From Bacteroidales bacterium (lineage in GTDB: Bacteria; Bacteroidota; Bacteroidia; Bacteroidales; GWF2-38-335): a stretch of 51,463 nt of DNA. The stretch covers positions 1-51,463 of the forward strand of contig JAFGXD010000002.1 of the NCBI GenBank assembly GCA_016936815.1, given 5' to 3'. Shown here piece by piece: positions 1-51,463 of this stretch. Both the position numbers and the translations under genes were made by a program. The notes below the pieces were generated by a model. The model had not been told where the DNA came from and searched no databases. It saw nothing but the letters and a program-made list of their open reading frames with translations. Positions within the stretch are counted from its first letter, which is position 1. Each line of letters opens with the position of its first letter.

Positions 1-963
1 AAAGAGGGGGAGTTTCAACCCGGAGCATTCATTATGCATCACGTAATGGATGATTATAAATGGCATATTGCTACCGTTGGTAAAACCGACCTTACCATTT
101 ACCTGCCTGTTATTCTTTATACCGAAAAAGATGGTTTAGTTGTTTTTATGTCCTCTGCTTTTCAGGGCGATGGCCATGAACCAATGACTTACAAAGGATA
201 TATTTTGGAGCATGGTAAGATAAAAGCTGTAGATGGTAGTACCGTTATTGATTTTTCAATTACTAAAAATGTTCTTGCTTTATTCCTTAGCCTTATTTTT
301 ATTCTTTGGCTATTTATTTCTATTGCAAAAACATATAAACGCAGAGAAGGAAAAGCTCCTAAAGGTATTCAAAGTCTAATCGAACCCCTTATAATTTTTA
401 TTCGCGACGATGTTGCTAAAGCCTCCATTGGCGAAAAAAAATATATGAAGTATTTACCTTTTCTTCTTTCGGTTTTCTTTTTCATTTTTATTAATAACCT
501 AATTGGTCTAATTCCAATTTTTCCGGGAGGTGCAAACCTAACAGGCAATATTGCAGTAACTTTGGTTTTGGCTTTATTTACTTTTCTAATTACAACATTT
601 AGCGGAAATAAGGCCTATTGGATGCACATTGTAAATGCTCCGGGAGTTCCTTGGTGGCTCAAAATCCCTATTCCTTTAATGCCTGTTGTTGAGCTTATTG
701 GAGTTTTTACCAAGCCTTTTGTTTTAATGGTCCGACTGTTTGCCAATATTACTGCCGGTCATATTATTTCTTTGGGTTTCTTTAGCCTTATTTTTATTTT
801 TGGTGAAATGAATGTTTTTGGAGGCTATGCTATTTCTCCACTTTCTATTGGCTTCACTATATTTATGACGGTTCTTGAATTGCTTGTAGCCTTTATTCAA
901 GCTTACGTTTTTACTCTTCTGTCGGCTTTGTATTTTGGCATGGCAACAGAAGAGCATCATTAA
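1..963 (+). CDS. atpB: ATP synthase F0 subunit a (5' end outside window)
   Basis: Membrane subunit a of F1F0 ATP synthase, which forms the proton half-channels beside the c-ring. The frame is open from the first base, and the residues before the ATG at 34 (KEGEFQPGAFIM) look like the usual pre-membrane segment of Bacteroidota subunit a, so the gene starts upstream of the window and that ATG is internal. A long extramembrane N-terminal part is followed by about five to six hydrophobic segments. The motif MVRLFANITAGH carries the essential stator arginine (codon at 733-735). It heads the operon stretch atpB-E-F-H-A-G; atpD and atpC are not here and probably lie elsewhere, as is common in this phylum. 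Family assignment is very secure. Confidence 0.97.
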   Translation, partial: KEGEFQPGAFIMHHVMDDYKWHIATVGKTDLTIYLPVILYTEKDGLVVFMSSAFQGDGHEPMTYKGYILEHGKIKAVDGSTVIDFSITKNVLALFLSLIFILWLFISIAKTYKRREGKAPKGIQSLIEPLIIFIRDDVAKASIGEKKYMKYLPFLLSVFFFIFINNLIGLIPIFPGGANLTGNIAVTLVLALFTFLITTFSGNKAYWMHIVNAPGVPWWLKIPIPLMPVVELIGVFTKPFVLMVRLFANITAGHIISLGFFSLIFIFGEMNVFGGYAISPLSIGFTIFMTVLELLVAFIQAYVFTLLSALYFGMATEEHH

Positions 964-981
964 TTTGTAATGTTTAATTAA

Positions 982-1239
<258 letters not shown>

Positions 1240-1254
1240 AAGACTAAAAAAAAC

Positions 1255-1288
1255 ACCATGTTCCTGCGGTTGGCCGGAACATGGTTTT
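1255..1288 (+). terminator. Hairpin between atpE and atpF
   Basis: A perfect 10-bp stem, ACCATGTTCC (1255-1264) with GGAACATGGT (1276-1285), encloses an 11-nt loop and is followed by a short T run. It lies in the only long gap (77 bp) inside the atp operon. Since atpF, H, A and G follow in the same direction, it is more likely a partial terminator or an mRNA-stabilising/processing hairpin than a full stop. Confidence 0.65.
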
Positions 1289-1316
1289 AAAATGTAAATA
1301 ATTTAAAACTAACTAT

Positions 1317-1811
1317 ATGGAACTTGTAACCCCGGGTATAGGACTTTTGTTTTGGATGTTATTATCCTTCTCCATTGTTTTATTTCTATTGAAAAAATTT
1401 GCCTGGAAACCAATTATTTCAATGCTTAAGTCTCGTGAAGATTCTATTGAATCGGCATTAAAAATGGCAGAAAATGCAAAAAAAGAAATGGAAGATTTGA
1501 AGGCAGGAAACGAGAAAATTATTGCTGAAGCAATCAGTGAACGCGACAGACTTATGCGTGAAGCCCGCGAACTTAAAGACCAGATTGTTTCTGAAGCTAA
1601 AAAACATGCTGCCGCCGAAGCTGAAAAACTTATTACCGCAGCTTTGGAGTCAATAGAAAACGAAAAAGCCGCTGCAATGACAGACCTTAAAAACAGGGTA
1701 GCAGTTATCTCAATTGAAGTTGCCGAAAAAATTCTTCGTAAAGAACTTGCAGGAGATGAAAAACAACGACAATACATTCAGGAACTTACAAAAGACATTA
1801 AACTAAATTAA
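1317..1811 (+). CDS. atpF: ATP synthase F0 subunit b
   Basis: Peripheral-stalk subunit b: one N-terminal membrane helix (about residues 8-26, GLLFWMLLSFSIVLFLL), then a long, highly charged amphipathic helix rich in Glu, Lys and Ala to the C-terminus (164 aa, usual length). It holds F1 to the membrane with the delta subunit. It starts after the hairpin behind atpE and ends 2 bp before atpH, suggesting translational coupling. Only one b gene is seen, as expected for a homodimeric stalk. Confidence 0.96.
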   Translation: MELVTPGIGLLFWMLLSFSIVLFLLKKFAWKPIISMLKSREDSIESALKMAENAKKEMEDLKAGNEKIIAEAISERDRLMREARELKDQIVSEAKKHAAAEAEKLITAALESIENEKAAAMTDLKNRVAVISIEVAEKILRKELAGDEKQRQYIQELTKDIKLN

Positions 1812-1813
1812 TA

Positions 1814-2371
1814 ATGAATCAGAGCAAAATATCCGTACGATATGCCAAAGCCCTGTTTCACCTGGCTAAGGACAATAATTCCCTACCTGCAGTAATGGAC
1901 GATATTAAGCTAATTCTCGATACCGCCAAAATTCAGGAACTGGCAGAGTTTATTAATAGTCCTATACTTAATTCAACAGAAAAAAGAAAGGCAATTAATG
2001 CAATTTTCGAAAATAAAATTTCTAAACATTCCCTTTCATTTCTTAATCTTGTTCTTGAAAATAAAAGAGAAAACTACCTTAATGATATTGCAAGAAATTT
2101 TATTTACATGTATAAAACCGATCAGGGAATAAAATCTGTCGTTTTTACAACCCCCGTAGCCATTGATGAAACGCTTAGAAATAATATCATCAATCTGGTA
2201 AGTACTGTTTTTTCAACAAAGGTTGAATTGAAGGAAAGAATAAAAGAAGATTTGTTGGGAGGATATATTTTACGAATAGACGATAACCAAATTGACGATA
2301 GTATTTCAGGAAAGTTGAAAAAATATAAACGAGAATTAATAAATACCAGTTTCGAAAAAAAAATAAACTAA
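1814..2371 (+). CDS. atpH: ATP synthase F1 subunit delta
   Basis: Delta (OSCP-like) subunit joining the b stalk to the top of the alpha3beta3 head. 185 aa, normal length. The N-terminal helical bundle begins with the typical [12 protein letters not shown], and the C-terminal part has the family pattern around [22 protein letters not shown]. It lies between atpF (2-bp gap) and atpA (19-bp gap) in the same operon. Confidence 0.95.
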
Positions 2372-2390
2372 AAGATTAATAATTAACAAT

Positions 2391-3965
2391 ATGGCTGATA
2401 TTAAACCCGCAGAAGTATCTCAGATTTTAAGACAACAAATTGAAGGTTTTAAAACCGAAGCCGAGCTTGAAGAAGTTGGAACCGTTTTGCAAGTTGGCGA
2501 TGGTATTGCCAGAATTTACGGTCTTTCTAATGTTCAGGCTAACGAAATGATTGAGTTTGAAAGTGGAACAAAAGGTATTGTTCTTAACCTTGAAGAAGAC
2601 AATGTTGGAGCGGTTTTGCTTGGTGCTTCCGAAGAAATTATGGAGGGTGACACCGTAAAACGCACAAAAACAATTGCTTCAATTAAAGTTGGTGAAGGTC
2701 TTCTAGGAAGAGTTGTTAATACTATTGGTGAAGCAATAGACGGTAAAGGAGAATTAAAAGGAGAACTGTTCGAAATGCCTTTGGAAAGAATTGCTCCCGG
2801 TGTTATTTTCCGTCAACCTGTTAAAGAGCCCTTGCAAACCGGTATTAAGGCTATCGATGCCATGATTCCTATTGGAAGAGGTCAACGTGAACTTATTATT
2901 GGAGACCGCCAAACAGGAAAAACTGCAATTGCTATCGACACTATTATAAATCAGAAAGAATTTTATGAGAAAGGAAATCCTGTGTATTGCATTTATGTAG
3001 CTGTTGGTCAGAAAGGTTCTACAGTAGCAAATATTGCCAAAACTCTTGAAGAACACGGTGCTTTAGATTATACAGTTATTGTTATGGCAACTGCATCCGA
3101 CCCAGCCGCTTTGCAGTTTTATGCACCATTTGCGGGCTGTGCAATTGGAGAATATTTCCGAGATACAGGCCGTCATGCTCTAATTATTTACGACGATCTT
3201 TCTAAACAAGCCGTTTCCTACCGTGAAGTGTCCTTGTTGCTTCGTCGTCCTCCCGGAAGAGAAGCATACCCGGGTGATGTTTTCTATCTACACTCAAGAT
3301 TATTGGAACGTGCAGCTAAAATTATTGAATCCGATTCTATTGCTAAGAAAATGAATAACGTACCACCTTCTATTCAACATTTGGTAAAAGGAGGAGGTTC
3401 ATTAACTGCTCTGCCAATTATTGAAACGCAAGCTGGCGACGTTTCGGCTTATATTCCAACAAACGTAATTTCCATTACCGACGGACAGATTTTCCTTGAA
3501 TCTAACCTTTTTAACGCCGGGGTGCGACCTGCTATCAACGTTGGTATTTCAGTTTCTCGTGTTGGAGGGAACGCACAGATTAAATCCATGAAAAAAGTTG
3601 CCGGAACTCTTAAACTCGACCAAGCTCAGTTTCGCGAACTGGAAGCTTTTGCAAAATTTGGTTCCGATCTAGATGCCGCTACCTTAGCTGTATTGAATAA
3701 GGGTGCCAAAAATGTTGAAATTCTTAAACAACCACAGTACTCTCCTTCACCTGTGGAAGAACAAATTGCAATTATTTACTGTGGAACAAAAGGACTTCTT
3801 TCAAAGGTGCCAAAAGAAAAAGTTAAGGAATTTGAAAACGATTTTCTGTCTTATTTAAGATTGAAAAATCCAGACTTACTGGCAGAATTAAGAAAGGGGA
3901 TTTTAACCGATGAAATTACTTCTACACTGGAAAAAGTAGCTCAGGAAACAGCAAGTAAATACTAA
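2391..3965 (+). CDS. atpA: ATP synthase F1 subunit alpha
   Basis: Non-catalytic nucleotide-binding subunit of the F1 head. 524 aa, full length. It shows the N-terminal beta-barrel region, the P-loop GDRQTGKT at residues 171-178 (close to the E. coli position), the stretch [19 protein letters not shown], and the alpha/beta family signature [10 protein letters not shown]. The next gene is atpG. The partner beta subunit is not in the window. No anomalies seen. Confidence 0.98.
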
Positions 3966-3976
3966 ACAGAACACAA

Positions 3977-4852
3977 ATGGGTAATCTAAAAGAAATACGT
4001 ACAAGAATAGCTTCGGTAAATTCCACCAGACAGATTACCTCGGCCATGAAAATGGTTTCGGCGGCAAAACTCCGTCGTGCTCAGGATGCCATTGTTAAAA
4101 TGAGGCCCTATGCAACCAAACTTCATGAAATTCTTGTCAATATTACTAGTAATCTCGATTCGGCAGAGGATAATATCTATGCTCAACAAAGAAATCCGGA
4201 AAAAGTGCTGATTGTTGTAATTACTTCAAATAAAGGTCTTTGTGGAGCTTTTAATGCAAATGTAGTTAAACAAGCTGTTAAAACAGCCGAAAATGAATAC
4301 GCCAATGAACTTGCTGCCGGAAATGTATGGTTCTATACTTTGGGAAAGAAAGCCTTCGATGGACTAAAAGGTAAAAACCTAAATGTAATTAATGGAGGTA
4401 ATAAAATATTTGAAAAACTGAATTTTGAAACTGCATCAGAAATATCCACAGTTTTTATGCAGGAATTTCATGAAGGTAAATACGATAGAATTGATATTGT
4501 TTACAATCAATTTAAAAATGCAGCCGTACAGATTCTTTCTTATGAGCAATATCTTCCGGTAAAAATTGAATCAGGAAATACAAGAATTAAACACGATTTT
4601 ATTTTTGAACCAAGTAAGGAATTGATTATTCATGATATTATTCCAAAATCGCTGAAGATTCATTTTTATAAAGCCCTGCTCGACAGTCATGCTGCCGAAC
4701 ACGGAGCAAGAATGACTGCCATGCATAAAGCAACCGACAATGCATTTGAAATTCTTAAGGAGCTTAAACTTCAGTATAACAAAGCACGTCAGGCAACAAT
4801 TACCAACGAAATTATTGAGATTGTTGGTGGTGCAGAGGCTTTAAGTGGGTAA
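3977..4852 (+). CDS. atpG: ATP synthase F1 subunit gamma
   Basis: Central rotor shaft of F1. 291 aa. The N-terminal coiled-coil helix (IRTRIASVNSTRQITSAMKMVSAAKL) and the C-terminal helix (RMTAMHKATDNAFEILKELKL through TNEIIEIVGGAEAL) are both typical and intact. It is the last gene of this atp operon. The downstream gene is convergent after 42 bp, and no clear terminator is visible between them. Confidence 0.97.
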   Translation: MGNLKEIRTRIASVNSTRQITSAMKMVSAAKLRRAQDAIVKMRPYATKLHEILVNITSNLDSAEDNIYAQQRNPEKVLIVVITSNKGLCGAFNANVVKQAVKTAENEYANELAAGNVWFYTLGKKAFDGLKGKNLNVINGGNKIFEKLNFETASEISTVFMQEFHEGKYDRIDIVYNQFKNAAVQILSYEQYLPVKIESGNTRIKHDFIFEPSKELIIHDIIPKSLKIHFYKALLDSHAAEHGARMTAMHKATDNAFEILKELKLQYNKARQATITNEIIEIVGGAEALSG

Positions 4853-4894
4853 TTTTTCTTTCTAACGTATTGACTACCGACGAAGTATTTGTAA

Positions 4895-6163
4895 TTATTC
4901 AGCCACAATTATCTTTTTTGCAAATTGTGATGTGTTGTTTATTTTCAGATAGTATATTCCCGGTTCCAAATCAGAGATATCCAGACGATAATCATTATTA
5001 ATTAAGGCTGTTTTGTGCAACGAACCTAAATTATCGTAAAGGTATAGAATTGAATTCTCTCTGCTATTTGTCCAAATAATTAAGTAATCTTTTGCCGGAT
5101 TCGGGTATATTTCATATTCATAAATTTCTTCTTTCGCTAAACTGCTAAATAAGGGAGTACAGTAAAGATTAAAAGAACGGTGCCAGCAACCATCAACATC
5201 AGTTGCAATAAGATAGTAAGATCCGGAAGTATTAACGATATATGGATTAGTATCTGCTCCTAAAAGTATATTATTGTCCAACACCCACTGATATGAAGAA
5301 TAGTTATCCGGACCAGAAATTTCATCAGGATTAAAGATGATTTCAGGTGTGTACTCGTTTAAGTTTGTTGCAAAAAATACCGAATCTGTAATAACAGTAT
5401 TGTATCCGGTTTGTCTCAGATAGGTTGCCAAAGTATCATTCAGTCCCCCGTTAAAATTAAAATTTGTTGGATCGGTCTTAAAAATTGTAGAAAAAATAGT
5501 ACTTGCTGCTAGATAACTTCCTGCAAGTGAAGAATGTACGCCGTCAGGGCCATGAAGTTCAACACTAGGATATGTATTTAAACAGGTATTCCATGCGAGG
5601 CCAATAGGTGTAACAATTTCATTAAATAGCGTATTGTTTAAATGTACATACTGATTATAAATTCTTGCAATACACGATTGGGTAGTTTCACTGGTAATAT
5701 TTAAACCACCATCGTTCCAGTAGGAAGAAGGAAGTCCGCCTTCCATTGCCCAACCGGCAAAATAGACTATTCTTGTACACTGATTGTAATTTTTAATTTT
5801 ATCATATAAAACAACATTCCCGTTTACAATCATTGAATTTATGTATCCCTGCGACCAAACATAACCACCCTGATTGTCCTGAACAACAATATAATCCCAG
5901 TCTTTTGAATAAATATAGCTTTCAGTTACCGCACTGCTGTCGTGTCCCGTCATGCTAGTAGTTGTATAAACATACATTCCGCCAGGAGCATACATTTCCA
6001 TTTCAGTAACAATCCCTGCCGAATCAGCTAATCCTTTTACCAGATCTGGCATGTTATTGTAATAAGTAAAACTATTACCTAGAAACAAAACTTTCGTTGT
6101 ATCCTGAGCCTTCAGATAAAAAGTTGACAGAAGAAAAAGAACAATAAAACAGTTCGCTTTCAT
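4895..6163 (-). CDS. Secreted SGNH-type hydrolase with T9SS sorting domain
   Basis: Signal peptide (residues 1-19, cleavage near KA|QD), then an SGNH-hydrolase-like domain. Block I is LFLGNSFTYY with the likely nucleophile Ser31; block V is GPDGVHSS with the likely Asp207/His210 pair. It resembles the GDSL/DUF4886 group. Around residues 283-335 there is an Ig/PKD-like segment (SYQWVLDNN ... GSYYLIATDVDGC). The last ~80 residues are a type A T9SS sorting domain (IYPNPAKDYLIIW ... KKIIVAE), so the protein should cross the outer membrane through SprA and be anchored or released by the sortase. The substrate, presumably an ester such as acetylated polysaccharide, is not known. It converges on atpG. 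Confidence 0.8.
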   Translation of the reverse strand: MKANCFIVLFLLSTFYLKAQDTTKVLFLGNSFTYYNNMPDLVKGLADSAGIVTEMEMYAPGGMYVYTTTSMTGHDSSAVTESYIYSKDWDYIVVQDNQGGYVWSQGYINSMIVNGNVVLYDKIKNYNQCTRIVYFAGWAMEGGLPSSYWNDGGLNITSETTQSCIARIYNQYVHLNNTLFNEIVTPIGLAWNTCLNTYPSVELHGPDGVHSSLAGSYLAASTIFSTIFKTDPTNFNFNGGLNDTLATYLRQTGYNTVITDSVFFATNLNEYTPEIIFNPDEISGPDNYSSYQWVLDNNILLGADTNPYIVNTSGSYYLIATDVDGCWHRSFNLYCTPLFSSLAKEEIYEYEIYPNPAKDYLIIWTNSRENSILYLYDNLGSLHKTALINNDYRLDISDLEPGIYYLKINNTSQFAKKIIVAE

Positions 6164-6266
6164 AAATATTTTCTTTTGTAGACGATGTAAATGAGAATTA
6201 GTTGCTTTTTGAAAACGGGTGAATAATTTAGTATTAAAATATTATTATCAAAATAATTAAAACCAA

Positions 6267-7046
6267 CTACCAAATCCCTGTTACTACCTGTATATCAGTT
6301 ATTTCATCTATAAACAACTGCATTTTTCCCAAATCTCCATTGGTAAAAAAGTGGTATTGTGGATTAGTATTATCCCCGGCAAGCAAGTCAAGACTCTTAA
6401 GTTGATTGCGGGTTCTACGGGCAACTGCGGAGGCGGGATCGACCAGTATAACCGAATTTCCGGTAATCTTATTAATAAGTTCGCTTAGAAATGGATAGTG
6501 AGTGCATCCTAAAACAATATGGTCGGCATTGCAATCTAACATTGGCTGTAAGTACTTTTCCAAAAGTAATTTTGCCTGTTTGCTATTAACAAGATTTTGT
6601 TCCACCAACTCAACTAATCCATCGCCAATGCTTGTAACAATTTTTACACCGGCAGCATATTTTTGAGAAGTTTCCTTAAACAAACGTCCCTCGAATGTTC
6701 CGGCAGTAGCAAGCACTCCAACACAAGCTGTTTTCGACATTAAAGCAGCAGGTTTTATTGCAGGTTCCATTCCGATAAATGGAATAGAAAATGATTTTCG
6801 AAGATAGTCAATTGCCGCCGCAGTAGCAGTATTGCAAGCAACAACTATCATTTTTGCATTTTTCGACAGAAGAAATTCGGTATTTTTTACAGCAAGATGT
6901 GTTATTTCATCGTGCGGTCTTGAACCATAAGGACAATGGGCTGAATCGGCAAGATAAACAAATGACTCGTTGGGCAATTCCTTAACTAGCTCTCTCCAAA
7001 CGGAAAGACCACCAAGACCGGAATCAAAAACGCCAATTGGCTGCAT
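6267..7046 (-). CDS. murI: Glutamate racemase
   Basis: Cytoplasmic, cofactor-independent racemase that makes D-glutamate for peptidoglycan. 259 aa. Both catalytic cysteines are present: Cys71 in VACNTATA and Cys181 in VLGCTHYPFL. The N-terminal PIGVFDSGLGG carries the conserved Asp8. No neighbouring cell-wall genes; it appears to be a single-gene unit divergent from the lipoprotein gene at 7115. Confidence 0.96.
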   Translation of the reverse strand: MQPIGVFDSGLGGLSVWRELVKELPNESFVYLADSAHCPYGSRPHDEITHLAVKNTEFLLSKNAKMIVVACNTATAAAIDYLRKSFSIPFIGMEPAIKPAALMSKTACVGVLATAGTFEGRLFKETSQKYAAGVKIVTSIGDGLVELVEQNLVNSKQAKLLLEKYLQPMLDCNADHIVLGCTHYPFLSELINKITGNSVILVDPASAVARRTRNQLKSLDLLAGDNTNPQYHFFTNGDLGKMQLFIDEITDIQVVTGIW

Positions 7047-7063
7047 AATTAAATGTTTGATGA

Positions 7064-7071
7064 CAAATTTA
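7064..7071 (-). promoter_or_regulatory. -7 element of murI
   Basis: TAAATTTG on the minus strand matches the Bacteroidota -7 consensus TAnnTTTG and lies 17 bp before the murI start. No good -33 element is seen at the expected distance. Confidence 0.45.
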
Positions 7072-7083
7072 GGAAAAAAAACT

Positions 7084-7091
7084 TACTTTTG
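7084..7091 (+). promoter_or_regulatory. -7 element of small lipoprotein gene
   Basis: TACTTTTG matches TAnnTTTG and lies 23 bp before the ATG at 7115. The nearest upstream TTTG (7056-7059) is 24 bp away, longer than the usual 18-21, so only the -7 element is claimed. It partly faces the murI promoter. Confidence 0.45.
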
Positions 7092-7114
7092 TAAATAAAC
7101 AAAAATCATTACAA

Positions 7115-7405
7115 ATGAAGAAATCTTTATACATCTCAATATCAGCACTTTTTATTGCATTATTGGTATTATCCTCATGCAACAAACCAAGTCTGCGAGA
7201 AGTTGAAAATGAAGTTTTAACAAGCCTAATCGAGAATAATATTGATTCAAACATAGTTTTCGATAAAGTAGAACTTGAAGAAACAAATGAATACCATACT
7301 TATGAAGGTATTGTAAAGACAACGGAATACGGTAAAAACTACCAGTACAATATAAAAGTCGTTTTAGAAGTTGACGGTAAACACTATTCCTACGAGCTTT
7401 ATTAA
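7115..7405 (+). CDS. Small lipoprotein of unknown function (96 aa)
   Basis: A short signal sequence ends in a lipobox (VLSSC, acylated Cys22), so the mature protein of about 75 residues should be membrane-anchored. The rest is acidic with many Tyr and Val residues near the C-terminus, suggesting a small beta-strand fold. I recognise no family. Start supported by the signal peptide and a -7 promoter element. It is followed by another small lipoprotein gene that has its own promoter. Confidence 0.7.
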   Translation: MKKSLYISISALFIALLVLSSCNKPSLREVENEVLTSLIENNIDSNIVFDKVELEETNEYHTYEGIVKTTEYGKNYQYNIKVVLEVDGKHYSYELY

Positions 7406-7464
7406 CTTAAATCACGGTGTTGGTTTATAAAAAATGAACATTTATCAAATATGACCTTAATCTG

Positions 7465-7494
7465 TTGCTAAAAAACAAAAGCTTATTAATTTTG
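7465..7494 (+). promoter_or_regulatory. Promoter of 90-aa lipoprotein gene
   Basis: TTG (7465-7467), a 19-bp spacer and TAATTTTG (7487-7494) match the Bacteroidota housekeeping promoter. The predicted start of transcription is about 25 bp before the ATG. Confidence 0.65.
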
Positions 7495-7526
7495 CAATTC
7501 TTATTAACCTTTAAATTTATTATATC

Positions 7527-7799
7527 ATGAAAAAAAGTTTATTATTTTTATCTGTAGCAATGTTTGTTTTTGCTGTAATTACTTCTTGTGGAGGAGGAAT
7601 TGATTCTGAAGTTAAAGCATTAGCTGAAAAGAAATGCGAGTGTAAAAAACTTGAAGACGATGCAAAAGACAAGTGCAAAGAAGAACTTGAAAAAATGGAA
7701 CAAGACATGGAGAAAAAAGTAAAAGATCTTGATGAAAAAGAGCAAGATAGATTAAAAGACTTATACAAAGAAACATACAAGGCCTGTAAAGAAAAATAG
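7527..7799 (+). CDS. Small, highly charged lipoprotein with four cysteines (90 aa)
   Basis: Signal sequence with lipobox (AVITSC, acyl-Cys21), then a GGG linker and a mature part made almost wholly of Lys, Glu and Asp with heptad-like spacing, likely a helical or coiled-coil hairpin. Besides the lipid-bearing cysteine there are four mature cysteines (CEC, DKCKEE, KACKE), which could form disulfides or bind a ligand. No family recognised. It has its own good promoter and a bidirectional terminator directly after the stop. Confidence 0.72.
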   Translation: MKKSLLFLSVAMFVFAVITSCGGGIDSEVKALAEKKCECKKLEDDAKDKCKEELEKMEQDMEKKVKDLDEKEQDRLKDLYKETYKACKEK

Positions 7800-7810
7800 C
7801 AAAAATAAAA

Positions 7811-7834
7811 AAACCCGGTTATCCGGGTTTTTTT
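7811..7834. terminator. Bidirectional terminator between lipoprotein gene and deoC
   Basis: Perfect 8-bp stem AAACCCGG (7811-7818) with CCGGGTTT (7823-7830) and a 4-nt loop, with T runs on both strands. It sits between two convergent genes and almost touches the deoC stop. Confidence 0.9.
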
Positions 7835-7835
7835 A

Positions 7836-8723
7836 TTAGAAATAAGTTAGTTCCATTCGTTGTCCCGATTCCAGAAAAACAATTTCATTTAAAATACTGT
7901 TTGCCAGTCTGCTTGCTCCAAAACGGAATAGTTTGTTATTTAGCCAATCTTCACCCAAAACAGTTTTTACAATATTATAGAAAAACACAGCATCTTCTGC
8001 AGTGGCAACACCACCGGCAGGTTTTAATCCAACCTTTATTTTTGTTTTTTCATAAAAATCTTTTATTGTTTCAGCCATTACATAAACCGCTTCGGGAGTT
8101 GCTGCTGGGTTAAGTTTTCCTGTAGATGTTTTAATAAAATCGGCCCCTGCTTCCATAGAAATAATTGAAGCAATTCTAACATGGTTTAAAGTCGGTAAAG
8201 CTCCGGTTTCCAAAATAACTTTTACATGATGGTCTTTTACAGCCTCCTTAATAACGCCAACTTCAGTAAAAACTTGTTTATATTTTTCTTCCAAAAATGC
8301 TCCAACCGAAATAACAATATCAATTTCATCGGCACCCTTTTCAATGGCCATTTTAGATTCCACAGCCTTAATTGCTAAAAAAGTTTGTGAAGAAGGAAAG
8401 CCTGCAGTTACGGAAGCAATTTTAACATTCTCCACTTCCAGAACTTCTCTTACAGCTTCAACAAGGGTAGGATATACGCAAATAGCTGCAACATTTGGCA
8501 TATTTGGAAATTTCTTTTTGAAATTATTTACCTTTTCTGCCAATTCTTCTCCAATCATATCTCCGTCTGTGGTATTCAACGAAGTCAAATCAAGCAGGTT
8601 AAAAATTTTCTTAAGAGTTTCAACATTATGAATTTTAGCTGAATCGGCCTTTATTTTTTTAAGCTGCTCATTAACAAATGATTCATCAATATTCTTGTGA
8701 TAAATTTTAAGGATTTCGTCCAT
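7836..8723 (-). CDS. deoC: Deoxyribose-phosphate aldolase
   Basis: Class I aldolase splitting 2-deoxyribose-5-phosphate into glyceraldehyde-3-phosphate and acetaldehyde in nucleoside salvage. 295 aa. The Schiff-base lysine Lys198 is in ADFIKTSTGK and the second active-site lysine Lys234 in VGLKPAGGV; the ADEIDIV motif is also present. The protein resembles the longer E. coli type, with an N-terminal extension of about 70 residues before the barrel core. Transcribed alone from a good promoter at 8755-8783. Confidence 0.95.
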   Translation of the reverse strand: MDEILKIYHKNIDESFVNEQLKKIKADSAKIHNVETLKKIFNLLDLTSLNTTDGDMIGEELAEKVNNFKKKFPNMPNVAAICVYPTLVEAVREVLEVENVKIASVTAGFPSSQTFLAIKAVESKMAIEKGADEIDIVISVGAFLEEKYKQVFTEVGVIKEAVKDHHVKVILETGALPTLNHVRIASIISMEAGADFIKTSTGKLNPAATPEAVYVMAETIKDFYEKTKIKVGLKPAGGVATAEDAVFFYNIVKTVLGEDWLNNKLFRFGASRLANSILNEIVFLESGQRMELTYF

Positions 8724-8754
8724 CTTGTTTTTTGTTTAGAGTAAAATACTAAAA

Positions 8755-8783
8755 CAAATGTACGGCTTTTTTTCAAAATGCAA
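8755..8783 (-). promoter_or_regulatory. deoC promoter
   Basis: On the minus strand: TTG (8783-8781), an 18-bp spacer and TACATTTG (8762-8755), matching the Bacteroidota consensus. The predicted transcription start is about 25 bp before the deoC ATG. Confidence 0.65.
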
Positions 8784-8787
8784 TTAA

Positions 8788-8843
8788 AAAACCCGCATCA
8801 GAAGAAGATTAAACAGAACCGTTTACTTTTCGATGTGGGTTTT
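8788..8843 (-). terminator. Terminator-like hairpin after the 847-aa secreted protein gene
   Basis: 12-bp stem AAAACCCGCATC (8788-8799) with GATGTGGGTTTT (8832-8843), with one G-T pair, then a T run on the minus strand. The 32-nt loop is long for a terminator but contains a small inner AAAC/GTTT pairing. Confidence 0.5.
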
Positions 8844-9002
8844 CCTTTTATCCCCGTAGGTGTCATAAAAATGATGCGTTAACTATTAGCAAGATACAAT
8901 AATAATATGCCACTAAGAAACAGGAAATGTGTTTCCGGCAAAAAAAGCTAACTTGTATATATTGGACTTCTCCACAAAAATCTCATACAAGGAATACTAT
9001 TA

Positions 9003-11546
9003 TTAGTAAAAAACCATTTTTGATTTCTTGTTTTTGCTCGAAAGAATATAAATTCCCGGGGTTATACCTGAAATATCTATTTTTTGATTGAAATTACTAA
9101 TCTGTGTTTTCAAAATTACTTCTCCTTTTAAATTGTACAAAGTAATTGCCGAACCCGGCTCTGCATTTATTGTAATAAAATCGTTAGTCGGATTTGGAAA
9201 TGCAAATGGCTGGTTTTCAGTCAAAAGCTCATTATTATTAACTAATCCGTTTTCAATAACAAAATCCCAAATGCCTCTTCCGTAGGTTCCAAAACGCACT
9301 GTTTTGTTTGAAGGGTTATAGTCAACTGTCCAATATACTTGGTCGGGCGCCGAACCATCTCCCAAATCGTACCATTGATTTTCGGATGTTATATAAACAT
9401 AAGGCCCTATGTCGGTTGCAGCAAAAAGCATTTCGTCGTTGTCTGTAATTGCAAGTTCGTATGTCATTGTGCCCGGTAATCCGCTTGTAATTTCAGTAAA
9501 CGAATTTCCATTATTAATAGAAACAAATGCTCCCGGATTTGAATAACCCGAGCCCGCCACATAAACAGTACCCAAACTTGTCTTAGATGGCACAATAGCT
9601 GCTCCATATAAATAATTTCCATCGGGACCGTCGAAGCCTGCAGTTTCAACCCATGTTGTTCCTCCGTCGGTTGAGGTAAAAAAATCGCCATTTCCGTTCA
9701 TTACATACCTGTAATCTGTGTTTATTGTTGAATATGCTATTGCAGAAATAGATGAACTTCCGGAATTTCCACTAAAATCGTAAGGAAGTTCGGAGTGGTT
9801 TATCCATCCCGAAAAAGAAGTTAATAGAAACAGATGCGTTCCTGCTGTACTAGTGCCTCCACCAAGATAAACACGGTTTGGATAATCAGGATCGGCCATA
9901 AGAGGCGGAATCCAAAACTGACCGCTACAAACAAAATCCCACCAGTCGGAGAATTCTGGGTTGGTAACTGCTTCGGGGTAGTATGCAGCAAAACCCGGAT
10001 ACACCATCCAAACAGAATTTCCTCCATCCGAGGAAACTATATGTCCGTAATCTCCTGAGACTACTTGAACAAAATCTTCTGTAGCAATTCCGGAATTTGC
10101 TACGCAAAGCTGGTAACCCTGATCTTGTGATCCGGCAAAAATTACGTTTTCGTTGGTACGATGGGAATAAACTGAATACAACTGACCAACATTAAGGTTT
10201 TCGAGGGAAATATTCTGGACTGTATTTAACTGATTGTTAGAAATATAAGTTCCTCCATCGGTATTTATATATACAAATTCATTTCCTTCTGAATCGCGGT
10301 ACGAGTTAATTCCCGGAATATCGGCATGCAGTCTTGCCGGCATATTGTCGTAATAATCCCACCAATTGTTGAGTTTGGTAAAAGTTTGACCTCCATCTGA
10401 AGATTTGTAACATTCCACTCCGCCAAAATAAAGAGTATTGGAGTTGGTTGCTGAAATTTCGAAAGAGTTTTTAAAGAAGGGGGTTTCTTCAACAGTTCCC
10501 TTTGTAGTAAATGATAGTCCTGCGTTATCGGATTTGTAGAATGTAGTTTGCCCCGATTCTGAAACGGCAATGTAAAGGGTAGTAAGTCCGGAAATCTCGG
10601 TTCCTTCCAGCAAAACACTTCCCGGCATGGAATAGCTTATTGAAGAAACTGAAGAAAGAGAATAATCGGAGTTTATAATAGACAAATTATTATTTTCGAG
10701 CAAATAAATTGTTTCTGCACCGTTTTGCGCAGACCAAATATCGAAATTTCCCTCGTTTCCGTATTCTGATTCAAGAAATGAATGAATATTTGTAAACGAT
10801 TGGCCGTGGTTTTCTGAGACATAAATACTTGTCTTTTTTTCCCAATTTGAATAATCCCACTCCATAGCAAGAAGGTAGATAGTTTTATTGGAATTATTTA
10901 CAACTATTGTTCTAATAACAGATCCCCAGTTTGCAATTGAAGAAAGTCCACTTGAGGCAGTCCAGCTAATGCCGTCGTTATCGGAATAGAAGAAACCCGG
11001 AACGCCCCATCCTCCATTAGCAACAAGGAGTCTCTTGCCGCTGTAATGGTCAATTTTTCTAATCATCTTAATATCATCAATCTTAAAGAAATCGTTAAGA
11101 ATTCTCCATCCCAAACCATTTTTTGAAGCTTTCCAGATATTTCCTCCAGAGGATGCAAGATAAATGGAATCCTCCTGAAAATCGTATTCCACAAAATGAG
11201 TTCTGCCTGCCAGATTTCTGCTTCCTGTTTCTCTCCAGTTTCCTGTTAGTAACCCTCCGGCAATTGATACATAAGATGTGGTTCCTTTAGAATTGCTATA
11301 GTTTTTTTGTTTTTGAACTCTGTTATTGTAATTTTCCGTTCTCCAATTTACACCGGGGCCCGCTTTATGCATTAAGTCAATCCACTGTTTACGAAGTTCT
11401 TGTTCGTTACCCTCGTCGTTTTCGAAAACCACCGTGCGAGTTGGTTTGGGCAAAGCTTTGTTTTTCTGTACATGCAGATTTTTGTGCCAAATTATTGCTA
11501 ATAAGGTAATTGAAATTGCTGCCAAAGGAAGAATCAGTTTTTTCAT
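9003..11546 (-). CDS. T9SS-exported beta-propeller protein with BNR/Asp-box repeats (847 aa)
   Basis: An N-terminal hydrophobic signal segment (LILPLAAISITLLAII) is followed by a large region of sortilin/BNR-like repeats with Asp-box motifs such as SSDGGQTFTKL, SDNAGLSFTTKG and TSTDGGTTWVETAG, typical of beta-propellers. The last ~80 residues (AFPNPTNDFITINAEPGS ... GIYILSSKNKKSKMVFY) are a type A T9SS sorting domain. It is probably displayed on the cell surface. No catalytic motif can be named. The propeller also resembles the 766-aa protein at 14042. Transcribed leftwards with a likely terminator at 8788-8843. Confidence 0.8.
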   Translation of the reverse strand: MKKLILPLAAISITLLAIIWHKNLHVQKNKALPKPTRTVVFENDEGNEQELRKQWIDLMHKAGPGVNWRTENYNNRVQKQKNYSNSKGTTSYVSIAGGLLTGNWRETGSRNLAGRTHFVEYDFQEDSIYLASSGGNIWKASKNGLGWRILNDFFKIDDIKMIRKIDHYSGKRLLVANGGWGVPGFFYSDNDGISWTASSGLSSIANWGSVIRTIVVNNSNKTIYLLAMEWDYSNWEKKTSIYVSENHGQSFTNIHSFLESEYGNEGNFDIWSAQNGAETIYLLENNNLSIINSDYSLSSVSSISYSMPGSVLLEGTEISGLTTLYIAVSESGQTTFYKSDNAGLSFTTKGTVEETPFFKNSFEISATNSNTLYFGGVECYKSSDGGQTFTKLNNWWDYYDNMPARLHADIPGINSYRDSEGNEFVYINTDGGTYISNNQLNTVQNISLENLNVGQLYSVYSHRTNENVIFAGSQDQGYQLCVANSGIATEDFVQVVSGDYGHIVSSDGGNSVWMVYPGFAAYYPEAVTNPEFSDWWDFVCSGQFWIPPLMADPDYPNRVYLGGGTSTAGTHLFLLTSFSGWINHSELPYDFSGNSGSSSISAIAYSTINTDYRYVMNGNGDFFTSTDGGTTWVETAGFDGPDGNYLYGAAIVPSKTSLGTVYVAGSGYSNPGAFVSINNGNSFTEITSGLPGTMTYELAITDNDEMLFAATDIGPYVYITSENQWYDLGDGSAPDQVYWTVDYNPSNKTVRFGTYGRGIWDFVIENGLVNNNELLTENQPFAFPNPTNDFITINAEPGSAITLYNLKGEVILKTQISNFNQKIDISGITPGIYILSSKNKKSKMVFY

Positions 11547-11720
11547 GACTTTTTTTTGTAAAAGAAATAAAAAATTTATGGAAAATAGAATTTTCCTCCT
11601 TTAAATGTCTAGTTATAAATTAAGTCTACAGTTTAATATGCACATTAAATGCGTAGAAGAAAATAAATATTATTTGGAAAGTAAAGTGATAATTTTAAAT
11701 GCTTACAAAATAAAAAAAAT
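11547..11720. other. AT-rich upstream region of the 847-aa secreted protein gene
   Basis: No gene is seen. A small palindrome, GGAAAAT-AGA-ATTTTCC, lies near 11580-11596. On the minus strand an AGGAGG run occurs about 50 bp before the start at 11546, too far to serve as its ribosome site. No convincing TAnnTTTG element for the downstream gene was found. Confidence 0.4.
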
Positions 11721-11773
11721 GAGTGAGTTTAGTTTTAGCCCATTTCGAACGTAAACTTAACTCACTCTTTTTT
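11721..11773. terminator. Terminator of the tRNA-Gly/tRNA-Leu unit
   Basis: 15-bp stem with one mismatch, GAGTGAGTTTAGTTT (11721-11735) with AAACTTAACTCACTC (11753-11767), directly behind the 3' end of tRNA-Leu on the minus strand, with eight T residues following on that strand and six on the plus strand. Confidence 0.88.
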
Positions 11774-11774
11774 G

Positions 11775-11859
11775 TACCTCGGGCCGGGATCGAACCGGCA
11801 CGACCATAATGGTCACAGGATTTTAAGTCCTGCGCGTCTACCAATTCCGCCACCAAGGC
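11775..11859 (-). tRNA. tRNA-Leu (anticodon TAA)
   Basis: 85-nt class II tRNA. The acceptor arm is GCCTTGG paired with CCGAGGT. The anticodon stem CAGGA/TCCTG holds the loop CTTAAAA, giving anticodon TAA. The long variable arm GACC-ATTAT-GGTC is typical of tRNA-Leu, and the T arm is GCCGG-TTCGATC-CCGGC. The 3' CCA is not encoded. Its 5' end forms the last part of the tandem repeat at 11854-11959. Confidence 0.96.
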
Positions 11860-11959
11860 ATCTCCTTCATTTGCGTGGCGGGAACTCGTAAACTCGGTTC
11901 CGCCACCAAGGCATCTCCTTCATTTGCGTGGCGCAATCCGGTAAACATGATTTCGCCAC
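11854..11959 (-). repeat. Two tandem 53-bp structured repeats copying the tRNA-Leu 5' end
   Basis: On the minus strand, units at 11959-11907 and 11906-11854 have the same layout: GTGGCG, a variable 20-nt core, CGCCAC, then GCAAATGAAGGAGATGCCTT plus G. Outer arms and tails are identical in both units. The cores differ but keep pairing (AATC/GATT in the first, GAAC/GTTC in the second). The end of the second unit is the first six bases of the tRNA-Leu gene, which then continues with the same GTGGCG. So each unit ends in a copy of the tRNA 5' end and opens a hairpin where the tRNA has its D arm. Confidence 0.85.
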
Positions 11960-11965
11960 CACGTT

Positions 11966-11988
11966 AAAAAAAATCCCGCTTTGCGGGG
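11966..11988 (-). terminator. Terminator-like hairpin after tRNA-Gly
   Basis: On the minus strand: CCCGC-AAA-GCGGG followed by A and eight T residues, starting 5 nt after the 3' end of tRNA-Gly. No promoter is visible between it and tRNA-Leu, so it may act as a partial terminator. Confidence 0.75.
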
Positions 11989-11992
11989 AGAG

Positions 11993-12065
<73 letters not shown>

Positions 12066-12075
12066 AAAGGGATTG

Positions 12076-12105
12076 CAAAAATACATCTTTTTTTGTTTTT
12101 GCAAA
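12076..12105 (-). promoter_or_regulatory. Promoter of the tRNA-Gly/tRNA-Leu unit
   Basis: On the minus strand: TTTG (12105-12102), an 18-bp spacer and TATTTTTG (12083-12076). Transcription would start only a few bases before tRNA-Gly. Confidence 0.75.
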
Positions 12106-12160
12106 TAAAAAAATGAAAAAAAACGAATTGAAAGTAATAAAAAAAAATGTCAGCCCATAA

Positions 12161-12168
12161 TATTTTTG
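12161..12168 (+). promoter_or_regulatory. -7 element of the symporter gene
   Basis: TATTTTTG matches TAnnTTTG and lies 43 bp before the ATG. No -33 element is seen at a suitable distance. Confidence 0.4.
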
Positions 12169-12211
12169 ATTTTTTTGTATTTTTAAAATCCAAACCAAAA
12201 ATTCAATTATT

Positions 12212-13921
12212 ATGGGTTTTAGTGATCAAACTCAATTACTTATTGTAATGATAAGTTATATTTCCCTGTTAATTTTGTGGGGTATATGGAATGGCAGAAA
12301 AGTAAAAAGCAGTTCTGATTTTGCTATTGCAGGAAGAAATTTGCCGGGTTGGGTTGCTGCACTGTCGGAAAGAGCCACCGGAGAATCGTCATGGGCTTTG
12401 CTTGGATTGCCGGGAGCTGCATATGCAACAGGACTTACGGAAATTTGGACTGCTTTGGGTTGTGTTTTGGGTATAATTACAGCCTGGATTCTTATTTCAT
12501 GGCGCTTAAGAGAAGCTGCCGAAAAGTATAATGTAAGCACTTTTACAGAGTTTATTGCAAAGAAGCATGGAGAAGCAGGGAAATGGATTAGGATAATTGG
12601 AAGTACAACTATTATTTTCTTTTTCTTTTTGTATGTAGGAGCTCAATTTATTGGAGGTGGTAAAACTCTTAGTACTATGTTCGAAGGTGTTGAATTGTGG
12701 GCGGGTGTACTTATTACAGCCTCTGTTATTATTCCGTATACAATTTATGGTGGATTTATGTCGGTAGTATATACGGATGTTGTTCAAGCAATTGTAATGA
12801 TAATAGCCCTAATTATTACTCCAATTGTTGGAATCCTTTATCTTTCTTCACATCCGGAATTATTTGCACAATCAATTAATGGAGCCTTACAAAATGCCGG
12901 CGATAATTATACAAATTTTGTTGGTTCAGCCACCGGCTTTGGTGCAGGAATGGTTATTGCAGGGGGATTTTCATGGTTTTTTGGATATTTGGGTGGTCAA
13001 CCCCAGTTAAGTATGAGGTTTATGGCTATAAAAAACCATAAGCAAGCTAAAAAGGCCAGAAATATTGGTATTATATGGACTATTATTGCATATATTGGGG
13101 CTTTGTGTATTGGTTGGATAGGAATAGCAATTTTTGGTCCAGACGGCTTACATGATGCAGAAACAGTTATGCCTGAGGTAGTTCTAAAACTTTTTCCTCC
13201 TGCCATAGCCGCAATTTTAATTACAGGAGCTATTGCTGCAATGGTTTCAACAGCAGATTCATTATTAATTCTTTCTTCAACAGAATTAAATGAAAACATT
13301 ATAAGCCCTCTACTAAAAAACAAAACAAAAAATTCTCTTAATCGCTCTAGAATAATAACCGGTATAATTGCTCTAATAGCCCTTGGACTTGCTTATATTT
13401 CGCCTTCAGATTTAATTTTTGATATGGTCAGCTATGTTTGGGCCGGAATCGGAGGAACTTTTTCTGTGGTTATTCTTCTTAGTCTTTTTTGGAAAAAATA
13501 TCATGGAAGAGCAGTGTTGCTGACAATAATTTCGGGTATGGCCTTTACAATTTTTTGGATTGGAGGCGGTTACGAAAAGCATTACAAAATTACTGATGAG
13601 AGAATAGAACAATTTATTTCTAACGCCGATGATTCAATTGAAAAATCAGAAATAGAGTATAGAAAATCTTTGATAACAAAACTTGAAAGCCTAAAGGATA
13701 TTGTTATTGTTTCTGACTACAGTTTAAGGAATAGAATTGAAGAGATTATTAAATTTGAAAATGATGAGCAAAAAGCGAAAGCTGTTTCAACAATCAAGCA
13801 AGGTTTTACTCACAAGAATTGGCCTACATCCAGAATTCTTACTTTTTTTGTAGCTCTGTTTTTTGCAATAGCAGGAACATATTTGATAAAAACCAATCAG
13901 AACAAATTAGAAGAAAGTTGA
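12212..13921 (+). CDS. Sodium:solute symporter, PutP-like (SSS family)
   Basis: Inner-membrane Na+-coupled transporter with about 13 hydrophobic segments across 569 aa. The N-terminal part (SSSDFAIAGRNLPGWVAALSE, then ESSWALLGLPGAAYATGLTEIW) is the typical substrate/Na+-site region of SSS transporters. IAAMVSTADSLLILSSTEL (about residues 342-360) is the conserved Na+-binding helix. The sequence resembles proline permease PutP, but no proline catabolic gene is nearby, so the substrate is unproven. Odd: a hydrophilic insert of about 80 residues (roughly 452-533, rich in Glu, Lys and Ile) sits before the last membrane helix. Ends with TGA. Confidence 0.87.
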   Translation: MGFSDQTQLLIVMISYISLLILWGIWNGRKVKSSSDFAIAGRNLPGWVAALSERATGESSWALLGLPGAAYATGLTEIWTALGCVLGIITAWILISWRLREAAEKYNVSTFTEFIAKKHGEAGKWIRIIGSTTIIFFFFLYVGAQFIGGGKTLSTMFEGVELWAGVLITASVIIPYTIYGGFMSVVYTDVVQAIVMIIALIITPIVGILYLSSHPELFAQSINGALQNAGDNYTNFVGSATGFGAGMVIAGGFSWFFGYLGGQPQLSMRFMAIKNHKQAKKARNIGIIWTIIAYIGALCIGWIGIAIFGPDGLHDAETVMPEVVLKLFPPAIAAILITGAIAAMVSTADSLLILSSTELNENIISPLLKNKTKNSLNRSRIITGIIALIALGLAYISPSDLIFDMVSYVWAGIGGTFSVVILLSLFWKKYHGRAVLLTIISGMAFTIFWIGGGYEKHYKITDERIEQFISNADDSIEKSEIEYRKSLITKLESLKDIVIVSDYSLRNRIEEIIKFENDEQKAKAVSTIKQGFTHKNWPTSRILTFFVALFFAIAGTYLIKTNQNKLEES

Positions 13922-13986
13922 GGTTTCAATAGGGATTTTAGTAAGATAGGTTGATAAATATTTCAAGAGAATAAAATTATGAGTAA

Positions 13987-14016
13987 AAAAAAGAGGCTGC
14001 TAAAAAACTAGCAGCC
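13987..14016. terminator. Terminator between symporter gene and 766-aa protein gene
   Basis: Stem GGCTGCT (13995-14001) with AGCAGCC (14010-14016), followed on the minus strand by a T-rich run. It lies between convergent genes and most clearly ends the leftward transcript. Confidence 0.82.
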
Positions 14017-14041
14017 CCCATAAAAATAGATTTTTCGAGTA

Positions 14042-16342
14042 TTATTCAATAACAATAATTTTAGTTACAGCATTGTCATTTCCTTCAAGTCTAATAAGGT
14101 AAGAGCCTTTCGCCTGATTACCCAAATCAATAGATTGAAAAGAATTTTCTATTGTGCTAATATAAACACATTCTCCTAAGAGATTGTAAACACTAATTTT
14201 TGTATTTTCAGCATTGCTTACATTAACCAGTCCATTTGATGGATTCGGGAATATTTTAACCAATTTCTCATTAATCAAATTATCAGAAGAAACACTAAGT
14301 GTTGAATATGCAGAATTATGAACCAGTTTGTTAACATCGTCCTGAATAAAAACTACAACATTTAAATCAGTTCCGCCTGTTTCCTCATAAAATGTAGTAT
14401 TCATGTCGTAAGAAAAAGATTGAGTCCAAGGTGTTCCAACCACAAAATTAGCATTAGTTCCGTTAGCATCAGGCAAATATTTCATTAGAACATGAAAAAA
14501 TTCTGTTTCACCATTAGTACCAACGTTGCCGGTTGTAGTTCCTTCAATTACAGCAACTCTAACTGTACCATTTAGATTGTAGAAAGGGTTAATTGTAACA
14601 TCAACAGTAATTACATCGCCAGCAAAAGAATGTTGAGCCTGAATATCGAAATAGGGAACAATAGATTTATAATCATTAAACAAAGCTTGTGTGTAGTTAG
14701 CGGGATGATAATCATTTGCGCCTTCAACTTTTAAATCCGGAATACCTGAAATATCGCCGTAATAATCTAATCTGGTTTGACAATCGGCATTTTCGTATGC
14801 ATCACCAAATACCTGATGTTTGATAACAGTTGCATTGGCATGGTTGCCGGAAATAAAATCAGCTGAATTATGAGTGATTAATGCGTCAAAAATGGGGTTT
14901 GCACTAGCACATGGCACACACCAGTTAGCGGTAAACTGTTCGTGAAGAACTCTTTTTACAGGCACGGTATTCATAAGAACAACATCCATTGTAAATCCGT
15001 CATTTGAACTATTTTCGTCACCGGTAAGACTTGTGTAAACTTCAATTTCATAAATGCCGGCAGCAGAGAAATCTTCAGTTGCAGTAAAGTTATAATCAAT
15101 AGTTTCTCCAGGATTTAATGTTCCAGAGAAAGTTTCAGTAACAGGAGTACCTCCATTAAGAATATAAGTAACATCGAAACCTGTTTGTGCATTTAATCCC
15201 ATATTCATAATAGATACTGAAATATTTTCTGATGCAGTTAGTGGCAAGCCATCAACAGGATTTGAAATTGTAATTGCAGCAACATCGTTATCATAAGGAT
15301 CGGTAATAACACCATCAAATTTATAAATACCACCGGTACTAGCGTCGGTATTAAAGTTTCCAACCCATCCGCAGGTATTGTTAACCCAAGCTGTGGTAAG
15401 CATCTGACCTGGGAAACTGGAAAAATCTTCCCAATAATCTCCACCAAACAAACTAAAAGATGCTCCTGATTCGTTTCCTGTACTAACCCAAGTATTTGGA
15501 GTTCCGGGAACATAAGCTAAATCGCTTGAATATAGATTTCCTGCAGGTGTAAAAACAGTCCAAGTTTCACCACCATCGGTTGATTTGGCGATAGTATAAT
15601 TATCAATTTGGTAAGCCAAACCGTAGTTTGCGTCTTTGAAACTTATTGTAAATTGGTTTGTAAGAGTAGTAGTATAAACCGACCATGTATAACCTTTGTC
15701 GGTTGATTTAAAAACTCTTCCTTTGTTAGTTGAAAACCAAACATTGTCTCCCACAACAGAATAGAAACCTGTAACACCGTATTCATCGGCAGCAATTGGG
15801 TCGGGAATATTTGCTTGAGGAACTCTAGTCCAGTTTTCCCCACCATCGGTTGTTGTGTAAAACTCAAAATATCCACCATTAGGATCACCCTGACACCAAC
15901 CATTGTTGGCATCCCAGAAGTGAATTACATTTGGAAAGCCTGCAGGCGCAGCAAAAGCAGCTGTAGTTTGGGCAGTCCAGGTTGTACCACCATCGGTTGT
16001 TTTAAGAATTTTTCCACCACCGGCAGAAGTGTTAAAAACAGGCATCCAGGCTGTATTGGCATCTAAACCAAAAATCATTGCTGAACCATAACCTGAAGTG
16101 TAGCCGGTAACCGTTCCGGCAGTCCAAGTAGCACCGCCATTAGTAGTTCTTGTAAATTCTGTAATGTAATTTGTTGTAGTTGTGCCATCGTAAGCAGTAG
16201 CCCAAACTACATTTTCATCTACAGCGGAGATATATTTAATACCTCTGGAAGCAGTTGAAAAACCTGTTGCCTGTTCAATCCACTGTGAAAAGGAAGTGGA
16301 GCAAACAAAAGCAAGAATTGCAAAAAGATAGATTTTTTTCAT
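14042..16342 (-). CDS. T9SS-exported protein: propeller, CARDB-like and Omp28/thioredoxin-like domains (766 aa)
   Basis: Signal peptide (MKKIYLFAILAFVCSTSFS). Residues ~20-340 form a BNR/YCF48-like beta-propeller with repeated KTTDGGTTWTAQ and KSTDGGETWTVF motifs. Residues ~355-450 look like a CARDB-type Ig domain. Then an Omp28-like thioredoxin-fold domain carries a CxxC motif in ANWCVPCASANP (Cys475 and Cys478). The last ~80 residues (IFPNPSNGLVNV ... NAVTKIIVIE) are a type A T9SS sorting domain. Probably surface-exposed; the CxxC suggests redox activity or metal binding, unproven. It follows a related gene (16410) with only 67 bp between. Confidence 0.82.
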   Translation of the reverse strand: MKKIYLFAILAFVCSTSFSQWIEQATGFSTASRGIKYISAVDENVVWATAYDGTTTTNYITEFTRTTNGGATWTAGTVTGYTSGYGSAMIFGLDANTAWMPVFNTSAGGGKILKTTDGGTTWTAQTTAAFAAPAGFPNVIHFWDANNGWCQGDPNGGYFEFYTTTDGGENWTRVPQANIPDPIAADEYGVTGFYSVVGDNVWFSTNKGRVFKSTDKGYTWSVYTTTLTNQFTISFKDANYGLAYQIDNYTIAKSTDGGETWTVFTPAGNLYSSDLAYVPGTPNTWVSTGNESGASFSLFGGDYWEDFSSFPGQMLTTAWVNNTCGWVGNFNTDASTGGIYKFDGVITDPYDNDVAAITISNPVDGLPLTASENISVSIMNMGLNAQTGFDVTYILNGGTPVTETFSGTLNPGETIDYNFTATEDFSAAGIYEIEVYTSLTGDENSSNDGFTMDVVLMNTVPVKRVLHEQFTANWCVPCASANPIFDALITHNSADFISGNHANATVIKHQVFGDAYENADCQTRLDYYGDISGIPDLKVEGANDYHPANYTQALFNDYKSIVPYFDIQAQHSFAGDVITVDVTINPFYNLNGTVRVAVIEGTTTGNVGTNGETEFFHVLMKYLPDANGTNANFVVGTPWTQSFSYDMNTTFYEETGGTDLNVVVFIQDDVNKLVHNSAYSTLSVSSDNLINEKLVKIFPNPSNGLVNVSNAENTKISVYNLLGECVYISTIENSFQSIDLGNQAKGSYLIRLEGNDNAVTKIIVIE

Positions 16343-16369
16343 AAGTTAAATGTTTAAAAATTAAGTGAA

Positions 16370-16396
16370 AGAATGGGAGTTATAAATTCCCATTCT
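16370..16396 (-). terminator. Hairpin between the two Omp28-like genes
   Basis: 9-bp perfect stem AGAATGGGA (16370-16378) with TCCCATTCT (16388-16396). The T run on the minus strand is weak, so it may only partly stop transcription from the upstream gene into the 766-aa gene. Confidence 0.5.
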
Positions 16397-16409
16397 GAAT
16401 TTGTGTTTA

Positions 16410-18245
16410 TTATTTAATAATTAATTTCTCGGTAAATGAATTAGTAGGTGTAGTCACTTTAACTAAGTAAATCCCATTGCTAATATTTTCAACACTAACT
16501 GTTTGCGCTTCTGAGGTAATTTCCTTAGAAATTAAAAGTTGACCGGATATGGAATAAATTTCAATATTTCCATTTCCTTGAGTGAAAACATTAATGTAAT
16601 TTGTTGCAGGGTTTGGATATATTGAAATATTTTCTGAAGTAATATTTTCAATTCCAACAATAGTTTCCATATCAACTTTGGCAACCTGAACAATTTCTTT
16701 AGTACCTTCATGTTGCAAGAAAACAACAAACTCACAATTATCTTTTACATAAGCACCTGTTGAGAATGTAAAAACTTCCTGATGAGTTGTTGAACCGGAA
16801 AAATCTAAAGCTGTACCGGCAGCATTTGGGTACATATTTCTGCAAACGAAATTTACCTCTGTCATTCCATTCCAATTTTCGGGAATATGCGATTCAGTTA
16901 AAGCTGCTCTTAGAACCAAACCGTCTTCAAAATAACCATTTGTTTCAGAAATGTCAACAGTTGCTTCAAAAGTATTCAGCCCTGCACCAACAACAGTCAT
17001 ACTCATTTCATATACAGAAGGTGTTGGGAATCTGTCGTTGTAGGCATAAAGGTAACTTGGGTATATACTTGTTGTTGCATCACCACCTTCCATTTTTAAA
17101 AGCCCATCAACCATTGTAGTTGGAAATGCTTCTACTGAATAATAAGTTTCTCTAGTTAGACAATCTGCGGTAGCATAAGAATCTGCGTTATGATATTCTA
17201 TTATAGCAACATTATGTCCGTTTTCAATCATATCGTCGGCGCCCATAGCTGCTCCCGGACAAAACCCACACCAGGTTCCTGTATGGATTTCGAAAAGAGT
17301 AAGATTTCTGTCGGTTCCACCTTCAACAGTACCAAAAGCTTCATTTGATGAAGGGCTGTAGCCAAGTCCGTCGAAATGAGCTCTTACAGTATAAGTATAG
17401 GAATTTGGATAAACATTTGTTTGATCGTAAAAAAGATCTGTAAGTCCTGAAGCAACAACATTTCCATTGCTCATAAGAAGGTAAGAATCAGGTGTTCCGC
17501 TTGCAGGAGCTTCCCAAGTAGTTTGAATATTGCTTCCGGTAACTACTGCTGCAAGGTTTTGAGGAGCGTCCATAGATAATTGCTCAATAAAACTCAAATC
17601 GTCAATATAAAAGTTTGAACCGGTTCCTCCATCATCAGACCAACCGTACATATTCATAGCATCCAATTTTTTGGCACAACCATCTCCAAAAGAGCCTCTT
17701 GTGTAAGTCCATGTAATAACTTCATTGCCATCAACATAAAGAGTAGCCAAATCGTCGTCGAGATCAACAATATAGTTCACATTAAACCATTCTCCATGAT
17801 TAAAAGTAAAAGTTCCGGCAGACTCCCCATCTGCATCAACAGTTGCAGAACCATCGGTATTAAAAAAAGTTTGAGTAGCCCATTCGCTTGATGATCCTGC
17901 AAAATTAGAAAGCAGGTTAATATAGCCTACAGCTCCAGGGTTAACGTACATTTGGAAAGTAATTTGGTATCTTCCTGTAGTTTTGTCCTCAAAATTTATT
18001 ACCAAATCGTTATTAGTAATAACATTAATAGAATTAGAGCCGGCAAATGCTTGTACGTCAGTAACTAAAGGGTCTTCTGCGCTGCCTGTTGGACCTGACC
18101 AAGTTCCCCATGGGGCACCTGCCTGAGCGGCAATTCCACTTCCTGTTGTGTAGGATTCAAAATCATCGGTAATTAAAGTTGTTTGACCCATAATAGAAAA
18201 CGAGCCGAAACAAATAGCCAACAAAATAAAGTAAAATTTCTTCAT
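16410..18245 (-). CDS. T9SS-exported protein: LamG-like, Fn3 and Omp28/thioredoxin-like domains (611 aa)
   Basis: The ATG at 18245 gives a clean signal peptide (KKFYFILLAICFGSFSIMG|QT); a TTG two codons earlier is also possible but unnecessary. Residues ~20-225 resemble a concanavalin/LamG jelly roll (DDFESYTTGSGIA ... YIDDLSFIEQ). A fibronectin type III module follows (APQNLAAVVTGSNIQTTWE). Then an Omp28-like thioredoxin domain with a CxxC motif in HTGTWCGFCPGAA (Cys326 and Cys329). The C-terminus (IYPNPATNYINVF ... TEKLIIK) is a T9SS sorting domain. It shares the Omp28 and sorting parts with the next gene but has a different N-terminal half. Substrate unknown. Confidence 0.82.
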   Translation of the reverse strand: MKKFYFILLAICFGSFSIMGQTTLITDDFESYTTGSGIAAQAGAPWGTWSGPTGSAEDPLVTDVQAFAGSNSINVITNNDLVINFEDKTTGRYQITFQMYVNPGAVGYINLLSNFAGSSSEWATQTFFNTDGSATVDADGESAGTFTFNHGEWFNVNYIVDLDDDLATLYVDGNEVITWTYTRGSFGDGCAKKLDAMNMYGWSDDGGTGSNFYIDDLSFIEQLSMDAPQNLAAVVTGSNIQTTWEAPASGTPDSYLLMSNGNVVASGLTDLFYDQTNVYPNSYTYTVRAHFDGLGYSPSSNEAFGTVEGGTDRNLTLFEIHTGTWCGFCPGAAMGADDMIENGHNVAIIEYHNADSYATADCLTRETYYSVEAFPTTMVDGLLKMEGGDATTSIYPSYLYAYNDRFPTPSVYEMSMTVVGAGLNTFEATVDISETNGYFEDGLVLRAALTESHIPENWNGMTEVNFVCRNMYPNAAGTALDFSGSTTHQEVFTFSTGAYVKDNCEFVVFLQHEGTKEIVQVAKVDMETIVGIENITSENISIYPNPATNYINVFTQGNGNIEIYSISGQLLISKEITSEAQTVSVENISNGIYLVKVTTPTNSFTEKLIIK

Positions 18246-18420
18246 AATCAATAAATTTTAGTTAAGTAATTTAGGGAGCAAAGTACAAAAGAATTTTCTT
18301 ATATTAATTAAAACCAAAGAAAAAACATCAAAAAAACCTAAAAAATAATGAAATACCGAAAAAATTAGTAGGGGAAATAACTTACAAAACTAAAAAAGAG
18401 AAAAATTAACTTTTTATGAT

Positions 18421-18807
18421 TTACTTAAAAAAGTCGTTAATTTTTTTCTTCAAAATTTCTTTATCAATAGGTTTCGACATGTACACATCGCAACCGGACT
18501 CCAGGCTTTTTTCTTCAACACCATCCATAGCGTAGGCAGTTTGAGCTATTATGGGTAAATCTTTTCTTACCTGTTTTATTTGTTTTGTTGCCTCATATCC
18601 ATCTAGTTCAGGCATTTGTATATCCATTAAAACTAAATTAATTTCAGGATTATTCATACAGAGTTCAACTGCTTTTTTTCCATTCTCTGCCCAAATAATT
18701 TTTACTCCGGTTTTACGGAAAACGCCCATAAAATAGTAATAATTGGCTTCAACGTTGTCAACAACCATTATTACCTTTTCTTTCCAATTGTAATCTTTAA
18801 GTTCCAT
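18421..18807 (-). CDS. Single-domain response regulator receiver
   Basis: A stand-alone CheY-like domain of 128 aa. The phosphoacceptor Asp62 is in LVLMDIQMPELDGYEA; Thr90 (IAQTAYA) and Lys112 (YMSKPID) complete the switch residues. The acidic pair at the Mg2+ site is Asp17-Asn18 (VVDNVEAN) instead of Asp-Asp. I chose the ATG at 18807 because AAGGGG lies 7-12 bases before it and MELKDYNWKEK is the usual N-terminus of this group; ATG at 18825 and TTG at 18837 are in-frame alternatives. No output domain and no histidine kinase next to it. Confidence 0.88.
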   Translation of the reverse strand: MELKDYNWKEKVIMVVDNVEANYYYFMGVFRKTGVKIIWAENGKKAVELCMNNPEINLVLMDIQMPELDGYEATKQIKQVRKDLPIIAQTAYAMDGVEEKSLESGCDVYMSKPIDKEILKKKINDFFK

Positions 18808-19069
18808 TTTTAACCCCTTGTTCATTTGGGGGAACAAAATACAAATTGTAATTAAGTATGCAAATTTTTGTTACCTTAATTTTGACATAATTGTGTTTTC
18901 TGTTTACGATATATTCATTTTTGATGATTTTAATCATTAAATTACAGATGATACATTTTGGATTTAAAGTAAACCCTTTTGATATTCCCCTATTTTGTAT
19001 TTCAATTACTTTAGCACAGGGTAACTTCGTGTTTGTATTTTTGAATTTACTGCATTATTTTTACAGCCA

Positions 19070-20089
19070 CTATTTAAATGAAACCGACATTGTGCAAGTA
19101 ACCGACCCTTTACCTTTTCCCTGTTGCCAACGAGGCATTTCTTCTAAAATTTTAATTATTTCGCTTTTTGTTTCAGGACTAATTTTTCCAAATACATCGG
19201 GGTTTTCAATTTTCCCCTTTGAATTAATGTCGAAAAACAGCACCAAACTTTCTCCCAATAGGCTATTAGGATTAGATACATTATCCCAAATTTTGTTTGT
19301 AAGGTAGGCTTTTAGATGAGATTCTCCGCCCGGATACATTGGCATATCTGCAACTTTGTAGTTACCGTGTTTAATTTTTCCGCCCGATAATTCACCTCTA
19401 TTTCCTCCTGATCTGGAACCGGTACTTGAAGAGCTAACCATATTAATTAACTGAACTTCAATTTTTGTAACACTTACTGCTTTAGTATTTGCAACATTAT
19501 TATTGCCGGGCGATAAGGTTGTTGATCTTGTTTCAGTAATTATTGGTTCTTCAACCTCTTCAGTTTTTGTTTCTGCAATAACCTCCTCATTTACTTTGTT
19601 TTCAATTTCAACATTATTATTTTCAATAATTGTAATTTCCTTATTATTTATGGTTTCCGCAGGTTTTTCTTCATTGTTTACAACAAGAATTTTCTCTCCC
19701 GAATTTGCAGTATTATGGTTATTATTAATATTTTCTTTAACCATTCCTGAAGAACTGGTTTGCGATTCAGGAATAAATTGCTGATATAAATAAAATCCTG
19801 CAGTAAAAATAAATAGAGCTAAAATTGCTGCAAGGAATTTGTAATTTTTGTAAAATGGAAGAGCCGGAACGGTTTCTACCATAAGAGAAATTCTGCTGTT
19901 TACTCTTTCGTTAATGGCCAAAATAGCCGAAACATTTCCGGGAACCAGATTTTCAAGCACTTCTGCACACATTGGGCAGTTGTCTGCATGCGACCTAATT
20001 CCGGTAAGTGCCCCGGCTGTTAGGCTTCCTTCGCCAAACAATCTCATTTGTTCGGACGAAAAGCATGTATTATTTTTTTGCTTAGTCAT
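19070..20089 (-). CDS. Anti-sigma factor with zinc finger, membrane helix and TonB C-terminal domain
   Basis: 339 aa. An N-terminal anti-sigma-type zinc finger (His34, Cys38, Cys41 in RSHADNCPMC, plus Cys9) faces the cytoplasm. One membrane helix spans about residues 84-102. A periplasmic Asn/Glu-rich linker (~110-200) and a Gly-rich stretch follow. Residues ~245-339 are a TonB C-terminal domain: MPMYPGGESHLKAYL, then LVLFFDINSKGKI and EMPRWQQGKGKG match the Bacteroidota TonB pattern. Its start overlaps the end of the sigma factor gene by 8 bp, so the two are a cotranscribed sigma/anti-sigma pair. It probably binds the sigma factor until a periplasmic or outer-membrane signal is received (inference). 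Confidence 0.85.
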   Translation of the reverse strand: MTKQKNNTCFSSEQMRLFGEGSLTAGALTGIRSHADNCPMCAEVLENLVPGNVSAILAINERVNSRISLMVETVPALPFYKNYKFLAAILALFIFTAGFYLYQQFIPESQTSSSGMVKENINNNHNTANSGEKILVVNNEEKPAETINNKEITIIENNNVEIENKVNEEVIAETKTEEVEEPIITETRSTTLSPGNNNVANTKAVSVTKIEVQLINMVSSSSTGSRSGGNRGELSGGKIKHGNYKVADMPMYPGGESHLKAYLTNKIWDNVSNPNSLLGESLVLFFDINSKGKIENPDVFGKISPETKSEIIKILEEMPRWQQGKGKGSVTCTMSVSFK

Positions 20090-20654
20090 CTATGTTAAAG
20101 TATATTTTTAATTTTCTTTTTCCGTTTTGAATATAAGATTTTACCTTATTTTCGCTATATCCTGTTATTTCTGATATTTCCCTGTAAGATTTTTCTTCAA
20201 TGTAAAAAAGTTTTATGCATTCTTTTTGCTCACCAACAAGCGAATCAACGGCTTGTGACAAGAATTCTAACCTTTCTTCCTTTATTCTTCTGCTTTCAAA
20301 TTCCTCCTCACTGTCGTTTTCCATAAAAATCGGCTTATTCATAAGCTTGTCGCTGTCGTCAACCAAAATTTCCTGATTTTTTTTCTTCTTAAGACAATGA
20401 TTTTTTGTTACTGAATATAACCATGCTGAAAAGTTTTTTACTTCGTGAATTTTCAGGTCTTTTACCAGTATTTCAAAGATCTCCATTACCGCATCTTCTG
20501 TTTCTGCGGGGTTTTTCAGATAATTAAAAGCCAGACTTGTAATAAGATGAGAATACCGTCGGAAGATTTCTCCAACATATCCGGTATTTCCCGAATCTTT
20601 GTACAGCGAAATAAGTTGCTGATCGCTCCTTTTTTTCAAATGTCCGTTTTTCAA
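20082..20654 (-). CDS. ECF-type RNA polymerase sigma factor
   Basis: 190 aa with region 2 (EIFRRYSHLITSLAFNYLKNPAETEDAV, then WLYSVTKNHCLK) and region 4 (LVGEQKECIKLFYIEEKSYREISEITGYSENKVKSYIQNGKRKLK, a helix-turn-helix). No ATG fits near the N-terminus; the frame is open to an upstream TAA without ATG, so TTG at 20654 (or TTG at 20639) is the likely start. Overlaps the anti-sigma gene by 8 bp. The sigma regulon, and whether the pair regulates itself, cannot be read from the sequence. Confidence 0.9.
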   Translation of the reverse strand: MKNGHLKKRSDQQLISLYKDSGNTGYVGEIFRRYSHLITSLAFNYLKNPAETEDAVMEIFEILVKDLKIHEVKNFSAWLYSVTKNHCLKKKKNQEILVDDSDKLMNKPIFMENDSEEEFESRRIKEERLEFLSQAVDSLVGEQKECIKLFYIEEKSYREISEITGYSENKVKSYIQNGKRKLKIYFNIDD

Positions 20655-20899
20655 TTTCCGTTTTATTATTTCTTTGTCATTTTGCCCCTTAAAACTGTTT
20701 GGTTAGAACCTTTTTAATTGACTTTCATTACATAGGGACAAAAAAAAGAAATTTCCATAAATTTTTACTCTCTTTTTACATTCTTAATTTCATTTGTTAA
20801 CCCTAATCCGCTTAAAACGCTTTATTTCAGTAGGTTTTATTGTAATATTGAAATTGAAATTTATTTTGTTTATTTGCTGACTATGCCGCTACAAAATTG

Positions 20900-20907
20900 T
20901 ATTTTTG
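20900..20907 (+). promoter_or_regulatory. -7 element of asnS
   Basis: TATTTTTG matches TAnnTTTG, 26 bp before the asnS ATG. TTTG at 20873-20876 could serve as -33 but the 23-bp spacer is long. This element lies after the in-frame ATG at 20874, arguing that the start is at 20934. Confidence 0.5.
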
Positions 20908-20933
20908 CAATCGAATTTCGAAATTTTAATAAA

Positions 20934-22376
20934 ATGAAAAGAACAAAAATTAAGCAATTGCTTGAATCAGGTGATGCAGGAAGCAAAGTAACCGTAAAAG
21001 GTTGGGTAAGAACAAAGCGAGGTAGTAAAAATGTTGCATTTCTGGCAATTAATGACGGCTCAACTATTAATAACATTCAGGTGGTTGTTGATGTAAATAA
21101 CAACGAAAATGAGGCTTTGCTTGCAAAAATTCATACAGGTGCTTCGATTTCAATTGATGGATTGCTTACAGAATCGCAGGGTTCGGGCCAGAGAGTTGAA
21201 CTTATGGCCGAAAATCTGATTATTTTGGGAGAAGCAAACCCCGATGAATATCCTCTTCAGCCAAAAAAACATTCGTTGGAGTTTTTAAGGGAAATTGCTC
21301 ATTTGCGTTTTAGAACCAATACATTTAGTGCAATTACGAGATTGCGACATTCTATGATTTTTGCTGTTCATAAATTCTTTAACGACAAGGGTTTTCTTAA
21401 TATTCATACCCCAATAATTACCGGTTCCGACTGCGAAGGTGCAGGAGAAATGTTTAGGGTAAGTGTTTTCGACCCAAAAAACCCTCCTTTGCTTGAAGAT
21501 GGTAATGTAAACTGGAAAGAAGATTTCTTTGGAAAGGAAACCAACCTTACAGTTTCCGGTCAGCTAGAAGGCGAACTTGCTGCTTTGGCACTAAGTGAAA
21601 TTTATACTTTCGGCCCCACTTTCCGTGCAGAAAATTCAAATACTTCAAGGCATTTGGCTGAGTTTTGGATGATAGAGCCCGAAATGGCTTTTTACGATAT
21701 TAACGACAATATGGATTTGGCTGAGGAAATGTTGAAGTATTTGGTGAAATATGCTTTAGAAAACTGCATGGAAGACCTTCAATTCTTAAGCAAACGTCAG
21801 CAAGAAGAAGAAAGTCAGAAGCCTCAGGATCAAAGGTCTATGGAGCTGATTGAAAAATTGAAATTTGTACTTGATAACGATTTTGCCAGAATATCTTACA
21901 CAGAAGCTATTGATATTTTGATGAAATCGAAACCAAATCAGAAAAAACAGTTTCAATATCCTGTTGAAAAATGGGGAACAGATTTACAGTCGGAACACGA
22001 AAGATTTCTTGTAGAAAAGCATTTTAAGAAGCCTGTTATTTTGACCGATTATCCCAAAGAAATTAAAGCATTTTACATGAAACAGAACGAGGATGGAAAA
22101 ACCGTAAGGGCCATGGATGTTTTGTTTCCAGGAATTGGCGAGATTATTGGAGGTAGCCAAAGAGAAGAAAACTACGAAAAACTGCTTAACAGAATAAGAG
22201 AAATGCATATTCCCGAAAAAGATATGTGGTGGTATTTAGAAACCAGAAAGTTTGGAACAGTTGAGCACAGTGGTTATGGGCTTGGTTTTGAGAGATTAAT
22301 GCTATTTGTTTCGGGAATGGGAAATATACGCGATGTAATTCCATTTCCAAGAACTCCAAAAAATGCCGAATTTTAG
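20934..22376 (+). CDS. asnS: Asparaginyl-tRNA synthetase
   Basis: Class II enzyme charging tRNA-Asn with asparagine. 480 aa from the chosen ATG. An N-terminal OB-fold anticodon-binding domain ([25 protein letters not shown]) is followed by the catalytic core with motif 2 ([21 protein letters not shown]) and motif 3 ([22 protein letters not shown]). An in-frame ATG 20 codons upstream was rejected because [11 protein letters not shown] is the usual N-terminus and a -7 promoter element lies between the two. Ends with TAG, 4 bp from the end of the convergent peptidase gene. Confidence 0.96.
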
Positions 22377-22380
22377 AAGA

Positions 22381-23709
22381 CTATTCTTTAAGCCAAGTTT
22401 TAATAATTGAAATAACTGAATCCTGAGTCTCTTTAGGCATATTTTGTAATCGGGTTAAATGCGAGCCTCCTTTTTTATAAACTACAAAAGAATTTGTCTT
22501 TTTTGTTGGTTCATAAGCAGTTGATGACCAAGAGTCGTATTCTCCGTAAATATACACCATATTATTTCCATTTTCATCAAGCCAGGTTTTAATGTCTTTC
22601 ATAGCCTCATTATTAAAGGTTAAGTTGAAGGTTTCGGGAATAAATGTTTGATAATTATTTACTTCACCATCAAAAAACTTGAGTAAACCTTTTAGGCTAT
22701 CTGTTCTGTAGCCGTATAAACCTTGTTCGGTATATGCTTGGTAGAAAAACGGAAATAAATCATTATGAGTAGCTTTGGAAAAAAAACCGGGGCCGTCTGC
22801 TCTAAATAGATATTGAATATGTTCTTCAACGGAATTGTAGTTATCGGGCAGATTTTCGCAATTTCCACCCCATTGCCAGAAAGCAAATTCAAATTCAAGA
22901 ATAGATAATTCGAAAGCCTTTTCAATTTCACATGTATATTCGTTATTAGTTTTTCTTGAGTAGATATTAAATTCTTTAAGAGCCTCCTCTCTGTTGTTTA
23001 GCAAAAACCTTTGAAAATCAAGTATTTTCTTGCGGCATTCCGGTGTTCCAACATTATTTAGAAAATTATAAATTCTTTTGTCCTGAACCTCCAGATTTAG
23101 TGGAGCAACATAGGCAACTGTTACATCCACATCTTCGGGATAGAATCTTTTGTGGTACATGGCAGTCTGTCCGCCTTTGCTTATACCTGTTGAAATCCAT
23201 TTGTTTTTAAAAATATTCTTAAGAAGTTTAATAACCCTATGGTGGTCGGCTGCTGCTTGTTTAATATTCAGGAAATTCCACATTAGGCTGTCGGGAGTAG
23301 ATTCGCCAAAAAATCTATGTTCAATCTGAACAAAATTTGCATCAAGCATATCGGAAAGTTCACATATATGGGCGTTTGTAGGAACGCTATAGCCATCCAG
23401 ATAAACGACTACCGGTTTGTTGCAATCTTTAAAATTAACAAAAACCTTTTGAGTAAAAGTTCCTGCATCGGGGTTATTGTGGTCTATTGGTTGCGTAACC
23501 ATTAGTTTATAAGAACCTTCGAATCTGAAAGAATCGGGAAGAACAGCATTCATTTCCACAAAAGGAAGCATTTTAAGTTTCTCCTCAATGCTTAGAGATT
23601 CAGGAATTTCTACAATTAGTGGGTCTTTTTCTGTTGAAGCTTGTTGGTTACTGCAAGAAACGGCAATCAGAAAGATTAGAAATAGAGATAATATCTTTAG
23701 AGTTTTCAT
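22381..23709 (-). CDS. Lipoprotein serine peptidase, S28/S37 (PS-10) tripeptidyl-peptidase type
   Basis: 442 aa lipoprotein (lipobox IAVSC, acyl-Cys19). It has an alpha/beta-hydrolase fold with nucleophile Ser177 in STGISKGGQTA (GxSxG). The likely acid Asp392 is in IYGEYDSWSST and the likely base His417 in KKGGSHLTRL. The early stretch VTQPIDHNNPDAGTFTQKV is typical of this peptidase group. It probably removes di- or tripeptides from the N-terminus of proteins outside the cytoplasm. Own promoter at 23729-23758. Its 3' end nearly meets asnS. Confidence 0.85.
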   Translation of the reverse strand: MKTLKILSLFLIFLIAVSCSNQQASTEKDPLIVEIPESLSIEEKLKMLPFVEMNAVLPDSFRFEGSYKLMVTQPIDHNNPDAGTFTQKVFVNFKDCNKPVVVYLDGYSVPTNAHICELSDMLDANFVQIEHRFFGESTPDSLMWNFLNIKQAAADHHRVIKLLKNIFKNKWISTGISKGGQTAMYHKRFYPEDVDVTVAYVAPLNLEVQDKRIYNFLNNVGTPECRKKILDFQRFLLNNREEALKEFNIYSRKTNNEYTCEIEKAFELSILEFEFAFWQWGGNCENLPDNYNSVEEHIQYLFRADGPGFFSKATHNDLFPFFYQAYTEQGLYGYRTDSLKGLLKFFDGEVNNYQTFIPETFNLTFNNEAMKDIKTWLDENGNNMVYIYGEYDSWSSTAYEPTKKTNSFVVYKKGGSHLTRLQNMPKETQDSVISIIKTWLKE

Positions 23710-23728
23710 GTTTTTAGCTTTTAGAATT

Positions 23729-23758
23729 CAAACCTACAAGATTTATTTTAATATGCAA
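23729..23758 (-). promoter_or_regulatory. Promoter of the serine peptidase gene
   Basis: On the minus strand: TTG (23758-23756; TTTTG in full), a 19-bp spacer and TAGGTTTG (23736-23729), an excellent Bacteroidota match 20 bp before the ATG. Confidence 0.72.
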
Positions 23759-23766
23759 AACAAAGT

Positions 23767-24459
23767 CTAATTTGTTTTCAGCGATTCGAATTGCTCCATG
23801 TATTTCAAACCCCTTTCAACATAAGAAGGATCGTAAGTTTTTGGTTTTCCGTTTTTTGGAAAAGGCCTTCCTGTATTATGAATATGAAAGCCATCTTTAA
23901 AATTCCCTTTTCTAAGATAATTTCCGTAGGTAAGGTTAATCCACCTAATTCCATGGTAAAGGCTGTTTGATCCGCGAATGTCGGCAACATAGATTTTTAA
24001 AAGAAAACACTTGTAACCCATAAGTTGAAAAGGTCCCCAGGAAGTTGCGAGGTTTTTCAATCCGTCGTCGCCTAATTCACTTAAATCCTGAGTTTTAATA
24101 TTTTCGTACTTTGCTATTTTTCCATCTTTCAAATTTTTTAATCGCTTGAAAATGTGCTTCTCGTATCTTTTTCCGGGAGGTTTTCTTCCCGAACATTCAA
24201 GGGCAATAAGAGCCTTTAAGTAGGAGGAAGGCAGATTAAATTCTTTGGCATATTTTTCAACCTCGGCTCCATAATTCTTTTCCACCCTTTCAACAATATT
24301 TGAAGAAACTTTTACATTTTTGCCTGAAAAGCCTGAAATTTGTTTAAATTCCTCTTTATTAAAAAAGTAGAATGCAGCAAGTAAGACTAAAATAACTACA
24401 AAGAATACCACAGTTATTTTTCTATTGTTTTTGCTTTTTCTTTTCTTCTTTTTTGCCAA
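23767..24459 (-). CDS. Membrane-anchored lytic transglycosylase-like protein
   Basis: 230 aa. A very basic N-terminus (AKKKKRKSKNNRK) and one hydrophobic helix (residues ~15-33) form a signal anchor. The rest looks like a lysozyme/SLT fold: likely catalytic Glu88 in LKALIALECSG, then SWGPFQLMGYKC (matching the GLMQLMP region) and FHIHNTGR (matching the YNAG region). It would cut peptidoglycan in the periplasm. The start is TTG at 24459, preceded by AAGGG; no in-frame ATG exists near it. Assignment by motif pattern, moderately sure. Confidence 0.68.
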   Translation of the reverse strand: MAKKKKRKSKNNRKITVVFFVVILVLLAAFYFFNKEEFKQISGFSGKNVKVSSNIVERVEKNYGAEVEKYAKEFNLPSSYLKALIALECSGRKPPGKRYEKHIFKRLKNLKDGKIAKYENIKTQDLSELGDDGLKNLATSWGPFQLMGYKCFLLKIYVADIRGSNSLYHGIRWINLTYGNYLRKGNFKDGFHIHNTGRPFPKNGKPKTYDPSYVERGLKYMEQFESLKTN

Positions 24460-24547
24460 AATTTTCCCTTTTTAGTTCCTTACAAATATTTTGCTTATTT
24501 ATTTCAAATAATACATTATTATTTTTTAAGATAGATTAGAAAAATTT

Positions 24548-25384
24548 TTATTCGAAAAAACTATATTCATAAATAGTTGTAGTAAAAATACCATCCTCTT
24601 TTATTACCAAACCATCTGAATTATAATATGATAATGATTGAAATTCTAATTCGCCATTTGCATTAAATCGCTCCTCTTTTTTTGTATTTTCATTATCGTT
24701 GTACTCGAATTTCACCAAATACATATTTCCGTATTGTTGTTCTAGAAGTCTGTCTTTTTCATCGTAAACAAAGAGAATTTCTTCCATTAACTCATTTTCT
24801 GAATTCAATCTCTTAATGGAGGTAAGCTCTTTATTTTTGTTATAAGAATAGATACTGTAAGAAAAGGGTTTCAAGTCTTCGTCATAATCGATTTTTCTAA
24901 TTACATTATTGTTATTATCATACTCAAAAGATTCCTTTTCTTCCACATTACCAAATGAATCATGAATTTCTTTTTGAATTATGTTTTCGTTGTTATCGAA
25001 TAGATACATTTCAAAACCTTCCGGCTCTTGATCTTCATCGGTTTTAACAATGGTAAGAGAATTTCCATCATAATTGTATTTTTTTTCTGAAATTGCGCCA
25101 TCAGAGTAATGAACGGTAGCTTTAATAATTTTACCCTTTTCATTTCTTTCGTAAACAGTTTTTTCAGCAATTTCGTTTTCATCAATATATTCTGCTTCTT
25201 CGATTATTTTTCCAGACTCATTGTATTTGAAGGTAGTTTTGTTTTCTAATTCATTTTTTGCTCTATATGAAGTTTGAATCAGAGTGAGTCCGGAGTTGCT
25301 ATATTCTGTGAAGGAACTAACAAATTCGGTTTTGTTAAATCTGTCGCTTGTAGTTGCAGTAATTGTTTTTATTTTCTTTTTCAT
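24548..25384 (-). CDS. YD-repeat-like protein without signal peptide (278 aa)
   Basis: Almost the whole protein is made of ~20-35-residue repeats with the pattern Y-N-x-x-G-K/N-I-x-x (for example FKYNESGKIIEEAEY, YERNEKGKIIKATV, FEYDNNNNVIRKIDY), as in RHS/YD-repeat proteins. Unlike most such proteins, it has no visible signal peptide, lipobox or C-terminal sorting domain, and no toxin tip. Very acidic and Asn-rich. Function not recognised. It follows the universal stress gene after a terminator. Confidence 0.65.
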   Translation of the reverse strand: MKKKIKTITATTSDRFNKTEFVSSFTEYSNSGLTLIQTSYRAKNELENKTTFKYNESGKIIEEAEYIDENEIAEKTVYERNEKGKIIKATVHYSDGAISEKKYNYDGNSLTIVKTDEDQEPEGFEMYLFDNNENIIQKEIHDSFGNVEEKESFEYDNNNNVIRKIDYDEDLKPFSYSIYSYNKNKELTSIKRLNSENELMEEILFVYDEKDRLLEQQYGNMYLVKFEYNDNENTKKEERFNANGELEFQSLSYYNSDGLVIKEDGIFTTTIYEYSFFE

Positions 25385-25394
25385 TTTTTTTGAT

Positions 25395-25422
25395 TAAAAA
25401 AGGCTGCCTGAAACAAGCAGCC
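25395..25422 (-). terminator. Terminator after the universal stress protein gene
   Basis: Stem GGCTGC (25402-25407) with GCAGCC (25417-25422), followed on the minus strand by six T residues. Confidence 0.85.
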
Positions 25423-25446
25423 GATAAATATTAATTTTTTGATATT

Positions 25447-26217
25447 TTAGGAGAATCCACCCAATTTTGCTTTTAGCGGATTAATAACCAAAATAGGAGT
25501 TTTATTTTCGCCTACCTTCTTAATGTATTTCTTAAAAGTATGCGACATTAAAAGCATCATATCTGCTTGAATTTCATCAAGAAAACGGAATACTTCTTCC
25601 GGGAAATTAGTATCTCTTTTGCTGGTTTTTACTCCATAAACAATACCATTGGAATCGAGATTTTTCTTAATAAAGAACAACTGACCTTTCATTTTGGTAT
25701 TTGCAACGCTATTGCTTAGGAATGGTTTAAAAATATCAATGTTTGCATCGTAATACTTGGAAAGAATAATAACCCAGTTAAGCATTATTCTGTTTTTCTT
25801 ATCTTCATCCATTGGCACAACAATTTCTCTGTAAGCATCGTGCAACGGAAAATCTTTTACTAAAACAAAGGGAACCGGAGATTTAACAACAACCTTTAAT
25901 CCTCTTCTATTTCGGGAATCGTGTACACCCATAACCACTAATAGCGCATTAAATTCTTCAGCAATTTTCCCAAGATCTTTGAAGATGTTACCTCTTCTTA
26001 CCACCATAGTTAGTTCGAAGTTTTTCTCGGCCTTAACCTTGTCAATTACTTCCTGAAGCTTAATTTTTGCAGGTTCAACCTCTGCTTCTTTCGAAACAAT
26101 GTGTGCAAGTTTTATTCCAACCCTGCCTTTTTGAAGTAAAAAAGCGTGAGCTAAAGCCTGCTCGGCTCTCTCTGTAAAGTCCCAAGGGACAACAATATGT
26201 TTTGCAAAGTCTTCCAT
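25447..26217 (-). CDS. Universal stress protein, tandem UspA-like domains
   Basis: 256 aa cytoplasmic protein. The first UspA domain (HIVVPWDFTERAEQALAHAFLL ... LLVVMGVHDSRNR ... PVPFVLVKDFP) is followed by a second (REIVVPMDEDKKNRIMLNWVIILSKYYDANIDIFK ... ADMMLLMSHTFKKYIKKVGENKTPILVINP). The ATP-binding glycine pattern (GxxGx9GS/T) is not well kept, so ATP binding is uncertain. Own terminator; it appears to be a single-gene unit. Confidence 0.85.
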   Translation of the reverse strand: MEDFAKHIVVPWDFTERAEQALAHAFLLQKGRVGIKLAHIVSKEAEVEPAKIKLQEVIDKVKAEKNFELTMVVRRGNIFKDLGKIAEEFNALLVVMGVHDSRNRRGLKVVVKSPVPFVLVKDFPLHDAYREIVVPMDEDKKNRIMLNWVIILSKYYDANIDIFKPFLSNSVANTKMKGQLFFIKKNLDSNGIVYGVKTSKRDTNFPEEVFRFLDEIQADMMLLMSHTFKKYIKKVGENKTPILVINPLKAKLGGFS

Positions 26218-26486
26218 GATAAGGTTTTTAATTACAAGATAATAATACGCATTTTTTCAATATTATGCAAATATTCAAATTTTTTCTTAATTTGTTTTAT
26301 ACTTTTATATTTTTCTTAAAATCTTTTTTTAAACATATATTTTGTTATAACATTGTATTATAGATTGTTAGAGTGCATTTTAGTTACCATTTATTAAAAA
26401 AATATTTTTTCATCATCATTAGTTTTTTATATATAATTCAATCAACTATAATTAAGTTCATTACATTTACAGAAAAAAACAAGTCA
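26218..26486. other. Long AT-rich intergenic region between divergent genes
   Basis: About 350 bp separate the divergent usp and C25 peptidase genes. Apart from the promoter at 26487-26516, I see only A/T-rich sequence with short T runs. No ORF, repeat or stable hairpin is supported here. Confidence 0.5.
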
Positions 26487-26516
26487 TTTGTCAAATAATT
26501 TGCAGTTTTATTTTTG
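26487..26516 (+). promoter_or_regulatory. Promoter of the C25 peptidase gene
   Basis: TTTG (26487-26490), an 18-bp spacer and TATTTTTG (26509-26516), about 54 bp before the ATG. Confidence 0.6.
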
Positions 26517-26569
26517 GATAAACGATTTTTTTTTCGCCTTGTTGTATTAATATTTGTAATTTTACGACT

Positions 26570-29500
26570 ATGAGATTTGTAATTTTTGCGTTGATGCTTT
26601 TTGTGTTTGAAACCTCTATGGCTCAGCCTTTTGGAAATGAGTGGATAGACTATTCGGCAAAACATTATAAAATTCAGGTTGTTGAAACAGGTTTTTATCG
26701 CATTACTCATTCTAATATTTCCGGTTTTTCAGATATTATTGCTACACCTCTTAGTTCTTTGAAACTGTTTTACAAAGGAGAAGAACAACCAATAATGGTT
26801 TACGATGCTAATGGAAATAATTTCTTTGACGTTGCCGATTTTTTCGAATTTTATGGTGAGAAAAATAACGGAAAGGTCGATACCATAATGTATATTGAAC
26901 CTTCATTTCAAACCAATCCCTACTATTCTTTAATAAACGATACTTCAAGCTATTTTCTCACATTTAATATTAGCACCCCCGGTTTGCGTTTTGCTCCTGA
27001 AACAGATGTTGCTTTTGCCGGTTATTCGCCTACAACTTATTGTTTGAAAGAGGTTTTTCAGGAATTTACTTCAAACCAGTTTATTGAACTTTCTGGGCCT
27101 TTGCTCGATGTTCATGAAGGGTATTTTGACAGCTACATTGATATTAACGGCTATTATCCTCTTAGCAAAACAAAAACTTTTTCTACTCCAAATGTTGTTG
27201 GGGGACAAACAGCCATTTTCGATTTTGCTTTTATTAGTGCTTCTAATGAATCTACAATAACAGGATACAATCATCATGTTCAAATGAGTCTTGCCGGAAC
27301 TACTTTGCTTGATACTACATTTCTTGGAAAAAAATCAATTTACAGAAAATTCTCTGTTTCTTCATCTTCTTTATCATCTTCAACATCAGCTGTTTTTAGT
27401 GTTGTTAATGATATTGGACAGTCAACCGATAAAAATGCTCTGTCGTGGATTAGACTTAAATATCCACATTCATTCGATTTTGAAGGAGCCGGAAGTTTTG
27501 AATTTCTACTGCCAAATTCTTCTTCAGGAAAAACCTATTTGGAAATTACAAATTTTAATTTTGGTAGCTCAACACCACGACTTTACGATATTACTAATAA
27601 AAAAATTATTAGTCTTGTTAACGATGCAGGGGTTCTTAAGGCTCTAGTTCCTAATTCTGCACACGATTATAGAAAATGTATTTTGGTGGCTCAAAACGGT
27701 GTGCTATCGATACCACAACCAATTTCTTTTGTAGCACTTACCGATTACACGAGCTATGGAAAAAACTCCGATTATATAATTATTACCAATAAAAAACTTA
27801 TTACCGGGGCTAATCTTTATAAGGCTTACAGGCAATCAAGCGGTTATAATCCGGCGGTTTTCGATGTAGATCAGATTTATTTGCAGTTTGGTTATGGAAT
27901 AGATAAGCATCCTATGGGAATTAGAAATTTTTTAAATTATATAATAAATAATTATACTGAGGTTCCAAAACATCTTTTTTTTATGGGGAAATCTGTAAAA
28001 TTTAATAGTTTCAGAAACAATACATACGCATGGGAACAATGTCTTGTTCCTTCTTTCGGTTCCCCGGCATCCGACATTTTATTTAGTGCAGGATTAAACG
28101 GGACTCATTTTCAACCTGCTATTCCCACCGGTAGAATATCTGTTCGTTCTAACGATGAAATTTCTCTTTACCTTAACAAAGTTGAAGAGTATGAATCAAA
28201 TATTCCTGCTTTGTGGATGAAGAATATTATTCATTTTGGGGGTGGTGGTCATACTGCAGAACAGGTAGCAATTGATAATTATTTGAATATTTACAAACAG
28301 CAAATTGAAGATATCCATTTTGGGGGTAAAGTTTCCGATTTTAGAAAAACGAGCTCAGACCCTATCCAAATTTCTATGTCGGATTCAATTATTAATCTCA
28401 TTAACAACGGTGTATCTATAGTTACCTTTTTTGGTCACGGATCTACCAACGGTTGGGATATTAGCATTGATGAACCCGAATCTTACGACAATTACAAGAA
28501 ATATCCATTATTAATTGCCAATTCTTGTCTTTCAGGAGATATTCATATTCTTAACGACAATATTAGTGAAAGTTGGGTTGTAAATCAGAAAGGAGCTATA
28601 GGCTTTATTGCTTCTACCGGTGAGGCTTTAAGGCAATATCTTCATGGTTTTTCTACTGAATTGTATAAACAGATTGGGTTTTCAAATTATAATCAAGCTA
28701 TTGGAGTTCAACTTCAAAAGACAATTGAAACTTGGCAGACCGGCTACTGGACAAACCCTTACGTTAGAAACACTTGTTACGAATTTTCTCTACATGGAGA
28801 TCCCGCTGTAGTTATTAATTCTCACGAAAAACCCGATTTGGAAATTACTAATTCCGACCTTTATTTTAATCCGGCCATTATTAGTAACGAAGTGGATTCC
28901 TTTACTCTGAATTTAGGTATTTCGAATATTGGAAAAGCTAGCAGAGATACTTTTATGGTAAGAGTAAGAAGAACAATGCCTAACGATAACGATACGGTTG
29001 TGCTTTTTCCGGCTCCGGGTGTTCTTTATCGAGATACTGTTTCAATAAAAATGCCTGTAGATTTTATTAACGGACCAGGTCTTAATTCCTTCGATTTATA
29101 TGTTGATGCCTCGTTTTTAGTTGATGAACTTCGGGAAGATAATAATCAGATTTCTCAGGAAGTAATTGTTATTTCTAACGATGTTATTCCTATATGGCCT
29201 TACGAATATGCAATTTATCCGGAAAATACTGTTAGTTTAAAAGCTTCGGTAAACGATTTATTTTTGGGTAGTTCCGGATTTGCTTTTCAAATGGATACAA
29301 GCGATATGTTTAATAGTCCCTCTCTGCTTTCAACTACCTTAACAGCTTCCGGTGGAGTTATTGAATGGACACCTCCAATTACTCTTCAGGATTCAATGGT
29401 TTATTATTGGCGTGTAAGCAAAATTCCAACAGGCGATGAAGAACAAAACTGGAAAGAAAGTTCATTTATTTATATTCCCGGAAAACAGGGATGGTCGCAA

Positions 29501-31510
29501 GCTCATTTTTTTCAATTTAAAAAAGATAAATTTCAATTTATTAATTATGAAAGAGACCCTCGTTTGTTTAGCTATGTAAATTCGCCCCGTGCTTTGCATT
29601 GCCACAATATTGGAAGTCCATCTACTGCTCAGTATATTCTTGAAAAAATTGCATTTTTTATAGATAATGTAGTAGTTGATTACACAAGTTGCGGTACGGG
29701 TTCGAAAATGCATGTTGCTGTAATCGACAGTTTTACTTTGGCAACAATTCCAACAAGCGATACATGTCCGGGACGACTCAGACCCGATTATTACAAAAAG
29801 TTCTATACCGGCGATATTGCTACAGTTGCAGCAAACACACAGGCTATGGTAGATTACATTAATAATGTGGAAGATGGACATTATGTTCTTATGTATTCTT
29901 TTTTTAGTGGTAATTTTCAAGAATGGGAAGAACCGGTTTATGTGGCAATGGAGGGTTACGGATCGGATGATATAAGAACTATACCAAATAATTATCCTTA
30001 CATTTTATTTTTCAAAAAAGGCGATCCAACAACTGCTGTAGAAGTAATTGGAGAAAGTGCCAACGACGAAATAGACCTTTACGTAAATCTCGATGCCGAT
30101 TATACAACCGGAAATATTACCTCTGTATTAATTGGTCCAGCATACGATTGGAAAACATTGCATTGGAAAAAAAGTCCCTTGGATTTTCCCGATTACGATA
30201 TGGCAGAAATAAGTATTTCAGGAATTAGATTAGATGGTACAAGTGAAACTGTTTTAAGCAACATAGTACCTCCCGAATACGATATTTTAGATTTATCTCC
30301 AATTATTGATGCTGGGGAATTCCCTTACTTAAAAATGCAGCTTGAAACAGAAGACGATTCTTTAAAAACACCCCCTCAATTAAATAAGTGGCAACTAACT
30401 TACGATGCTGTGCCAGAAACCGCACTGGATCCTGCTTCCGGTTTTTATTTTTATGCCGATACGGTCTATGAAGGCGAAACAGTAGAATTTTGCCTTTCAA
30501 CAAAAAATGTTAGCGATTACGATATGGACAGCCTATTGATTCTTTACATTATGCAAGACCGTAATAACAGACTAGATACCATAGCTTTGAAAAGATGCAG
30601 ACCTCATCCTTCAGGAGATGTTTTGCTCGACACAATTAGAATAAATACAATAAATAAACAAGGTCTTAACAGCATTTGGATGGAAGTAAATCCTTTCAAT
30701 CCTTCAGTGGGAGGTTACGACCAGTTGGAGCAGTTCCATTTTAACAATATTGCACAGAAATTTTTCTACGTTCGCTCCGATAATATTAATCCTTTGCTTG
30801 ATGTTACTTTCGATGGAATGCACATTTTAAACGGCGATATTGTTTCTGCAAATCCTGAAATACTTGTGAAACTTAAGGATGAAAATAAGTATCTGGAACT
30901 AAACGACACTTCTCTATTTGCTCTATTTATTAAGTTTCCGGGAGAAACAGACAGCAAGAGGGTATATTTTACAAATATTGAAGGCGAAGAACAATTGATT
31001 TTTACCCCGGCGAATCTTCCAAATAACTCGTGTGAAATATTATACCAGCCAACCTTTGAATCAGACGGTGTTTATGAACTTATTGTACAGGCCAGAGACA
31101 AATCAAATAACGAATCTGGTGATTTTGATTATAGACTAACTTTTGAAGTAATTAACAAATCAACAATAACCGATGTTTTCAATTATCCGAATCCATTTTC
31201 TACATCAACAAGATTTGTTTTTACCCTTACCGGTTCCGAGATACCCGACGATTTTAGAATACAGATTTTAACAGTTACAGGCAAGCTGGTTAGAGAAATT
31301 GGCCTTGATGAACTTGGCCCAATACGAATAGGCAGAAATATTACTGAATATGCTTGGGATGGAAAGGATATGTTTGGAGATCAACTGGCTAACGGCGTAT
31401 ATTTTTACCGGGTTTTTACCAAAATTAATGGTGAATCGGTTGAAAAAAGAGAGACAGGTGCCGAAAAATATTTCAAAAAAGGCTTTGGAAAAATGTATTT
31501 GATGAGATAG
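26570..31510 (+). CDS. Gingipain-type (C25) cysteine peptidase, PorU2-like T9SS sortase
   Basis: 1646 aa. Signal peptide (FALMLFVFETSMA|QP). After a beta-rich N-terminal part comes a C25 domain with catalytic His623 in TFFGHGSTNGW and Cys653 in LIANSCLSGD. Long Ig-like/CARDB regions follow. The C-terminus is a FlgD-like module (YPNPFSTSTRFVF ... AWDGKDMFGDQLANGVYFYRVF) ending in KKGFGKMYLMR. PorU removes the sorting domain from T9SS cargo and attaches an anchor; this longer form fits the PorU2-like variant rather than the ~1150-aa PorU. It could instead be a C25 cargo protease, but the missing type A tail and FlgD-like end argue against that. Confidence 0.82.
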   Translation: MRFVIFALMLFVFETSMAQPFGNEWIDYSAKHYKIQVVETGFYRITHSNISGFSDIIATPLSSLKLFYKGEEQPIMVYDANGNNFFDVADFFEFYGEKNNGKVDTIMYIEPSFQTNPYYSLINDTSSYFLTFNISTPGLRFAPETDVAFAGYSPTTYCLKEVFQEFTSNQFIELSGPLLDVHEGYFDSYIDINGYYPLSKTKTFSTPNVVGGQTAIFDFAFISASNESTITGYNHHVQMSLAGTTLLDTTFLGKKSIYRKFSVSSSSLSSSTSAVFSVVNDIGQSTDKNALSWIRLKYPHSFDFEGAGSFEFLLPNSSSGKTYLEITNFNFGSSTPRLYDITNKKIISLVNDAGVLKALVPNSAHDYRKCILVAQNGVLSIPQPISFVALTDYTSYGKNSDYIIITNKKLITGANLYKAYRQSSGYNPAVFDVDQIYLQFGYGIDKHPMGIRNFLNYIINNYTEVPKHLFFMGKSVKFNSFRNNTYAWEQCLVPSFGSPASDILFSAGLNGTHFQPAIPTGRISVRSNDEISLYLNKVEEYESNIPALWMKNIIHFGGGGHTAEQVAIDNYLNIYKQQIEDIHFGGKVSDFRKTSSDPIQISMSDSIINLINNGVSIVTFFGHGSTNGWDISIDEPESYDNYKKYPLLIANSCLSGDIHILNDNISESWVVNQKGAIGFIASTGEALRQYLHGFSTELYKQIGFSNYNQAIGVQLQKTIETWQTGYWTNPYVRNTCYEFSLHGDPAVVINSHEKPDLEITNSDLYFNPAIISNEVDSFTLNLGISNIGKASRDTFMVRVRRTMPNDNDTVVLFPAPGVLYRDTVSIKMPVDFINGPGLNSFDLYVDASFLVDELREDNNQISQEVIVISNDVIPIWPYEYAIYPENTVSLKASVNDLFLGSSGFAFQMDTSDMFNSPSLLSTTLTASGGVIEWTPPITLQDSMVYYWRVSKIPTGDEEQNWKESSFIYIPGKQGWSQAHFFQFKKDKFQFINYERDPRLFSYVNSPRALHCHNIGSPSTAQYILEKIAFFIDNVVVDYTSCGTGSKMHVAVIDSFTLATIPTSDTCPGRLRPDYYKKFYTGDIATVAANTQAMVDYINNVEDGHYVLMYSFFSGNFQEWEEPVYVAMEGYGSDDIRTIPNNYPYILFFKKGDPTTAVEVIGESANDEIDLYVNLDADYTTGNITSVLIGPAYDWKTLHWKKSPLDFPDYDMAEISISGIRLDGTSETVLSNIVPPEYDILDLSPIIDAGEFPYLKMQLETEDDSLKTPPQLNKWQLTYDAVPETALDPASGFYFYADTVYEGETVEFCLSTKNVSDYDMDSLLILYIMQDRNNRLDTIALKRCRPHPSGDVLLDTIRINTINKQGLNSIWMEVNPFNPSVGGYDQLEQFHFNNIAQKFFYVRSDNINPLLDVTFDGMHILNGDIVSANPEILVKLKDENKYLELNDTSLFALFIKFPGETDSKRVYFTNIEGEEQLIFTPANLPNNSCEILYQPTFESDGVYELIVQARDKSNNESGDFDYRLTFEVINKSTITDVFNYPNPFSTSTRFVFTLTGSEIPDDFRIQILTVTGKLVREIGLDELGPIRIGRNITEYAWDGKDMFGDQLANGVYFYRVFTKINGESVEKRETGAEKYFKKGFGKMYLMR

Positions 31511-31515
31511 AAGAT

Positions 31516-31523
31516 TACCTTTG
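31516..31523 (+). promoter_or_regulatory. -7 element of pdxA
   Basis: TACCTTTG matches TAnnTTTG, 19 bp before the pdxA ATG and just after the stop of the C25 gene. No suitable -33 seen. Confidence 0.45.
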
Positions 31524-31542
31524 CAGATTAAAATTTTAAAAC

Positions 31543-32592
31543 ATGAAAAACATAATAAGAGTTGGAATTACTCAAGGCGATATTAACGGAATTGGCTACG
31601 AAGTTATTATTAAAACCCTTCAAGATCCAAGAGTAACAGAAAATAGTACTCCAATTGTATATGGATCTCCAAAAGTTGCTTCTTACCATCGTAAAGCTCT
31701 TAATATTAACAATTTCAACTTTAATTCAATTAATTCTGCCGAGGAAGCAAGTCCAAAAAGGGCAAATATTATAAATTGTTTAGACGATGAAATTAGGGTG
31801 GAACTGGGCAAATCGACCGAAATAGCAGGAGAGGCATCTTTTAAGACTCTGGAGCTTGCTTTGGATGACATGATAAATGGCAAAATTGATGTTCTGGTTA
31901 CAGCTCCTATAAACAAGAAAAACATACAAACCGAAAAATTTCAATTTCCAGGACATACCGAATATCTTACCCAAAAAATGGGTTCTTCTGAAAGTCTGAT
32001 GCTGTTGGTTTCGGATGTTCTAAAAGTTGGAGTTGTTACAGGACATATTGCAGTTAGCAAAATTTCTTCCTCCTTAACAGTGCAAAAGATAATGTCGAAA
32101 TTAAAGATTTTAAATCAATCGCTTAAAGAAGATTTTGCAATAAGAAAACCTAGGATTGCAATATTGGGCCTTAATCCTCATTGCGGCGATGAAGGGGTAA
32201 TTGGTATGGAAGAAATTGAAACTATTATTCCTGCAATTGAACAGGCTAACAAGGAGAACATTTTGGCTTTTGGCCCCTATCCAGCCGATGGTTTTTTTGG
32301 AAATGGCAATTTTAAAGCTTTCGATGCAGTTCTCGCAATGTATCACGATCAGGGATTGGCACCTTTTAAAGCCTTGGTATTCGACAGAGGAGTTAACTAT
32401 ACTGCCGGTTTGCCAATGGTTAGAACAAGTCCTGCTCATGGAACAGCTTACGAACTAGCCGGAAAAAACGAAGCAAGTGAAGAATCTTTTAGAAATGCTT
32501 ACTTTTTGGCATGCGATATTTTTGCAAACAGACAGGAATATTATCGTCTGAATAAAAATCCATTGCAAAAACACGACCCCGCAAATTTATAG
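31543..32592 (+). CDS. pdxA: 4-hydroxythreonine-4-phosphate dehydrogenase
   Basis: NAD-dependent enzyme of the DXP-dependent pyridoxal phosphate pathway. 349 aa. The three metal-binding histidines are all present: His168 (VVTGHIAVS), His213 (GLNPHCGDEG) and His268 (AMYHDQGLAPFK). FPGHTEYL and RTSPAHGTAYELAG are also typical. It works with PdxJ, which is not in the window. Ends with TAG, followed by a likely terminator. Confidence 0.96.
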   Translation: MKNIIRVGITQGDINGIGYEVIIKTLQDPRVTENSTPIVYGSPKVASYHRKALNINNFNFNSINSAEEASPKRANIINCLDDEIRVELGKSTEIAGEASFKTLELALDDMINGKIDVLVTAPINKKNIQTEKFQFPGHTEYLTQKMGSSESLMLLVSDVLKVGVVTGHIAVSKISSSLTVQKIMSKLKILNQSLKEDFAIRKPRIAILGLNPHCGDEGVIGMEEIETIIPAIEQANKENILAFGPYPADGFFGNGNFKAFDAVLAMYHDQGLAPFKALVFDRGVNYTAGLPMVRTSPAHGTAYELAGKNEASEESFRNAYFLACDIFANRQEYYRLNKNPLQKHDPANL

Positions 32593-32595
32593 TCT

Positions 32596-32653
32596 AACTG
32601 CTGTAAAACATACCTGTTTAGTGCTTAGTAACAATGTTTTGTTGCAGTTTTTT
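32596..32653 (+). terminator. Terminator-like structure after pdxA
   Basis: Outer stem AACTGC (32596-32601) with GCAGTT (32644-32649), a small internal loop, then AAAACA pairing with TGTTTT, followed by a T run. Long loop, so moderate confidence. Confidence 0.5.
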
Positions 32654-32730
32654 AATCTGTTAACAATGGTTATTCATTACCTTTACTAATTGTATTAAAT
32701 TTATAAAAATTATAATAAACCGGCAAATAA

Positions 32731-34185
32731 ATGGAAAAACTTAAACTTAATCTTGAAAACCTAAGACAAGCATTTCCTGACGACTTTTCTCAGGAACAAA
32801 TTGCTAAAGCTCAAACCTTATTTCTAAAAAAACTTGCTCAGGATGCTCACAAATTCTATGGTGGAAAAATTGAAACTGTTCCCAAAGCTCCTGTTTATGG
32901 TTTTAACTGGTTTAACGTTTGGTACACTCCCGGCGTTTCCAAAGTTTCAACTGATATAAGAGAAAATAATGATACATCTTATGAATTGAGTAATAGAGGT
33001 AATTTGGTTGCTGTAGTTTCAGATTCAACAAGAGTGTTAGGAGATGGCGATTGTACACCTCCGGGCGGACTTGGCGTAATGGAAGGAAAAGCTTTCCTTA
33101 TGAAATACCTTGGAGGCGTTGATGGAGTTGCTCTTTGCATTGACAGTAAAAACGAAAAAGGCGAAAACGACCCCGATAAAATTATTGAATTCGTAAAAAT
33201 GCTTCAACCTAGCTTTGGTGCCGTTAATCTTGAAGATATTTCTCAACCCAATTGCTTTAAAGTACTTGATGTACTTAGAGAAGAATGTGATATTCCGGTT
33301 TGGCACGACGATGCTCAAGGAACTGCTTGTGTTACCTTAGCAGGTCTTATTAATGCACTTAAACTTGCTGGGAAGAAAATGTTTGAGGTAAAAATAGTTC
33401 TTATTGGAGCAGGAGCTTCAAATACAACTATTGCACGTTTAATTATTACCGACGGTGGAGATCCTAAAAAGATTATTATGTTCGACTCAAGAGGTTCTTT
33501 ACATACCGACAGGGAAGATATTAAAAATGATACTCGCTTTTACCGCAAATGGGAATTGTGCGAACAAACAAACCCCAACAAAATTAAAACAATGGAAGAA
33601 GCAATTAAAGATGCCGATGTGCTTATTGCTCTTTCAAAACCCGGTCCCGATGAAGTTAAACAAGAATGGGTTTCTATGATGGCAGAAAAATCTGTTGTTT
33701 TTGCCTGCGCTAATCCGGTTCCCGAAATTTATCCTTACGCAGCTAAAGAAGCAGGTGCATACATTGTTGCTACAGGAAGAGGAGATTTTCCAAATCAGGT
33801 AAACAACTCCATTGGATTCCCCGGAATTCTAAAAGGAGCTTTAATGGTTAGAGCTAGAAAAATTACAGACAATATGGCTATTGCGGCAGCTCACTCCCTT
33901 GCTAATTACGCCGAAAAAAGAGGAATAAATACCGAAAATATTGTTCCAACCATGCAGGAAGCAGACGTTTTCCCTGTTGAAGCTGCCGATGTTGCAATGC
34001 AGGCCATAAAAGACGGCGTTGCCAGGGTTAATGTTACCTGGGATGAGGCATACAAAATTGCAAAAAGAGATATTGAACATGCAAGAAACATGACCGATAC
34101 AATTATGCGGGAAGGTTTTATTAAAGAACCTCCACAAGTTATGCTTGATGAGGCTATTGCTTGGGCAATTCAACAAGTAAAATAA
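32731..34185 (+). CDS. Malic enzyme (NAD(P)-dependent, short form)
   Basis: Oxidative decarboxylation of malate to pyruvate in the cytoplasm. 484 aa, catalytic part only; the phosphotransacetylase-like domain of MaeB is absent. Tyr65 (VWYTPGVSKVS) and Lys120 (VMEGKAFLM) are the likely acid/base pair. Metal ligands are in AVNLEDISQPN (Glu168/Asp169) and WHDDAQGTA (Asp193/Asp194). The Rossmann motif is VLIGAGASNTT. Coenzyme preference cannot be decided. A strong terminator follows 7 bp after the stop. Confidence 0.92.
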   Translation: MEKLKLNLENLRQAFPDDFSQEQIAKAQTLFLKKLAQDAHKFYGGKIETVPKAPVYGFNWFNVWYTPGVSKVSTDIRENNDTSYELSNRGNLVAVVSDSTRVLGDGDCTPPGGLGVMEGKAFLMKYLGGVDGVALCIDSKNEKGENDPDKIIEFVKMLQPSFGAVNLEDISQPNCFKVLDVLREECDIPVWHDDAQGTACVTLAGLINALKLAGKKMFEVKIVLIGAGASNTTIARLIITDGGDPKKIIMFDSRGSLHTDREDIKNDTRFYRKWELCEQTNPNKIKTMEEAIKDADVLIALSKPGPDEVKQEWVSMMAEKSVVFACANPVPEIYPYAAKEAGAYIVATGRGDFPNQVNNSIGFPGILKGALMVRARKITDNMAIAAAHSLANYAEKRGINTENIVPTMQEADVFPVEAADVAMQAIKDGVARVNVTWDEAYKIAKRDIEHARNMTDTIMREGFIKEPPQVMLDEAIAWAIQQVK

Positions 34186-34192
34186 TTTTATT

Positions 34193-34238
34193 ACCGTTGG
34201 CAATTTACAAGAGTTTTTTGCCAACGGTTTTATTTTTT
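34193..34238 (+). terminator. Terminator after malic enzyme gene
   Basis: Perfect 11-bp stem ACCGTTGGCAA (34193-34203) with TTGCCAACGGT (34218-34228), 14-nt loop, then a T-rich tail. Confidence 0.92.
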
Positions 34239-34244
34239 AAACTA

Positions 34245-34823
34245 TTGAAAACAAAATTATTATTAATAATTATTCTTTTCGCAAATTTTGTTTATTCTCA
34301 GGATAATATGAAAAATTTATATAGCGGGGGCATGCTATTCTTGCAACCGGGAATAATTAAAACAGAAAATCAATTTCAAAAAATACAAAATAAAAGCTCC
34401 GGAATTGGAGGTATTCTTAGATTCTATCCTTGGAAGTTCTTAACCGCAGGAGTTTGTGGCGGTAACCAAAAATCAAGCTATAGTTCACTTAATTCAACCA
34501 ATTCATTTATTTCAATGGGTTATGGCGGAGGATTTGCAGGGTGTAGTATAAAAACGGAAAAATTTAGATTTACTGCCTCATTCTTGGTAGGAAAAGGAAG
34601 GGTAAAAAACCTTCATATTGAAAGTCAAAATCAATCTGTATTAAATGAAGCTTATCTTTTTCAAAATTCAACAATGGTTTACTCGCCTATAATAAGTGTA
34701 GATTATTTTATTAGCAAAAAAATACTGCTGTGTGTTCAGGGGGTGTATTTATTCGCAAAAGCCCATAATAACAAAGCTCTTACTAATCCTGCTCTGCAAA
34801 TTGGAGTTTTGTTTAATAGATAA
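34245..34823 (+). CDS. Small secreted, probable outer-membrane beta-barrel protein (192 aa)
   Basis: Starting at TTG 34245 the product has a clean signal peptide (KTKLLLIIILFANFVYS|QD). The in-frame ATG at 34161 would lie inside the malic enzyme gene and before its terminator, so I reject it. The mature part has alternating Gly/aromatic strands (ILRFYPWKFLTAGVCGG, ISMGYGGGFAGCS, FRFTASFLVGKGRV, IISVDYFISKK) and ends in LQIGVLFNR, with an aromatic residue close to the end as in small outer-membrane barrels. No family recognised. No clear promoter after the terminator. Confidence 0.62.
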   Translation: MKTKLLLIIILFANFVYSQDNMKNLYSGGMLFLQPGIIKTENQFQKIQNKSSGIGGILRFYPWKFLTAGVCGGNQKSSYSSLNSTNSFISMGYGGGFAGCSIKTEKFRFTASFLVGKGRVKNLHIESQNQSVLNEAYLFQNSTMVYSPIISVDYFISKKILLCVQGVYLFAKAHNNKALTNPALQIGVLFNR

Positions 34824-35064
34824 TTACTAATTCAAATTAATCAATAGAATATTTCATTGTCAACTATTGAATCGTAAGTAAGATGAGAATTTCTTACTTT
34901 TCTCCCTAAGATATATTTATTTTTGTGCAAATCTTCAATCCACCCGAAACAGCTTTTTGTAATTGTCCACTAAAAACTATAAGTGAAAGTGTTAGCAAAA
35001 TATTTAGTGATATAAAAACTTTCGACCAATAGTTTTTTTTCTCATTTCTAGTTGTAAAACTTAT

Positions 35065-36378
35065 TTAAACAATTGTACCATAAATTACACCCGAAACAGT
35101 TGCCATAATTATTACTAGCAACACATAAACCAAAGTTTTTTGAGTTCCCATAACACCTCTAATTACCAACATGTTAGGCAAAGAAAGCGACGGACCGGCA
35201 AGTAATAAAGCCAAAGCAGGACCCTCTCCCATACCGGAATTCATAAGTCCTTGCAAAATTGGAACTTCTGTTAGTGTTGCAAAATACATAAATGCCCCAA
35301 CCACCGAGGCAAAGAAGTTTGCAAGAAAAGAATTTCCTCCTACCAAATACACTACCCACTCGTCGGGAACCATGCCGGCAATTTTTGTTTCATCGTGGGT
35401 AGAACCCAAAAGAAATCCTGCTACCACAACCCCCAATGCTAAAAGAGGCATTATTTGCTTTGCAAAATCCCAGGACGAAATTGTCCATTCTCTATTTTCG
35501 CCGCCGTGAAACAATGTTATTATACTTATTGCAGCAATAGCTACAACCATGGGAACAAGAGGAGAAGTTGCAAGCAAACCGCTTGCCGCAACAGCAACTG
35601 CCGATATAGCCACCCACCACCATTTTATTTTAAGAATAAAAATAAGTGAATAAACCAAAAACAAACTCCAGAAAGCTGTTATATACCATTTGTTTGCCCA
35701 GATTAAATACCAAAGACTGGTTTTATCATCAGAATCCGGTTTCCCCCAATTGGCAAAAACCAAAATAAGTACCAATGCAAAAAAATGCAAACTGGTTTTC
35801 CATAATGGCCTTGCTTCGGGCATAACAGGAATTTTCATTTGATCTGCCGCTTTTATCCTTTCCTCTTTTCTGTAAATAAAAGCCATTGCAACGCCTATTA
35901 AAATGCTGAAAACAACAGCACCAATTACCCTAGCAAGTCCCATTTCGAAACCTAAAATTCGGGCTGTTAAAATAATTGCAAGAATATTAATTGCAGGTCC
36001 GCTGTATAAAAATGTAATTGCAGGTCCCAAACCCGCTCCCCTCTTGTGAATACTTGAAAACAAAGGCAAAATTGTACATGAACAAACTGCCAAAATTGTT
36101 CCCGAAACAGAAGCAATGGTGTAAGCAAGCCATTTTTTTGCGTTGGCTCCAAAATATTTTAAAACAGCACCTTGACTAACAAATATTGAAATTACACCTG
36201 CAATAAAAAATGCAGGTAACAGACATAAAATAACATGTTCCTGCGCATACCATTTCACAAGATCCAAGGTTGCTCTTACAGCTTCGGTAAACCTTGCGCT
36301 TTCCAAAGGAAGAAAAAATGCCCCTAAGAAAAAAGCTGTAATCCAAAACAGGATTTTAATTTCCTTTTTCCATTCCAT
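35065..36378 (-). CDS. ArsP/YraQ-type permease (PF03773-like)
   Basis: 437-aa inner-membrane protein with about 9-11 hydrophobic helices. The pair Cys99/Cys101 in LAVCSCTILPLFSSI, then GAGLGPAITFLYSGPAINILA, and in the second half EVPILQGLMNSGMGEGPALALLLAGPSLSLPN, are the duplicated signature regions of this permease family. Some members (ArsP) export trivalent organoarsenicals through cysteine pairs. A hydrophilic loop lies around residues 170-190. It is the last gene of the ArsR-controlled operon, 10 bp after the ArsG-like gene, which supports a metalloid or thiol-related substrate (inference). Confidence 0.83.
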   Translation of the reverse strand: MEWKKEIKILFWITAFFLGAFFLPLESARFTEAVRATLDLVKWYAQEHVILCLLPAFFIAGVISIFVSQGAVLKYFGANAKKWLAYTIASVSGTILAVCSCTILPLFSSIHKRGAGLGPAITFLYSGPAINILAIILTARILGFEMGLARVIGAVVFSILIGVAMAFIYRKEERIKAADQMKIPVMPEARPLWKTSLHFFALVLILVFANWGKPDSDDKTSLWYLIWANKWYITAFWSLFLVYSLIFILKIKWWWVAISAVAVAASGLLATSPLVPMVVAIAAISIITLFHGGENREWTISSWDFAKQIMPLLALGVVVAGFLLGSTHDETKIAGMVPDEWVVYLVGGNSFLANFFASVVGAFMYFATLTEVPILQGLMNSGMGEGPALALLLAGPSLSLPNMLVIRGVMGTQKTLVYVLLVIIMATVSGVIYGTIV

Positions 36379-36388
36379 TATTTACAGA

Positions 36389-37084
36389 CTAAAAATAAAA
36401 AATATACAAATAATAAAATCCAACTAAAATAAAGATAACAGCTACTACCCTTCTAAACCATTTTTCGAAAATCTTCATTTTCTTGTAGAAACCGCCGACA
36501 CCGGAAATTGTAAATGCCAAAAGATAAGCTATTATTATTACAGGAAGTCCGGTGGCTATGGCAAAAACCGGAGGCAGCAATAGTCCAGATGAACTTGCAA
36601 CCGTCATTGGTATTAACATTCCGAAATACAAAACTCCTGAATAAGGACAAAAAGCAAGTGCGAAAAGAATTCCCAACAAAAGTGCGCCCCAGCGACTACT
36701 GCCTTTTTTCTCGAATTTTTCTGTGAGGTTTCCCAATCCGGGAAATTTAATTTTAATAATTCCAAGCATAAAAATGCCTATTATTATTAAAATAGGTCCT
36801 AAAAACTGCTCCCCATGAGTCTGAAAAAACTGTGCTACCTTAAAAGTACTGGCTCCGTAAAACAAAATTACACCAAGCGCTGTATAGCTTATTGTTCTTC
36901 CCAAAGTGTAAATAAGACCATTAATAAAAACAGCCTTTTTGTTTTCTAAATCTTTGCTAATATATGCAATGGCAGTAATATTTGTAGCTAATGGACAAGG
37001 ACTTATGGCTGTCATTAAACCAAGGATTAAGGCCGAAAGTAAAGGAAAATCTGAGTTTTCCAGTAAAGACTGCAAATATTCCAT
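36389..37084 (-). CDS. ArsG-like permease of the DsbD/CcdA fold
   Basis: 231 aa with six hydrophobic helices. The two Cys-Pro motifs of the CcdA/DsbD fold are present: ISPCPLATNITAIAY in the first half and LAFCPYSGVLYFGMLIP in the second. The sequence resembles the ArsG efflux permease group found with ArsF-type thioredoxin proteins. It could instead pass electrons across the membrane to the neighbouring CxxC proteins, as CcdA does. It lies between the ArsF-like gene (2 bp) and the ArsP-like permease gene (10 bp). Confidence 0.78.
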   Translation of the reverse strand: MEYLQSLLENSDFPLLSALILGLMTAISPCPLATNITAIAYISKDLENKKAVFINGLIYTLGRTISYTALGVILFYGASTFKVAQFFQTHGEQFLGPILIIIGIFMLGIIKIKFPGLGNLTEKFEKKGSSRWGALLLGILFALAFCPYSGVLYFGMLIPMTVASSSGLLLPPVFAIATGLPVIIIAYLLAFTISGVGGFYKKMKIFEKWFRRVVAVIFILVGFYYLYIFYF

Positions 37085-37086
37085 AA

Positions 37087-37500
37087 TTACTTAATTAGCT
37101 CTTTAATTTTGGTTTTAAGCAATTCTTTGTATTTATCGGGTTCGTTTTTTGCATAAGAAAAAGCCTGATCGGTAAAATCAACAACCTTTTCCTTTCCCGA
37201 CGAAACATCAATTAGCATTAAAGCAGATCCGTAAACTTTGTATTTTTTTGCAATGTCTCGGTTAGCCGTTTCATCAACATTTACAGCCTTAAAGGTAATT
37301 TCTCCATTATCAAGTTGCGTTTTATAACTTTCCTGAAGAACCTCTTCGGCATGCTTTTCAATGGCCAAGCAAGTAGGGCAACGATTTTCGGCATGGAAGT
37401 AAATAACCTTTAATTTACACTTAGTTTCTTGCGCCAAACTAAAATCACCGGTTAAAAAAACCAGCATAAATCCTAAATAAAATAAGTTTTTTGTTTTCAT
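37087..37500 (-). CDS. ArsF-like exported thioredoxin-fold protein
   Basis: 137 aa. Signal peptide (LFYLGFMLVFLTGDFSLA|QE), then a thioredoxin-like domain with Cys41 and Cys44 in IYFHAENRCPTCLAIEKHAEE. Resembles the ArsF-type proteins linked to organoarsenical reduction and efflux. Intact, unlike its paralogue directly upstream. Periplasmic location expected. Separated by 2 bp from the ArsG-like permease gene, its likely partner. Confidence 0.8.
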   Translation of the reverse strand: MKTKNLFYLGFMLVFLTGDFSLAQETKCKLKVIYFHAENRCPTCLAIEKHAEEVLQESYKTQLDNGEITFKAVNVDETANRDIAKKYKVYGSALMLIDVSSGKEKVVDFTDQAFSYAKNEPDKYKELLKTKIKELIK

Positions 37501-37504
37501 ATTT

Positions 37505-37924
37505 TTATAGCATTGATTGAACGGTTGTTTTAATTTTTTCTTCTAATTTTTCAGGATTTGAAATGGCATTCATAAACCCGAATTCTGTAAGATTTTCAAT
37601 TTGCTCTTTATCATTTTTATGCCCTCTAATAAATAAACTTGAAGAAGTAACCTCAAATTTTTCTATTAAATCGGCACTTTCGTCTTTACTCATATCAACA
37701 GCAATAAATGCAACGGTTTTGTTTTTTTGTTCTTCCGAAAAATATTTGTCCAAAGTTGCAACGGCAATTTCCTCGAAAGCCTTACAGGTAGGGCAACGGT
37801 GTTTTCAGTGAAAGTAGTAAACCTCAACATTGGCTACTTTTTCAATTTCTTTTTCTGAGGAACCATTTTCGCAGTTTGTGAAAAAGAACAATGAAATAAT
37901 TGAAAGAAATAGAATTTTTTTCAT
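37505..37924 (-). pseudogene. ArsF-like lipoprotein gene with in-frame TGA at codon 40
   Basis: Read through, this is a 139-residue paralogue of the next gene. ATG at 37924, lipobox FFTNC (Cys18), then VEVYYFH, a TGA stop (37807-37805), KHRCPTCKAFEE with Cys44/Cys47, and a normal thioredoxin-like C-terminal part to 37505. All of it stays in one frame, so a single base accounts for the break. TGA sits where the intact paralogue has Ala (YFHAENRCPTC). It may be a new nonsense mutation, a sequence error, or, less likely, selenocysteine, since the aligned position is not a cysteine. Between the small thioredoxin and second ArsF-like genes of the operon. Confidence 0.75.
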
Positions 37925-37928
37925 CTTG

Positions 37929-38171
37929 CTATTTGTTTTTTGAAGTTAATATTTCTTTTAATTCGGAGTTGGATGGAACTCTGCCCGAAAAAATTACCTC
38001 TTCGTTTATTACCAAACCGGGCGTTCTCATAACATTATAGGTCATAATGTCCATAATATCATCTACTTTCGAAACTTCGGCTTCTATACCTAGCTCTTCA
38101 ACAACTTGTTTTACTTGCTTTTCAAGAGTTATGCACTTGGGGCAACCGGGTCCTAAAACTTTTATTTTCAT
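37929..38171 (-). CDS. Small thioredoxin-like protein with CPKC motif
   Basis: 80 aa, cytoplasmic (no signal peptide), of the small-glutaredoxin/MTH895-like "redox-active disulfide protein" group. It opens MKIKVLGPGCPKC, with the active CxxC at residues 10-13, and has the cis-Pro loop in MRTPGLVINEEVIFSG. I chose the ATG at 38171; a longer frame from 38201 would overlap the repressor gene by 13 bp and adds no family sequence. Second gene of the operon, 17 bp after the repressor; likely a cytoplasmic thiol donor to the exported redox proteins (inference). Confidence 0.88.
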   Translation of the reverse strand: MKIKVLGPGCPKCITLEKQVKQVVEELGIEAEVSKVDDIMDIMTYNVMRTPGLVINEEVIFSGRVPSNSELKEILTSKNK

Positions 38172-38188
38172 ATTATTATATTTATTGG

Positions 38189-38503
38189 TTAAACATTGCA
38201 ATTTTTTGTTTCTATTTTATTATTGAAAAACGATTCCATAAGCTTCCGGGCTTCTAACCATCGTTGTCTGTTAATACAATATTTTATTTTTGGAGGAAGA
38301 ATTTCCCCTTGAATTAAACCTGCCTTTTTAAGTTCCTTAAGGTGTTGCGACAAAGTTGATCTAGCAATAGGGAGCAATTCGGCCATATCGCCACTATAAC
38401 AACATGATTGACTATTTAATATTTCAAGAATTTGAATTCTGACAGGATGAGATAAAGCCTTGGCTATTAAGGCGGTATTGGTTTGAATTGTTGTATATTT
38501 CAT
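38189..38503 (-). CDS. ArsR-family transcriptional repressor
   Basis: 104-aa winged-helix regulator. It opens with the typical LIAKALSHPVRIQILEIL; the recognition helix region is ARSTLSQHLKELKKAGLI. A Cys-Cys pair (QSCCYSGDM, residues 34-35), at the start of the region where ArsR proteins bind As/Sb, plus Cys at residue 102 (NCNV), may form the sensing site. First gene of the operon that follows. The palindrome at 38517-38534, overlapping the expected transcription start, is the likely operator, so it should repress its own operon until the inducer binds. Confidence 0.9.
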   Translation of the reverse strand: MKYTTIQTNTALIAKALSHPVRIQILEILNSQSCCYSGDMAELLPIARSTLSQHLKELKKAGLIQGEILPPKIKYCINRQRWLEARKLMESFFNNKIETKNCNV

Positions 38504-38509
38504 TTTTCA

Positions 38510-38534
38510 TTTCGTATTTCGTAAAATTACGAAA
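38510..38534. promoter_or_regulatory. Probable ArsR operator
   Basis: TTTCGTAA (38517-38524), AA, TTACGAAA (38527-38534) is an 18-bp inverted repeat with perfect 8-bp arms, 13 bp upstream of the repressor start. A further direct half-site TTTCGTA lies at 38510-38516. The palindrome directly abuts the -7 element and covers the predicted transcription start. Confidence 0.8.
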
Positions 38535-38566
38535 CAAATGTATTATAAAAATATGGCAGTTGCAAA
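38535..38566 (-). promoter_or_regulatory. Promoter of the ArsR-controlled operon
   Basis: On the minus strand: TTTG (38566-38563), a 20-bp spacer and TACATTTG (38542-38535), a full match to the Bacteroidota housekeeping promoter. Confidence 0.78.
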
Positions 38567-38725
38567 GTTTAAGAGGTTGCTTTAACAAAATATTAACAAC
38601 ATTCTGTTATTTATTAGCATTATTGGCAGATAAATAATCAAAATGAAAAATACTATTATTTATGCCACAAAAATCTTTAAAAATAAGTTTAGAGCAGTAT
38701 TATTTTCTAATCATTTTTTTTTATG

Positions 38726-38733
38726 TATTTTTG
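38726..38733 (+). promoter_or_regulatory. -7 element of ruvA-sprA
   Basis: TATTTTTG matches TAnnTTTG and lies 30 bp before the ruvA ATG. The upstream sequence is A/T-only where a -33 TTG would be expected, so this is a partial match. Confidence 0.45.
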
Positions 38734-38763
38734 CCCGTTTATTAGTCAATTATTATTGATTTT

Positions 38764-39348
38764 ATGTACGAATTTATCGTAGGAAAAATAATTGAAGCCA
38801 CACCGGCTTATTGCATATTGGAAAACAATGGCATTGGTTATTATATTAATATTTCTCTCAATACTTATTCAGGCATTTCACAAGAACAGGAAAAGAGCAA
38901 ACTCTTTATTCATCATGTTGTTAGAGAAGATGCCCAACTGCTTTTTGGTTTTGCCGGAAAGAAGGAAAGAGAACTTTTTCGTCTCCTAATCTCTGTATCG
39001 GGCGTTGGTGCCAATACTGCACGTATGATTCTTTCTTCACTTACCCCCGACGAAATTCAAATGGCAATTGTAGAGGGGAATGTTGCTGTGCTTCAAAGTG
39101 TTAAGGGAATAGGAGCAAAATCAGCACAAAGAATAATTGTAGATTTAAGAGATAAAGCCGGAAAGCCTGGTGACGATAATATTTTAAAAATTGAGAGTCT
39201 TGGAAAAAACCGGAACGAAGCTTTGTCTGCCTTGGTAACACTGGGTTTTCCAAAAAACTCTGTTGAAAAGGTGTTGGAAAAAATATGCAAGCAAAACAAT
39301 AATTTGCCCGTAGAGGAGTTAGTGAAACAAGCATTAAAAAACCTTTAA
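38764..39348 (+). CDS. ruvA: Holliday junction DNA helicase subunit RuvA
   Basis: 194-aa junction-binding protein that loads RuvB for branch migration. Domain I is an OB-fold (MYEFIVGKIIEATPAYCILE, then NNGIGYYINI). Domain II has two helix-hairpin-helix motifs (LISVSGVGANTARMIL and LQSVKGIGAKSAQRII). Domain III is a UBA-like RuvB-contact region (NEALSALVTLGFPKNSVEKVL). ruvB is not in the window. sprA follows 3 bp after its stop. Confidence 0.97.
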   Translation: MYEFIVGKIIEATPAYCILENNGIGYYINISLNTYSGISQEQEKSKLFIHHVVREDAQLLFGFAGKKERELFRLLISVSGVGANTARMILSSLTPDEIQMAIVEGNVAVLQSVKGIGAKSAQRIIVDLRDKAGKPGDDNILKIESLGKNRNEALSALVTLGFPKNSVEKVLEKICKQNNNLPVEELVKQALKNL

Positions 39349-39351
39349 CAT

Positions 39352-42300
39352 TTGAAAGACTTTTTTAAATATTTTGTAAGCGGAACACTAATGGTGATTT
39401 TTTTGTCATTTATGCCTAACGTAAATGCCGAAGACTTCCGAAATCATTACATTTCAACACCACCAGATTCAATAATTCCAAGTATTGATACACCTGTTAC
39501 TCTGCCTTACCCCATAAACACTAACGGCGAATATCCTTTAAATGGACAACCGCCTAAATCGGCACTTTATTTAGATCAACCTTCAAATGTTACAACCGAT
39601 GTGCAATACGATGCCGAAAACGACGAATATATAATTCAGGAAAAAATCGGGAATATTAATTACGGCCCACCTATTGTTGTTTCTTCAGAAGATTACAGAA
39701 AATACGATTTCGACAGGGCTATAAATGATTATTGGAAACAGAAATTCAGAACAGAATCTTTTACTTCTCAAGGCGGCCTTATTCCAAAAATTAATCTGGG
39801 TGGTGATTTAGGCGATGCTATCGGTCCGATTGATATTAAACCGCAAGGCTCTGCTGAACTTATTTTTGGATTGCAAATAAACAAAATCGAGAATCCTCAA
39901 TTGCCAATAAGACTTCAGAGAACTACTACTTTCGACTTTCAGGAAAAAATACAAATGAATGTTACCGGTAATATTGGCGACCGATTAAAATTAAGCACCA
40001 ATTATAATACTGAAGCTACTTTCGATTTCGAAAATAAAATGAATCTTCAATACGAAGGAAAAGAAGATGAAATAATTCAGAAAATTGAAGCAGGAGACGT
40101 TAATCTTCCTCTTTCAGGATCTCTTATTACCGGTAGCCAAAGTCTTTTTGGTATTAAAACCGAAATGAAATTCGGAAAACTTACTGCCACAACAGTTTTC
40201 TCTCAACAAAAAGGTAAATCCCAGGTTATTGAAGTTGAAGGCGGAGCACAAACCAACGATTTTGAGGTTTATGCAGATTCTTACGAAGCAAACAAACACT
40301 TCTTTCTTGCGCAATATTTCCGAGACAGATACGATGAGGCAAATTCTCAACTTCCAACAATTATTTCTTCGGTAAACATTTCAAGAGTTGAAGTTTGGGT
40401 TACCAATAAAACAGGAAACTACGAGGAATCCAGAAACATAATTGGTTTTATGGATTTGGCCGAAGAATACAACGTAGAAACAGGTCTTTCAAACATTTAT
40501 GCACAAGATTATGTGTACCCTGAACCTATAATTGATTATATTCCATACAACGAGCAGAATAACCTTTATACCGAAATGACAACAACTTATTCGGGTATTC
40601 GTTCCATTAACGATATTTCCAGCACACTTGCAGGCTTGGCAATGGATCCCACTAATTTTGTTGCAGGAAGAGATTACGAAAAAATTGAAAACGCTAGAAG
40701 ACTAAAAGAAACCGAATATACACTTAACCGCGAATTAGGTTATATTTCTCTTAATTCTTCTCTTAATGCCGACGAAGTTCTTGCTGTTGCTTTCGAATAT
40801 ACAACGCGTGACGGTAAAGTTTATCAGGTTGGTGAATTTTCTAATGGTGGTATTCAGGCTCCTCAAACGCTTATTGTTAAGCTTCTTAGAGGAACATCTT
40901 TTACTCCAAGATACCCAACCTGGAAGCTAATGATGAAAAACGTTTATGCGCTCGGTGCTTACCAAATAAATCCACTCGATTTTCAATTGCATGTTATGTA
41001 TCAAAACGACAAAACAGGCTCCGAAATAAATTATCTGCCCGAAGGTGCAATTGCAAATACTATATTATTGAAGATTCTAAATCTAGATAGAACAAACTCA
41101 CAGGGCGATGCCTCACCAGATGGTCAATTCGACTTCCTTCCCGGAAAAACTATAAATCCAACTAATGGAAGAATATATTTTCCTGTTTTGGAGCCTTTTG
41201 GAAGTCATTTGCGAAAGAAAATTACCGACAATAATCCGGCAAATGAAGAACTTAACGCAATTGCCGACTATTACGTTTTTCAAGAACTTTACGATTCTAC
41301 CCAAAGTACAGCTCAACAAAGAGCAGATAAAAATAAATTCTTGATAAAAGGAAAATATCAATCATCCTCAAGTTCTGAAATAGCTCTTAATGCTTATAAT
41401 ATTCCTCAGGGTTCTGTGCAAATAACTGCCGGTGCTGCACAGTTGGTCGAAAACATTGACTACACGGTAGATTATAATCTTGGTAGGGTAAAAATTCTTA
41501 ATCAGGGTTTGCTCGAATCAGGAACTCCCATAAAAATTTCTCTTGAATCTAATACCATGTTCAACATTCAGAGTAAAACTCTAATGGGAACTAATCTGGA
41601 TTACAGATTCTCTAACGATTTTAATATTGGAGCTACAATTCTTAATCTTACCGAACGACCTCTTACTCAAAAAACCAGTATTGGCGACGAACCTATTTCA
41701 AACACAATTTGGGGCGTTAATGCAAATTACCGCACAGAAGCTCCATATTTAACCAAAATGATAGATAAATTGCCATTCTTGGAAACAAAAGCTCAGTCTA
41801 TTATTACTACCAATGTTGAATTTGCTCAACTTCTTCCCGGTCATCCAAAACTTAAGGGCATAGATAAAAGTGGGGTTTCTTACATAGACGATTTTGAAGG
41901 CAGTAAAACATCAATAGATATAAGGTCTTTTGCAGCTTGGACTATTTCCAGTACTCCCTCCGGTAATTTTCCTGAAGGAATTCTTAACGATTCTGTTTGG
42001 TATGGCTATAACCGAGCTAGATTAGGTTGGTACGTAATTGACCCGATTCTTAACCGAAAAAGTGCTAATCGTCCCGACCATCTTTCCGATGACGAACTTT
42101 CAAATCACTTAACCAGAGAAGTTTACGAAAACGAGATTTTCCCTTTTAAAGAAAGTCAAAATGGTATTCCAACAAACATAGCGGTTCTTAACCTGGCTTT
42201 CTACCCTAGCGAAAAAGGGCCTTACAACTACGACGTTAATCCTACCTCAGTTTCGGCAGGTGTTAATGCAGATGGAAAACTTAACAATCCAATTTCTCGT

Positions 42301-45300
42301 TGGGGTGGTATCATGAGAGATTTACAAACCAACGATTTTGAAGCTGCAAATATTGAGTTTATTGAATTTTGGATGATGGATCCATTTGTTTACAATAAAG
42401 ACCATAACGGCGGGCAGCTTTATTTTAACCTTGGAAATGTCTCGGAAGATATTTTGAAAGATTCGAGAAAATCTTTTGAAAACGGACTTCCTATTACCGA
42501 AGAAGCAACTTTGGTAGACTCAACTGCATGGGGTAGAGTACCAATTCAGCAGGCTTTGGTAAATGCATTCGATAACGATGCAAATTCAAGAACTTATCAG
42601 GATGTTGGGCTTGATGGTTTACGAACCGACGACGAAAGATCCTTTTTCAATCATTATGTCAATGCCGTAAAAGCAGCCCACGGAGAAACCTCAGCAGCTT
42701 ATAATCAGGCTCTTCAGGATCCTTCAAGCGACGATTTTATGTTCTTTAGAGGAACCGAACAAGATAATGACCAATTAGGCATTTTAGATCGCTACAAAAA
42801 ATATAACGGACTAGAAGGAAACTCGCCAACCTCAGAGCAATCTACCGAAAGCTATCCAACATCTGCTACAACAATTCCAAACGTTGAAGATATTAACCGA
42901 GATAACACACTTAGCGAAACAGAAAGTTACTTCCAATACAGAATAGACCTTAAGCCGGAAACAATGGAAATAGGAGAAAATTTTATCTACGACAAAATTG
43001 ATGCTCCTGTAACCTTAGAAAACAGCACAAAAGATACCGTAACTTGGTATCAGTTTAAAATTCCAATTCAGGCTTGGGAAAAAGCTGTTGGTTCAATAAG
43101 TGACTTTAAATCAATTCGTTTCGTTAGAATGTTCCTTACAGGCTTCGACGAAGAAATATTCTTAAGGTTTGCAACTATGGATCTTGTTAGAGGCGACTGG
43201 AGAAAATACCAGTTCTCTATGCGCGAACCGGGTTTCTATCCTGCTCCTTCAAATGGAAATAATACTGAATTCGATATTTCTGCTGTGAATATTGAGGAAA
43301 ATGGAAAACGACAGCCAATTAATTACGTTCTGCCTCCTGGTGTTTCGAGAGTTATTGACCCAACAAACCCACAACTTCGTCAGCTTAACGAACAGTCTAT
43401 TGTATTAAAAGTCTGTAATTTAGAAGATGGTGACGCCAAAGCTGCATATAAAAACGTAAACATGGACGTTAGGCAGTACAAAAGACTGGAGCTTGAAATT
43501 CATGCCGAAGAAAATGGAGAACCGCTTAACGATGGGGATTTACGTGCTTTCTTAAGATTGGGAACCGATTATCAACAAAACTATTACGAATATGAAGTTC
43601 CTTTAGTAATAACACCTCCCGGTTCTTATAACAACGACAATGAAACTGATAGAGAAATTGTTTGGCCAAGTTCAAACAGAATAGATTTCGATTTCGAACT
43701 GCTACAGGAAGTAAAACAAAAACGAAACGACTTGTTGCGAAATGGCGATATTCTTATTACCGACATTTACGAATTTAATAGTGGAAAATCCAGAATTAGA
43801 ATAAGAGGAAATCCAAACCTTTCCAATATTAAAACAATTATGATTGGTTTACGAAACCCCAACGAACAAACCAATCCCGATCCCGACGACGGACTTCCTA
43901 AATGTGGTGAAGTTTGGATGAACGAATTAAGACTTTCCGATTTTAACGAAAAAGGCGGATGGGCTGCCATTGGTAGAGTAAATGCACGCCTTGCCGACTG
44001 TGGAACCATTAATGTTGCCGGTCAGACTAGTAAACCGGGTTTTGGTAGCATTGAAAAGAAAGTACAGGAAAGAAGTCAGGAGGACGTTTACCAATACGAT
44101 ATTGCTTCTAATTTGGAACTTGGCAAATTCTTCCCGGAAAAAACAGGCGTGCGTATTCCAATGCACGTAGGATACTCGGAAGGAATTATTAATCCTCAAT
44201 TTAACCCACTTGACCCCGATATTCCTCTTAAAGTAGCAATGAACGACCCAAATATTACACAAGAACAAAAAGACTCAATTAAGTTCTTTGCTCAGAATTA
44301 TACTAAGAGAAAGAGCTTGAATTTTACTAACGTTAAAATTAACAAAAGCACAACAAAACCAAAGATTTACGACATTAATAACTGGGCCGCCAATTATTCA
44401 TTCAGTGAAATGTATACAAGAAATGTAAATACTGAAAAAAATCTTACAAAAAATTATAGAGGAGGAATCGCCTATAATTACAACACAACACCAAAAAACT
44501 ATACACCTTTTAAAAGTGTAAAAAATAAAAACCTTAAGCTTATTAAAGATTTTAACTATTATCTTTTGCCACAACAATTGTCGTTTAGAACAGATTTAGA
44601 TCGAAGGTATAATGAATTGAAATTAAGAAATATAAGTACCCCAGATATGCTTATTGAGCCATCTTATAATAAAGATTTTACCTGGAGTAGGCTTTACGAC
44701 CTAAAATACAACCTTACCAAAAATATGAAGATGGATTTTACGGCTACAAACCTTGCCAGAATAGACGAACCCGATGGCGTGGTTGATAAAGACCTGTACA
44801 AAACCGAATACGATTTATGGAAGGACTCTGTAATGACAAACCTCAAAAATCTTGGAAGAACAACTCAATATTCTCACCAATTAGACCTTACTTATACAAT
44901 TCCAATTAATAAAATTAAGCAGCTAGATTGGGTTTCTGCTTCAACTCGTTATAGTGCAACTTACAACTGGACTGCCGGGCCTGCACTTCCCGACTCTACT
45001 GATTACGATCCGGGTAATACAATTAGAAACTCCAGAAATATGCAGGCAAATCTGCAGTTAAACATGCTTAATCTTTATAATAAAGTTCCTTATCTTAAGA
45101 AGGTTAACCAAAAATACAGGTCAAGAGGCAACCAAAGAAAACCGGAGAAAAAATTCGAAAACGTTCAGTATCCCGGTAAAGATGAGGATAAAGTTCACGT
45201 TCGACTTTCTGCCAATGTACCCAAATTTATTAACCACAAACTTAAAACCGAAGATGTTGAAATAAAGGTGCTTGATACCTTGGGTAAAGAAATTAAAGGA

Positions 45301-46833
45301 AGAATGCGTGTTATTAATGAAAACAGACTTGAATTTATTCCCGAAACCGATTGCCCTGTTGCTCAGATTTTGGTTACCGGTAAAAGAGAACTTAAAGAAA
45401 GTCTGCTGGTTAAAATTGTAGACAACACTTTTCGTGTAATGATGGGCGTTAAGAACGTATCTCTTTCATACACAGGAAACGACGGAACAATTCTTCCGGG
45501 TTATAAGCCATCAACAAAATATTTAGGACAACAAAACCTTGCCGGAAACCTGGCTCCCGGACTACCTTTTGCCTTTGGTAATCAAGATAGAGATTTTGGT
45601 ATTGATGCCGGAAATCTCCACGATTGGCTGTCAAGAGATACTACTCTTATGAATCCTTATTTGATGACTCATACCGAAAACTGGAATTTCAGAGCTACCA
45701 TTGAGCCAATTAATAATCTTAGAATAGACGTTACAGCCAATACCTCTAAATCGAATAACCTTAGCGAAAATATTTACTATTTTCCCGGCAGCGGCGAATA
45801 TCGCAGAGAAAATGCAATGTACACAGGTAATTTCTCAACCACAATAATTACTTGGGGAACTGCTTTCGAAAAGGTAAAATCTGATGAAGGTTATTTCTCC
45901 CAAACTTTCCAGAATTTTAAAGACTACAGATATACTATTGCTTCAAAACTTGCAAGTGAAAGATATCAAAATAGAGGTGATAATCTATACGATCCTTTTG
46001 GAAATGTGGATTCATTAGGATTCCCCGATGGATACAGCCGATCCTCACAAGATGTTCTTATCCCTGCCTTCCTTGCAGCTTATAGCAACAAGAATCCCGA
46101 TAAAATCGGTTTAACTTCTATGCCAAAAATTCCACTTCCTAACTGGAGAATTAACTACGACGGCTTGGCAAAAATAAAGTTCTTTAAGAAATACTTGAGA
46201 ACCTTTACAATTAGTCATGCTTATCGTTCTTCCTACACAATTGGTTCGTTTACAACTAATTTACGCTATGAAGAAGACAATGATGGACTAAGTTGGATTA
46301 GAGAGAATTTGGAAACAGCTTCGTCAAATTCAAATTTTATTGCAAAGGAAGAGATTAACGCTGTTTCAATTAACGAGCAATTCAGCCCACTGTTATTACT
46401 CGACATGACCTGGAACAATTCATTAATTTCAAAAATTGAATTTAAGAAAAGAAGAAACCTTTCCCTAAGTTTCTCAAATAACCAATTAATGGATATGTCG
46501 GAAAATGAGGTGGTAATTGGGAGTGGATTTATTTTTAGAAATGTTCCTTTAAAACTCAATGGAAAAGAAGTTACTTCCGACCTTAACTTAAGAGCCGATT
46601 TATCGTTTAGAAAGAATCTAACAGTAATTCGCAAACTTGAAGAAGAAGTAGATCAACCAACTGCAGGACAAAAAGTTATAACACTAAAATTATCCGGAGA
46701 TTATGTACTTAACAACAGGTTTAATCTACGAGTTTTCTTCGATAAAGACATTAATCGTCCGCAAATTGCTACAACTTTCCCAACTTCTAATACTAATTTT
46801 GGAATAAGTATTCGTTTTACACTAGCTTCTTAA
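39352..46833 (+). CDS. sprA: T9SS outer-membrane translocon SprA
   Basis: 2493-aa giant outer-membrane beta-barrel that forms the export pore of the type IX secretion system (called Sov in Porphyromonas). TTG at 39352 gives a proper signal peptide (KDFFKYFVSGTLMVIFLSFMPNVNA|ED); the next ATG would lack the basic N-terminus. Seen in order: an N-terminal region with repeated long beta-strands, the segment GVSYIDDFEGSKTSIDIRSF, and C-terminal strands ending INFGISIRFTLAS-like (true end NFGISIRFTLAS). Length matches the family (about 2300-2500). Located 3 bp after ruvA and so probably translationally coupled. Overlaps the convergent antiporter gene by 4 bp. Confidence 0.95.
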   Translation: MKDFFKYFVSGTLMVIFLSFMPNVNAEDFRNHYISTPPDSIIPSIDTPVTLPYPINTNGEYPLNGQPPKSALYLDQPSNVTTDVQYDAENDEYIIQEKIGNINYGPPIVVSSEDYRKYDFDRAINDYWKQKFRTESFTSQGGLIPKINLGGDLGDAIGPIDIKPQGSAELIFGLQINKIENPQLPIRLQRTTTFDFQEKIQMNVTGNIGDRLKLSTNYNTEATFDFENKMNLQYEGKEDEIIQKIEAGDVNLPLSGSLITGSQSLFGIKTEMKFGKLTATTVFSQQKGKSQVIEVEGGAQTNDFEVYADSYEANKHFFLAQYFRDRYDEANSQLPTIISSVNISRVEVWVTNKTGNYEESRNIIGFMDLAEEYNVETGLSNIYAQDYVYPEPIIDYIPYNEQNNLYTEMTTTYSGIRSINDISSTLAGLAMDPTNFVAGRDYEKIENARRLKETEYTLNRELGYISLNSSLNADEVLAVAFEYTTRDGKVYQVGEFSNGGIQAPQTLIVKLLRGTSFTPRYPTWKLMMKNVYALGAYQINPLDFQLHVMYQNDKTGSEINYLPEGAIANTILLKILNLDRTNSQGDASPDGQFDFLPGKTINPTNGRIYFPVLEPFGSHLRKKITDNNPANEELNAIADYYVFQELYDSTQSTAQQRADKNKFLIKGKYQSSSSSEIALNAYNIPQGSVQITAGAAQLVENIDYTVDYNLGRVKILNQGLLESGTPIKISLESNTMFNIQSKTLMGTNLDYRFSNDFNIGATILNLTERPLTQKTSIGDEPISNTIWGVNANYRTEAPYLTKMIDKLPFLETKAQSIITTNVEFAQLLPGHPKLKGIDKSGVSYIDDFEGSKTSIDIRSFAAWTISSTPSGNFPEGILNDSVWYGYNRARLGWYVIDPILNRKSANRPDHLSDDELSNHLTREVYENEIFPFKESQNGIPTNIAVLNLAFYPSEKGPYNYDVNPTSVSAGVNADGKLNNPISRWGGIMRDLQTNDFEAANIEFIEFWMMDPFVYNKDHNGGQLYFNLGNVSEDILKDSRKSFENGLPITEEATLVDSTAWGRVPIQQALVNAFDNDANSRTYQDVGLDGLRTDDERSFFNHYVNAVKAAHGETSAAYNQALQDPSSDDFMFFRGTEQDNDQLGILDRYKKYNGLEGNSPTSEQSTESYPTSATTIPNVEDINRDNTLSETESYFQYRIDLKPETMEIGENFIYDKIDAPVTLENSTKDTVTWYQFKIPIQAWEKAVGSISDFKSIRFVRMFLTGFDEEIFLRFATMDLVRGDWRKYQFSMREPGFYPAPSNGNNTEFDISAVNIEENGKRQPINYVLPPGVSRVIDPTNPQLRQLNEQSIVLKVCNLEDGDAKAAYKNVNMDVRQYKRLELEIHAEENGEPLNDGDLRAFLRLGTDYQQNYYEYEVPLVITPPGSYNNDNETDREIVWPSSNRIDFDFELLQEVKQKRNDLLRNGDILITDIYEFNSGKSRIRIRGNPNLSNIKTIMIGLRNPNEQTNPDPDDGLPKCGEVWMNELRLSDFNEKGGWAAIGRVNARLADCGTINVAGQTSKPGFGSIEKKVQERSQEDVYQYDIASNLELGKFFPEKTGVRIPMHVGYSEGIINPQFNPLDPDIPLKVAMNDPNITQEQKDSIKFFAQNYTKRKSLNFTNVKINKSTTKPKIYDINNWAANYSFSEMYTRNVNTEKNLTKNYRGGIAYNYNTTPKNYTPFKSVKNKNLKLIKDFNYYLLPQQLSFRTDLDRRYNELKLRNISTPDMLIEPSYNKDFTWSRLYDLKYNLTKNMKMDFTATNLARIDEPDGVVDKDLYKTEYDLWKDSVMTNLKNLGRTTQYSHQLDLTYTIPINKIKQLDWVSASTRYSATYNWTAGPALPDSTDYDPGNTIRNSRNMQANLQLNMLNLYNKVPYLKKVNQKYRSRGNQRKPEKKFENVQYPGKDEDKVHVRLSANVPKFINHKLKTEDVEIKVLDTLGKEIKGRMRVINENRLEFIPETDCPVAQILVTGKRELKESLLVKIVDNTFRVMMGVKNVSLSYTGNDGTILPGYKPSTKYLGQQNLAGNLAPGLPFAFGNQDRDFGIDAGNLHDWLSRDTTLMNPYLMTHTENWNFRATIEPINNLRIDVTANTSKSNNLSENIYYFPGSGEYRRENAMYTGNFSTTIITWGTAFEKVKSDEGYFSQTFQNFKDYRYTIASKLASERYQNRGDNLYDPFGNVDSLGFPDGYSRSSQDVLIPAFLAAYSNKNPDKIGLTSMPKIPLPNWRINYDGLAKIKFFKKYLRTFTISHAYRSSYTIGSFTTNLRYEEDNDGLSWIRENLETASSNSNFIAKEEINAVSINEQFSPLLLLDMTWNNSLISKIEFKKRRNLSLSFSNNQLMDMSENEVVIGSGFIFRNVPLKLNGKEVTSDLNLRADLSFRKNLTVIRKLEEEVDQPTAGQKVITLKLSGDYVLNNRFNLRVFFDKDINRPQIATTFPTSNTNFGISIRFTLAS

Positions 46834-48875
46834 GAATTACAATCGCTTGAAGGGTCACCGGTAAAAACAGCATGAGCACACACACATTTCTGATGTTCTC
46901 CCATAAAATAAACATTGTCGCCTTTTAGGAATTTTTCATCTTTCGAAGGATTTGAAATAGTGGTGTTATTTCTCCTTATTGCCAAAACGGTTACGCCAAG
47001 ATTTTCTCTAATTCCCGATTCAACAATGCTTTTTCCGGCAAGCGAGGAATTATCTCCAACTGTAACAGCAGTTATTTCAAAATCGGGAATGCTCTGTTCC
47101 AATTCGCCCAAAGTGTGTTTGTTTGTAACAACATCGCGCAAAACCTGATAGCCTCCTGTTCTAAATTGGGCGATCAAACCATCAATATCCGATTTTGGTA
47201 TAAGGTATTTATTAAGAACACGAGCAAAAATTTCAAGTGAAGTCTCAAATTCTTCCGGAATTACCTCATTTACCCCGGCCTTGTATAAATCCTCAACATC
47301 AATTAAATATCTTGTTCTGGCAATAATGTAAATGTCGGGATTAAGTTTTCTGGCATTTTTAACAATGGTATATAAATCGGAAGGATTATTTATTACTGAA
47401 ACCAATACCATTGCCCGTTCTATTCCGGCTTCAGAAAGCATATTCTCGAAAGTAGCATCGCCAAAAATAATCGGGTAACCTTTTGCTTGTTTCTCTTCAA
47501 CAACTGAAGCGTCTGATTCAACAATTATATAAGGAATTCCTGCTGAAAGGGCAGCTTTGGACAAATTAGTGCCATTTAATCCCATTCCAATAATAATAAG
47601 GTGATTATTAAGAATTTCGGGTTTGTTTTCAGGAACTTGAATTAACCCTTTTACAAACTTTTCAGGAATTGGAATAATACTGAGCATTAATTTAGAAAAT
47701 GCCGGAGCAGACATTATAATAAAGGGAGTAAGAATCATTGTTATGGTGGTAACCGATAAAAACAGTTGATAATAAAAATCGCCACTGGAAGAGGAAATCA
47801 GAAAGCCGTTTTTTAAACCAATTTCTGAAAGCACAAAAGAGAATTCGCCAATCTGACTAAGAGAAAGACCAACAATTACAGTAGTTTTAAAAGGGTAACC
47901 CAGTACAAAAGTAGCAAAGCCTGTAACAATTGTTTTTATTCCAATAACAAAAACAACGAAAGCAATTACCAAAACTGGTTCGTTAATTACAAAGTCTATG
48001 TCGAGCAACATTCCCACCGAGACAAAGAAAAAAGCAGTAAATAAATCTCTGAAAGGGATAATATTTCCAAAAGCATGATGACTATACTCGGATTCAGAAA
48101 TGGCTAAGCCGGCCAAAAAGGCTCCCAAAGCAAGAGAAAGACCTAATGAAGATGAAAGCCAGGCAATTGCAAAACCAAGTAAGAGTAAGGTAAGCAAAAA
48201 TAGTTCTCGGCTACCCGTTTTTGCTACTTCGTGAAGCAATTTTGGAATTATCCATCTACTACTAACATAAGTAAAAATTACCAAACCAAAAGTTTTAAGA
48301 AGAAGGAAGAATAAATCCATTCCCACATTAGAAGTATTTCCGGCAAGAATAGGCGTTAACAGCATCATTGGGACAATAATAACATCCTGAAAGATTAAAA
48401 TTCCCAAAGAGGCTTTTCCGTGCGAAGTAGTAATTTGGTTATCTTTTTGAAGAGTACGCAATACAATAGCAGTTGAGGATAAAGCCAAAAGAAATCCCAT
48501 AAAAACAGCCTCTCCGTAGTCGTATCCAAAAGCACTGGCAATAAAATAAGCAAAAGCAATACTTAAACCAACCTGCAGACCTCCTCCAATAAGAACAGTG
48601 TTCTTAATCATCAGAAGGTTTTTTATTGAAAATTCAATTCCAATAGTAAAAAGCAGGAGAATAACACCAATTTCGGCAAGATAGTCTATACCATGCTCAT
48701 CGTTGCTCATAATGTTGAAATCGAAAACATTATCAATAATTCCCGAAGGACCGATAATTATTCCGGTAACAATAAAACCAATAATTGGAGGGAGTTTTAA
48801 TCTGTGGAATAGAAGAATTACCACAGCCGAAAGAGAAAAAATAACAATAATATCTTGCAGTAAAGGTATTTCCAT
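46830..48875 (-). CDS. CPA2 cation:proton antiporter with RCK (TrkA-N and TrkA-C) domains
   Basis: 681 aa. An N-terminal Na+/H+-exchanger membrane domain of about 12-13 helices (LPPIIGFIVTGIIIGPSGI, LALSSTAIVLRTLQ, FLAGLAISESEYSH, FFVSVGMLLDIDFV) as in KefB/KefC. A cytoplasmic TrkA-N nucleotide-binding domain follows (LIIIGMGLNGTNLSKAAL, then IIFGDATFENMLSEAGI), then a TrkA-C domain (about 585-665). Probably exchanges K+ or Na+ for H+ in pH or stress control; ion unknown. A -7 promoter element is at 48883-48890. Confidence 0.93.
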   Translation of the reverse strand: MEIPLLQDIIVIFSLSAVVILLFHRLKLPPIIGFIVTGIIIGPSGIIDNVFDFNIMSNDEHGIDYLAEIGVILLLFTIGIEFSIKNLLMIKNTVLIGGGLQVGLSIAFAYFIASAFGYDYGEAVFMGFLLALSSTAIVLRTLQKDNQITTSHGKASLGILIFQDVIIVPMMLLTPILAGNTSNVGMDLFFLLLKTFGLVIFTYVSSRWIIPKLLHEVAKTGSRELFLLTLLLLGFAIAWLSSSLGLSLALGAFLAGLAISESEYSHHAFGNIIPFRDLFTAFFFVSVGMLLDIDFVINEPVLVIAFVVFVIGIKTIVTGFATFVLGYPFKTTVIVGLSLSQIGEFSFVLSEIGLKNGFLISSSSGDFYYQLFLSVTTITMILTPFIIMSAPAFSKLMLSIIPIPEKFVKGLIQVPENKPEILNNHLIIIGMGLNGTNLSKAALSAGIPYIIVESDASVVEEKQAKGYPIIFGDATFENMLSEAGIERAMVLVSVINNPSDLYTIVKNARKLNPDIYIIARTRYLIDVEDLYKAGVNEVIPEEFETSLEIFARVLNKYLIPKSDIDGLIAQFRTGGYQVLRDVVTNKHTLGELEQSIPDFEITAVTVGDNSSLAGKSIVESGIRENLGVTVLAIRRNNTTISNPSKDEKFLKGDNVYFMGEHQKCVCAHAVFTGDPSSDCNS

Positions 48876-48882
48876 AATGAAA

Positions 48883-48890
48883 CAAAATTA
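48883..48890 (-). promoter_or_regulatory. -7 element of the antiporter gene
   Basis: TAATTTTG on the minus strand, 7 bp before the start codon, which would leave a near-leaderless mRNA. No -33 at the usual spacing, so this is tentative. Confidence 0.35.
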
Positions 48891-48937
48891 ATGAAAAAAT
48901 ATCAATTTTGTTCTAAATTAATGGCAATTGAAAGTGC

Positions 48938-49627
48938 TTAACCAATTAAACTGTTGTAGGTGCTAGACTCGCTATTATCGCTTTCTTCAGCAAGGATTTG
49001 TTCTGCAGCAGAATAATTTGAAATCATTTTTACTGTAATTGGAGCAAGAATTATTACAATTGCTGATGAAAACATTCCAATAAATGTTATATTTTGAAGA
49101 GATTCCAAAGAAACATCGTTTTTATCAACAATATTAACATAATACCCGGTTAGGCTGTTTATTATCCACAAGGTCCACCAAAGACCAACAATTCCGGTAG
49201 AGAGTTTTTCGTCTATATTATTTCTGTTTTGAAGGATTGTCTTTGTTTCCTTAAACATTTCGTTCATTATCTAATAAGGTTTAAAAAGATTTAGCACAGG
49301 CACAAACCAACATCCGGCAGCCCATCCTTCAGAAGACGATAAGTTTTTGGTTTTTAAATGAAGATTAAAATATGCTCTTCTAAACCATTGAATAAATGTT
49401 ATAGCAGAAATAATATATACAATGATGTATAAAGAAGAAACTAGAACGTGCCTTTGGTCGTTGGAATTTACATCTTCAACAGTTACAAATTCACCTCTGG
49501 CAGCTTTTGCCAACAATTCGCTTTGTAAATACATAGAAATAAGCATTCCAATACCCATAGCCATCGAAATATATACAAAGATTTTAGCGTTTTTAGCTCT
49601 TTGAAGATTAGGTCTAAGACTTTCCAT
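48938..49627 (-). pseudogene. DUF4328-type membrane protein gene broken by in-frame TAG
   Basis: Two open segments (49627-49271 and 49267-48938) are in the same frame, separated only by TAG and ATA. Together they form one 229-codon DUF4328-like membrane protein: helices around residues 17-33 and 63-81, the signature GWAAGCWFVPVLNLFKPY, the TAG at codon 119 (49273-49271), then IMNEMFKETK and LWWTLWIINSL with further helices. In this family the position after PY is usually Gln, and CAG to TAG is a single transition. So it is a nonsense allele, a sequence error, or two separate proteins if ATG at 49267 is used for reinitiation. Function of the family unknown. Confidence 0.75.
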
Positions 49628-49653
49628 AATAGTTTTGATTAATTTATTCTGTG

Positions 49654-49685
49654 CAAGAATACGAATTAATAGTTAGATTTTCAAA
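49654..49685 (-). promoter_or_regulatory. Likely promoter of the DUF4328 gene
   Basis: On the minus strand: TTTG (49685-49682), a 20-bp spacer and TATTCTTG (49661-49654), one mismatch from TAnnTTTG. Confidence 0.5.
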
Positions 49686-49702
49686 CCTTTTTTTTAAAAA
49701 AA

Positions 49703-49819
49703 TGCCAACCAATATAGCACACGACTTGTCCCGATTTCTCGGGATGGTCAAACCGCACAGGCCAAGGCTAAACCAAAGTTTGCCAAAGAGTGCTATTTGC
49801 CTAACCCACAAGTTGGTAG
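49703..49819. repeat. Structured, probably non-coding element
   Basis: A ~115-bp element with nested inverted repeats: outer GCCAAC/GTTGG (49704-49709 and 49812-49816), ATAGCAC/GTGCTAT (49714-49720 and 49790-49796), hairpin TCCCGA-TTTC-TCGGGA (49729-49744) and CAAAC/GTTTG (49749-49753 and 49778-49782). On the minus strand it ends in a run of seven T. It has higher GC than its surroundings and looks like an interspersed intergenic repeat, but only one copy is in the window. Confidence 0.5.
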
Positions 49820-50355
49820 CTGATAGAAAGATCACATTAAATAATGATAATTTAAAATATCTAATCAAATTTGAAAATGAATTAATAAATACTTATAGTC
49901 AAGGCAAAACAATTTTCGATTTCACCGATTCTGAACTAGCTATTGTTAGAGATATTGCATACAAATGCCCCGAAGAATTGGCAACGAGTAATGCGAAGGC
50001 AATTCTTATGAAGCTTTTCCTTGAAGAAATAGGTGATTGTCCCGAAGAACTTGAAACAAGAAAACTTCAAATTCATCAACCTATTAATATAACAAAAATA
50101 AGTGCTGCATTTTTAGGAGATAACTATCCTGACCCTGCAAGGGTTACCACAAAAATAGATTATTATGTTCCCGAAGGTGAGGGTAAAATAATAATATCTG
50201 ATATTTTCGGAAGAGAAGTTGAAAACTTTCTTTTGGAAGAAGGAGAAAATTATCTAGAAATAAAACTTGACAAATACAATTCGGGATTGTATTTTTACAA
50301 AATGATAATTGATAATGACGTAATTGGGACAAAAAAATTTAATGTAATTAAATAA
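49818..50355 (+). pseudogene. C-terminal remnant of a T9SS-exported protein
   Basis: The frame to the stop at 50355 ends with a type A T9SS sorting domain (LGDNYPDPARVTTKIDYYVPEG ... GLYFYKMIIDNDVIGTKKFNVIK), preceded by the helical Glu/Cys region usually found just before such domains (ELAIVRDIAYKCPEELATSNAKAILMKLF). There is no signal peptide and no functional domain. Upstream, the frame only runs through the structured element and the divergent DUF4328 promoter to a GTG at 49651. So this is most likely a gene that lost its 5' part; the true start of the surviving coding sequence is unclear. Confidence 0.65.
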
Positions 50356-50356
50356 T

Positions 50357-51463
50357 ATGGCAAGAACTTTATTTATTTTTATGATTGTTTCCCAAATAGG
50401 ATTCTCCCAAACTTGGAGTGGAGAGGTTGGAGATAGTCTATGGAATCCTTCTTCAAATTCGATAGTTTTTTCATTAAATAATTTTGAAAATACTTTAGTT
50501 GTATCAGGAGCTTTTACTAGTGTTGGAAGTCTGACAGTAAATGCGATTGCCAAATGGGATGGGGAAAATTGGTATGTAATAGGTAGCGGTGCAACAATGG
50601 GTACTCCTAACAGCGTTGGAAAAATTGATAGTTTACTGGTTGCTGGTGGCAATTTTTATGAAATGGGCAACACAGAAGGCACCCGAAGATTGGCAATTTG
50701 GGATGGTGTTATTTGGCAAGGACCATCAATCGGTGAAGTTGGTTTTGTAGTTTACGATATTGATATTTTTGATAATAAACTATTCATTGGAGGTGAGTTT
50801 AGCAATATTGGGTCATACACTTTCGATAAAATTGCAGCCTTTGACGGAACAAATTGGATCAATGTAGGTAGTTGTGGTTCATGGGTAAGAACCTTGGAAG
50901 TATATAATGGTGAGCTATACGCAGGAGGCTATTTTGGAATAAAGAAGTTTAATGGCACAAGTTCATGGACTGTTCCTTATGGAGGAGTAGATGGCAGGGT
51001 TATGGTGATGAAAACAGATACTTTTAACAATTTTCTTTATGTTGGGGGGTCATTCGATTATGTAGGTGATGACACTTTATCTTCATGTGCTGCCATGTGG
51101 GATGGTTTTTCATGGAACTCATTGGGATATGTTATAAACTGTGATGTAATGGCTCAGGCAATGGAGATTTACCGGGGTGATTTATATGTTGGCGGTTGCT
51201 TTGAGACTTTGTATAATGGTTTAAATGTCAACTATATTGCAAGATGGGATGGAGAGCAATGGAATAAAGTTGGCAATGGATTTGATGCTTATGTAAGTGC
51301 TATGGGAACATTTCAAGATGAGCTTTATGTAGGAGGCTATTTTACATATGTAGATGATACCATACGGGCTTATGGGCTTGCTCGCTGGCACATGCCGGAT
51401 ACAAGTTGCAATTACATAAAACCCAGAGTTCAAACCCTAACAGATACATTCTACCTTAACAGC
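50357..51463 (+). CDS. Secreted kelch-like beta-propeller protein (3' end outside window)
   Basis: Open from ATG 50357 to the window edge (369 codons). Signal peptide (ARTLFIFMIVSQIGFS|QT). The rest is made of ~45-65-residue repeats with the core WDGxxW and a later LYVGGxF, for example AKWDGENWYVIG, AIWDGVIWQGPS, AMWDGFSWNSLG and ARWDGEQWNKVG, as in delta-60/kelch-like propellers. In relatives such proteins end in a T9SS sorting domain; that part lies beyond the window. Begins 2 bp after the stop of the T9SS remnant. Confidence 0.8.
   Translation, partial: MARTLFIFMIVSQIGFSQTWSGEVGDSLWNPSSNSIVFSLNNFENTLVVSGAFTSVGSLTVNAIAKWDGENWYVIGSGATMGTPNSVGKIDSLLVAGGNFYEMGNTEGTRRLAIWDGVIWQGPSIGEVGFVVYDIDIFDNKLFIGGEFSNIGSYTFDKIAAFDGTNWINVGSCGSWVRTLEVYNGELYAGGYFGIKKFNGTSSWTVPYGGVDGRVMVMKTDTFNNFLYVGGSFDYVGDDTLSSCAAMWDGFSWNSLGYVINCDVMAQAMEIYRGDLYVGGCFETLYNGLNVNYIARWDGEQWNKVGNGFDAYVSAMGTFQDELYVGGYFTYVDDTIRAYGLARWHMPDTSCNYIKPRVQTLTDTFYLNS

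Follow-up and report, generated by a model that had tools for sequence, protein, structure and literature searches.

A tRNA-Leu(TAA) gene in a genome of the Bacteroidales (assembly GCA_016936815.1, contig JAFGXD010000002.1) is preceded by two tandem repeat units derived from the tRNA itself. As read from the sequence, the general plan of such a unit is a copy of the 5' end of the downstream tRNA, about 15 nt long, followed by an apex and then by an arm that is antisense both to the copy and to the real tRNA. Sequence comparison indicates that units of this plan are real and more widespread than first noted, and that their structure is kept in one genus and one family at least, with a function that is putative. 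At a probability of roughly 0.4, we propose that they form an undescribed class of tRNA-Leu leader, a cis-acting RNA that may shield or tune the maturation of tRNA-Leu and that may have arisen by duplication around a palindrome in the D-loop.

Two tRNA-derived units between tRNA-Gly and tRNA-Leu

The window, meaning the whole 51,463-nucleotide stretch analysed, carries the units on its minus strand in the spacer between tRNA-Gly and tRNA-Leu(TAA) (Table 1). A sequence-only reading of this DNA had described two exact 53-bp units ahead of tRNA-Leu, and this description is confirmed: in the register of the repeat tool, the copies span 11845-11897 and 11898-11950, spaced by exactly 53, with hairpins at 11875-11906 (proximal) and 11928-11959 (distal). 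The outer arms GTGGCG/CGCCAC and the tail are the same in both units, and the inner arms are AATC/GATT and GAAC/GTTC, as that reading had stated. The start it gave for the feature, 11854, lies 6 nt within the tRNA gene. Its claim that each unit repeats the tRNA 5' sequence holds in full for the proximal unit, whereas the distal unit has only GGTGGCG, after AACGTG. The unit is tRNA-derived, as had been supposed, and its 3' arm is antisense to the real tRNA and not to the copy alone, a feature missed earlier.

Table 1. Features of the tRNA-Gly/tRNA-Leu locus in the source genome, in order of transcription
Feature	Position	Strand	Basis
Promoter-like TATTTTTGC (Bacteroidota -7 type), ahead of tRNA-Gly	12075..12083	-	read from sequence
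tRNA-Gly(GCC)	11992..12065	-	ARAGORN; Rfam RF00005
Terminator-like hairpin CCCGC-AAA-GCGGG-A-T8 in tRNA-Gly/unit spacer	11966..11987	-	sequence
Distal unit hairpin GTGGCGAAATCATGTTTACCGGATTGCGCCAC	11928..11959	-	repeat and pattern search; predicted fold
Distal unit tail GCAAATGAAGGAGAT, same as proximal tail	11913..11927	-	sequence
Proximal unit segment 1, 15-nt copy of tRNA-Leu 5' end, GCCTTGGTGGCGGAA	11898..11912	-	identical to 11859-11845
Proximal unit apex CCGAG-UUUA-CGAG	11885..11897	-	same apex in families f8 and f99 and dispersed in relatives
Proximal unit segment 2, antisense arm TTCCCGCCAC, complementing segment 1 and real tRNA 5' end	11875..11884	-	
Proximal tail GCAAATGAAGGAGAT, running into tRNA	11860..11874	-	sequence
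tRNA-Leu(TAA); 5' end is segment 3, 3' acceptor strand is segment 4	11774..11859	-	ARAGORN; Rfam
Inverted repeat followed by T-run, likely terminator behind tRNA-Leu	11715..11773	-	inverted repeat

The Bacteroidota-type promoter has the consensus TAnnTTTG (-7 type). The terminator-like hairpin precedes both units, and no obvious promoter of the TAnnTTTG type was seen between it and tRNA-Leu. Such a hairpin with a T-run is common to tRNA-Gly(GCC)/tRNA-Leu(TAA) spacers in several families (six loci), and downstream of it there is often no evident new promoter. Elsewhere in the window lie a Peptidase C25 protein (1646 aa) and several others that bear sorting tails for type IX secretion (26570-31510, 9003-11546, 14042-16342 and 4895-6163), features that place the DNA in Bacteroidota, as well as a very long ORF of 2493 aa (39352-46833).

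A pattern search for GTGGCG-N10-36-CGCCAC returned this single locus in the 3.58-Mb genome, so the unit hairpins are not background. Neither ARAGORN nor Rfam called a complete tRNA or cloverleaf in the units, and a distorted complete tRNA or a tRNA pseudogene was rejected on this basis. Rfam covariance scans of the units found only tRNA in or near them and no curated family, rtT included; a TPP riboswitch was detected elsewhere in L295. The earlier statement that no element of such form has been described thus agrees with both Rfam and the literature searched. That reading had also likened the units to the repeats behind E. coli tyrT, which lie downstream of the tRNA, copy its 3' end and include the rtT RNA. 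The likeness, tandem repeats beside a tRNA gene that contain a piece of the tRNA, is a loose one, and identity with a tyrT-type repeat was rejected, as the present units stand upstream, copy the 5' end and carry an antisense arm.

Distribution, designs and conservation of the units

The Gly-Leu gene order, often with a terminator-like hairpin between the genes, is common across families of the order, and most of these spacers are short and lack a unit; in the only sampled congener (G001) the spacer is 53 nt long and unit-free. In a pattern search of 393 genomes of the order, a member of another family (G346) showed the same layout of two units before its tRNA-Leu(TAA), with the proximal sequence GCCCAGGTGGTGGAA-CCGAGTTTACGAG-CTCCCACCAC and the distal hairpin GATGGAATAAGTTTACCGATTCCATC before it. 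The arms there are GTGGTG/CACCAC instead of GTGGCG/CGCCAC, and each pair fits its own tRNA. Further units, sought with a covariance model (R1) and a tighter pattern, occur in G198 (family f99, at a contig end), in G303 (f8) and in genus g25 (family f25). Order-wide, the tighter pattern gave 10 matches in 7 of the 393 genomes and none in the reversed control; nine lie 53-212 nt ahead of tRNA-Leu and the tenth at a contig end. Related units stand before tRNA-Leu genes (TAA, CAG, GAG, CAA) in three families besides that of the source genome, which makes four within one order. The design at the CAG, GAG and CAA isoacceptors and the dispersal of the apex core in relatives are further features that the earlier reading had missed.

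These results bear on the simplest alternative, a recent chance tandem duplication private to the source genome, which the earlier reading had tied to a lack of related units in close relatives. The sole other genome of the genus does lack the unit, and the source genome has it at a single locus, but units occur in other families and the two-unit layout of G346 has a compensated arm, so we regard a private duplication as very improbable. The units are sporadic all the same, being absent from most families as well as from the congener, and this counts against the cis-acting leader proposed here. Among 327 genomes drawn from the phylum, matches were found only in the source genome and in one unrelated place, which suggests that the strict form does not extend beyond the order. 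A loose hairpin plus tRNA-Leu pattern run over GTDB contigs gave, among the matches listed, mostly GC-rich genomes, and no match that was fetched precedes a tRNA. A link to phage was also rejected, since the apex pattern had no match in viral contigs, and none of the 8 matches to a looser pattern is close to a tRNA.

The association with leucine tRNAs was also seen when the upstream regions of 114 tRNA genes were scanned for a copy of each gene's own first 13 nt: the copy was present at 15 of 45 Leu genes, a figure that is not a prevalence because many loci were fetched through unit matches, and at 0 of 69 other tRNA genes, barring one tRNA-Val pseudogene. In a second set, built on 76 tRNA-Leu upstream regions fetched from 31 relatives, 26 of 82 Leu genes passed a looser cut-off, some of them by chance.

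Units in the upstream regions from the 31 relatives show three designs on one common plan, in which the unit has a promoter or an upstream tRNA on one side and the tRNA gene on the other, often in tandem. The apex is usually CCGAG-loop-CGAG. A mini apex of the first design extends to more genera of f25, for example before the GAG genes of G732 and G733 (copy GGTGGTGAAA, arm TCACCACC). The second design is that of family f8 (G222, G366, G008), in which the copy is followed by a conserved domain of about 70 nt and then by the antisense arm; these units stand ahead of CAG, CAA, TAA and GAG genes and are tandem in G222. The domain, CCGACCGU..AAUUGCUCCGGUGGAGCAAUUUAGGGAGGGGCCAGGCUGCAGGGAUGGCCAA, recurs in five tRNA-Leu leaders of several isoacceptors and is strongly conserved between loci and genera, while the outer helix tracks each tRNA (GGATGGC/GCCGTCC, GGTGGC/GCCACC, GAATGGC/GCCATTC). 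The arm of G008, CCAATTCCGCCATC, complements the real tRNA exactly and fits it better than it fits the copy. Having no match in Rfam, the f8 domain is a candidate for a new RNA class. The third design, in family f99 (G283, G398), has an inserted hairpin and the acceptor-like closure GCCCA/TGGGC.

Another possibility, already raised in the earlier reading, is that the units are RNase P decoys or a source of small RNAs, with RNase P cutting at the copied 5' end and its helix to release an RNA of about 50-100 nt. The 5' ends of the units equal the mature tRNA 5' end and are seated on a helix, and some units close an acceptor-like stem (GCCC/GGGU, GCCCA/UGGGC); against this, the closure is weak and variable and most units lack a 3' RCCA-like end. 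We consider such a role improbable.

Copy and antisense arm change together, unit by unit, each fitted to its own tRNA. Over 17 units, the share of cells that pair is 94.6%, compared with 31-66% in slid controls, and four pairs change on both sides (GC/AU, CG/UA), a conserved structure with compensating changes upstream of a gene, as looked for in a cis-regulatory leader. Compensating changes in palindromes can, however, arise by DNA-level correction without selection on RNA. Genus g25 has units before both tRNA-Leu(CAG) and tRNA-Leu(GAG), with a period of 103-107 and, for each gene, one or two copies that can be read. In every case the proximal copy agrees with its own tRNA (GATGGCGG at CAG, GGTGGTGG at GAG) and is complemented by the 3' arm. 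Identity at the two loci is 100% for the copy, 81/96% for the apex and 84/75% for the 3' arm, as opposed to 52/61% for the spacers. Recombination with the tRNA can refresh the copy, but the antisense arm cannot be refreshed by that route. Together, the changes on both sides of pairs and the conservation in g25 bear out the earlier suggestion of a kept RNA structure, selected or otherwise maintained across species. In six g25 tRNA-Leu(GAG) spacers, a second small hairpin lies between unit and tRNA, and its arms also compensate (GTTAGG/CCTAAC, GTTAGA/TCTAAC).

A possible role in tRNA-Leu maturation

Since segment 1 is identical to segment 3, the predicted pairings 1:2 plus 3:4 and 2:3 plus 1:4 would exclude each other. 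This predicted arrangement of four segments resembles trp-type attenuators and other leaders that alternate between mutually exclusive pairings, although here the controlled product would be a tRNA rather than an mRNA, and no leader peptide or terminator switch was seen. According to the cis-acting model, the 1:2 hairpin would close first in the nascent pre-tRNA, sequestering the false 5' end together with the antisense arm so that the true acceptor stem 3:4 and the RNase P site can form. Because 1:2 can form during transcription before the tRNA exists, the hairpin plus a free tRNA is probably the normal state. The alternative pairing 2:3 would free segment 1 for segment 4, and the tRNA could then not mature from its true 5' end. 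In this way the yield of tRNA-Leu would be shielded by the leader and might also be set or regulated by it; without the hairpin, tRNA-Leu output would fall.

Folding calculations, which ignore tRNA tertiary structure, modification and kinetics, often pick 2:3 plus 1:4 as the predicted minimum-energy fold. For the full Gly-Leu transcript, the predicted native acceptor pairing is 0.057 in the source genome versus 0.997 in the unit-free congener. However, values below 0.2 were also obtained for 20 of 79 unit-free Leu leaders, so the predicted misfold was dropped as stand-alone proof. Nor did native tRNA folding improve in the predictions when the antisense arm was scrambled, because the bare copy competes too. 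The most striking statistical signal is the antisense itself: the best duplex of the leader with tRNA nt 1-27 has a median of -25.0 kcal/mol with units versus -14.5 without (p=6e-14, only a guide because the groups were defined by presence of the copy and the units are related by descent). It is plausible that the UUUA apex is antisense to the D-loop (GTTTAC versus GTAGAC); as a general feature this pairing is weak for the f25 type and is kept as a remark only.

A more elaborate version of control, in which the f8 domain of about 70 nt would be an aptamer-like sensor in a class of switches governing tRNA maturation, with leader and tRNA competing for partners, and would serve genes of several Leu isoacceptors, is conceivable, and we consider it rather unlikely.

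Palindromic repeats and the origin of the units

Repeat insertion is the main rival to a cis-acting role, and we judge it a serious possibility that falls short of even odds. It holds that REP-like palindromes enter the D-loop of tRNA-Leu genes directly behind GGCG(G)AA and that tandem duplication of leader and tRNA then restores the tRNA, with a selfish or neutral outcome. The units would expand, shrink and homogenise by recombination and have no regulatory job, the hairpin persisting through DNA palindrome dynamics or because self-sequestering units are the least harmful. REP elements are GTAG-/CGTC-tagged palindromes (PMC3733652). The units share with them the form of short intergenic palindromes and an apex core that is dispersed in relatives; they differ in that no GTAG/CGTC tag was seen, the arms are tRNA-derived, and in the source genome the many dispersed copies of a REP element were not found, the units being confined to tRNA-Leu.

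Several observations agree with insertion. Three tRNA-Leu genes carry insertions at exactly the D-loop site, after GGCG(G)AA or GGTGAAA: the second CAG gene of G366 (end of L358), with a 55-nt insertion beginning CCGAG; the CAG gene of G729 (L355), the only tRNA-Leu(CAG) gene found in that genome, with the 20-nt palindrome CCTGTCTGCCGACAGGCAGG; and a GAG pseudogene of G742 (L348). Dispersed copies of the apex 15-mer AACCGAGTTTACGAG occur in 21 of 379 genomes, with about 80 matches versus about 10 in the reversed control; the copies are intergenic and number 11 in the congener and 29 in G168. The tRNA units with a UUUA apex belong to three families (f1, f8, f99), all of them among the roughly 12 of 120 with genuine dispersed copies, and tandem copies are near-identical, spacers included. 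On the other hand, dispersed copies usually run on as YTC-RRCGAAGYY-AAT and lack a tRNA-antisense arm, g25 units are better kept between species than their spacers, and the f8 domain is kept across loci and genera. Moreover, the antisense arm tracks each isoacceptor, and in f8 it fits the real tRNA better than the copy. We place control or shielding of maturation and repeat insertion close together and favour the cis-acting RNA.

The REP-like motif AACCGAGTTTACGAG-YTC-RRCGAAGYY-AAT occurs in G001, G168, G336, G742-G744, G303 and others, and is apparently confined to the order; in G168, AACCGAGTTTACGAG directly follows the REP-like palindrome ATTCCGACGTAGGTCGGAA. A parallel at another tRNA was seen in the Gly-Leu spacer of G040 (L019), where the 3' half of a broken second tRNA-Gly copy is interrupted by a palindrome (..GCGGGT-insert-GATTCGAGTCCCGTCTTTCGCT).

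For the favoured cis-acting leader, we infer an origin in which a palindrome entered the D-loop of tRNA-Leu and the sequence around it was duplicated. The simplest history would begin with this insertion, after which a whole tRNA was regained by duplication, followed by tandem expansion and retention in some lineages. Integrative elements usually target the 3' half of a tRNA. They are alike in that a short identical tRNA segment flanks the insert and in tandem accretion, whereas the insert of a unit is only about 50-160 nt, lies at the 5' end or D-loop and has no recombinase.

No published description of a copy/antisense leader of tRNA-Leu was found in the literature, the search covering open-licence papers, and to our knowledge no cis-acting RNA switch on a tRNA gene has been described that is built from the tRNA's own copy and its antisense. 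If functional, the units would be a way of setting leucine tRNA supply in one order of Bacteroidota. If not functional, they would still be a clear record of recurrent insertion of a palindromic repeat into the D-loop of tRNA-Leu genes, with working tRNAs remaining afterwards, which would be a route for sequence exchange between repeats and tRNAs.
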